Of a stretch of DNA of 40,205 nt, positions 1 to 40,205 are shown in pieces. The stretch spans positions 1 to 40,205 of the forward strand of contig JAKIUN010000032.1 of NCBI GenBank assembly GCA_021647505.1. The letters run 5' to 3'. This DNA is from Gammaproteobacteria bacterium (GTDB lineage: Bacteria; Pseudomonadota; Gammaproteobacteria; SZUA-152). Under the pieces are notes generated by a model. The model made no database searches. It was not told the origin of the DNA and saw only the letters and a program-made list of their open reading frames with translations. The position numbers and the translations under genes were made by a program. How positions within the stretch are numbered: position 1 is the first letter of the stretch; each line of letters opens with the position of its first letter.

Positions 1-225
1 CCAGTACACGGTGTAAGCCCGGGCTCCACTCACTCCACGCCAGCTCAGTGCATTCATCCGTGTGCCAGTCGCCACAGTTACGCTTTGCGGCACCGTGCCT
101 GCGCCCGGATCGGTCGCGTCCAGACTGTCGTCACCGCCACAGGCGCTGAGCAAGGCGAGGGCCGCGAATACTAGGAAATATCGATAGCGGGGGAAACGGG
201 AAGGAAGGAGAGGACTCAAGAACAT
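1..225 (-). CDS. Lipoprotein with an apparent fibronectin type III-like start (C-terminus outside window)
   Basis: Only the first 75 residues are present; the gene runs off the left edge. The N-terminus has an arginine-rich start, a hydrophobic stretch and the lipobox LLSAC, followed by GGDD, so the mature protein should be a lipid-anchored envelope protein. After a short Asp/Gly-rich linker comes a segment with ALSW, a Gly-rich turn and AYTVYW. This spacing is typical of the first strands of a fibronectin type III domain, although too little is visible to be sure. The start is the ATG whose complement lies at 223-225. The gene is divergent from the large cytochrome-like gene at 909. Function unknown. 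Confidence 0.7.
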   Translation of the reverse strand, partial: MFLSPLLPSRFPRYRYFLVFAALALLSACGGDDSLDATDPGAGTVPQSVTVATGTRMNALSWRGVSGARAYTVYW

Positions 226-908
226 GATAGCGGCCTTGCTTTAAATACGTTTGACAGCCCAAAAACCAGTGGCTGATGCAGTTTGACTTACTTCTTCATC
301 GGATTCGGAGAGACATGACCGATGCGGTTCGCTATCGCTCACCAGCATCCTACGTAAACGTATGGATCACCAACGCCATGTTAAGTTAAGCCTGATGTCC
401 TGCTTATTGTAGGTTGGTGGTGAGCCTGCGAACCCCAACGAAACCAACAATGTTGGGGTTCCTACGTCACCGCCAACCTACAAAACAGTCATCATTTTGT
501 TAACTTAATGGCATTGCATGGAGCACCCTTTCTCTAACCCCCTAAGTCTTTGATGGGCATGACGCCATCGCTTAGGGCACTGCTACCCGGAGGGAAATGC
601 TAGCGTATTCATGCCTAGGAATAAACAAAGAAGCAGTCCAGATTAGTGTGACATATTACCCTGCCGTTCTGATAAGGGGTGGAACCCATGCCATCCCCTG
701 TCGAATCCAGCCAAAAGGCCGCCAATACAATAGGCGTGATTACTGATAGGGGTAGGGTGCCTGAATTGGCTAGAATACCCGCTTTGTGACTCCGGTCTCG
801 GCAGGCTGTGGGCCACTGCGATATTAATAATCTACGGTCGGCGTGCTGTTTGCGCACAAGTTCAAGAAAGACAGCAACGGCAAATCCGGCAATTGGTGAG
901 AATGCATT
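226..908. other. Intergenic stretch with one MITE-like palindrome and little else
   Basis: This 683-bp region separates two divergent genes. It holds the palindromic element at 372-515. Just before the gene at 909, the plus strand has a short open stretch ending in the TGA at 896-898 (last residues KSGNW) that could be the 3' end of a lost gene, but it is too short to assign. I see no convincing RNA gene or promoter here. An 80-codon open frame on the minus strand (615-857) has no recognisable features. Confidence 0.5.
372..515. repeat. Imperfect palindrome of about 144 bp, MITE-like
   Basis: The two halves are near reverse complements over their whole length. The outer arms (AACGCCAT and TTAAGTTAA on the left; TTAACTTAATGGCATT on the right) and the inner arms (TTGTAGGTTGG on the left; CCAACCTACAA on the right) pair around a small centre. 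No protein is encoded. Small non-autonomous elements or large REP-like units of gammaproteobacteria have this shape. The right arm's 16-base word CTACAAAACAGTCATC (478-493) occurs again at 13713-13728, where the rest of the element is not recognisable. Confidence 0.65.
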
Positions 909-3632
909 ATGGACAAAACAACCCGCAGGTTAATTCAAGGCACGGCCATGGCCGGCGTGCTGCTACTGACGGCCTGCGAGGAGACACCGCCGGAGCAGTT
1001 GGTCGAGGACTTCGGCATTGCCTATATCAAACGCCCCATCGTCACCGAGATCGACCAGGACACCAATGAGGTGGTATTGGCGGAGACGGATATCAGCGAG
1101 GTGCTGGGGTTCACCGAGGGCGGCGATATCTGGTACCGTGATCGCGCCTCACCTTCGGCCAACGAACGCAACATCACCTTCTGTCTGACCCAGGGCCTGG
1201 GTGACGTGCGCGATCTGGAGACGTCCTACGATGGCAGTAAGATTATTTTCTCCCTGCGTCTGCCGGATCCTGATCCCGATGACGACATCGAGCCCACCTG
1301 GGACATTTACGAATACGATACCACCACCGGTGCCTGTCCACAGCGCATTATCCGCTCGAACATCTCTGCCGATGACGGCGATGACCTGGCCCCACACTAC
1401 CTGCCGGACGGCCGCATCGTCTTCACCTCCACGCGCCAGAAAGGCTCCGGCATCGTGCTCAGCAAGGAAGGCAAGAGCCGCTTTCGCGCCCTCGACGAAA
1501 ACCTGAACGAACACGCGCCACAGCTGCACGTAATAAGTGCCAGCGGCACCGATATCCAGCAAATCAGCTTCAATCAGAGCCACGATCTCGATCCCACGGT
1601 ACTCAGCACGGGCGAGATTCTCTTTACCCGCTGGGATCGCATGGGCAATCACGACACCATGAGTCTGTACAGTATCCGTCCCGATGGCACTGAGCTGAAG
1701 ATGGTCTATGGCATGCACGACGACAGCGCCGATGATGTACAGTTTCTCAGCCCACGCCAGTTGGAAGACGGCCGGGTTCTCACCATGCTCAAATCCGCCG
1801 AAGGCTCGGCAGGCCGGGGCAGCGGCGCACCTGCGTTCATCGATATCGCCAACTATGTCGACAATACTCAGCCCGTCTGGCCCCAGCAGGGCGTGCTGAG
1901 CGGCCCCGCGCAGACCTCGGTAGTGGATCTCGACGTGCGCACCGACGCCGGCATCTCCGCCAATGGCCGCTTCCGCAGTATCTACCCCCTGTGGGACGGC
2001 ACCAACCGTGCCTTGGTGAGCTGGAGCCAGTGCCGCCGGGTGGTTGTCGAGGACAATGAAACACGCATCCTGCCTTGTCTGGACGACATCTCTGCCGATA
2101 CCATCGAGGCTTTCCCCATCTACGCTATCTACATCTACGACCTCGACCGGCAGACTCAACTGCCCGTGGTATTACCCGAAGAAGGCTGGATCATCGAGGA
2201 ACCCGTGGTCACCGCACCGCGCCGCAAACCGGTCATCCTCTACGACAGAGTTGCGGGCTTTGAGCTGGATCAGAATCTTGCTGAGGAAGACGTCGGCCTG
2301 CTGCACATCCGCAGTGTCTACGACTTCGACGGCCGCTTTAACAGGCTTGGCAGCGGTAACGCCACGATCACCAGCCTCGGGCAACTGGCCGACCCCACCC
2401 GAGTCACGGCCGATGAGCGCCGGGCACGCTTCCTGCGTATCGTCAAGTCCGTACCCATCCCCGACCGTGACGCGCTGAATTTCGACCGTAGCGCCTTCGG
2501 TGCCGCAGGCCGGCAGAGGATGCGCGAGATCATCGGTTATGCGCCCATCCAGCCCGACGGCTCGGTGCTGGTCAAGGTGCCTGCCAACGTGCCCTTCGCC
2601 ATCAGCGTGGTGGACAAGGACGGCCGTCGCATCGGCGGCCGTCACCAGAACTGGCTGCAACTGCGCGCCGGCGAGACCCTCACCTGCAACGGCTGCCATA
2701 GCCACAATCCCAGTGACGGCTCGGCGCCGCTGCCCCATGGCGCCGCCGACGCACCCGACCCGGTGAACCGTGGCGCGGCTACAGAGGAACCCTTTCCCGG
2801 CACCCATGCCAACCTGATAGCAAGAATGGGTGAAACCATGGCGCAGGCTCGCATCCGCCTGCTCTGTGGTGACTTCAATACTCTGACGCTCTGTCGGCAG
2901 CTCAGTCCTTCGGTCAATCTGCAATCCGTCGATGAATGGTGGATCGACCCAACGACCATTCCCGCACCGGCCATTGATCTGCGCTACGACGACCCGGAAC
3001 TCGTCTACTTCGGCACCAATGCGCCCGCCAAGTCCGCCTGCCAGGATAACTGGGACGCCAACTGCCGTACCATCATCAACTACGAAACCCACATCCATCC
3101 CCTGTGGGGCCAGGCCAGGCCGGTCGTGGATGCCAACGACGTGGTGATTGGCGACCGCACCTGCACCAACTGCCACAACAACGTGGCTATCGACAGCGCA
3201 TTCCGGGTACCGGCGTCCCAGCTGGATCTCAGCGATGGCCCCTTGGATATCGATGAGGATCACTTCAAGTCCTACCGCGAGCTGTTGTTTCCTGATGATC
3301 AGCAGGTTCTCAACAGCAATGGCATGCTGGAGGACGAAACACAGCAAGTCCCACGGCTCGATGAGAATGGCGATCAGTTGTTTCAGGACATCATCGACGC
3401 CGATGGTGTGGTAACCGGTCGTATCCCACTGTTCGATCTGGCGCCGATACCCGTCGAGAGCCGGGCCATGCGTGCCTTCGGATCCCGCGGAGGCACCTTC
3501 ATGGGCAAGTTCCTCGACCCCACGGATGATCACTTCGGCTACCTCAGCGCTACCGAGCTGCGCCTGATCGCCGAGTGGCTGGATATTGGTGCGCAGTATT
3601 ACAACAACCCGTTTGATGCGCCGCTGAATTGA
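909..3632 (+). CDS. Di-heme lipoprotein related to the hydrazine synthase alpha subunit (HzsA-like, PD40 propeller)
   Basis: A 907-residue exported protein. The N-terminus is a lipoprotein signal (hydrophobic run ending LLLTAC, then EE), so it should be anchored in the envelope. Residues of about 60-480 contain repeated segments such as PHYLPDGRIVFTS and LSTGEILFTRWD, typical of PD40/TolB-like beta-propeller blades. Two CxxCH heme c motifs follow, at C593-C596-H597 and C752-C755-H756. This order, propeller then two c-type hemes, matches proteins annotated as HzsA-related, named after the hydrazine synthase alpha subunit of anammox bacteria. No beta/gamma-type hydrazine synthase genes are nearby, so hydrazine synthesis is not implied; a periplasmic redox or binding role is more likely. 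The ATG has a weak GGTGAG upstream. Long antisense frames inside it are shadows. Confidence 0.75.
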   Translation: MDKTTRRLIQGTAMAGVLLLTACEETPPEQLVEDFGIAYIKRPIVTEIDQDTNEVVLAETDISEVLGFTEGGDIWYRDRASPSANERNITFCLTQGLGDVRDLETSYDGSKIIFSLRLPDPDPDDDIEPTWDIYEYDTTTGACPQRIIRSNISADDGDDLAPHYLPDGRIVFTSTRQKGSGIVLSKEGKSRFRALDENLNEHAPQLHVISASGTDIQQISFNQSHDLDPTVLSTGEILFTRWDRMGNHDTMSLYSIRPDGTELKMVYGMHDDSADDVQFLSPRQLEDGRVLTMLKSAEGSAGRGSGAPAFIDIANYVDNTQPVWPQQGVLSGPAQTSVVDLDVRTDAGISANGRFRSIYPLWDGTNRALVSWSQCRRVVVEDNETRILPCLDDISADTIEAFPIYAIYIYDLDRQTQLPVVLPEEGWIIEEPVVTAPRRKPVILYDRVAGFELDQNLAEEDVGLLHIRSVYDFDGRFNRLGSGNATITSLGQLADPTRVTADERRARFLRIVKSVPIPDRDALNFDRSAFGAAGRQRMREIIGYAPIQPDGSVLVKVPANVPFAISVVDKDGRRIGGRHQNWLQLRAGETLTCNGCHSHNPSDGSAPLPHGAADAPDPVNRGAATEEPFPGTHANLIARMGETMAQARIRLLCGDFNTLTLCRQLSPSVNLQSVDEWWIDPTTIPAPAIDLRYDDPELVYFGTNAPAKSACQDNWDANCRTIINYETHIHPLWGQARPVVDANDVVIGDRTCTNCHNNVAIDSAFRVPASQLDLSDGPLDIDEDHFKSYRELLFPDDQQVLNSNGMLEDETQQVPRLDENGDQLFQDIIDADGVVTGRIPLFDLAPIPVESRAMRAFGSRGGTFMGKFLDPTDDHFGYLSATELRLIAEWLDIGAQYYNNPFDAPLN

Positions 3633-3854
3633 CCCACGGCGCAAAAAAAGGGCTTAACCGCACTGGCCGTATGGTGCTGGAATCGCTAAGATGAGCGCCG
3701 CTATCAGTACAACCCAATTGCCGTTATGACAGGGCAGTGCCTGAGCAATCTCGCGCCCCCGCCCGGTACGGCGGCCAATAACTCTGTTCGCGGTCGCGCG
3801 CGCTGCCCCGGGCGAAACATCAATAAAGCCAACAACGAGCCGCTGTAAGCATTC

Positions 3855-4619
3855 GTGACCGCCCATACTCAACAAGCCATCTCCACCCTGCCGTGGATCG
3901 CGATGCTCATGCTGTTGCTGGCGAGCGCCTCCGCGCAGGCAACAGAGGAATACGCCCTGCTGCAAGTGGCCGACCCCTTTATTGAGCTGCACACCGGCCC
4001 CGGCGTTGGCTACCCGGTGTTTCATGTGGTGGATCGTGATGACTTTATCGAAATACTGAAGCGCAAGACCGACTGGTTCAAGGTGCGTACCCCCGACGGC
4101 AAGCGCGGCTGGGTGGCGCGCGCGCAACTGGAGAAGACATTGACCTCGGACGGAGAAAACACCCACCTGCAAGAACCTGCCCTGGGCGACTTCAGCCAGC
4201 GCCGCTGGGAATTCGGCCTGCTCGGCGGGGTGTTCAATAATGCCCCGCAGATCAGTCTCTACGGTGGCTATGCCTTCAATGCCAATCTCTCCGCCGAGCT
4301 GAGTGGTTCACAGGTGCTGGGTGACTATTTCTCCAGCTATCTGTTCAACGTAAACCTGCTTTCCCAGCCCTTCCCGCGCTGGCGGGTTTCGCCCTTTTTC
4401 AGCCTCGGCGGCGGTTACCTCTCCACCCGGCCACGCACCACCCTGGTGCTATCCGAGGATCGCAACGATTTTACCGCTCATGTGGGCCTGGGCCTGCGCA
4501 CCTGGCTGTCGCGCCGTTTCGTACTGCGCGCAGAGTTCAACCGCTATGTCACTTTTTCCAGTGATGACAACAACGAGGAATTCAAGGAATGGAAGGCAGG
4601 CTTCGCATTCTTCTTCTAA
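3855..4619 (+). CDS. Exported SH3b-domain protein with C-terminal outer-membrane beta-barrel
   Basis: A 254-residue protein starting at GTG; the only other good in-frame start (ATG at 3903) lacks a ribosome site and would shorten the signal peptide. Residues 14-29 form the hydrophobic core and the AQA cleavage site. Residues of about 33-95 are a bacterial SH3 domain: HTGPGVGYPVFHVV, then WFKVRTPDGKRGWVA. Such domains usually bind peptidoglycan or peptides. From about residue 115 the sequence alternates aromatic and polar residues in amphipathic strands (SLYGGYAFN, FSLGGGYLS) and ends FAFFF, the terminal aromatic signature of an outer-membrane barrel. It is the first gene of the operon to 13049 and overlaps the next gene by 31 bp. 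It may link the outer membrane to peptidoglycan (inference). Confidence 0.75.
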   Translation: MTAHTQQAISTLPWIAMLMLLLASASAQATEEYALLQVADPFIELHTGPGVGYPVFHVVDRDDFIEILKRKTDWFKVRTPDGKRGWVARAQLEKTLTSDGENTHLQEPALGDFSQRRWEFGLLGGVFNNAPQISLYGGYAFNANLSAELSGSQVLGDYFSSYLFNVNLLSQPFPRWRVSPFFSLGGGYLSTRPRTTLVLSEDRNDFTAHVGLGLRTWLSRRFVLRAEFNRYVTFSSDDNNEEFKEWKAGFAFFF

Positions 4620-5248
4620 GCGCCCTGTGCATACCCTGCCTGTGGAACGCAACGGCCCTGGCGGCCGAAGACGGCACCGGTCAGGTCGCCGGGCAGCAGG
4701 TCATCCAGCCGCAGATTGATCGACGTGAGGTCGGTATCGACGAGATCGATAGCGAGGACTTCGAGGTCAGCGTGTTCGGCGGTCTGCTCAGCACCGAGGA
4801 CTTCGGCGCCAATGCGGTGATAGGCGCACGCGTGGCCTATCATGTCACCGAGGGCATCTTTTTCGAGGCCACCTACGGCCGCTCGACCACCACCGAAACC
4901 AGCTACGAACGCCTCAGTGGCGGCGCACCACTGCTGACCGACGAGGAACGCATCCTCAGTTATTACAACGTCTCGCTGGGTTACAATCTGCTGCCCGGCG
5001 AGACCTTCGTCAGCCGCAACTGGGCCTTTCGCTCGGCGTTGTATGTAATCGGCGGCGTCGGTTCGACCAGCTTCGCCGGTGACGACCGCTTCACCATCAA
5101 CTTTGGCGCCGGATACCGCTTCCTCGCCACCGACTGGCTGGCCATCCATCTCGACATGCGCGACCACATCTTCGAGATCGATCTGCTGGGCGACAACAAG
5201 ACCACACACAATCTTGAGATCACGACCGGCCTGAGTATCTTTTTCTAG
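4589..5248 (+). CDS. Outer-membrane beta-barrel protein
   Basis: A 219-residue protein. An N-terminal signal peptide (RILLLSALCIPCLWNATALA) is followed by a short acidic linker (residues of about 27-60) and then a beta-barrel of roughly eight predicted strands, with aromatic-polar alternation such as FFEATYGRS, YYNVSLGYNL and FGAGYRFLA, ending in LSIFF. It resembles the outer-membrane beta-barrel domain family often found next to TPR and TonB/ExbBD genes. The start lies inside the previous gene, 31 bp before its stop, suggesting translational coupling. Its precise role is unknown; as a paralogue-like partner of the preceding barrel it may form part of the same outer-membrane assembly. Confidence 0.75.
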   Translation: MEGRLRILLLSALCIPCLWNATALAAEDGTGQVAGQQVIQPQIDRREVGIDEIDSEDFEVSVFGGLLSTEDFGANAVIGARVAYHVTEGIFFEATYGRSTTTETSYERLSGGAPLLTDEERILSYYNVSLGYNLLPGETFVSRNWAFRSALYVIGGVGSTSFAGDDRFTINFGAGYRFLATDWLAIHLDMRDHIFEIDLLGDNKTTHNLEITTGLSIFF

Positions 5249-5278
5249 CCCTGTCTCGAAGCAAAATGAGGTAACCCG

Positions 5279-5782
5279 ATGAACATGCTGAACCGAATCA
5301 TTCCGACCCTGATCCTGCTGCTGAGCCTGTTGACGGCCGGCAGTGCCCTGGCTCTGGACGTTGGTGGCGCCGCGCCCGACTTCACCCTGAAGAGCCGCAG
5401 CGGTGAAAATATCAAGCTGAGCGAATTGCGCGGCGAAGTGGTGATGGTCAACTTCTGGGCCTCCTGGTGTGCTCCCTGCCGGCAAGAGATGCCTCTCTTG
5501 GAAGAGCTTCACGAGCGCTACAGCGACCTCGGCTTCACCCTGCTGGGCGTCAACGTAGAAGAAGACTCCAGCGCCGCGCTGGATATGCTCAAGGAAATCC
5601 CGGTCACCTTCCCGGTGCTGTTCGATGACCGCAACACGGTGAGCAAACTCTACAATGTGATAGCCATGCCCACCACGGTGATCCTCGACCGTGACGGCAC
5701 CGTGCGCTATGTGCACAAGGGTTTCTTGCCCGGTTACGAAGACAAATACCGCCAACAGATCAAGGAGCTGATCCGCGAATGA
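5279..5782 (+). CDS. TlpA/ResA-type periplasmic thioredoxin
   Basis: A 167-residue exported thiol-disulfide protein. A signal peptide (LILLLSLLTAGSALA) is followed by a thioredoxin-like fold: APDFTLKSRSGENIKLSEL, the active site W63-C64-A-P-C67, the glycine-valine strand LLGVNV, and the cis-proline loop AMPTT. Family members reduce periplasmic disulfides, for example in apocytochromes or copper proteins. The ribosome site GAGG lies 8-9 bases upstream. Its stop overlaps the next start (ATGA), so it is co-translated with the Cys-containing DUF4266 lipoprotein; that protein's C-terminal CGC motif is an obvious candidate substrate (inference). Confidence 0.9.
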   Translation: MNMLNRIIPTLILLLSLLTAGSALALDVGGAAPDFTLKSRSGENIKLSELRGEVVMVNFWASWCAPCRQEMPLLEELHERYSDLGFTLLGVNVEEDSSAALDMLKEIPVTFPVLFDDRNTVSKLYNVIAMPTTVILDRDGTVRYVHKGFLPGYEDKYRQQIKELIRE

Positions 5783-6024
5783 GACATGCACTGCGCCCCT
5801 CTCTCTGTCGCGCGTTGCTGCTCGCGCTGGCCGCCGGAATACTGGCGGGTTGCAGTGGCATCGAGCCGTGGGTCAAGCCCTATGAGCGCGCCAATCTGGC
5901 CGACCCCATCATGAGCTTTTCGCGCGACCCGGTGGCCGACAGCTACGTCAATCATGTCTATGAGGCACGCGAAGGTGCGCGTGGCGCCGAAGGAGGGGGT
6001 GGCGGTGGCTGCGGCTGCAACTGA
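5779..6024 (+). CDS. DUF4266 lipoprotein with a Gly6-Cys-Gly-Cys-Asn tail
   Basis: An 81-residue lipoprotein. The signal peptide ends in the lipobox LAGC (C25), followed by the conserved DUF4266 segment PWVKPYERANLADPIM and a region with YVNHVYEAREGARG. The protein ends in six glycines then C78-G-C80-N81. The family is small, uncharacterised and usually sits beside a DUF3570 gene, as here. The exposed C-terminal cysteine pair could bind a metal, be oxidised to a disulfide, or be modified; none of this is shown by the sequence. ATGA overlap with the thioredoxin gene and a 20-bp overlap with the next gene show tight coupling. Confidence 0.88.
   Translation: MRHALRPSLCRALLLALAAGILAGCSGIEPWVKPYERANLADPIMSFSRDPVADSYVNHVYEAREGARGAEGGGGGGCGCN
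5987..6007 (+). promoter_or_regulatory. Ribosome site AAGGAGG that selects a GTG start for the DUF3570 gene
   Basis: AAGGAGG at 5990-5996 lies 8 bases before GTG 6005-6007, inside the glycine codons of the DUF4266 gene. The upstream in-frame ATG (5954) has no comparable site and would add 17 residues before the signal peptide. The poly-glycine tail of DUF4266 therefore doubles as the ribosome site of the next gene. Confidence 0.7.
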
Positions 6025-7180
6025 TACCCGCAACGGTTTTCGTTGGGGCCTGCTGCTGGCGGGTGTGCTGGGCTTTTGTCTGCCGCTGACGGCGGCGGTG
6101 CTGCCGGAAGACCGCGCCGACGCCCTTTACCACGCCTATTCCGGCGGCGGCCTGGACGTCAGCGGCCCCTCCCTGCTAGCGCGCAAACAGCTGGGCAAGT
6201 ACACCTCGCTGTTCGGTAACTATTATGTGGACTCCATCTCCAGCGCCTCCATCGACGTGGTGACCTCCGCCAGTCCGTACACCGAATATCGCGAAGAAAA
6301 GACCGTGGGCGGCGACTTTTTGTATGAAAAGACCCTGTTCAATCTCTCCATGACCAACAGTGAAGAAAGTGACTTCAGCGCCAACTCGGCCGCCTTCGGC
6401 ATCAGTCACTCTCTGTTTGGCGACCTAACCACCGTCAGCTTGGGCTATGGCCAGGGCTGGGACACCATCCGCCGACGTGCCGACAAAGCCGGCAACCTCG
6501 ACCCTAACTTTGAAAAGAAGGCCGATCGCCAACGCTTTCGTTTGGGTTTGTCACAGGTATTGAGCAAGAATTCACTCATTGACCTCAATTACGAACTGGT
6601 CACCGATGAGGGCTATCTCAACAACCCCTACCGCTCGGTGCGCTATCGCGATGGCAGCGGCGGTTATCAACGCCAGACGGAGCAGTACCCCAATACCCGC
6701 ACCAGCCACGCCCTGGGTCTCAAGGCACTGTACTATCTGCCCTATCGCGCCGCCGTGCACGGTGAGATACGTGGCTTTATCGATACCTGGGGCATCGATG
6801 CCATGATTGGTGAAGTCGGCTACATCCATCCGTTGGGCAAGGCCTGGATCCTGGAGGCCAGCTACCGCTATTACACCCAGAGCCACGCCAATTTCTACAG
6901 CGACTTGTTCCCACATCAGGATGCGCAGAATTATCTCGCCCGCGACAAGGAACTGAGCACTTATTACACCCACGGTCTCGGTCTCGGCGCCAGCTATCAC
7001 TTTGCACGGCAGGGCTGGGGCTTCATCGATAAGGGTAGCCTGAACGTCAAATACAACTACATGCAGTTCAACTATCAGGACTTCCGTGATCTGCGTGCGG
7101 AAGGGCTCACTCCGGGTACCGAACCCCTGTACAGTTTCTCCGCCTACGTCCTGCGCCTATTCGTCTCGATCTGGTATTGA
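6005..7180 (+). CDS. DUF3570 family outer-membrane beta-barrel protein
   Basis: About 391 residues from the GTG chosen by its ribosome site. The N-terminus has a signal peptide (GFRWGLLLAGVLGFCLPLTAA). The mature part begins with the DUF3570 hallmark YHAYSGGGLDVSGPSLLARK and continues as many amphipathic strands with paired acidic and aromatic residues (FGNYYVDSISSASIDVVTSASPY, VSLGYGQGWD). It ends LRLFVSIWY, with a terminal aromatic as in outer-membrane barrels. The family is uncharacterised; it almost always follows DUF4266 and often a thioredoxin, as here, so the three probably form one outer-membrane redox or transport unit (inference). An upstream ATG at 5954 is a less likely start. Confidence 0.85.
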   Translation: MAAAATDTRNGFRWGLLLAGVLGFCLPLTAAVLPEDRADALYHAYSGGGLDVSGPSLLARKQLGKYTSLFGNYYVDSISSASIDVVTSASPYTEYREEKTVGGDFLYEKTLFNLSMTNSEESDFSANSAAFGISHSLFGDLTTVSLGYGQGWDTIRRRADKAGNLDPNFEKKADRQRFRLGLSQVLSKNSLIDLNYELVTDEGYLNNPYRSVRYRDGSGGYQRQTEQYPNTRTSHALGLKALYYLPYRAAVHGEIRGFIDTWGIDAMIGEVGYIHPLGKAWILEASYRYYTQSHANFYSDLFPHQDAQNYLARDKELSTYYTHGLGLGASYHFARQGWGFIDKGSLNVKYNYMQFNYQDFRDLRAEGLTPGTEPLYSFSAYVLRLFVSIWY

Positions 7181-7195
7181 GCCAAGGAATCCACC

Positions 7196-7912
7196 ATGTC
7201 TATCACGCACTACACTCAAATCTCCCCGGCACGCCTGCGACGGGGCCTGAGCCGCCTCACACTGGCGGCGGCCTTGTTGATGCTGTCCATTATTGGCCTG
7301 CCGGCCATCGCCACTAGTGCACCCATCGGAGCCGGCACCGACAGTGCACCGACACAGACCCCAGCCACCGATACAACGGCAATTAGCACCTCATCAGAGC
7401 CTGCCCCGACAGCGACAGAGACCGCACCCGCTCAGACCACCCAGCCCGCCCCCGCAGTAGAAAAGAAACGCAGCCTCGATGCCCGCGTGCAGGATCTGAA
7501 AAAACAGGCCAAGGCCCTTAACCGCGACTTATTCATCCTCGAAGAGGAACTGCTGTTCCCCTCCAACACTCAACTGGCGGTATTTCTCTCCATCGACGTG
7601 GGCAGCTACTTCCGTCTCGATTCGGTGCAACTGAAAATCGATGACAAAGAGGTCGCCAACCACCTTTACACCAGACGCGAACTGGACGCCCTGCAACGCG
7701 GCGGTGTACAGCGTCTGTGGCTGGGTAACGTCAAAAGCGGCGAGCATGAACTCATCGCCACCTTCACCGGCCCCGGCCCCAATAACCGCGACTACCGCCG
7801 CGCCACCACGGTCAAATTCAAGAAAGGGGCGGCCGCCAAGTTCATGGAGCTGAAGATCCGCGACGTCACCGCCAAACTGCAACCGGAATTCGTCGTCCGG
7901 GAATGGGAATAG
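7196..7912 (+). CDS. Periplasmic protein of unknown function, Thr/Pro/Ala-rich linker and beta-rich C-terminus
   Basis: A 238-residue protein. A signal peptide or anchor (LTLAAALLMLSIIGLPAIATSA) is followed by a low-complexity Ala/Pro/Thr/Ser linker (residues of about 45-90), a short coiled-coil-like stretch (LDARVQDLKKQAKALNRDLFILEEELL) and a beta-rich domain with VQLKIDDKEVANHLYT and SGEHELIATFTGPGP. The last part resembles a carbohydrate-binding or Ig-like fold in pattern only. I do not recognise a named family. AAGGA lies about 8 bases before the ATG. It sits between the DUF3570 gene and the first TPR gene, with short gaps, so it is in the same transcript. The disordered linker suggests it spans peptidoglycan or tethers a partner. 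Confidence 0.65.
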   Translation: MSITHYTQISPARLRRGLSRLTLAAALLMLSIIGLPAIATSAPIGAGTDSAPTQTPATDTTAISTSSEPAPTATETAPAQTTQPAPAVEKKRSLDARVQDLKKQAKALNRDLFILEEELLFPSNTQLAVFLSIDVGSYFRLDSVQLKIDDKEVANHLYTRRELDALQRGGVQRLWLGNVKSGEHELIATFTGPGPNNRDYRRATTVKFKKGAAAKFMELKIRDVTAKLQPEFVVREWE

Positions 7913-7928
7913 GAATCGGAACAACACC

Positions 7929-9926
7929 TTGCCCATCACCATGTTCAGTGCCCTGAAATCCACTGCCGGCATTCTACTTCCAAGTCGGCTACCAAATCTG
8001 CTGCTAGGCGTCGCCCTGCTCGGCGCCGGCCTGCTGCTGCCGGCACAAAACCACGCCGATGACGGGCCGCGTGTGGTGCGTGACCTCTACTACGGCGAGG
8101 CCCTGTACCAGTTCTACCAGCAGAACTACTATTCCGCCGCCGTACATCTGCTCACCGCGCGCGAGCGTGAATTGCTCCAGCACCATGACGCCGAGGCACA
8201 GCTGCTGCTGGCTGGTATCTACCTCTCCTACGGCCTGCACGACGACGCCGAGCGTCTGTTCATGGTCTTGCTGGAGGAAAAAAACAGCCCCGAGGTACAC
8301 GACCGCGCCTGGTTCTATCTGGGCAAAATCCGCTATTACAAGGGACTCTACGAAGAGGCCAACCTCGCCCTGTGGCAGGTCGGCGATCATCTTGACCCGG
8401 CCCTCGACGAGGAATTGCAAACCCTCAAGGCCAACCTGCTGATGGCGCGTGAAAAGTACACCGAGGCCGCCGAATCCCTGACCAAACTGGCCGATGACGG
8501 AGACGAGAATCAGGCCTGGTTCGCCCGCTTCAACCTCGCTGTCGCCCTGGTGCGCGCGGGCCAGGCGAAAGAGGGCGAAGGCCTGCTGGACAAGGTTGGT
8601 CAGTTGCGCAGCGGCGATGAATATCTCAAGGCTCTGCGCGACCAAGCCAATCTGGCGCTGGGCTACCGCGCACTCAAACAAGATCCCGAGCGCGCCCGCA
8701 GCTACCTGCGCCGCGTGCGCCTCAACGGGCCGTTCTCCAACAAGGCCTTATTGGGCATGGGCTGGGTGGCGATGGAACAGCAACAATACAGGCAGGCCCT
8801 GCTACCGTGGATCGAACTGAGCCAACGTGACCGCGTCGATGTCGCAGTGTTCGAATCCCTGCTCGCCAAAGGCTACGCGGAAGAACGGCTGCAAGCCTAC
8901 CCCCAGGCGATGAACTCCTACCGCGAGGCCATCGACATCTACCAGCAGGAGCTGGCGGCCCTGGACAGCACCCGCGCCGCCGTCAGCCAAGGCCGCCTGT
9001 GGGATGACCTGCTGAAACAGGTCGACGGCAACGAAATGGGCTGGTTCTGGGAGGCCGAGCTGCTGCCGGACACTCCTGAAGCCCGCTACCTGCCCAGCCT
9101 GATGGCTGGTCACGGCTTCCATGAGGCCATCAAGAACCTGCGCGACCTCAATTTTCTGCGCGGCAAACTGGCCCGCTGGGAAGGCGATATGCCCGCCTAC
9201 GACCACATGCTGGCCCTGCGCCGGCAGACCTTTGAAGACCAGCTCGAACGCCTCACCCCGGACGAAACCCTGGCGCGCATCGCGGACATCCGCGCCAGCC
9301 GTGACATTTACGCCCAGGAATTGCAACGCATTGACGAGGAATACGATGCCCTGACGCTGGCCACGGAAGACGAACAAAAACTGATCGAGCGCCTGCAAGG
9401 CATCGAAGAGCGCCTGGAGCACCTGCAAGACCACCGCCGCATCGACCGTTACCGTGAGCAGTACCGCTTCTTCACGGGCCTGTTGGAATACGACATTCGC
9501 ACCACCTATGCCGCGCGGCGCTGGACGGTGCAAAAGGCCCTGCGCTCGCTGGACAAGGAATTCGAGGCAACCCTCGCCCAGCAGGACTCCCTGCAACAGG
9601 CGCGTGCCCAGGCCCCGGCGGGTTTCGAAGGCTTCGACCAGCACATCCAGCACCTGCGCGGACGCATCGACACGCTGAAGCAAAACGTAGACACCGCTTT
9701 CGTCGAACAGCAGCGACAGTTGCAGGCACAGGTGGACGAAGCGCTGGATCACCTGCGCGACAATCTGGTGGACTACCTCGACCGGGCGCGCTTCTCGCTG
9801 GCGCATTTGCAGGATCTGGCCGCCCATCAGACCCGCCTGGAGACGCCGGCCGATGACGGCCCGCCGCTCAACGCCACCCAGCCCGCCACCCCGACGGATG
9901 AAGCCAAACCGCAGGAGGCCCCGTGA
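7929..9926 (+). CDS. Large periplasmic TPR and coiled-coil protein
   Basis: About 665 residues. The start is TTG 7929 with GGA 8 bases upstream; ATG 7941 is possible but has no ribosome site. A signal peptide (LLLGVALLGAGLLLPAQNHA) leads to a run of TPR-like helical pairs from about residue 45 to 340 (AVHLLTARERELLQHHDAEAQ, LLMAREKYTEAAESL, ALLGMGWVAMEQQQYRQALL). Residues of about 440-630 are strongly charged and coiled-coil-like. The C-terminus is Pro/Thr-rich. TPR proteins scaffold multi-protein complexes; nothing enzymatic is visible. It overlaps the next TPR gene (TGATG), so the two are translated together. Similar pairs are found in trans-envelope motor clusters such as the myxobacterial Glt genes, but homology is not established here. 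Confidence 0.7.
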   Translation: MPITMFSALKSTAGILLPSRLPNLLLGVALLGAGLLLPAQNHADDGPRVVRDLYYGEALYQFYQQNYYSAAVHLLTARERELLQHHDAEAQLLLAGIYLSYGLHDDAERLFMVLLEEKNSPEVHDRAWFYLGKIRYYKGLYEEANLALWQVGDHLDPALDEELQTLKANLLMAREKYTEAAESLTKLADDGDENQAWFARFNLAVALVRAGQAKEGEGLLDKVGQLRSGDEYLKALRDQANLALGYRALKQDPERARSYLRRVRLNGPFSNKALLGMGWVAMEQQQYRQALLPWIELSQRDRVDVAVFESLLAKGYAEERLQAYPQAMNSYREAIDIYQQELAALDSTRAAVSQGRLWDDLLKQVDGNEMGWFWEAELLPDTPEARYLPSLMAGHGFHEAIKNLRDLNFLRGKLARWEGDMPAYDHMLALRRQTFEDQLERLTPDETLARIADIRASRDIYAQELQRIDEEYDALTLATEDEQKLIERLQGIEERLEHLQDHRRIDRYREQYRFFTGLLEYDIRTTYAARRWTVQKALRSLDKEFEATLAQQDSLQQARAQAPAGFEGFDQHIQHLRGRIDTLKQNVDTAFVEQQRQLQAQVDEALDHLRDNLVDYLDRARFSLAHLQDLAAHQTRLETPADDGPPLNATQPATPTDEAKPQEAP

Positions 9927-12775
9927 TGCGCCGCCTGTTGCTGAGCCTGCCGCTCCTGCTGCTCGCCGCTTGCAGTGCACGCGGCCCCATCGACGACGAC
10001 CCCACCCTGGCCGTCCTCGAAGAACGCACCGCGCAGATCATCACCCCCACGGCCCTGCCGCCCATGCTCAGCCACGATGTTCAGCAGAGCTACGAAGCAC
10101 TGGCGCAGAGCACCGAAAACGACGCCCTCAAGGCCATTGCCCTGCAACGCCTGGCCGATCTTGAGCTGGAGCGTGAAGAGCAGCCTGCTGCGGCGACAGA
10201 TGGCGACAGTGCGCCCACGGCCGAAACCACCGCCGCCGCAGACGCCGATCAAGTGGAGGGCGAGGAAAACGTCAGCCGTGCCATCCAGCAATACGAACGC
10301 CTGTTGGAGCTATATCCTGATTACGCCGGTAATGACCGCGTGCTCTACCAACTGGCGCGCGCCTACGAATTCAACGGCGAGCTGGACAAGGCCCTGGCCA
10401 CTCTCGACCGGCTGGTGAAGGAATATCCGCACATCCGTAACCGCGACGAGATCGAGTTTCGCCGTGCCGAAATCAACTTCGCCTTCCGCGATTTCACCCT
10501 GGCGGAAAAATCCTACCAGCACATCGTCGCCCTCGGCGCCGTCAGCCCCTACTACGACCGAGCCCTGTTCAAGCACGGCTGGTCGGTGTTCAAGCAGGGC
10601 GACACAAAACGCTCACTGCGCTCCTATTTCGGCGTGCTGGATCGCAGCTTCGCCAATGGCCGCCAAGTGTCCGATTTCTTACGCAGCGAACGTGAACTGC
10701 TGGACGACACCTTGCGCATCATCAGCCTGGCCTTCTCTTATCTAAAAGGTGTCGAATCGGTTAATGCCTTCTTCGACGACTACGGCCCGCGCAATGCACC
10801 GCCGCTCGATTACGCCGCCAGCGTTTATGAGAACCTCGCCGAGCTGTACCTGTCGCAGGGCCGAACCGACGATGCCGCCGAGACCTTGCAGGCCTTCGTC
10901 GAACGCAACCCCGACCACCGCCAGTCACCGCTGTTTCTGGTGCGCGAAATCGACATCTATAAACAGGCCGGCCGCCTCAAAGCCGTGCTGCGCGCCAAGG
11001 CCGACCTGGCCACCACCTACGGCTTTGGCAACACCGCCTTCTGGCAGACACTGCGAAGCCCGGAACTGCTGTACCAGCTCACTCCACACCTGAAGCGTAA
11101 TCTCGATGACCTGGCGCGCTACTACCACGCCCAGGCGCAGAAGAGTAAAAAGCCCGCCGACTACCGTATCGCCGCGCATTGGTACCGCAGTTACGTCGAG
11201 GACTTCCCCAGCGATGCCCAGACCCCGCGCATGCACCTGCTGCTGGCGGAAACCCTGCTCGACAGCGGCGACCTTGCCGGCGCTGCCGCCGCCTTCGAAG
11301 CCACCGCCTATCACTACCCACAACACGACAAGAGCGCCGAGGCCGGCTACGCCGCGTTGCTCGCGCATCGCGCGCAGGTCGACACGCTGAAAGGCGAGGC
11401 GCAAACCCAACATCGCCGTACCAGCATCGCCGCCGCCAAGCGCTTTGTCACTTGGTTCCCGCAGGACAAACGTGCCACCCAGGTGATGTCCAAGGCCGCC
11501 GAGGAACTGCTGGCGCTGAAGGACTACCCACAAGCCGTCGCCACCGCCTGGTATGTGGTTGGCAGCCTGCCCGAACCATCGCGTAAGCTACGACGCATTG
11601 ACTGGGGCATCATTGCCGTCGGCGAATTCGAGCTGGGCCTGTTCGCCGAGGCCGAAGTTGCCTCGTTACAGCGCCTGCAGCTGCTCAGCGCCAACGACCC
11701 TGATCGCCAACCCACCATCGAGCGTCTCGCCGCCGCCATCTACAAACAGGGCGAACAGGCCCGCGAGGCCGGCCTGCACGGCACCGCCGCGCGCCACTTC
11801 CTGCGTGTCGATGAACAGACACCGACAGCCTCCATTCGCGCCGCCGCCATGTACGATGCCGCCGCCTCGCTGATGACCAAACAGGACTGGGCGCTGGCCA
11901 TCCCCGTACTCAAAGTATTTACCAACCGCTACCCCGGCCACGAACTGGCCGCTGATGCCTATCAAAAACTGGCCCAGGCCTACGAACAGACCGGCGACTG
12001 GAAACATGCCGCCGACACCTACCGCGTGCTCTACGCCAACGAGACCGACAGCAACCGCAAGCGTCAGATCCTCTGGCAGACCGCCGAGTTCTATCAAAAG
12101 GCCGAACGCCCGCTGGATGCCGCCGAGATCTACAAGCAATACATCCGCACCTTCAAGCAGCCCTACGACGACCTGATCGAGGCCCATATCCACCTCGCCG
12201 ACATCTACAAGGCACGCCGCGACAAGCCATCGCGCCATTACTGGTTGGGCAAGCTGGTCGCGCTCGACACCGCGGCCGCCGGCGCTGCGACGGCACGTAG
12301 CCAATTCCTTGCTGCCAACGCCACACTGGAACTGGCGCAGGACACCTTCGACGCCTACAACAAAGTGCGTCTGGTGCAACCGCTGAAGAAAAACCTCCAG
12401 GAAAAGAAACGCCTGATGACCACCAGTATCGACGCCTACACCCAGGCCGCCAACTACGGTATCGAAGGCGTCACCACCGCCTCCACCTACCGTATTGCCG
12501 AAATCTACAACGGCTTCGGCCGCGACCTGTTGGAATCGGAACGGCCCGGGGGGCTCAATGAAGAAGAACTGGAACAATACGACATCCTGCTCGAAGAACA
12601 GGCCTACCCCTTCGAGGAAAAGGCCATCGAGGCCCATGAAGTCAATATCCAGCGCGCCATCGATGGCAGCTACGACGAATGGGTGAAAAAGAGTTTCAGC
12701 GCCCTCGCTAAACTGAGCCCGGTGCGCTACGACAAGACCGAAAAGACCCGGGAGTTCATTGATGTTATCGACTAG
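9926..12775 (+). CDS. Very large TPR lipoprotein
   Basis: About 949 residues. AGGAGG at 9913-9918 fits ATG 9926 (7-base spacing) better than the adjacent GTG 9923. The N-terminus is a lipoprotein signal (LLLSLPLLLLAAC followed by SARG). The rest is almost wholly helical with many TPR-like units, e.g. AIQQYERLLELYPDYAGNDRVLYQLARAYE, ALATLDRLVKEYPHI, ETLQAFVERNPDHRQSPLF and AADTYRVLYANETD. The glycine-tyrosine-proline spacing is that of the TolA-binding/YbgF and BamD style of TPR. It probably acts as a periplasmic scaffold anchored to the outer membrane and coupled to its neighbours. No catalytic motif is seen. Long antisense frames here are codon-bias shadows. Confidence 0.75.
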   Translation: MRRLLLSLPLLLLAACSARGPIDDDPTLAVLEERTAQIITPTALPPMLSHDVQQSYEALAQSTENDALKAIALQRLADLELEREEQPAAATDGDSAPTAETTAAADADQVEGEENVSRAIQQYERLLELYPDYAGNDRVLYQLARAYEFNGELDKALATLDRLVKEYPHIRNRDEIEFRRAEINFAFRDFTLAEKSYQHIVALGAVSPYYDRALFKHGWSVFKQGDTKRSLRSYFGVLDRSFANGRQVSDFLRSERELLDDTLRIISLAFSYLKGVESVNAFFDDYGPRNAPPLDYAASVYENLAELYLSQGRTDDAAETLQAFVERNPDHRQSPLFLVREIDIYKQAGRLKAVLRAKADLATTYGFGNTAFWQTLRSPELLYQLTPHLKRNLDDLARYYHAQAQKSKKPADYRIAAHWYRSYVEDFPSDAQTPRMHLLLAETLLDSGDLAGAAAAFEATAYHYPQHDKSAEAGYAALLAHRAQVDTLKGEAQTQHRRTSIAAAKRFVTWFPQDKRATQVMSKAAEELLALKDYPQAVATAWYVVGSLPEPSRKLRRIDWGIIAVGEFELGLFAEAEVASLQRLQLLSANDPDRQPTIERLAAAIYKQGEQAREAGLHGTAARHFLRVDEQTPTASIRAAAMYDAAASLMTKQDWALAIPVLKVFTNRYPGHELAADAYQKLAQAYEQTGDWKHAADTYRVLYANETDSNRKRQILWQTAEFYQKAERPLDAAEIYKQYIRTFKQPYDDLIEAHIHLADIYKARRDKPSRHYWLGKLVALDTAAAGAATARSQFLAANATLELAQDTFDAYNKVRLVQPLKKNLQEKKRLMTTSIDAYTQAANYGIEGVTTASTYRIAEIYNGFGRDLLESERPGGLNEEELEQYDILLEEQAYPFEEKAIEAHEVNIQRAIDGSYDEWVKKSFSALAKLSPVRYDKTEKTREFIDVID

Positions 12776-13049
12776 ACGCAAACGATTTTGCGCGCTTTTT
12801 ACCGCCGCGCTATGGATACTGCTCGCCAGCCCGACCGGCGCCGAAGTCCGCATCGAACTGGAAGAGACCGAGATCAGCGCCGCGCGTGAACTGCCCAAGG
12901 TGCTGTACATCGTGCCGTGGCAGAAAACCCAGCCCGACTCCCGCCCCCTGCCCATGCGCAGCCTGGTCGACGAAACCCTGTCACCAGTGGAAATGGATGT
13001 TTTTAAACGCCGTGTGCGTTATCACAACCTGACCACACAAAAACCCTGA
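12762..13049 (+). CDS. Small exported protein at the end of the envelope operon
   Basis: About 95 residues from ATG 12762, which has GGGAG about 8 bases upstream; a TTG one codon earlier is also possible. It overlaps the end of the TPR gene by 14 bases. A signal peptide (FCALFTAALWILLASPTGA) is followed by a short acidic beta-strand (EVRIELEETEISAARELPKV), then VLYIVPWQKTQPDSRPLPMRSLVDE and a basic end. The VLYIVPWQ motif and small size are reminiscent of conserved orphan proteins at the ends of TPR clusters in gammaproteobacteria, but I cannot name a family. Likely an accessory subunit of the same assembly. Confidence 0.65.
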   Translation: MLSTRRKRFCALFTAALWILLASPTGAEVRIELEETEISAARELPKVLYIVPWQKTQPDSRPLPMRSLVDETLSPVEMDVFKRRVRYHNLTTQKP

Positions 13050-13067
13050 AAATCCTTCCGTTGCAGG

Positions 13068-13086
13068 GTGGGCCTTTCATGCCCAC
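13068..13086 (+). terminator. Short hairpin between convergent genes
   Basis: GTGGGC, a 7-base loop and GCCCAC form a 6-bp stem 18 bases after the operon's last stop codon. No T-tract follows, so it is at best a weak terminator. It lies between two convergent genes. Confidence 0.35.
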
Positions 13087-13098
13087 GGGAAGTGTGAA

Positions 13099-13338
13099 TC
13101 AATTATCTGACCATTGGGTTTGCAGATAAAGCGCCTCGACTTTTTGTCGGGCCCACGGTGTCCTACGCAGAAATTTGAGGCTAGAGGAAATGCTCGGGTC
13201 ACTGCTGAAGCAGTTGATGCTGATTCGGCGAGCCAGCTCCTCCCAGCCATATTTTTCCTCCAGCCGGGTGACGATCATCTTGAGGGTTACCCCGTGCAGG
13301 GGATCGTGGCTGGCCGGTTTATTCTTTTCTTGATCCAT
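13099..13338 (-). CDS. VF530/DUF2132 family DNA-binding-like protein
   Basis: A 79-residue protein with the complete family signature: DPLHGVTLKMIVTRLEEKYGWEELARRI, INCFSSDPSISSSLKFLRRTPWARQKVEALYL. The family prototype is VF530 of Vibrio fischeri, for which a DNA-binding fold was reported from its structure; the biological role is unknown. The first 12 residues are polar and variable. The start lies 20 bases inside the preceding RRM gene, so the two form a small minus-strand operon. Usual family length is about 75-90 residues, so it is complete. Confidence 0.9.
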   Translation of the reverse strand: MDQEKNKPASHDPLHGVTLKMIVTRLEEKYGWEELARRISINCFSSDPSISSSLKFLRRTPWARQKVEALYLQTQWSDN

Positions 13339-13606
13339 TACTACTGCCTTCTTTTTCTTCGACCGGCTTCGGCTCGGCCTTTTTTACGCGGATCTTGTTG
13401 CCCGCGACATCCTTGCCGTTAAGGGTCTTTATCGCCGCCTTGGCTTCGCCCGGCCTGGGCATCTCGACGAAGCCAAACCCCTTGGAGCCTCCAGTCTTTT
13501 TGTCGATGACCAGGGTACAGGATTGCACTGCACCGTGGGCCTCGAACAAAGTGCAGAGTTCGGCCTCTGTGGTGATGCGGGCAAGATTGCGTATTAACAG
13601 CTTCAT
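13319..13606 (-). CDS. RNA-binding protein with a single RRM
   Basis: A 95-residue protein consisting of one RNA recognition motif: RNP2 LLIRNL at residues 3-8, RNP1 KGFGFVEM at about 43-50, and KIRVKKAEP at the end of the fold. The C-terminal 20 residues are charged and low complexity. Small RRM proteins of this type in proteobacteria bind single-stranded RNA and are often cold- or stress-induced. Its 256-base upstream region has room for a regulated leader. It overlaps the VF530 gene by 20 bases. Confidence 0.92.
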   Translation of the reverse strand: MKLLIRNLARITTEAELCTLFEAHGAVQSCTLVIDKKTGGSKGFGFVEMPRPGEAKAAIKTLNGKDVAGNKIRVKKAEPKPVEEKEGSSNGSRKE

Positions 13607-13821
13607 GGGATCACCGTGTTATTGTTGCTCAAAGGGGCGCGGGACATTGTTATCTCCGCAATAAGCAGGAACCCGCAATGGCGGTATTTTTGCTTTGGGG
13701 GCAATGCCCATTCTACAAAACAGTCATCCCACCATCAGATAATCCTGTCCCCGCCGATAGCCCGTCGCCCCTAACTTGAGGCAATATCCTCGCGCGCGCC
13801 ATGATTGGCGACAATGCGGGC

Positions 13822-13854
13822 ATCACGGAACGGCAGGAAGAGCCGCTCCGTGAT
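13822..13854 (-). terminator. Stem-loop just after the DUF302 gene
   Basis: ATCACGGAGCGG, 9-base loop, CCGTTCCGTGAT read on the minus strand gives a 12-bp stem with one G-U pair (an A-C mismatch on the plus strand). It starts 8 bases past the DUF302 stop and is more stable as minus-strand RNA. It is not followed by a run of U, so it could be a terminator or an RNA-stabilising hairpin. Confidence 0.45.
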
Positions 13855-13862
13855 TAGAGAGT

Positions 13863-14261
13863 TCAATCTTTCGCCAGCAGGTCGGCGACCTTCTGTAGCT
13901 TGGCACGCACCTCGGTGGCCAGGGGCACGACATCGTCGCGATTCACCAGGCCCAACACGGCGTTGGGATCCATGAACAGCACGCTGATACTGCCATCCTC
14001 TTCCTCGCGCACCAGCACGTTGCAGGGTAGCAGCAGACCGATGTCAGGCTCCGCCTCGATGGCCTGGTTGGCCAGCACCGGGTTGCAGGCGCCGAGAATG
14101 GTGTAGGGACGGCGATCCACGTCGATCTTCTTTTTCAGGGTGGCCTTGACGTCGATGGTGGTAAGGACGCCGAAGCCTTCGGTCTTGAGTGCCTCGATGG
14201 TCTTTTCGATTACCTCATCGAAGCTGCCGGGTACGGTCACGCCGAATCCGTAGTTACTCAT
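13863..14261 (-). CDS. DUF302 family protein
   Basis: A 132-residue protein with the DUF302 layout: SNYGFGVTVPGSFDEVIEKT at the N-terminus, EGFGVLTTIDVKATLKKKI in the middle, then YTILGACNPVLANQAI, GLLLPCNVLVREE and the terminal ISVLFMDP. The conserved cysteine positions C59-N and C81-N are both present. The family is widespread, often near sulfur or redox genes, and its biochemical function is not established. No signal peptide is present, so it should be cytoplasmic. AGGAG lies about 9 bases upstream of the ATG. Confidence 0.9.
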   Translation of the reverse strand: MSNYGFGVTVPGSFDEVIEKTIEALKTEGFGVLTTIDVKATLKKKIDVDRRPYTILGACNPVLANQAIEAEPDIGLLLPCNVLVREEEDGSISVLFMDPNAVLGLVNRDDVVPLATEVRAKLQKVADLLAKD

Positions 14262-14574
14262 GGTCTGTCTCCTCGGAGAATGGTGATAAATTAGAAAAGA
14301 CTAATGAACTTGTGACACCGCTCTGCGGTGTCACACATCCCGTGGCGCTCAGCGCCACCTCCACCCTGGTGGATTAGCCTGGCTTTCTTGCGCCACACCG
14401 CAGAGCGGTGTAGCGAGTCGAATACAGAATGATACTGGGTCTTGTAAACGCATGACTCCCATAGCGATATTCCATGTCCTACCCCTCATCAGGGCAGCGG
14501 CCAGTATCGCAGATAAATCTGACCGCCTAAAGGCGGTGGTTTTAACCTTTTAACCGAGACTGATAAATGAGTGA
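14262..14574. repeat. Intergenic stretch with five short hairpins in a row
   Basis: This 313-bp gap holds a series of near-perfect short palindromes: 14311-14335 (11-bp stem TGTGACACCGC, 3-base loop), 14342-14358 (GTGGCGC/GCGCCAC), 14360-14373 (TCCACC/GGTGGA), 14391-14415 (ACACCGC/GCGGTGT inside CGC/GCG) and 14522-14537 (ACCGCCT/AGGCGGT). The first and fourth share the ACACCGC/GCGGTGT arm with different loops. They have no coding content and lie directly upstream of a truncated ImmA-type gene. They look like REP-type or hairpin-mobile units rather than a promoter. Confidence 0.7.
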
Positions 14575-15021
14575 ATGGCGCGCGCGCAACAAAACCATAT
14601 AACAAATATCGAGAAAGCCTGCAACCATTTTGCCGGTGCCTTCCTGTTACCTGAAGAAGCCATCAAGCAGCACATGGGCAGCTATCGCAATGCCATTGAG
14701 CTGCAAGAACTCTACATGCTCAAACATGAGTTTGGTCTGAGCATGATGTCCATTCTGATGCGGGCGCGGCAGTGTGGCATCATCACGAACTACCGCCACA
14801 AAGGCTACATCACCGAGTTTTCAAAACAGCGTTGGAAAACACGGGAGCCAGGCACTCCCTACCCCAAAGAAGAGACGTATCTGTTTAAACAGCTCACCTA
14901 TCGAGCGCTGGCAGAAGCGTATATTGGCGAATCAAAAGCCGCTGAGCTACTGGGTCTTTCACTCATTCAGTTTCACCAGGAACGTAAGCTAGGGAAAGGC
15001 GGTGCAGCTTCTCATCAGTGA
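14575..15021 (+). pseudogene. C-terminal fragment of an HTH/ImmA-IrrE-type antitoxin (COG2856-like)
   Basis: The open frame encodes ACNHFAGAFLLPEEAI near its start, the typical segment after the HExxH zinc site of ImmA/IrrE peptidases (third metal ligand and helix). The HTH and HExxH parts that should come before are absent. The first dozen codons do not look like the family, so the ATG at 14575 is probably not a true start. The rest (QELYMLKHEFGLSMMSILMRARQCGIITN and a final helix-turn-helix-like AELLGLS) is the usual C-terminal half. The PIN gene starts inside it, 20 bases before its stop, as expected of a toxin-antitoxin pair. The antitoxin has been cut away next to the hairpin cluster, so it should be inactive. 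Confidence 0.75.
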
Positions 15022-15358
15022 TGCCAACATCCTCATCGACCTGGAAGAGGGTGCACTGATCGAACAGATGTTCCAGCTGCCCTTTCAGTTTCTCATTCCC
15101 GACATTCTGTTTGAGGAGGAACTGGATGAACAACACGCCTACCTCAGCCTCGGATTAGTTCCACAGAAACTCAGCGGTAAATCCATGCTATACGGCATGA
15201 CACTCACCCAAAAATATACCCACCCCAGCCGCAATGACTGTTTTGCACTCGCTCTGGCAAAGCAGGAAAACTGCCCCCTGCTCACAGGTGACCAAGCCCT
15301 AAGAACAGCCGCTGAAGAAGAGGCTGTCATGGTGCAAGGTACCCTGTGGATTGTCTAA
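15002..15358 (+). CDS. PIN-domain toxin, shortened by a nonsense codon
   Basis: A 118-residue PIN-domain protein with the usual acidic residues: SDAN at D7, ILFEEEL (E38-E40 area), RND and TGDQAL. PIN toxins are Mg-dependent RNases. It starts at GTG 15002, overlapping the antitoxin fragment. It ends at TAA after GTLWIV, where a related copy at 30150-30160 reads GTLWVVEQM. The following 44 codons remain in frame, so a GAA-to-TAA change has removed the C-terminal helix. The catalytic core is intact, but without antitoxin it may be either silent or no longer toxic. Confidence 0.7.
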   Translation: MQLLISDANILIDLEEGALIEQMFQLPFQFLIPDILFEEELDEQHAYLSLGLVPQKLSGKSMLYGMTLTQKYTHPSRNDCFALALAKQENCPLLTGDQALRTAAEEEAVMVQGTLWIV

Positions 15359-15493
15359 CAGATGATTCATCAAAATCTTCTCAACATCAAACAGGCGAGA
15401 GAGGCCTACCAGCGCATGAAAGAGTGCAAGCGTAGATTGCCCGGGTCGCTGGCGGAGACGAAACTGAAAGCGCTTGAAAAAGAGACCAAATAA
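15359..15493 (+). pseudogene. Orphaned C-terminal segment of the PIN gene
   Basis: After the TAA at 15356-15358, the same frame reads QMIHQNLLNIKQAREAYQRM and continues to TAA 15491-15493. It matches the C-terminal end of the second copy of the gene (30155-30290), which has GAA at the TAA position. It is the remainder of the PIN gene rather than a separate gene, although an ATG (15362) occurs in it. Confidence 0.7.
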
Positions 15494-15515
15494 AGCGTGG
15501 CAATCAAGCCATCGT

Positions 15516-16166
15516 TCAACAATTGACGGGTTGTTTGGATATATAACGCTGTAAGAATCGTTTCACCGCATTTTTCGGCGTAGCGGAGAGCTTCTGCATG
15601 AGTGAAAACGGTACAGGCTCAATCCGGTGCTCACCCCTAAGGTGATCAACCATTTTAAGCCATAACTGCGCTGTCATCTGTGCATCGGCTAAAGCGCGGT
15701 GAAACGTGCCATCATTGGGGATATTGGCATACTCCACCAGGGTGCCAAGCTTGTGGTTCTCCGCCTGCTGATAAATTCGTCTTGCCACCAACATCGAACA
15801 GGCAAACTCCCCACGGCACTTGCGCCTGACTCTTTCCAACTCAGCATAAAGAAAACGCTTATCAAAGGAAGCATTATGCGCCACTAAATCCGCACACCCG
15901 GCAAAGTCAGCAAACGCCATCATCACTTCGCCGCAGGGCGGTGCTGTCTTCAGCATGGTGTTGGTGATACCGGTGTAATCCTCAATAAAGGCACTGATGC
16001 GCCTGCCCGGATTCATCAAGCCCTGAAACTGTTCAACCACCACACCCTGCTCAATCTTCACCGCGCCAATCTCAATAGCGCGATCTCCGAGGGCAGGAGA
16101 TAGGCCCGTGGTCTCAAAGTCGAGAACGATAACGGTATTGGCGGACTTGAGGAGACTGGGCGACAT
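15516..16166 (-). CDS. DEDDh 3'-5' exonuclease (DnaQ-like)
   Basis: A 216-residue protein with all exonuclease motifs: ExoI LDFETTG (D16, E18), ExoII LVAHNASFDKRF with D at about residue 102, and ExoIII HRALADA at about 155-161. This is the DEDDh class, as in DnaQ epsilon and PolC-type exonucleases, acting on single-stranded DNA or RNA ends. It begins 6 bases past the stop of the RhuM-Fic gene, on the same strand, so it is co-transcribed with it. The standalone domain in a defence island suggests nucleic-acid degradation or trimming rather than replication proofreading. Confidence 0.9.
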   Translation of the reverse strand: MSPSLLKSANTVIVLDFETTGLSPALGDRAIEIGAVKIEQGVVVEQFQGLMNPGRRISAFIEDYTGITNTMLKTAPPCGEVMMAFADFAGCADLVAHNASFDKRFLYAELERVRRKCRGEFACSMLVARRIYQQAENHKLGTLVEYANIPNDGTFHRALADAQMTAQLWLKMVDHLRGEHRIEPVPFSLMQKLSATPKNAVKRFLQRYISKQPVNC

Positions 16167-16172
16167 ATCAAT

Positions 16173-17144
16173 TCATACCTTTCCGGCGAGCATGTGCATT
16201 ACCAATCGTATCAAGATCTCTTTCTGCTTTGGGTCGGACTCGGCAATCAACAGGGTCAGCGCTGCCAGGCCGGTATCGTTGATGATGGCATTGCCCGCCG
16301 CATCCAGCAGGCGGCCATTGCGATGCAGAAAATCGACAAACAAAAACGCGCCGCTGCGTTTATTGCCATCGCTGAAGGGATGATTCTTGACCACAAAATA
16401 GAGCAGATGGGCTGCCTTGCTCTCCACACTGGGATAAGCCGGTTCACCAAAAGCGGTTTGATTGAGATTACCCAGAATCGACGCCAAGCCATCATCACGC
16501 AGACGGGCAAACAACTCAGTGGCCTCGCCTCGCGCCATCAGATCACTCTTAAGCTGGTGCAACTCCGCCATGGCCGCTTGAGCCGAAGGCAGAACGCCGC
16601 CATCTTGGCCCTTGATATCGGCCAATAGTCCTTCATCGTAGCGTTGCAGCCAGAGAAAGGTCTGGGTATAGCGACTGACAATATTCACCAAACCGCTGCC
16701 TGCCTCAGCCGTCATCAGCGGAGACATGGCTGCCTTTTGGATCAAGGCAATGGCCTGTTGCAATTCCTCTGCGTTTTTGTCGAAGCGTTGTTGATTCAGG
16801 GTGTAACCTTGAACCAGATACTCTTTTAAGCGTTGAGTGGCCCACTGTCGAAAACGTACTCCTTGAGGGGACTTCACTCGATACCCGACCGAGATGACTA
16901 CATCCAGGGAGTAAAATGCCACGGGTTTGTGCGAATTTGCAATATGCATTTTTTGCATATTGCTCTCTTTCTCAAGCTCTTCCTCTTTAAATACATTACG
17001 CACATGGCGCGATATAACTGATTGATCTCGTTCAAAAAGATCAGCCATTTGCGCTTGAGCCAACCAAACGGTGTTGTGCTCACCATCCAGTCGCACTTCA
17101 ACCTGATGGCCTTCGTTTTCGTATATCTGGATGCTATTTTTCAT
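16173..17144 (-). CDS. RhuM-Fic fusion protein
   Basis: A 323-residue protein with a RhuM-type N-terminus (VRLDGEHNTVWLAQAQMADLF, SVISRHVRNVF, FYSLDVVISVGYRVKSPQG) in residues 1-110, a linker helix (residues of about 115-200) and a Fic/DOC domain whose active loop reads HPFSDGNKRSGAF (residues of about 253-265). This arrangement is common in proteobacteria and is annotated as virulence or cell filamentation protein. Fic domains transfer AMP or other phosphate groups to protein targets. The RhuM part resembles a DNA-binding KilA-N/BRO type and may regulate. No antitoxin inhibitory motif (S/TxxxE[G/N]) is obvious. It is upstream of the exonuclease gene. Confidence 0.88.
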   Translation of the reverse strand: MKNSIQIYENEGHQVEVRLDGEHNTVWLAQAQMADLFERDQSVISRHVRNVFKEEELEKESNMQKMHIANSHKPVAFYSLDVVISVGYRVKSPQGVRFRQWATQRLKEYLVQGYTLNQQRFDKNAEELQQAIALIQKAAMSPLMTAEAGSGLVNIVSRYTQTFLWLQRYDEGLLADIKGQDGGVLPSAQAAMAELHQLKSDLMARGEATELFARLRDDGLASILGNLNQTAFGEPAYPSVESKAAHLLYFVVKNHPFSDGNKRSGAFLFVDFLHRNGRLLDAAGNAIINDTGLAALTLLIAESDPKQKEILIRLVMHMLAGKV

Positions 17145-17245
17145 ACTTCCATTCTTGTCGCTCTAAAAAACGTCATATGTAACTTAGCCGAAAATCCATC
17201 ATGCAGCGTTCAAAGTAGGCGTCCGATTACAGCCCTTAACTTGGC

Positions 17246-17602
17246 TGTCCGTTTAATGGTCAATCTCACGCGCCACCGAGCGTTTACCTTCTTGTTGAAC
17301 TATCCGGAATTTCCGGACAGTTGCCCCCTGGATAAGCTCCTGTTCTTTATAAATATTTTTAAGATGCTCATTCACAGTGCGCACATCTTTGCCAAACAAC
17401 GCCGCCAGCTGTTTTTGGGTTAGCCACAAAGTCTCCTGTGCACCATCCAGCCTGACCTCTATGGTGTGGTTGCCTGACTCGTAAATTATAATTTCACCGT
17501 TCATTGCGCTTCTTTCGTCATCTTTGCTCTGCTTGCCTCATTGAAACATGGGAACGAGAAAATCCTATTGCGGGGTGTCTGGTATCGGCCATTAAGCGGA
17601 CA
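17246..17602. repeat. Inverted 14-base repeats enclosing a broken RhuM gene
   Basis: TGTCCGTTTAATGG at 17246-17259 and CCATTAAGCGGACA at 17589-17602 are inverted copies with one difference. A longer version, CTTAACTTGGCTGTCCGTTT near 17235-17254, recurs as a direct copy near 17645-17664. The inner part carries only the RhuM fragment and no transposase. This looks like debris of a small insertion or of two partial insertions. Confidence 0.5.
17253..17504 (-). pseudogene. Truncated RhuM family gene
   Basis: An 83-residue open frame containing only the N-terminal RhuM region: EVRLDGAQETLWLTQKQLAALFGKD, TVNEHLKNIYKEQEL, and RKFRIVQQEGKRSVAREIDH. In intact proteins the next residues are YNLD and the conserved VISVGYRV segment; here the frame ends at TAA exactly where the 17246-17259 repeat begins. 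It is therefore a relic. It is one of three RhuM N-termini in the window (others at 16173-17144 and 39850-40020). Confidence 0.8.
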
Positions 17603-17617
17603 CTTAACCTGGGGGGC

Positions 17618-19597
17618 CTATTTGTTACCCAATGCATGATTTTTCTTAACGTGGCTGTCCGGTTTGTTGTCGGCCCACGTATAGGGAATAAGAGCATTTT
17701 CACCTCGCCATTCCTCGACAATACTATCTTGGAACCAATCATCTCTAAGGTGAGCATGATCGAGAACGATAAGCTGAAATTCTGGATCGATCTCCTCGCA
17801 TGCATACGCCATCAATTTGAATAGGTTTTGTACCGCAGTGCGGTCAGTATCTTTTTCAATCTGTTCCAACCCACCATCTATAATATCGGGGGGGTAGTAG
17901 GCCTGCGTTGGCTGGTCAAAGATCAAGAACCCAGGAACAGGTCTATTTCTTTTCCTTAACCACCAATGAAGAGCCAAATGGGTCAAAACATGATAGCCAA
18001 CCCAGTTTTCCCCACTACCCATTCGTTGAAGCGGTATTGGGCCATCGAAAGTATTCGCGATAACGGTTAGTTTTTTAAGATCTAGACGTAGCGAACTTCC
18101 GCTGTGCTCCAAATCAAGTTGATCGGAATATTTCGTCATCTTTTGCCCGATAAAATTTAGGAACGTTTCTATTCTTGAAGTGACTTCATCTGAGTTTAGT
18201 TTTGTTTGTACTGCCGCGATAAGTTTTTTCAGTTCTTCCATTTCAGCGTAAGAATCGTTAGCTGATTCATCAGGCGCAGTGCTTTCAAGAAAATTAGAGA
18301 GGCGACCAAGGAAGCGTGCTCTAGCCACCAGATTATTTTGAGCTACACGAGCGTTTTCATCCTCGGCAATCGCTCGGCCTAATTCTGATTGAACTGACTT
18401 CAGCGTCTCTGTTGCGCGACTGATCTCTTGCTCAATTTCAATAATATGCGCTTGTAGATATGGGCTTTCGCTATGAACAGCAACCAACTGTTTTCCCAAT
18501 TTATCTAAAGACTTGCATATAGCATCAACACTAGGTTGTTTAACTTTAAGCTCTGAATCGCATATTGGGCAAGATGAGCCACTTCCTGTATCAGGTTTAT
18601 AAAGACCAATGCTCTTCAGCCTTGCACTCTGTTCGGTCGCTTCTTTCGTAAACTCAGTTTGAGCCGACAAGAACGATCTCGCAGCTCTCAAATCCTGATT
18701 AAAGTCAGCTAACTTTCTCTGGATAGTTGCCTGTTCTCCTGAGAGGTTTTGAATTGTTTCTCCAAAGTCTTCGACAATGTTAGGGGATTCAACTGGCGTT
18801 TTACCCACGCTGATCAAATAATCAAAAACGCTGTCGTCTACCGGCTGATAATCTGGCGGAATTAGTCCTACTCTTTTGCCATCGGTAATTATCCGTAATA
18901 CTCGGCTTTTGCTGACTTCCAAAACCTGTAATCGCTTTGCTTCAGTATTATCCAGTATGCGTAAACGCTTTTTTAATTCATCTAATTCTGCCAGCAGCTG
19001 GAAATGGCTTTCGTCCACAGCTCCTAAGAAATAGGGCAATGTATCTTTCATAGATTGGGGAAGCCAATCCTCATTCCTGCGATGAAAGAGCTGATCCTGA
19101 CTAGCAATTGTTCCCTGCTTTTGGAAGCATATGAAAAGCGCATGAGAAATATTTGCAGTTAACGGGTCTCGTGTACCGGTTACTGGTCTGTGTTCATTTT
19201 CAACAATTCCGGCAAATTGAGTGGTAAATTTTTTTAAACTACCTGCAGTCGTATTTTTGGAGATCTCATCCATTGACGGATATTGCTCAATTACACCACG
19301 TTGAAAATAAACCAAGGAACCATTTGCCGCTCCTGGGCCTGGATTATCCCTCGCAATGAAAACCTCATCACCTGCCTTTGTTAAATGCAGACCGAACCAA
19401 GCCGCTTTTTTACGAATAACCCCTTCAGCAACATTGAAACTACCCCGTCCCAAGCAATAATCAACAATATCGATAATGGCGGATTTTCCAGTTTTCGACT
19501 TGCCGGTAATGATGTTCAGTCCATGCGTCTTAAATGGCAAAATGCGTTGCTCGCCAGAATGGCTATAAATGATCAGTGCTTTTATAGAAAAACTCAT
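17618..19597 (-). CDS. DUF3732 SMC/Rad50-like ATPase of an ABC-3C system
   Basis: About 659 residues from ATG 19597, whose ATGA overlap with the preceding gene's stop makes it the likely start; a GTG/ATG 15 bases upstream is also in frame. The Walker A motif is GKSKTGKS (residues of about 32-39). Two coiled-coil arms flank a CPIC zinc-hook-like motif near residue 345. After this come the signature MGSGENWVGYH and the Walker B-like FLIFDQPTQAYYP, with the final D-loop-like VLDHAH. This is the DUF3732 family, named as the ATPase of three-component ABC (ABC-3C) conflict systems. Its job is probably DNA sensing or loading and control of the nuclease subunit. It is more A+T-rich than the left part of the window. 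Confidence 0.85.
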   Translation of the reverse strand: MSFSIKALIIYSHSGEQRILPFKTHGLNIITGKSKTGKSAIIDIVDYCLGRGSFNVAEGVIRKKAAWFGLHLTKAGDEVFIARDNPGPGAANGSLVYFQRGVIEQYPSMDEISKNTTAGSLKKFTTQFAGIVENEHRPVTGTRDPLTANISHALFICFQKQGTIASQDQLFHRRNEDWLPQSMKDTLPYFLGAVDESHFQLLAELDELKKRLRILDNTEAKRLQVLEVSKSRVLRIITDGKRVGLIPPDYQPVDDSVFDYLISVGKTPVESPNIVEDFGETIQNLSGEQATIQRKLADFNQDLRAARSFLSAQTEFTKEATEQSARLKSIGLYKPDTGSGSSCPICDSELKVKQPSVDAICKSLDKLGKQLVAVHSESPYLQAHIIEIEQEISRATETLKSVQSELGRAIAEDENARVAQNNLVARARFLGRLSNFLESTAPDESANDSYAEMEELKKLIAAVQTKLNSDEVTSRIETFLNFIGQKMTKYSDQLDLEHSGSSLRLDLKKLTVIANTFDGPIPLQRMGSGENWVGYHVLTHLALHWWLRKRNRPVPGFLIFDQPTQAYYPPDIIDGGLEQIEKDTDRTAVQNLFKLMAYACEEIDPEFQLIVLDHAHLRDDWFQDSIVEEWRGENALIPYTWADNKPDSHVKKNHALGNK

Positions 19598-20097
19598 GGT
19601 CGTATACCCCATGCTCCAATGATTGAAGCCTCAGACCCGGATTTAGCGAACCAGCGAGCTATGAACTTAGTTCGATCTATTATCTCTTTTGTTTCTAAAG
19701 ACGTATCCCGCACGAAAGAAGCTGGGAAATGTGCTTTAACACCACCAATGCCGATACCATGACCAATACCCATAACCAAAGTATCCTTAGACATTCCAAA
19801 GCGCAAAGCCTCCTTTCCATACGGCAATATCCCTACTACCCGTTGGACGAAACCAATTTTGCTGTCTTCATTGTCCTGTAACCATTCATATAGAGACGTA
19901 ATTGTAGAATGGGGTAAACGTCGTCTTGTTGGAGCATGGAGCACCATTGCTAAAAACAACGGAATGAACTCTATGGGTGCAGATTCTGACTTATGTTTCT
20001 GGTGTTCTTTAACAAATTCATAAATTAGCGAACCCAGAAATGCTGGATTGAATAGATTGGCCTCTTCGGGCGGCCGGTTTTGCCAAAGTTTAAGCAT
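19594..20097 (-). CDS. ABC-3C middle component
   Basis: About 167 residues from ATG 20097 (AGG 9 bases upstream); ATG 20103 or a longer start at 20133 are possible. It begins LKLWQNRPPEEANLFNPAFLGSLIYEF and has IEFIPLFLAMVLHAPTRRRLP, the family's hallmark, then GILPYGKEALRFG. These features identify the small protein found between the nuclease-like and ATPase subunits of ABC-3C systems. Its role is thought to be an adaptor between the other two. It overlaps both neighbours: the preceding stop at 20090-20092 and the following ATG at 19595-19597. Confidence 0.85.
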   Translation of the reverse strand: MLKLWQNRPPEEANLFNPAFLGSLIYEFVKEHQKHKSESAPIEFIPLFLAMVLHAPTRRRLPHSTITSLYEWLQDNEDSKIGFVQRVVGILPYGKEALRFGMSKDTLVMGIGHGIGIGGVKAHFPASFVRDTSLETKEIIDRTKFIARWFAKSGSEASIIGAWGIRP

Positions 20098-21283
20098 CTT
20101 CATCCACCTTTTCTGCCTCAAAAAGATTAACAAAGTCTGGGTGCCATCCTATTTCCATTCTGTCGGCCAAGCCATGGAAGGAGCCTGCAGTAATCCAGGT
20201 TTCAACCACATTACGAAAGTCAAAACTCTGTTGGGAAGCCCATAAGCATAACTTTCGCCCAAGTTTTTTCTGCTCATATTCTGTAGAGGCTTTTTCCTCC
20301 TCGTATACGGCCTCGCATCTCCGCTCATATCGATCTTTCAATCCTGCGTCATATTTTGAAGCTTCATCATCAAGCAACAAGTTCTCCCGAGCCCATTTCG
20401 ACCGTTGAGCAGATGCGCGATAGAAGTCTTGAACTCCTCGACGGATAGCATTTTCACGAAGTTCCACCATCCGCATTTGTTTTACGAACGTGTTCTCTTC
20501 TTCCTCCACGCTATATTCTTTAGCGCCTAACGAGCTTGGTTCATCAACTGGCAGAGTATCTGCCTTAAACATATTGCTAATTTCATTTGCCTTGATGATG
20601 ATATTCTGAATAGGTATTGTCGCCGAACCATCTTCAATCAAACATTTACCAACCACACCCAGCCACCAACCCTCAACATAGGTGGCCAAAGTCGATACAT
20701 TATTAGGTGACAACATAACCAGCAGGCCTTCAATCTCTGCCATGACATCAATTAAATTGGGATGCTGATCAATAATATCTACACGACTTAGAAATGCATC
20801 GGCCTCATCATCATTGAGCGCCAGAAAAGCTTCTCTGCCAGCCATGCTTGTTGAATTTTCGGATGACTTTGCCGCATCAATTAGCAACAGTTTTGCTTTA
20901 TCTCGAGATTTTTGAGTAGACCCAGGCCTCATATGCGACATAGCCGACCCCTCCGCAGCAGTAGCCGTTGTTATCAATATATAACGGGTATCAGAAGCAG
21001 ATAATATTCCTTCTTTAAATTGACTAATCCATATTCTAAATGTCTTCCAAATATCTACACTTTTATCACCTAGGGATTTAGAAACAACATGGTGTTTTGC
21101 TTGTATCAAACATCTGGCAATATCATCATTATCAAACGATATATCATCGAATTTTTCTATAGATATTTGACCGTTTGGTTTCTTGCTTGTCATTTGAAGA
21201 CCGAGCAAAAACGCCAATCTACATTGGAACAAATATCCAGCCATTGATGGCGATGCGTTAAACTGGTCAGATGAACTCAACAC
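20090..21283 (-). CDS. ABC-3C first component with an N-terminal PD-(D/E)XK-like (Cap4-type) domain
   Basis: A 397-residue protein. It starts SPSMAGYLFQCRLAFLLGL and has E43, D46-D47 and a Q61-A-K63 motif (IQAKHH), the pattern of the dsDNA nuclease domain seen in Cap4 and related proteins. A region with YILITTATAAEGS follows (residues of about 110-125). The C-terminal half has alternating helices, including RREGVQDFYRASAQRSKWARENLL-like spacing near 265-300, and ends in a segment with WITAGSFHGLADRMEIGWHPDF, typical of ABC-3C C-terminal domains. It should be the effector: cleaving DNA when the DUF3732 ATPase is triggered. First gene of the three-gene operon. Confidence 0.82.
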   Translation of the reverse strand: MLSSSDQFNASPSMAGYLFQCRLAFLLGLQMTSKKPNGQISIEKFDDISFDNDDIARCLIQAKHHVVSKSLGDKSVDIWKTFRIWISQFKEGILSASDTRYILITTATAAEGSAMSHMRPGSTQKSRDKAKLLLIDAAKSSENSTSMAGREAFLALNDDEADAFLSRVDIIDQHPNLIDVMAEIEGLLVMLSPNNVSTLATYVEGWWLGVVGKCLIEDGSATIPIQNIIIKANEISNMFKADTLPVDEPSSLGAKEYSVEEEENTFVKQMRMVELRENAIRRGVQDFYRASAQRSKWARENLLLDDEASKYDAGLKDRYERRCEAVYEEEKASTEYEQKKLGRKLCLWASQQSFDFRNVVETWITAGSFHGLADRMEIGWHPDFVNLFEAEKVDEDA

Positions 21284-21450
21284 ATTCTCCTATTGTTATA
21301 AATTTTTCAATGTCGACTTCGAGGCGATTCCCAACGCCCATGCCTCCAATAACCTAACTCTACTCATCACCCACCTCACCGTCCAGTTCAACTTTGATCT
21401 CTTCCGTCACCTGCCAGATCCCAATCAACCTCACCATTACAGCCACTCTC

Positions 21451-22575
21451 TTATATATCCGCAGCATCCCTTACACAAAAACTCACCTTCAGATCATTCA
21501 TCCACGAGGGTTTGATCAATCCGTCGTGTTGTAAACGTCCGACAACGATACCGGGATGAATGCCCAGTTCATTTGCGAATTTTTTAACCTCAGTCTTGCT
21601 GCGCAGGGTAGTCAGCTCATATTGATACTGCGGCTGTATTAACCAATCACCCGCCCAGGTATTAGCCTCATGCTCATTTTGATCTGTCGCTTGACCCGAG
21701 TTGGGGTCATCAAGATAAATGGACTTTTTTTCATCCTTGTTATTCGCATGCAGGAGTATATGTGCCGACTCATGAAAAAAGGTGAACCAAAATTTGTCAT
21801 TGGCCTTTCCATAGAGTGAAAGCTGAATAAGTGGCCGGGTTGGACTGAGCCAACGGGCAACACCACTAACGCGAGCACGGGGGATGGCTGGCACAATAAC
21901 AAAAGCGACTCCCGACTCGTTTAAAAGCTGGCGAAGTTTGGGTTCAAACTGCTGCGGCGTCTCTCGGGTAAATTGACGAATCGCTTTAAGCGCCGACTCG
22001 AATTTGGTGCGGTTATATTTTGGGCCGTCTGGCGCTCCGGCTTGGCGTTCACCCATACGCAACCAGGCGGAGATTGCGCCGATATCACTCTGTTCTTCAC
22101 GACTACGGCGAAAACTATACTGCATGCCACCATAGTGATTACGCCACTCATCCGGCGACGCAACACCAAAGAAACGTAGACATGCCCCCACCAAAGAGGG
22201 TTTAGCTTTAGCATCAATGCGGCATTTTGTAATCGCCCCAACAGCCATCAGCTCTCTGAGCGGAAGTTCATCAAGCCAACCAATCCAATTAGCATGGGTT
22301 TGAGCCGCCGCCAAACGGGCGCAATGTTCACGATACTTGGCTTCCCGGCTCAGCCAAAAACCGACCGAGCTACCGAGAACTCGCTCCAGTTTCAAGGCAG
22401 CGTCTTCAGAGAGTGGCACCTTCCCATTGACAAGCTGATTGACGTGTTTGGGGCTATAACCCAGCCGCACAGCCAGCTCAGCCTGAGTCCAGCCGCGCTC
22501 TTCGATAAGGTCGAGAATGGTGTTGCCAGGGGGGGAGGCCCAGTCTGGTGCGAACGGAGCACTCAACTTAGTCAT
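21451..22575 (-). CDS. HigA-type HTH fused to an ImmA/IrrE metallopeptidase (antitoxin)
   Basis: A 374-residue protein. Residues of about 17-73 form an Xre helix-turn-helix (GWTQAELAVRLGYSPKHVNQLV). A helical linker of about 140 residues follows, then the zinc peptidase motif FFHESAH (H268-E-S-A-H272) with EHEANTWAGDWLI as the third-ligand helix (E301-E303). The HTH represses its own operon and the peptidase may be the regulator or a sensor. It begins 8 bases before the stop of the upstream toxin gene, the usual HigBA order. This fusion also occurs in phages and other TA modules. Confidence 0.9.
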   Translation of the reverse strand: MTKLSAPFAPDWASPPGNTILDLIEERGWTQAELAVRLGYSPKHVNQLVNGKVPLSEDAALKLERVLGSSVGFWLSREAKYREHCARLAAAQTHANWIGWLDELPLRELMAVGAITKCRIDAKAKPSLVGACLRFFGVASPDEWRNHYGGMQYSFRRSREEQSDIGAISAWLRMGERQAGAPDGPKYNRTKFESALKAIRQFTRETPQQFEPKLRQLLNESGVAFVIVPAIPRARVSGVARWLSPTRPLIQLSLYGKANDKFWFTFFHESAHILLHANNKDEKKSIYLDDPNSGQATDQNEHEANTWAGDWLIQPQYQYELTTLRSKTEVKKFANELGIHPGIVVGRLQHDGLIKPSWMNDLKVSFCVRDAADI

Positions 22576-23040
22576 GGTAATCCCCTATATATTCAAGGGC
22601 ACCTCTAAAAATGCACTTTTTTCGCGATAGCTGCGTCAGCTCCGTGCTCGAATCCTCATGTATCCCATATACACTGCGGTTCTGTGCGCGGTGCTTTCTT
22701 GCTCTCACAAAAAAATCACTATTTTTAGAGGTGCCCTCAATACTTGCAATAGTGACCTGGGACCAGTCAATGCCACCATCAGCATGTCGAGGACAAGGAT
22801 CGTTGGCCGGGGCAAATACCAGGCGCCAACCACTGGCCAGGTTCAGTGCATACTGGCCAGCCCGATCTCCTTTCAGAGGGTGAGGATTACCTGCTGGCAG
22901 TTCAGTAACCACCAAAGCGGCCTCTAAGTCACTCAAACGCGCACGCAGCTTACGCGCACAAGCCGCTCCAAGTTTCTTCTCAGCAACTGCCCGTTCCTCG
23001 CAAAATCGGCGGAGTTTTTGTCCTTGAACCCAATTTTCAA
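22568..23040 (-). pseudogene. HigB-like toxin gene, frameshifted and interrupted by an in-frame MITE
   Basis: From TTG 23040 the frame reads LKIGFKDK, as in HigB-type proteins, but a single missing base in the T5/A5 run at 23015-23019 shifts the rest. The correct frame then continues LRRFCEERAVAEKKLGAACARKL through NPHPLKGDRAGQ and LASGWRLVF to VTIASIE, where a 48-codon insert (the MITE below) lies, followed by the true end YIGDYHD. Two defects (one frameshift, one insert) suggest a dead toxin, with the antitoxin still intact. If the insert were tolerated, the frameshift would still need to be bypassed. The rest of the toxin body is well conserved. Confidence 0.8.
22597..22736. mobile_element. 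140-bp MITE with terminal inverted repeats in the toxin gene
   Basis: The ends GGGCACCTCTAAAAAT and ATTTTTAGAGGTGCCC are perfect inverted repeats (16 bases). A 4-base target duplication TCAA flanks them (22593-22596 and 22737-22740). There is no coding gene; it must be moved by a transposase elsewhere. Element plus duplication is 144 bp, exactly 48 codons, so the toxin's reading frame continues through it and joins SIE to LEYIGDYHD. Confidence 0.9.
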
Positions 23041-23133
23041 ATCGGCCTTATCCTATCAAACTTTACCTATTAGGTATATTTATATTTTGGAAGTGAGCAG
23101 AAAAATACGCGCTGAGCACCCAACCCTTTATAC

Positions 23134-26088
23134 TCAACTCGCCAGAAGAGATCCGACTAGCCTCTCTTTCACATCAGCCTTTAGCCGTTTTATCCCGATA
23201 AGCCTCGCCATGGCAGCAACCTTTTCTTCCTGTGATCCAGTATCGAATTCCAATTCTCCCGCCAAAACCTTTAACTCCTGAATCGATATTTCATCCACTG
23301 GACGACTGCCATTTTCTGAGTAGCGAAACACCGACCATTCACAGGTATCACTGCCCTCAGGCCAGAAGAACTGCCCAACCTCTTCTGTTGTCATGGGATA
23401 TTGTTGCTCTGCCAACAGATACACGCGGTCGCGTATACGTTTGCCGGTGCGTGCCCAGCCGTGAGCACGGGCGATGCGTTTGGCAAGTACATCTTCTCGC
23501 ACAGGGCCTTCGGTTTCGATGACGTGGGCGATCATGGTTTTCAACGCAGTGTCGTAACCGGCATCAAAGAAGGCATCGGGATTGATATCTGTAACCACAG
23601 TGAGGGGATCAGCCTCAACGAACAGGCTTTGTCCTAACATATCCGTACTGCTTGTAGCCTGGTTGCGGGTGTAGGCCACGTTGGTTGCAACCATGGGTTC
23701 TTCTTCTATCTGTTGTTCCACTACCTCTTCAATTGCAGCTGGCAATTGCTGTTCTGATTCGATCCGTTCTGCTTCGATCAGTATTGGCTCAGCCGCTTTG
23801 GCCTTTTCCATTTCGGCCCGTTTGACGCGTTGCTGGTCGAGTAGGGCTTGCAACTGATTGTGTACTTTATCCAATGCACCTGCTGCATCGAGCCACCAAT
23901 CCGTGGACCAAATACGCACGATCTCCCAACCCAGGCCACGCAGTACCTGTTCTCGCAACTTGTCTCGGTCACGAGCAGTCGCGGAACGATGATAGGTTGC
24001 GCCGTCGCACTCAACACCGGCAAGATAACGACCCGGTGCATCGGGATCGACCACGCCCAGGTCGATACGAAAGGAGGAGACACCGACTTGCGGATGCACC
24101 TGCCAACCTTTGCGGCACAGGGCTTCGGCGACGGCCTCTTCGAAAGGGCTGTCGAATTCACCGATAGAGCCGCTAACCGCTTCGGCCAGAGCACGGGCAC
24201 CACGCTCGGCAAATTCCAGGAAGTGTTTGAGGTCATGCACCCCTTTAGCCTGGGTACGAGAGAGGTCGAGTTGTTCCGGACTCAGGCTGGAGAAAACTCT
24301 CAGCTCATGACGGGCGCGGGTAATCGCAACGTTCAAACGTCGTTCGCCGCCATCTTTGTTCATGGGGCCGAAGTTCATGGAGACTTTGCCAGTGAGGTCT
24401 GGCCCATAACCAATGGAGAAGTACATGATGTCGCGTTCATCACCCTGCACACTTTCCAGGTTTTTGACGAATACCGGCTCCAATGCATCTTCGGCGAAGT
24501 AGGGTTCGATCTCTGGGTGCTGACGACGGGACTCGTCGAGCAGGTCTTCAATCAGACGCTGCTGTTCTGAGTTAAAGGTCACTACGCCAATGGTGAGTCC
24601 GGATGCCTGAAATTTGTGATCACGCAGTCTGCCGACCAACTCATTGACCAGGGTTTTGGCCTCGGGCTTGTTGATACGGGCACCACCTTTTTCGTACACT
24701 CCATCTTTCACCCGTTGAAAGCTAACGGCACGGTCATCGGTAACGGGCGAGGGAAAGGTGACCAACCCACCTTTGTAGTAACGATGATTAGAAAAAGCGA
24801 TCAGGCTTTCGTGGCGGCTGCGGTAGTGCCAGTTGATTTCCATTGTCGGCAGGTTAGCCCCGATGCACTCATCGAGAATGCTTTCCAGATCGGTCTCCAC
24901 ATCTTCATCGATATCATCGTCACCGCCGGATGCACCACGATTGAAAAACGAGGTGGGCGGTAGCTGTTTGGGATCACCCACCATCACCACCTGTTTGCCA
25001 CGGGCGATGGCGCCAATGGCATCCCAGACGGGGATCTGCGAGGCCTCATCAAAGACCACCAGATCAAACAGCGCCGTTTCCGCCGATAGATATTGGGCGA
25101 TGGAGAGCGGACTCATTAGCAGGCAAGGGGTCAGCTTAGTGATAGTGCCAGGCATTAATCCAATAAGTTCACGCAGCGGCTTGTGGCCGCGTTTTCTCTG
25201 TATTTCGCGACGCAAAATACCCCACTCTGATTTTTTCGTGACGCTATCCTGATCCGGCAGATCGGCACACAAACCCGCGTGTATGTAACTGCAAGTCAGG
25301 TCGGTAAAACGATCATCCAGCACTCTGAAATCAGTGATGCGTTTTTCGTGTTCAGCGGAGACAAATCCACGCAATACCTCATCGCCATCGACAACGCTAT
25401 TAAGCCACCAACGACAGTAATCAGTCTCAAAAGCGTCATGCACCTTGCCCAACTCAACAGTGCCTTGCTCAATACCTAACACTAGTGGTTCCAGGCCAAC
25501 GCTCACCGCTTCGTTGCGCACCTTACGCCAAGCACACCAGGCGTGCAGTTTGGGTTGCATGGGTGGAATAGCCCCGCACAATTCTGCAATACCCGCCGGA
25601 TTATCTCCTGTGTTACTCATCATCGTTGAGACTTCTGCGCCAGCCTTGGCGGCGAAGTTTTCCAAAGCTGAGTTAAATTCCATCAGAGCGTTGATGTATT
25701 GATTCCCCGCGCCAGTCACTGGCCCTGCCGCATCGAGTAGCGCGTTGCCATCACCCAGCAGTTTTTCCATGGCTGACTTGATGGCAGTGAGGCTGTCGGT
25801 ATCGGCCGCCAGCGCGGCGATGGTTTCAGAAATTGCTTGTTGGAATTGCAGTGCCTTTTCGGCTTCTTCCCGGCACGTTTTCAGGCCACTCCACAAGCCC
25901 GATGTTTTGCCACCCAGGTCATCAAGCTTGCTAAGCTCTGCTTCCAAATTACGAAGTTGTTTAATTCGCTCCAGGTCAGCAGCCACATCGATTTGATGCT
26001 TGCCCTGGATATAACCCGCCAACACTTTGCGTACACTGCGTTGACCCAACCAGCTCATGGGCCAGAAGGAATCGCTGCTTTTTTCCAC
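23134..26088 (-). CDS. C-terminal half of a DUF4011/DUF3320 SF1 helicase with DUF559 nuclease domain (split by frameshift)
   Basis: A 984-codon frame that begins only at the frameshift, GTG 26088. The first residues (SFWPMSWLGQRSVRK) continue the protein from the upstream frame. It holds helicase motif II and III (VVFDEASQIPVWDAIGAIARGKQVVMVGDPKQLPPTSFF, residues of about 340-380), NWHYRSRHESL (motif IV region), NVAITRARHEL (motif VI), then a DUF559/very-short-patch-repair-like nuclease domain (SPFEEAVAEALCRKGW, GVECDGATYHRS, about 650-740) and a DUF3320 region near the end (RDRVYLLAEQQYP, about 880-930). DNA unwinding plus cutting is expected. It is a single gene in origin with the upstream frame. 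Confidence 0.85.
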   Translation of the reverse strand: MEKSSDSFWPMSWLGQRSVRKVLAGYIQGKHQIDVAADLERIKQLRNLEAELSKLDDLGGKTSGLWSGLKTCREEAEKALQFQQAISETIAALAADTDSLTAIKSAMEKLLGDGNALLDAAGPVTGAGNQYINALMEFNSALENFAAKAGAEVSTMMSNTGDNPAGIAELCGAIPPMQPKLHAWCAWRKVRNEAVSVGLEPLVLGIEQGTVELGKVHDAFETDYCRWWLNSVVDGDEVLRGFVSAEHEKRITDFRVLDDRFTDLTCSYIHAGLCADLPDQDSVTKKSEWGILRREIQRKRGHKPLRELIGLMPGTITKLTPCLLMSPLSIAQYLSAETALFDLVVFDEASQIPVWDAIGAIARGKQVVMVGDPKQLPPTSFFNRGASGGDDDIDEDVETDLESILDECIGANLPTMEINWHYRSRHESLIAFSNHRYYKGGLVTFPSPVTDDRAVSFQRVKDGVYEKGGARINKPEAKTLVNELVGRLRDHKFQASGLTIGVVTFNSEQQRLIEDLLDESRRQHPEIEPYFAEDALEPVFVKNLESVQGDERDIMYFSIGYGPDLTGKVSMNFGPMNKDGGERRLNVAITRARHELRVFSSLSPEQLDLSRTQAKGVHDLKHFLEFAERGARALAEAVSGSIGEFDSPFEEAVAEALCRKGWQVHPQVGVSSFRIDLGVVDPDAPGRYLAGVECDGATYHRSATARDRDKLREQVLRGLGWEIVRIWSTDWWLDAAGALDKVHNQLQALLDQQRVKRAEMEKAKAAEPILIEAERIESEQQLPAAIEEVVEQQIEEEPMVATNVAYTRNQATSSTDMLGQSLFVEADPLTVVTDINPDAFFDAGYDTALKTMIAHVIETEGPVREDVLAKRIARAHGWARTGKRIRDRVYLLAEQQYPMTTEEVGQFFWPEGSDTCEWSVFRYSENGSRPVDEISIQELKVLAGELEFDTGSQEEKVAAMARLIGIKRLKADVKERLVGSLLAS

Positions 26089-29066
26089 TGAGCACTAAGA
26101 CCATCCACATCCAGCTGGACGATCTCTTCACGATAGGGGGCGGACAACTGTTGGAAAGTTTGTTGGTACTGTTTCACCAGTGATATACCGTTACCCAACG
26201 CTTCCATCAAGCGACGGACGTCGGGGCGCAATACAAACCTCCAGTCATAACCTGATGCCTGTGGCATTGTCTTTGCTAATAAAAATAGGCCTCTTCTGGT
26301 GCGATCATCCAGCCCATCGATGGTCAGGCCTGAGGCCTTGGCAAAAGCATTAGCGGAGGCTTCCAGTTGTTTGGCTTTGGGGATTAGTTGTTGCGCGGTT
26401 TGTATGATCTCCTGTTGCCAGTGGGGTGACCATTCATCGTGGCTAATCTGGGCCAGCGGACTGTTGGCGATGCTGCCCACTTCGCGGGCGTTTACATCGA
26501 GTCGCTCGGCGAGGTCTCTTAATTGGTCAAGTGCATCGGTATCGTGCATATTGGCCGAGGGCCACTGTAGGCCCAGCTCAGCATAGTGCTGACCCGACAA
26601 AATTTGACCAATCGCTCGATAAGCAGTGAGACCGTTGTGGCGTTTACTGTGCAGTTGCTTGACGAAGCCATTAAGCTGGCTGCGCAGAGCTTTGAGTTTT
26701 TGCGCCTCCCGCTGCCACTCCTTGGCATCCACTCCACCCTTGGCCCCCCAGGCTCGACCAAGTTGTTGCAATACGTCGATTTTGCGTGCTTTGCTGGAGT
26801 GCAGCTCCAGACAAAAATCACCCAGGCCTACATCGCGTAGACGACGGTAGACCACATCCAGAGCGGCGATTTTTTCGGAAACAAACAACACCGTTTTTTG
26901 TTCCGCCAAACACTGGGCAATAAGGTTGGAGATGGTCTGGCTTTTGCCGGTACCGGGTGGACCAATTAACACAAAGTCTTTGCCTTTAGCGGCGGCCATA
27001 ATAGCGGAGAGCTGAGAGGAGTCGGCGGGGAGTGGGCAAAAGGTCTCTTGTGGGCCGTAATTGTCGTCCAGGGTTCTCGGTTCTGGAAAGCCGATGTTGC
27101 TTAGATAAGGGTCTCGGGGCGTTTCGATCAAGTGACGTACAACGGGATTCTGTTTCAACTGATCGGTACGATCCACTAGGTCTTTCCACATCAGATGTTT
27201 TGCGAAGGAGAAGGTGGAGAGGATCACATCTTCTGATACCTCCCAGCCTTTGATCTCTTTCACGGCCTGAGAGACCTGCCGCCAGATACCATGAATATCC
27301 AGGCCGTGCTCATCCTTGGGTAGCTCGCTGTGAGCAACAGGCAGTTCCAGCTCGAAATCCTGCCGCAACATTTGCACCAGCGTAGGGTTAAAACGAGCCT
27401 CGTCGTCATGCAGGGTAAAGCTGAAGCCTTCGCGCATGCTTTTGCGATTGAGTACGACCGGAATCAGAATCAGTGGAGCACGAAATTTTTTGTCGTCGTT
27501 ATTTTCACGATTCCAGGTAAGAAAACCGACGGCAAGAAACAGGGTATTAGCACCACCCTCAGAGAGCGTGGCACGCGCTGTTCGGTAGAGTTCGGTCAAG
27601 CGGATATCCAGCTCTTTGGCCTCGAAGGGCACGAGAACTTCATCGCGGCGTAGAGCATCCAGTGCATGTTGCTTGTATAAATCTTCGTTCGTACGTGATT
27701 CGTGAATAGTACGATCACGAACATCAGCGCCAGTCATTAACTCGGGCCGTGGCTTGAGTCGAAGTGTATTACCATCAGCCAGACGGTCTTCCAGTTGGCC
27801 TGGATCAGGGGTATCCAACTTAATCGCCCGCTTGCTGGCTTTGAAATTGAGCAGGTTGTTACGCAGCGATAGATCCAACAACTTGCGTTGCCACATATCT
27901 AGCCGGTCAACGGGCCTGGAGGAAAGTTCTTCGGTACGACGAATTTCCTCATCAGGCAGATCCGGGGCCTCATCAAAAACCGGTTCCAACTCTTCCTGGG
28001 TTTCGTCTGCGGGTGCAGTCGCAACATCTCCAGTAGCCAGGGGCTTTATTCGCTGCATTCTGGCCCGTTTGATGTCCACCACCAGTTCAAACTTCGTTTC
28101 TTCTTCTTCGGAGATCTGCTTTTCGCCTTGTTCGATGGCACGTTTGAGCGAGGGTGCAGGCCGCTGGGTTAATAAGGTGGTTTCAAACACAATCAACTCT
28201 TTGAGCTTTACTCGCTTTCTCAACGCAGTAATATCATCGACAATGACCGTTGAAAACTCTTCTTCCTTCAACCAGACACCAGCAAAGGCATGCCCCTGGG
28301 TAAAAATAATCACAGGGTTCAAACCACACTGTTCCAGCACTGCGCAAATCAATAACGTGGCATCCAAACAGGTCGCAAGCCCTGCGTCGGCAATTTGGCC
28401 TGGAGTACGAATTTTTTGACCCGCGTGTTCAAAGCTGGCAGGCGGCTGTACATAGTCCAACCCCATAGAACCGATGGCTGCCCAGATGGCTGAGGCTAAT
28501 TCCCAGGCACGTTTGGGACCACCCTTGTAACCATCCAACGAAGCCTCTTTTTTATAGTGACGCAGAATTGCTGCCGACTTTTTCAGCAATCGCTCGACCA
28601 AAATTTCATTAGGCAAAACAAAAGCGGCAACCATCTCAGGCATGTGGTCTATACCACCCCATTGGTTACGGGGTAGCAATTCGATATTTCGTTCAAAGTC
28701 AGCAATGGATTCGTCTTTATCCGCCAGGGTTAAGGAAATCTGCACCGATTCCGCTTCATTCAATCTCGCCAACATGGCGCTGTCTAGCTGGAGGTCACGT
28801 TCCGAAATGTGAAATTTCTGCCCCATGGAAACCGTATCGATACGCCATGTTCTGGTTTTGATGAAAGAGGGCGAGGAGCTGAGCGTTAACTTCAGATTAC
28901 TTAAATCCCGCTCACTGTCGTTGATGACGGCCAACTCCAAGAGAATAGGGACAGAGTTTTGGAAAAAGGCCAAATTGAATTTTGGCGCGAGTGCTGCGCT
29001 GATACAAATAGAATTACTTTTTGCTTCAAGGCCATTAGAAGACTCTGGTGTAGTAACAGATTCCAT
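26055..29066 (-). CDS. N-terminal half of a DUF4011/DUF3320 SF1 helicase (split by frameshift)
   Basis: A 1003-codon frame. Residues 1-130 form a beta-rich domain (predicted Ig-like). Residues of about 190-290 resemble a transglutaminase-like domain (DAGLATCLDATLLICAVLEQCGLNPVIIFTQGHAFAGVW). DUF4011 follows with DRLDMWQRKLLDLSLRNNLLNFK, and the SF1 Walker A motif GPPGTGKSQT is at about residue 700. The frame ends SAQWKKAAIPSGP just after a run of six A; the normal continuation is in the other frame, starting SFWPMSWLG. Large helicases with this layout occur as single-gene defence factors. It is downstream of the integrase relic and has GGGGG before the ATG. As two pieces it is likely inactive unless the frameshift is bypassed or the run is an error. 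Confidence 0.85.
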   Translation of the reverse strand: MESVTTPESSNGLEAKSNSICISAALAPKFNLAFFQNSVPILLELAVINDSERDLSNLKLTLSSSPSFIKTRTWRIDTVSMGQKFHISERDLQLDSAMLARLNEAESVQISLTLADKDESIADFERNIELLPRNQWGGIDHMPEMVAAFVLPNEILVERLLKKSAAILRHYKKEASLDGYKGGPKRAWELASAIWAAIGSMGLDYVQPPASFEHAGQKIRTPGQIADAGLATCLDATLLICAVLEQCGLNPVIIFTQGHAFAGVWLKEEEFSTVIVDDITALRKRVKLKELIVFETTLLTQRPAPSLKRAIEQGEKQISEEEETKFELVVDIKRARMQRIKPLATGDVATAPADETQEELEPVFDEAPDLPDEEIRRTEELSSRPVDRLDMWQRKLLDLSLRNNLLNFKASKRAIKLDTPDPGQLEDRLADGNTLRLKPRPELMTGADVRDRTIHESRTNEDLYKQHALDALRRDEVLVPFEAKELDIRLTELYRTARATLSEGGANTLFLAVGFLTWNRENNDDKKFRAPLILIPVVLNRKSMREGFSFTLHDDEARFNPTLVQMLRQDFELELPVAHSELPKDEHGLDIHGIWRQVSQAVKEIKGWEVSEDVILSTFSFAKHLMWKDLVDRTDQLKQNPVVRHLIETPRDPYLSNIGFPEPRTLDDNYGPQETFCPLPADSSQLSAIMAAAKGKDFVLIGPPGTGKSQTISNLIAQCLAEQKTVLFVSEKIAALDVVYRRLRDVGLGDFCLELHSSKARKIDVLQQLGRAWGAKGGVDAKEWQREAQKLKALRSQLNGFVKQLHSKRHNGLTAYRAIGQILSGQHYAELGLQWPSANMHDTDALDQLRDLAERLDVNAREVGSIANSPLAQISHDEWSPHWQQEIIQTAQQLIPKAKQLEASANAFAKASGLTIDGLDDRTRRGLFLLAKTMPQASGYDWRFVLRPDVRRLMEALGNGISLVKQYQQTFQQLSAPYREEIVQLDVDGLSAQWKKAAIPSGP

Positions 29067-29125
29067 GTGTTCCCCCTAACACTTTATGGTTTCTCTATTG
29101 TCTATCTATATCATACTAGGAATAT

Positions 29126-29589
29126 TCACCCCAGTTTTTTCGCTAAACTCTCAGCCTTAAGGTGCGAATAACGCTTCAGCATTGCCAAATCCTTATTCGA
29201 CTCAACAGCGACATCTCTTTGCGCACCGTGTCGCCTTTGATTGTTTCCAGTCGCATATTGCGGAACTCTTTTACGGTAAGAGGTGTAATCGCTGCCAGTA
29301 CACGGTCACCCCGTTTACCTTTGAGCAACTTGCCGCGCACTTTGATATCCGCTTCGGGTTTTTTACTGGGGGCTACTTCAGTAAGATAACGGGCGACGAG
29401 TTCGGAGAGGAGGATGTTTTCCGCAATCGAGGTAGAGAGAAACACGCCTCGATCCATTTCTGATTCGACATTGCGAGACCATTGCTCAGCTCTGCCTTTG
29501 GTTTTGAATGTTTTGGACTGGACAGGGTAGCCCTTCTTGCGAACCTTTGCCTGCCACTGGCCGTCACCACGTTTGGGAAATGTCGCCAT
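29126..29589 (-). pseudogene. Tyrosine integrase with its catalytic core deleted
   Basis: From ATG 29589 (GGAGG upstream) the frame gives a normal integrase N-terminus: MATFPKRGDGQWQAKVRKKGYPVQSKTFKTKG-type arm domain and ERSELVARYLTE-like core-binding start (residues 1-130, ending RKEMSLLSRI). In full integrases about 200 residues with the catalytic R, H-x-x-R and Y follow. Here the next bases, in another frame, read DLAMLKRYSHLKAESLAKKLG then TGA at 29126-29128, the usual end of such enzymes after the catalytic tyrosine. An internal deletion has joined the two. It starts 136 bases from the tRNA-Arg 3' end, the classic position beside an attachment site. Confidence 0.85.
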
Positions 29590-29724
29590 TTTCACCTCCC
29601 AGATAATCACAGGAACAAAACGTCCCAGAAAAACCTTAGTGTCCCAAAGTTGTCCCAAACCCGAGAAAACGGCTATGGGATTTTGATTGGCTAGACGATA
29701 AGATGATGTTTTTAAAGGAAGTGA

Positions 29725-29807
29725 TGGTGCGCCCGAGAGGATTCGAACCTCTGACCTCCGCCTCCGGAGGGCGACCTCCTCTCTAATCGGTTCAGCTACT
29801 TATGTGC
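29725..29807 (-). tRNA. Degenerate tRNA-Arg(CCG), intact 3' half, attachment-site-like
   Basis: The minus strand has the anticodon arm TCGCC-CTCCGGA-GGCGG (anticodon CCG), the T arm AGAGGTTCGAATCCTCT and the acceptor 3' strand CGGGCGC with A and an encoded CCA. The 5' acceptor strand should be GCGCCCG but reads GCACATA, and the D arm (GTAGCTGAACCGATTAG) is distorted, so it should not fold as a working tRNA. An intact 3' half with a lost 5' half beside an integrase start is the pattern of a tRNA attachment site. No second copy of the 3' half was seen in this window. Confidence 0.75.
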
Positions 29808-29981
29808 TAACGCCATGAAAAATAATAAATTAGTTTCCTATTTTGTCAATTTCATACCCAACCATTCCTCTTGGTACTGCCCCGATAGTGCCCCGATTTT
29901 CCAGCTGGCATTCGGTATGAGACAAGACCTCCGGGGAAGGCTGAACACAATGTATTAGTTGTCGAGTTAACAGCTATCCGT

Positions 29982-30290
29982 GCAATATGGCATGATACTC
30001 TTCCCCAAAATATACCCACACCAATCGCAATGACTGTTTTCCACTCGCCCTGGCAAGGCTGTAAAACTGCCCCTTGCTTACGGGTGACCAAGCCTTAAGG
30101 GCTGCCGCTAAAGCAGAGGCTGTCATGGCACAAGGCACCCTATGGGTTGTCGAACAGATGATTCGTCAAAATCTTATCAACATCAAACAGGCAAGCGAGG
30201 CCTACCAGCGCATGAAAGAGTGCACGCGTAGATTGCCCTGGTCGCTGGCAGAGACAACACTAGAAAGCACTTGAAAAAGAGATCAAGTGA
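29982..30290 (+). pseudogene. Second, decayed copy of the PIN toxin gene (C-terminal part)
   Basis: The sequence matches 15187-15497 closely, including QKYTHxNRNDCF, LLTGDQAL, GTLWVVEQMIRQNLINIKQAS and the end LEKEIK-like. It lacks the N-terminal half. A TAA replaces GAA after ALARL (near 30062), and a one-base difference near 30258 shifts the end. The C-terminal helix lost in the first copy is intact here. The two copies are 14.5 kb apart in the same orientation, at the two edges of the minus-strand defence block. Confidence 0.8.
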
Positions 30291-30296
30291 AGCAGC

Positions 30297-30653
30297 CTAC
30301 CAATCGTCACGACAATTAAGCGAATCATCGATCCCACACCCATCGAAAGAATCAATCTCACTTATGCCCGAGCTATCAAAAAGATCGTCGTGCGTACTCA
30401 AGCTAGATTTAATAATAGTGGTATCACTATCATCCATATCCACCCCAAAAAGATTACCTAGAACATCAAAGCCACTCGCGCCGCCCACCATCGGCTGCCC
30501 TGTGGCGGGGTTGATCAGCTGTTCGTCATGCGATTCCGTGGGGTTAACCCGAACAATACGAAGTGAGCTGATAGGATCACGAATGACATTTACGGCGGGC
30601 TCTACCTCAGCCTCATCACCGAATAATCCTGAAAACCACTTAAACATCCCCAT
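30297..30653 (-). CDS. Small protein of unknown function (NPATG-PM-GG motif)
   Basis: From ATG 30653, which has AAGGAGG 5 bases upstream, the product is 118 residues. It starts MGMFKWFSGLFGD, has a central conserved-looking segment INPATGQPMVGGASGFDVLGNLFGVD and an acidic end rich in Ser/Asp with single cysteines. Short proteins with an NPATG.PM.GG..G.DV.GN pattern are common in proteobacterial accessory DNA, with no known role. The longer start at 30674 would add seven residues that are mainly the ribosome site. It overlaps the next gene (30640-30867) by 14 bases. Confidence 0.6.
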   Translation of the reverse strand: MGMFKWFSGLFGDEAEVEPAVNVIRDPISSLRIVRVNPTESHDEQLINPATGQPMVGGASGFDVLGNLFGVDMDDSDTTIIKSSLSTHDDLFDSSGISEIDSFDGCGIDDSLNCRDDW

Positions 30654-30867
30654 GATTGCCTCCTTCCTCCCCATCCAGTTGGTTTAATATCTTCTCAATC
30701 TCAGCAGGCGTGCCCAATGTGGCCACCTTCAACAGGTTGAACTCCAGACTCTCTGGCCACTTCGCTATTCGCTGGGTCAACCAGCTTGTGAAATAGGGAG
30801 AGACTGCCTCTCTGGCGCGTCGATACTCAGCAACGGTTTTGATCTGTTTGATATCGATACCAGCCAT
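30640..30867 (-). CDS. Small protein of unknown function, probably lacking its true start
   Basis: Frame ATG 30867 gives 75 residues (AGIDIKQIKTVAEYRRAREAVSPYFTSWLT, EFNLLKVATLGTPAEIEKILNQLD). The same frame continues upstream without a stop for 19 codons (LKFTDQGLKELKPYFA) to a TAG, with no other start codon and no good ribosome site before the ATG. This suggests truncation of a longer gene or an unusual start. Unrecognised; mostly helical. It is translated before the NPATG protein, overlapping it by 14 bases. Confidence 0.45.
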   Translation of the reverse strand: MAGIDIKQIKTVAEYRRAREAVSPYFTSWLTQRIAKWPESLEFNLLKVATLGTPAEIEKILNQLDGEEGGNHGDV

Positions 30868-30953
30868 CGCAAAATAGGGCTTCAGCTCCTTGAGTCCCTG
30901 GTCGGTAAATTTCAGTCGACCCTAGAGGTCGGACAAAGAGCACTCTCTTATGG

Positions 30954-30983
30954 TACAAATAATCTTCTAAAGATTATTTTGTA
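30954..30983 (+). promoter_or_regulatory. Palindrome upstream of the Xre regulator, possible operator
   Basis: TACAAATAATCTT and AAGATTATTTTGTA form inverted arms (one extra A) about a CTA centre, 56 bases before the regulator's ATG. A further GTAT...ATAC pair follows at 30981-30997. A+T-rich palindromes at this position are typical binding sites of Xre or C-protein-type regulators controlling a restriction operon. It may also overlap the promoter. Confidence 0.5.
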
Positions 30984-31038
30984 TCTATTACAAATACTTT
31001 CCGGAATGTATTGAATGATCCCAAGAGATTGAAGTTCA

Positions 31039-31254
31039 ATGATTAAATGCCACCTTTCCCGCCTCATGGGGGAGCGCAAGCTCAAGATATCCGACGTATG
31101 CCGCGATACCGGCATCAACCGGGGAACCCTTACGCGCCTCTATCGTGAAACGGCGCAGCGTGTTGAGCTAGAGACACTGGATCGCCTCTGCGAATATTTC
31201 CAGTGTGATGTCGGTGATCTGTTCGAGCGGCTTGGGTCGGCAGCGGACCGATGA
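31039..31254 (+). CDS. Xre family HTH regulator of the type I R-M operon
   Basis: A 71-residue protein that is almost only a helix-turn-helix: LSRLMGERKLKISDVCRDTGINRGTLTRLY and LDRLCEYFQCDVGDLFE. It resembles the small YozG/Cro-type regulators. Its stop TGA overlaps the hsdR start (ATGA at 31251-31254), so it is translated with hsdR. It most likely delays or limits restriction expression by acting on the upstream palindrome (inference). Confidence 0.88.
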   Translation: MIKCHLSRLMGERKLKISDVCRDTGINRGTLTRLYRETAQRVELETLDRLCEYFQCDVGDLFERLGSAADR

Positions 31255-34200
31255 CCATGCACTCTGAAAATTTTGAGTTTATCCGCCCAGATCGGCCGGA
31301 GCTGGCCGATTTGGGCGGCTATGCCGAGGCGATCCTGCATATCGACCCTGGCAGCGCCCAGACCCGCCTTCGCAGCTTGGCGGAAACCATCACCAAGGCA
31401 ATCCACCGCCAGGAGCGCCTGCCGTTTATTCCCCAGGCCAGCTTTTATGATCTGCTGCGTGCCGAGAGCTTTATCGCCGTGGTGGACCGTTCGCTGATCA
31501 ACCACCTCGATTATCTTCGCCGCCAGGGCAACGACACCGCCCACGGAGGCAAGGGCGATCTGCGCACCGCGTCCAAAGCGCTGGGGGTGGGCCACCAGCT
31601 GGTCAGCTACATGGCGATGAAATACTACGGCCAGAGTCGCGCCCAAATCCCCGACTTTAAGGTGCTTCAGGACAAACGCATTGAACTGAAACAACTGCAA
31701 CAGAGCGTCAAAGAGTACAAAGAGGCTCTCGACAGCAAGGCGCAAGAGGTGGACAACCTTCTGGACAAGCTCGACCAGGCCAACACACAAACGCAGCAAA
31801 CTCAGGCGGAATCCAGCGAATCAGAGCGCCACCACGCCCAGCAACAGAGCCAGCAGACCGCGACCTCCCTGGCGTGGGATGAAGCTAAAACCCGCCAGCT
31901 ACTCATCGATAGCATGTTGGAACAGGCGGGCTGGAACATCAGCGACACCGAGCAGGTGACCTTGGAACACCCCGTCGAGCATCAGCCCACCGCCTCGGGC
32001 AGAGGCTATGCCGACTACGTGCTGTGGGACGACAGCGGCAAACCGCTCGCCGTTATCGAGGCCAAAAAATCCAGCGTCAAGGGCTTGCAGATTGGCCGCG
32101 AACAGGCGCGCATCTACGCCGATGGTCTGGAAAAAACGCACGGCCAGCGGCCGGTAATCTTCTATACCAACGGCTACGAAACCTATCTCTGGGACGATAG
32201 CCAGTACAACAGCTACCGTCAGGTCTACGGCTTCTACAGCCGCGACAGCCTCAACTACCTGATCTACCAACGCGACTACCGTGAAAGCAACCTGGAGCAG
32301 AACAATCCAAAACTAGAGATTGCCGATCGTGCCTATCAGATCGAAGCGATTAAGGCGGTGGCCAGCCGCTTCCAGCAACAGCGCCGCAAAACGTTGATTG
32401 TGCAAGCCACCGGCACCGGCAAAACCCGTGTCGCCATTGCCATCAGTGAGCTGTTGACGCGCACCGGCTGGGCGAAACGGGTGCTGTTTCTCTGTGATCG
32501 CCGCGAGCTGCGCCGTCAGGCCGATACTGCCTTTAAAGACTACCTGCCCAGCGAACCGCGCTGCGTGATTGGTGAGGGCAATAAGATCGACGAAAATGCG
32601 CGCATCTTTGTTGCCACCTACCCCGGCATGATGGGGCGTTTTCATCAGCTAGATGTCGGTTTCTTTGATTTGATCATCGCCGATGAATCCCACCGCTCAA
32701 TCTACAATAAATACCGTGAAATATTCCTCTATTTCGATGCCCTGCAACTGGGGCTGACCGCCACCCCGGTCAAATATATCGCCCGCAACACCTTCGATCT
32801 ATTTGCCTGTGAAGACCAGGACCCTACCTTTGAATACAGCCTCGACGATGCCATCAAAAACGAGCCGCCCTATCTGGTGCCGTTTCGTGTCAAAGAGCTG
32901 ACCACCGGGTTTCTGCGTGAAGGGATTCACTACAACGATCTGAGCAAAGCACAGCAACGCCAGCTCGAACAGGACTTGGGTGAAGAGGAGGCCAAGGTCA
33001 CCACCATCAAAGGCAAAGATATCGGCCGCAAACTCTACAGCACCGACACCGACCGCATCATCCTCAAAAACCTCATCGATAACGGCATCAAGGACGCCAC
33101 CGGCTCACTGGTGGGCAAAACCATTGTCTTCGCCCAGAGCCAGGGCCATGCGGAACATCTGGAGCAACTGTTCACCCAACTCTACCCCCAATACGGCACC
33201 CGTGTCTGCAAGGTAATTCACAACAAAGTGAGCCGCGCCGATGCACTGATCGATGAGTTTAAAGCGCACGGTAATGACTTTCGCATCGCCATCTCGGTCG
33301 ACATGCTCGATACCGGCATCGATGTGCCCGAAGTGGTCAACCTGGTCTTTGCCAAGCCGGTGCGCTCGTGGGTGAAGTTCTGGCAGATGATTGGCCGAGG
33401 CACCCGCCTCTGCCCCAACCTGCTGGGCAACGGGCAAGATAAATCCGAGTTCTATATTTTCGACCACTACGGTAGCTTCGCCTTTTTTGAAGAGGCGTAC
33501 AAAGAGATTGAAGAGCAGGCCGGCAAATCGCTGCTACAGCAGCTGTTTGAAGTGCGCCTTGGCCTGTTGGATGTGGCACTAAAACAGAACCACAAAGCGG
33601 CCTTTGATGTGGCCTGCGAGCTTATTCGCCGCGACCTGCAAGACCTGCCCGACACCAGCATCAGCATCAAACCCTACCTGCGCAGCATCCACCAACTAAC
33701 CCAAACCGACGCGCTGGCCACCATGAACGCCACCACCCGCAACACCCTGGCGCAGACCATGGCTCCGCTGATGGGCAGCCGCGTACTGCGCGACCGGGAT
33801 GCCATCGCCTTTGACCACCTGGTGGGCGAGCTGCAACGCTGTTTCGTCCAACAGGCCACCTGTTTTGACGACCTGAAACAGCAGCTATTGATCGAATTGA
33901 GCAAACTGGCAGTGAATATTCAGGCGGTGCGCCAGAAAGAGGCGGTGCTCAACCAGGTGCAAAGCGCTGAGTTCTGGCATCAGGCCAGCATCGACACCCT
34001 GGAGTGGCTGCGCACCGAGCTGCGCGGCATTATGAAATATCGCCAAAGCGGCACCGGCCCCAGCGATTCAACCCAAACCACCGGCATTAAAGAGGAGGGC
34101 GAAACCTACGAGGTAGAGCGCAAAAACATCCTCAGCAGTGAAACCGAGGGGCTGCAATACCGCCGCCGCATCAAAAAAATACTGGACCAGATGTTGAGCG

Positions 34201-34640
34201 ATAACCCGGTGCTGCAAAAAATCCACCGCAACCAGCCCATCTCAGCACAAGAGCTGGAGAGACTCACCTCCACCATCCTCACCCAGCACCCCGGTGTCGA
34301 TATCACAGTATTAAACCAGTTTTACCAACGCACCGCCCAACAGCTGCACACCACCATCCGCGAACTGATCGGCATGGACACCAGCGCCGTGGAAAACCAC
34401 TTTACCCAGTTCCTCCACGCCCACCCGCAGCTCAGCCACAAGCAGGTGCAGTTTATGAACCTGCTGAAAACCTACATCAGTCAGCACGGCGGCATCGAAG
34501 ATGTTGGCAAGCTTTACGATGCGCCATTTAACAGCATCTCCCCCGACGGGATTGATGGTGTCTTCAAACCCAAAGATATCGATGCGTTGGTGGCATTACT
34601 CAAACCGTTTTACACGCCTTCCCGCCCAGTGGTGCGCTAA
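31251..34640 (+). CDS. hsdR: Type I restriction enzyme, R subunit (EcoEI-like)
   Basis: A 1129-residue subunit. Residues of about 25-120 are a DUF4145-type N-terminus (HIDPGSAQTRLRSLAETITKAI, DYLRRQGNDTAHG). The nuclease domain has D at about 254 (ADYVLWDD) and IEAKKS at 268-273, the PD-(D/E)XK core. Motor motifs are QATGTGKTRVA (about 384), IADESHRS (477), LTATP, and QMIGRGTRL (712). The C-terminal region (about 980-1129) fits the EcoEI R-subunit domain. It translocates DNA and cleaves unmethylated DNA as part of the HsdRMS complex. It overlaps the regulator gene and lies upstream of the YhcG gene. Confidence 0.95.
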   Translation: MTMHSENFEFIRPDRPELADLGGYAEAILHIDPGSAQTRLRSLAETITKAIHRQERLPFIPQASFYDLLRAESFIAVVDRSLINHLDYLRRQGNDTAHGGKGDLRTASKALGVGHQLVSYMAMKYYGQSRAQIPDFKVLQDKRIELKQLQQSVKEYKEALDSKAQEVDNLLDKLDQANTQTQQTQAESSESERHHAQQQSQQTATSLAWDEAKTRQLLIDSMLEQAGWNISDTEQVTLEHPVEHQPTASGRGYADYVLWDDSGKPLAVIEAKKSSVKGLQIGREQARIYADGLEKTHGQRPVIFYTNGYETYLWDDSQYNSYRQVYGFYSRDSLNYLIYQRDYRESNLEQNNPKLEIADRAYQIEAIKAVASRFQQQRRKTLIVQATGTGKTRVAIAISELLTRTGWAKRVLFLCDRRELRRQADTAFKDYLPSEPRCVIGEGNKIDENARIFVATYPGMMGRFHQLDVGFFDLIIADESHRSIYNKYREIFLYFDALQLGLTATPVKYIARNTFDLFACEDQDPTFEYSLDDAIKNEPPYLVPFRVKELTTGFLREGIHYNDLSKAQQRQLEQDLGEEEAKVTTIKGKDIGRKLYSTDTDRIILKNLIDNGIKDATGSLVGKTIVFAQSQGHAEHLEQLFTQLYPQYGTRVCKVIHNKVSRADALIDEFKAHGNDFRIAISVDMLDTGIDVPEVVNLVFAKPVRSWVKFWQMIGRGTRLCPNLLGNGQDKSEFYIFDHYGSFAFFEEAYKEIEEQAGKSLLQQLFEVRLGLLDVALKQNHKAAFDVACELIRRDLQDLPDTSISIKPYLRSIHQLTQTDALATMNATTRNTLAQTMAPLMGSRVLRDRDAIAFDHLVGELQRCFVQQATCFDDLKQQLLIELSKLAVNIQAVRQKEAVLNQVQSAEFWHQASIDTLEWLRTELRGIMKYRQSGTGPSDSTQTTGIKEEGETYEVERKNILSSETEGLQYRRRIKKILDQMLSDNPVLQKIHRNQPISAQELERLTSTILTQHPGVDITVLNQFYQRTAQQLHTTIRELIGMDTSAVENHFTQFLHAHPQLSHKQVQFMNLLKTYISQHGGIEDVGKLYDAPFNSISPDGIDGVFKPKDIDALVALLKPFYTPSRPVVR

Positions 34641-34674
34641 TGGCAAAACGCAGTAAAAGAGCATGGAGAGGTCA

Positions 34675-35712
34675 ATGAATACCCCACCGGCTATTCCTCA
34701 GCAACTGCTGACTGATATAAGCCAGATACTGGATCAGAGCCGCCACCATATCCAGCGCACAGTCAACGCCGGTATGGTGCAAGCCTACTGGCATGTGGGG
34801 CGTTTGATCGTGGAACATGAGCAACAGGGAGCCGAGCGGGCCGAATACGGTAAGCAACAGCTTGAGCAACTCGCCAGCGCCCTCCAAGGCGAATTTGGCA
34901 AAGGGTTTGATGTGAGTAACCTACGGAACATGCGCAGGTTTTATCTTGCATTTCCGATTCAGGACGCACTGCGTCCTGAATTGAGCTGGACCCACTACCG
35001 CAGCCTGATCCGTATCGAAAGTGGGCAGGCTCGCCAGTGGTATCTTAACGAAGCGGTGGAGCAGAACTGGAGCGCCCGCGCCCTGGATCGTCAGATCAGT
35101 GCCCTCTACTACGAGCGCCTGCTCACCAGCACAGCACGCCAGCCCGTCGAGCAGGAGGCCCGGCAACAGACTCAGCCCCTGCAAGTCAGCCCCAAAGATT
35201 ACCTGCGTGATCCCTACATCCTCGACTTTCTCAACCTGCCCCACCAAAGCTTGCTAGAGAGCCAGGTTGAACAAGCGCTCATCGACAACCTGCAACAGTT
35301 CCTCCTAGAGCTGGGCAAAGGGTTCGCTTTCGTTGCTCGGCAACAACGCATCAGTTGCGAAGATCAGGATTTCTACGTTGATCTGGTGTTTTACAACTTC
35401 AAGCTTAAATGCTTCCTGCTGGTTGATCTTAAACTGGGCAAGCTCAACCATCAGGATGTTGGCCAAATGGACACCTACGTCCGCATCTACGATGAACAGC
35501 GCCGTGGTGATGACGACAATCCCACCATCGGCCTGATTCTCTGTAGCGAAAAAAGCGAAGCCGTTGCCAAGTATTCGGTGCTGACAGAGAGCAAACAGCT
35601 GTTCGCTTCAAAATATCTGCCCTACCTGCCCAGTGAGGAAGAACTGAGGGAAGAGCTTAAACGTGAACGCCAACTGATTCAGGTGCAACAACACCTAAAC
35701 CAAGATAAATAA
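34675..35712 (+). CDS. YhcG/DUF1016 PDDEXK nuclease-like protein inside the R-M operon
   Basis: A 345-residue protein from ATG 34675; a start four codons upstream has no better ribosome site. N-terminus ([37 protein letters not shown]) and [29 protein letters not shown] are the DUF1016 N-terminal domain. The C-terminal PDDEXK nuclease domain has [24 protein letters not shown] (D...D-x-K) and GQMDTYV. Its presence between hsdR and hsdM is common in some loci; it is thought to be a nuclease, possibly a standalone defence protein or an R-M accessory. Confidence 0.9.
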
Positions 35713-35743
35713 CTTCCTATTACAAAGAGAGAAGTAAAAACAG

Positions 35744-37324
35744 ATGCTAACCGGCTCACTAAAAAACGACATTGATAAACTCTGGGAAAAGTTCTGGACC
35801 GGGGGAATCACCAACCCGCTGACGGTGATCGAGCAGATCTCCTACCTCATGTTCGCCCGCCTGCTCGACAGTCAGGAGAGCATCAACGAGCGCAAAGCGG
35901 CGCGCAGCGGCAAACGTTTTGAGCGCCACTTCCCCGAAGATAAAGCGGGGCAACTGCTGCGCTGGCAGAATTTTAAAAACATGAGCGGAGCCGAGATGCG
36001 CTCTCACCTGCGTGACAAAGTCTTCCCCCATTTTGCCAATGTTCAGATGGGGCAGGGCGATATTGCCGAGTTTATGCGCGATGCGGAGATGGAGATCAAA
36101 AACGAAGCGGTATTGATCTCCGCCATCGAGATGGTGGACAAGCTCCCTCTCACCGACAGCGACATCAAGGGCGACATTTACGAATACCTGCTCTCCAAAC
36201 TCACCACCGCCGGTATCAACGGCCAGTTCCGCACCCCGCGCCATATCATCGATCTGATGGTTGCCATGGTGGATGTACAGCCGGAGCACACCGTTTGTGA
36301 CCCCGCCTGCGGCACCGCCGGCTTTCTTGCCCGCACCATGGAGTACCTCAACAAAACCCATAGCTCCGAGGCGGGCACCTTTACCGATGACGAAGGCAAC
36401 CTCCACTACAGCGGCGACCAGCTCGAACCCTACCGCGACCACATCAATACAGCGATGTTCTGGGGTTTTGACTTTGACACCACCATGCTGCGCGTCTCCG
36501 CCATGAACATGCTGCTGCACGGGGTGAGCAGCCCTAATATTCACTATCAGGACAGTCTCAACAAATCCTTCAAAGACCAGTGGCCCGCGCAGGAGCAAAA
36601 CGCCTTTGACATCATGCTCGCCAACCCGCCTTTTAAAGGCAGCCTGGATGCAAGCGCTACCAACCCCGACCTGCTCAAAATGGTTAAAACCAAAAAGACC
36701 GAGCTGCTGTTCGTCGCCCAGATTCTGCGCATGTTAAAACTCGGCGGCCGCAGCGCCACCATCGTCCCCGACGGCGTGCTGTTCGGCTCAAGCAAAGCCC
36801 ACCAGCAACTGCGCAAAACGCTGATTGAAGCGAACCAGCTCGAAGCCATCGTCAGCCTGCCCAGCGGTGTGTTTAAACCCTACGCCGGTGTCTCCACCGC
36901 CATCCTCTTTTTTACCAAAGGCGGGTGCACCGAAAACGTCTGGTTTTACGACCTGCACGCCGATGGCCGCAGCCTGGACGACAAACGCACCGCGCTGGTG
37001 AGTGAAGATAAATTCGGCCCCCTGCCCAGTATTGAACTGAGTGAAGAAGAACACACTAAAAACAACCTGCCGGATTGTTTGGCCCAATGGCGTGCTTATT
37101 CTAAAACACAGGATACCGCTAGTTTCTCAGATAGAACTCAACCAGCCTTCCTCGTTCCCGCCAGCGAAATCGCCGCCAACAAATACGACCTCTCCATCAA
37201 TCGCTATAAAGAAGTGATCTACGAAGAGGAGAAGTACGACCCGCCCAAAGCGATCCTCAAACGCATGAAGGCGCTGGAAAAAGAGATTATGCGGGAGATG
37301 GACGAGTTGGAGAGGATGTTGTGA
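35744..37324 (+). CDS. hsdM: Type I DNA methyltransferase, M subunit
   Basis: A 526-residue N6-adenine methyltransferase. The N-terminus ([27 protein letters not shown]) is the HsdM N-terminal helical domain. SAM-binding motif I is [10 protein letters not shown] (about residues 186-195), and the catalytic motif IV is NPPF (about 295-298). It ends in a coiled-coil-like tail ([27 protein letters not shown]). It methylates the HsdS-defined site and protects host DNA; with HsdR it restricts. The stop TGA overlaps the hsdS start. Confidence 0.96.
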
Positions 37325-38469
37325 TTTCCCATGTCGAATTAAAAGACATTTGTGACATTTCAATGGGGCAGGCTCCTGTTGGAACATCCTACAACCAATC
37401 TGGTAAAGGGTATCCGCTGCTGGCAGGTGCAGGAGATTTTGGCGATACCACACCAAACCCCAAAAAATTCACCAATCAGCCAGCTAGAATTTCACAGCGG
37501 GATGACTTGATACTCTGCATTCGTGCAACGATAGGCAATCTTAATTGGAGTGATAAGGAATATTGCCTTGGCCGTGGTGTTGCTGGGTTAAGGCCCGTGC
37601 ATGACAAACTAGATAGAAAGTACCTATGGCACTTCATTAGTGCAAACAGAGGGGATCTTGAAGCGAAGGGTACGGGGTCTACTTTTAAACAAGTTGGTCG
37701 GTCGCATATTGAAGAGTGGAAAATCCCACTCCCCCCACTCCCCGAACAAAAACGCATCGCCGCCATTCTCGACAAAGCCGACGCCATCCGCCGCAAACGC
37801 CAACAAGCGATCCAACTCGCCGACCAACTCCTCCGCGCCGTTTTTCTGGAGATGTTTGGTGACCCGGTGACGAATCCGAAGGGGTGGGAGGTTGGCACGA
37901 TTAGGGATTTAATTACTGAAGCAAAATATGGCTCATCTCAAAAAGCACATGTTACGAAGGGCCAATTTCCAATGCTTCGAATGGGAAACGTTACCTATAA
38001 AGGTGACTGGGATTTCTCAGATTTGAAGTATGTTGATTTAAGCGAAAAAGATCAGCCCAAGTATCTTTTGAAAAAAAGAGATATTGTTTTCAATCGTACA
38101 AATAGCAAAGAGTTGGTAGGTAAAACCGCCGTGTATGAGTTAAATGAGGAAATGGCGATTGCTGGGTATTTGATTCGAGTGCGAACGAATGAAAATGCTA
38201 ACCCATATTTCATATCAGCCTACCTTAACTCTGACCATGGAAAGCGTACCCTGCAAGGTATGTGTAAAAGCATTGTGGGTATGGCCAACATCAATGCACA
38301 AGAGCTACAAAACATAGCTATTATGATGCCACCAAAGACTTTGCAGGATAAGTTCGAAAAAATCGTAATGGCGGTTCGGTCTCGTACAGAGAAAATGGAA
38401 GAGCTTACTAGTGATGCTTCTGACTTATTTTCCTCCCTCAGCCAAAAAGCCTTCGCAGGTAATTTATGA
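37321..38469 (+). CDS. hsdS: Type I specificity subunit
   Basis: A 382-residue protein from GTG 37321, overlapping the hsdM stop (GTGA). It has two target recognition domains (residues of about 1-140 and 190-340). Conserved central helices are PLPPLPEQKRIAAILDKADAIRRKRQQAIQLADQL, with a shorter copy at the end (PPKTLQDKFEKIVMAVRSRTEKMEEL). The recognition-domain regions are more A+T-rich than the conserved helices, as is usual. The protein sets the target sequence; it cannot be predicted here. Confidence 0.93.
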   Translation: MISHVELKDICDISMGQAPVGTSYNQSGKGYPLLAGAGDFGDTTPNPKKFTNQPARISQRDDLILCIRATIGNLNWSDKEYCLGRGVAGLRPVHDKLDRKYLWHFISANRGDLEAKGTGSTFKQVGRSHIEEWKIPLPPLPEQKRIAAILDKADAIRRKRQQAIQLADQLLRAVFLEMFGDPVTNPKGWEVGTIRDLITEAKYGSSQKAHVTKGQFPMLRMGNVTYKGDWDFSDLKYVDLSEKDQPKYLLKKRDIVFNRTNSKELVGKTAVYELNEEMAIAGYLIRVRTNENANPYFISAYLNSDHGKRTLQGMCKSIVGMANINAQELQNIAIMMPPKTLQDKFEKIVMAVRSRTEKMEELTSDASDLFSSLSQKAFAGNL

Positions 38470-38539
38470 GACCTTGCCTCAACCTTTGCGGCGAAGTAGT
38501 TGAACCAAGCGCATACTCGCTGCACATGGAATTTTACAC

Positions 38540-39616
38540 ATGAGCCAGATTAAACGACTTCCTCTTGAGCATGACCTCGAAACCAAAGTGGTCTTGAAAA
38601 AACTGGTCCTCGCCCACCAGGCCTTGGCCGAACTCAAAGGGGTGGCTGCTTCCATGCCAAACCAGAGCATCTTGATCAGCACCTTATCCTTGCAGGAAGC
38701 CAAGGAGAGCTCGGAAATTGAAAACATCATCACCACCCATGATGACATTTACCGTAGTGACAGTGCCAGCAGCCACTTCATTACCCTGGCGGCGAAAGAG
38801 GTTCACAACTATGCCACTGCCTTGCGGGATGGTTTTGAACAGGTGAGAAGCAGTGGCCTGCTCACCCTTAACGATATTCTGAATATTCAGGCCGGGATTG
38901 AAGAGAACCGTGCCGGTTTCCGCAAACTGCCCGGCACGGCGCTAAAAAACGAGCAAACAGGTGAAACGGTTTATACCCCGCCACAGCACCCGGACGAGAT
39001 CAACGCCCTCATGGCGAACCTGGAACACTTCATCAACGAGCCGGAATTATGTGATTGGGACCCCTTGGTTAAAATGGCCGTGATCCATCATCAGTTTGAG
39101 AGCATCCACCCGTTTTATGATGGCAATGGCCGTGCCGGACGTGTCATCAATATTCTCTATCTGGTGCAGCAGGGGTTGCTCGATACGCCAGTGCTCTATC
39201 TGTCGCGCTATATCAACCAGCATAAGAGCGATTATTATCGCCTGCTGCAAGCCACGCGTGATACGGGTGAGTGGCACGACTGGCTGCTTTTCATGCTCGA
39301 AGGGGTGGAGCAAACGGCCCGGCAAACCACTGCCTTGGTGCAGGACATTAAGGTAATAATGCAGGACTACAAACACCAGCTACGCCTTGAGCTACCTAAA
39401 ATTTATAGCCAGGATCTGATCAACAATCTGTTTCGTCACCCCTATACCAAGATTGAGTTTGTCTCTGCCGAGCTTCAGGTCACCCGCCAGACCGCCGCCC
39501 GCTACCTCGACGAAGTGGTGGCCCTGGGGCTGCTCAGTAAACACAAGCGGGGTAAGGAGAATTTCTACCTCAACGACAGGCTGTTTACGCGGTTGGCCAA
39601 TGTCAATATAGGGTAA
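38540..39616 (+). CDS. Fic family protein (class II, self-inhibited)
   Basis: A 358-residue protein with the Fic motif HPFYDGNGRAGR near residue 190 and an N-terminal inhibitory helix SSEIEN (S/T-x-x-x-E-[G/N]) near residue 56, which usually blocks the active site. The C-terminus (YTKIEFVSAELQVTRQTAARYLDEVVALGLLSKHKRGKENFYLN) is a winged helix domain, typical of this Fic subgroup. It should AMPylate a protein target under some signal. It follows the R-M genes by 70 bases; whether it belongs functionally to them is open. Confidence 0.9.
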   Translation: MSQIKRLPLEHDLETKVVLKKLVLAHQALAELKGVAASMPNQSILISTLSLQEAKESSEIENIITTHDDIYRSDSASSHFITLAAKEVHNYATALRDGFEQVRSSGLLTLNDILNIQAGIEENRAGFRKLPGTALKNEQTGETVYTPPQHPDEINALMANLEHFINEPELCDWDPLVKMAVIHHQFESIHPFYDGNGRAGRVINILYLVQQGLLDTPVLYLSRYINQHKSDYYRLLQATRDTGEWHDWLLFMLEGVEQTARQTTALVQDIKVIMQDYKHQLRLELPKIYSQDLINNLFRHPYTKIEFVSAELQVTRQTAARYLDEVVALGLLSKHKRGKENFYLNDRLFTRLANVNIG

Positions 39617-39680
39617 GGGGATGTGTGATGAGCAGGGTGATGCGTAAGCAAAACCGCAGATTCATTAACTTGATGCCGGT

Positions 39681-39716
39681 AACGTGTTATGTAAATGGCG
39701 GTTTCGTTAACACGTT
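39681..39716. other. 9-bp inverted repeat after the Fic gene
   Basis: AACGTGTTA and TAACACGTT are separated by 18 bases. It lies 65 bases after the Fic stop without a T-run, so it could be a weak terminator or unrelated. The rest of 39617-39849 shows no gene. Confidence 0.3.
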
Positions 39717-39849
39717 GTCTCTGATCTGTTATCAAAACTAGGTTTTTGCGTACATGAGCGTTGAAAAGTGCCTGAGCGAACTATTCTTGTTCTACGCTGG
39801 GCGTGGGAACCAGAAAAACCCGCCCTCCTCATGCCAAAGCAGGCCCTAA

Positions 39850-40020
39850 ATGACCACCCAAAACCAGATTGAAATGTACCAAACCCCGGATGGCCAGACC
39901 GAGGTTGCGGTACAGTTTGAGGCCGAGACAGTCTGACTCAGCCAGGCGCAAATGGTTGCGTTGTTTGGCCGGGATGTCTCGGTCATCTCCCGCCATATTC
40001 GCAACGCCTTGAACGCAGTC
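39850..40020 (+). pseudogene. Third RhuM N-terminus, with an in-frame stop
   Basis: From ATG 39850 the frame reads EMYQTPDGQTEVAVQFEAETV then TGA (39934-39936), where a Trp codon TGG is expected (ETVWLxQAQM), and continues LSQAQMVALFGRDVSVISRHIRNALN. The match to RhuM proteins stops near 40017, where the 7-bp repeats begin. The gene is broken by the stop and by the loss of its 3' part. Confidence 0.8.
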
Positions 40021-40080
40021 AAGAGTCAAGAGTCAAGAGTCAAGAGTCAAGGGTCAAGGGTCAAGGGTCAAGGGTCAAGG
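40018..40080 (+). repeat. Nine tandem 7-bp repeats (GTCAAGA/GTCAAGG)
   Basis: Four copies of GTCAAGA are followed by five copies of GTCAAGG. The unit is not a multiple of three, so copy-number change would shift any reading frame. GGGGTCAGGTCTTGCC directly follows, as seen around RAYT-type transposase genes in many proteobacteria. The repeats replace the 3' part of the RhuM gene. Confidence 0.9.
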
Positions 40081-40083
40081 GGG

Positions 40084-40205
40084 TCAGGTCTTGCCTTTTG
40101 CCCGCCTCTTCCCAATAATCCTGCTCACTCTCGAATAGTGTAATCTGAAATAAGAGCCGATCTCTTTCATACTATAGCCGCCGCTCTGATAGGCCAGTGT
40201 AATCG
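40084..40205 (-). CDS. C-terminal end of a RAYT/Y1-type transposase (partial)
   Basis: The last 40 codons on the minus strand read ITLAYQSGGYSMKEIGSYF, then LHYSRVSRIIGKR and a short basic end, stopping at TGA (complement of 40084-40086). The motif GGYSMKEIG...LHYSxVSRI is the C-terminal helix-turn-helix of REP-associated tyrosine transposases. The catalytic HUH domain lies beyond the right edge. Its position next to the repeat array suggests the array is connected with it. Confidence 0.75.
   Translation of the reverse strand, partial: ITLAYQSGGYSMKEIGSYFRLHYSRVSRIIGKRRAKGKT

Follow-up and report, generated by a model that had tools for sequence, protein, structure and literature searches.

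The stretch of DNA analysed here (the window, 40,205 nt of a gammaproteobacterial contig) carries on its plus strand an operon that runs from gene p0 to gene p9 and covers positions 909-13049. Genes p1 to p9 are tightly packed, with spacings between successive genes of -31, +30, -4, -71, +15, +16, -4 and -17 nt. Together with the gene coordinates given below, these spacings bear out an earlier note on this DNA, which described nine plus-strand genes that overlap or nearly touch. That note placed the operon at 3855-13049. The nine-gene cassette is real, but the unit begins one gene earlier at its 5' end, with p0 at 909-3632. The gap between p0 and p1 is 222 nt, and p0 is counted in the operon because most relatives, like the members of the window's family, have it at the same place upstream of p1. 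Gene maps show an identical order from p0 to p9 across this family. A comparison of gene order across genomes had been proposed in the note; it shows that the neighbours are conserved, and since the same order is found in many genomes a chance arrangement can be ruled out.

Judged by eye, all nine genes from p1 to p9 have export signals at their N-termini, and lipoboxes occur in p4 and p8, which are the two lipoproteins recognised before. Also the three barrels with terminal aromatics are readily found: p1 and p2 (OMP_b-brl/TIGR04565 families) both end in FF and p5 (DUF3570) ends in WY. The first of these, p1 (3855-4619, +), combines the SH3b domain that had been noticed on one barrel (SH3_3, E 1e-10) with a small outer-membrane barrel (OMP_b-brl, E 6e-8) and takes a GltB-like position. 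The overlapping gene p2 (4589-5248, +), in a GltA-like position, encodes an outer-membrane barrel of family TIGR04565 (OMP_myx_plus), with 181.5 bits against a cut-off of 60. It is the only member of this family over the cut-off in the genome, p1 staying below it. The two proteins are paralogous according to a profile comparison (probability 97%, E 9e-12). For p1 and p2, as for p7, p8 and p9 below, the Glt names are positional: they follow from the order of the genes, their domains and the sizes of the proteins.

The distal half of the operon encodes periplasmic components. Protein p6 (7196-7912, +) is conserved in a 42-sequence alignment and is modelled as a long helix with an Ig-like sandwich (pLDDT 79); it has no Pfam or NCBIfam family and no PDB match at E<=0.001. 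A TPR/coiled-coil protein in a GltC-like position follows as p7 (7929-9926, +; TPR_16, E 8e-11). Its 665 aa compare with 673 aa for GltC (PMC3169522). When relatives were searched with p7, every genome of the window's family, and some of the rest of the class, proved to have either a copy of the operon or a paralogue. The TPR lipoprotein p8 (9923-12775, +; TPR_6, E 8e-24) is found in a GltD-like position and has orthologues as well as paralogues in its own genome. The description of p7 and p8 as two giant TPR scaffolds is right as to the repeats, but with 665 and 950 aa 'giant' is overstated. Assignment of p8 to the type IX secretion protein PorW/SprE was rejected (55.9 bits against a cut-off of 250). 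In general its matches to T9SS, Tol-Pal/CpoB and BamD models are generic TPR matches under the cut-off, except for the YbgF model, whose match was discounted because this model is hit by repeated TPR stretches. The operon ends with p9 (12759-13049, +, with an ATG at 12762), a small exported protein in a GltF-like position. An alignment of 73 homologues shows a conserved rELPKvLYIVPWK motif, and neither Pfam nor NCBIfam holds a family for it.

Embedded between the barrel pair and p6 are three contiguous genes of a redox type: thioredoxin-like, DUF4266 and DUF3570. Gene p3 (5279-5782, +) encodes the TlpA thioredoxin named in the note, more precisely a TlpA/ResA-type periplasmic thioredoxin with a WCAPC site (AhpC-TSA, E 1e-30). 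Cytochrome c maturation is served by thioredoxins of the TlpA type. The lipoprotein p4 (5779-6024, +; PF14086, E 4e-23) belongs to DUF4266 and has the C-terminus GGGGGGCGCN with a CxC motif, for which a redox role has been suggested (PMC8238504). The DUF3570 outer-membrane barrel p5 (5954-7180, +; PF12094, E 3e-35) is modelled as a 16-strand barrel (pLDDT 83.5) from which a plug domain is absent. Its frame overlaps that of p4 (5954-6024 in the window), and overlaps of about 55-70 nt are seen in several family members. The true start of p5 is uncertain, because the overlap codes for the Gly-rich CxC tail of DUF4266 and the first ~46 residues of the p5 model, partly overlapping p4, are of very low confidence.

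The gene at the 5' end, p0 (909-3632, +), encodes a diheme c-type lipoprotein resembling the alpha subunit of hydrazine synthase. It shows a weak match to a PD40 propeller, the HZS_alpha middle domain (PF18582, E 8e-14), two CxxCH motifs and, by eye, the lipobox LLTAC. A profile built from 28 homologues matches chain A of PDB entry 5c2v at E 3e-22. Among these 28 sequences C593, C596 and H597 of one heme site and C755 and H756 of the other are invariant, and C752 is nearly so. The similarity to hydrazine synthase alpha (5c2v) covers the middle domain that bears the hemes and extends weakly to the propeller and the C-terminal end, in the same order, whereas p0 differs in being a lipoprotein. 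It scores 41 bits against a cut-off of 800 for the hydrazine synthase alpha equivalog, and no other hydrazine synthase subunits were recognised among its neighbours.

The combination of DUF3570, DUF4266 and a thioredoxin has been described as associated with flavinylation (Meheust et al. 2021, PMC8238504), and a text search of the openly licensed literature for DUF3570 and DUF4266 gave only this paper. As in the published clusters, the three genes lie side by side and ApbE is linked to the operon in many relatives. Unlike those clusters, the set in the window goes together with a Glt-type machine, it has neither DsbD nor ApbE linked to it, and the two [ST]GA[ST] sites of DUF3570 read SSAS and TSAS (residues 96-99 and 104-107), so that the Ala and the final Ser are retained at both. 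The sites lie in the loop after strand 3 of the modelled barrel, and by strand parity this loop is predicted to face outside. No ApbE gene was seen near the operon in the window's family; the ApbE genes of this genome are located on two other contigs (C103 and C112). An altered motif might be taken as a sign of lost ApbE, but we rejected this: SSAS is likewise found in several relatives whose operon includes ApbE. For the same reason p5 may still be modified with flavin, as far as the motif can tell. Contig C112 (L208, 7610-11857) carries a standalone cassette of DUF1501, TlpA, DUF4266, DUF3570 (with two SGAS sites) and ApbE. Thus, in this genome the redox module is also present alone, without the machine. 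The earlier note had suggested looking for linked ApbE or cytochrome genes elsewhere in this genome; a link with cytochrome-like and ApbE/flavin genes is borne out, for ApbE in many relatives.

A separate observation concerns a locus of Ca. Thiodiazotropha (L145, 3127-8520), where several genes lie between divergent redox and core operons. Two of the products contain CxxCH motifs: one of 411 aa has a single motif, and one of 864 aa has two as well as a LamG-like domain. A further product is Tat-exported and belongs to no family. None of these cytochrome-like and Tat-exported genes has an informative family; possibly their products are further cargo.

We scanned GTDB genomes with p6. This yielded 249 relatives, the best 80 of which were used as named loci; these are skewed to operon-like p6, and a few share genomes with loci of the window's family. 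Represented among the best 80 of 249 are Thiogranum, Ca. Thiodiazotropha, Ectothiorhodospiraceae and Steroidobacteraceae MAGs. Seven of the 80 (L069, L078, L095, L123, L124, L144 and L146) contain a full operon on one strand in the order p0-p1-p2-TlpA-DUF4266-DUF3570-p6-p7-p8-gltE-p9-aglR-aglQ-aglS-gltG, with p9 sitting between gltE and aglR. Genomes with a full operon have one close AglR. Within the same set of 80 the motor genes aglRQS together with gltG are found downstream of the core in 44 of the 53 loci with enough downstream DNA. On the other side, p0/p1 are nearby in 39 of 49 loci with enough upstream DNA; p0-p5 are co-oriented in 14 of them and p0 and/or p1 are divergent in 25. In divergent loci on long contigs p5 lies beside p1/p0, just past the edge of the fetched region. 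An operon-type p5 (defined as over 200 bits) was present in each of 20 additional genomes in which the p6 locus is arranged divergently or at a distance.

The association between the redox genes and the core also emerges from a sample of 149 gammaproteobacterial genomes. The marker p6 is present in 34, about a quarter, and in two thirds of these (23) it is accompanied by operon-type p5, which occurs in no genome outside the 34 (Fisher 4.6e-19, uncorrected for kinship, with nearly all genomes from different genera). In 21 of the 23 genomes p5 and p6 are located on one contig within about 25 kb. Gene content, conserved order, motor linkage in relatives, co-occurrence and the family-wide motor discussed below were all computed directly.

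Four GltG-like proteins score over the cut-off for the AgmX/PglI C-terminal domain (NF033768), and under the cut-off for the full-length GltG equivalog (52.7 against 650 bits). An FHA domain was not seen in the one GltG-like protein that was scanned with Pfam. At the gltE place a TPR lipoprotein is found in the full operons and also in the two cores elsewhere in this genome described below; it matches NF033758 weakly and under the cut-off (E 2e-13 to 2e-4; 49.8 bits against 225). The AglQ- and AglS-like subunits form an asymmetric ExbD pair: where an Asp is expected to bind the proton, the AglQ-like subunit carries Asn in 81 of 87 readable cases and AglS keeps the Asp in 78 of 79, counts that come from a crude pattern match in which some loci are counted twice (for example L047 9340-9831 and L065 15559-16071).

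In the window, and in the readable relatives of its family, the operon ends after p9 without gltE or motor. The earlier note had regarded the motor genes as missing and saw in this a hint at a different job. Their absence from the operon itself stands; the wider inference is not supported, as most relatives have aglRQS and gltG behind the core and a related motor is present in this genome. The note had proposed to look for linked exbB/exbD or tolQ/R genes; ExbB/ExbD sets do occur elsewhere in the genome, and two of them are of the Glt type. One, on contig C31, is a complete core with p6, p7, p8, gltE, aglR, aglQ, aglS and gltG. The other, on contig C80 (L048 5469-16834, G000), comprises p7, p8, gltE, p9 and a divergent motor beside a Ser/Thr kinase. 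The genome has just two GltG-like proteins, one on each of these contigs, and none in the window. The C80 locus is a third Glt-type core, and by eye its Ser/Thr protein kinase has a C-terminal region resembling a sulfatase-modifying factor.

Of 24 family genomes, 23 have the C31-type AglR, and wherever its surroundings were fetched it belongs to a complete core cluster; the exception is G018, where a contig end interrupts the C31-type cluster directly behind p9. Where relatives have long contigs, G010 and G014 among them, the operon and the C31 cluster are located on different large contigs. Trees of p7 and p8 each contain one family clade for the operon and one for C31, both mirroring the branching of the family, and leave the sister relation between them unsettled. 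In the AglR tree the C31 motors are placed beside the operon-linked AglRs with weak support (0.61) and the C80 motors branch apart, so that the C80 core is less likely to provide the partner motor. The simplest reading is an old duplication after which a single copy retained the motor and the other came to rely on it in trans. The C31 motor probably drives the window operon in this way. There is a precedent in M. xanthus, where Glt and Nfs share a single AglRQS motor (PMC3858216).

The resemblance to the myxobacterial Glt machinery that the note had pointed out holds, based on motor linkage in relatives, the paralogous p1/p2 pair and gene order. In M. xanthus the orders are gltB-gltA-gltC and gltD-gltE-gltF-gltG, and nfsA-H are paralogues of gltA-H (PMC3169522, PMC3858216, PMC4488436). 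GltB and GltA are paralogous outer-membrane barrels that bind GltC (PMC4488436), and homologous machinery drives both gliding and spore-coat transport (PMC3858216). The gammaproteobacterial set shares with Agl-Glt/Nfs an AglR/Q/S-type motor, with one MotA/TolQ/ExbB-like and two ExbD/TolR-like subunits, linked to glt genes in relatives and on C31 here. Also shared are a GltG-like protein with the AgmX/PglI C-terminal domain (in this genome on C31 and C80), paired paralogous barrels with overlapping genes, two TPR proteins, a TPR lipoprotein and a small exported protein. The order B-A-C / D-E-F-G is kept with strong collinearity. Differences are the addition of p6 and the redox module (p0, p3-p5), and the GltC-like p7, which comes after p3-p6 rather than directly behind the barrel pair. 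Moreover, the GltG-like proteins have 312-341 aa against 640 and match only the C-terminal part of GltG, and in the window's family the motor and gltE lie at another locus. The gene maps showed neither a GltI- nor a GltK-like gene.

A gammaproteobacterial Glt core was reported in 2011 and 2013 with its function unknown (2011: Luciano et al., PMC3169522). As in the Group B core complex of that study, aglR, aglQ, aglS, gltC, gltD, gltE and gltG are clustered together with one additional gene, which is possibly p6. The redox genes among p0-p5, the barrel pair and p9 are, in contrast, unmentioned as gammaproteobacterial parts in the available text of the paper. Hence the label 'undescribed' given by the note does not apply to the core; it does apply to the attached redox module as far as these sources extend, and no report linking a Glt core to this module was found by title or abstract in the openly licensed literature.

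Overall, we consider it very probable that the operon supplies the part of a gammaproteobacterial Agl-Glt/Nfs-type machine that lies in the periplasm and the outer membrane, and that a redox module is attached to it. A physical complex, a shared motor, electron transfer, a moved cargo and a purpose are inferred along the following lines. AglRQS in the inner membrane would use the proton gradient, and GltG would hand the force, via its TonB-like C-terminal domain, to a periplasmic chain of p6, p7, p8, p9 and GltE from the partner cluster. This chain would pull on or move an outer-membrane complex in which the paired p1/p2 barrels are joined by the DUF3570 barrel p5 and by p0, the diheme lipoprotein. 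Two further proteins, TlpA (p3) and the DUF4266 lipoprotein with its CxC motif (p4), would keep the redox parts reduced or matured, with electrons presumably flowing from TlpA to DUF4266 and on to DUF3570 and p0. The motor of the paralogous C31 core would most likely drive the window operon in trans, much like the single AglRQS for Glt and Nfs in Myxococcus. Taken as a whole, the explanation (machine, redox module, proposed working and motor in trans) is on balance probable. Several points weigh against it: scores stay below the equivalog cut-offs for GltG and GltE and, for p1, below that of TIGR04565; the AglR node that unites C31 with the operon-linked motors is weakly supported and the p7/p8 trees do not settle the sister relation; the ApbE motif is altered and no ApbE lies near the operon in this family; and the redox module also stands by itself in this genome. 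A surface-redox role is plausible, and exporting or maturing a surface redox protein, as the note had offered, is a possible function. Motor-driven movement of a surface redox complex is put forward tentatively. More doubtful is the combined proposal that a Glt/Nfs-type motor energises or moves such a complex and that two machines of the family share one motor in trans.

Three other explanations deserve consideration. The proteins p1, p2 and p5 could form, with the p7/p8 scaffolds, a passive site for maturation or export of p0 in which TlpA is the reductant and a motor is no longer needed. The operon of the window's family, which lacks motor and gltE, would suit such a motor-independent complex, as would the two conserved heme sites of p0 and the general role of TlpA-type thioredoxins in cytochrome c maturation. 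Yet motor and gltG are downstream in 44 of the 53 informative loci (from the best 80 of 249), the family retains a complete core whose motor is akin to those linked to operons, and p6-p9 are intact and conserved despite the split; we therefore regard a passive site as unlikely. Somewhat less likely again is a TonB/Tol-like uptake or envelope-integrity system, in which a DUF3570 transporter energised via GltG imports a metal or another ligand once this has been reduced at the surface, and nothing is moved. GltG does have a TonB-like C-terminal domain, the 16-strand model of DUF3570 resembles porins and transporters, and the iron transporter VIT1 occurs in 25 known DUF3570 clusters (PMC8238504). 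Against this, the p5 model is without a plug, p5 was not found to be accompanied by any transporter gene, the motor has two different ExbD-like subunits instead of a single ExbD, and the long TPR chain with paired barrels is Glt/Nfs-like rather than TonB-like.

Finally, the set could be a machine for gliding or surface-polymer transport proper, with the redox genes as mere co-transcribed neighbours. Gliding and spore-coat transport by homologous machinery in Myxococcus (PMC3858216) and the same gene order speak for it. However, the redox genes stay with the core through rearrangements, in co-oriented as well as divergent forms, p5 co-occurs with p6 in 23 out of 23 cases, and the 2011 study (PMC3169522) argues that motility is unlikely to be driven by the core alone. 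Of the readings considered we find this one the hardest to maintain.

If a Glt/Nfs-type motor does energise or move a surface redox complex, the whole would be a motor-powered extracellular redox machine, carrying a diheme HZS-alpha-like lipoprotein and a DUF3570 barrel whose flavin-site loop would point outwards. The redox company offers a concrete lead on what a non-gliding machine of this type may act on. Since many other bacteria encode the motor in line with the other genes, the job of this widespread machine is testable. The results also suggest that the GltA/GltB-type barrel pair and the GltF-like gene exist outside the deltaproteobacterial lineage to which they had been assigned.

The remainder of the window contains genes of a different nature. 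A Lamassu-type defence set lies on the minus strand at 17618-21283, with LmuA at 20090-21283, LmuC at 19594-20133 and LmuB at 17618-19612. On the same strand a PDC-S37/Hhe-like candidate defence protein (23134-29066) is encoded by two overlapping frames (23134-26088 and 26055-29066), a split that is perhaps due to a frameshift or an assembly error. A type I restriction-modification island on the plus strand (31251-39616) comprises HsdR-like, PDC-S02 nuclease, HsdM-like, specificity-like (by eye) and SoFic genes.
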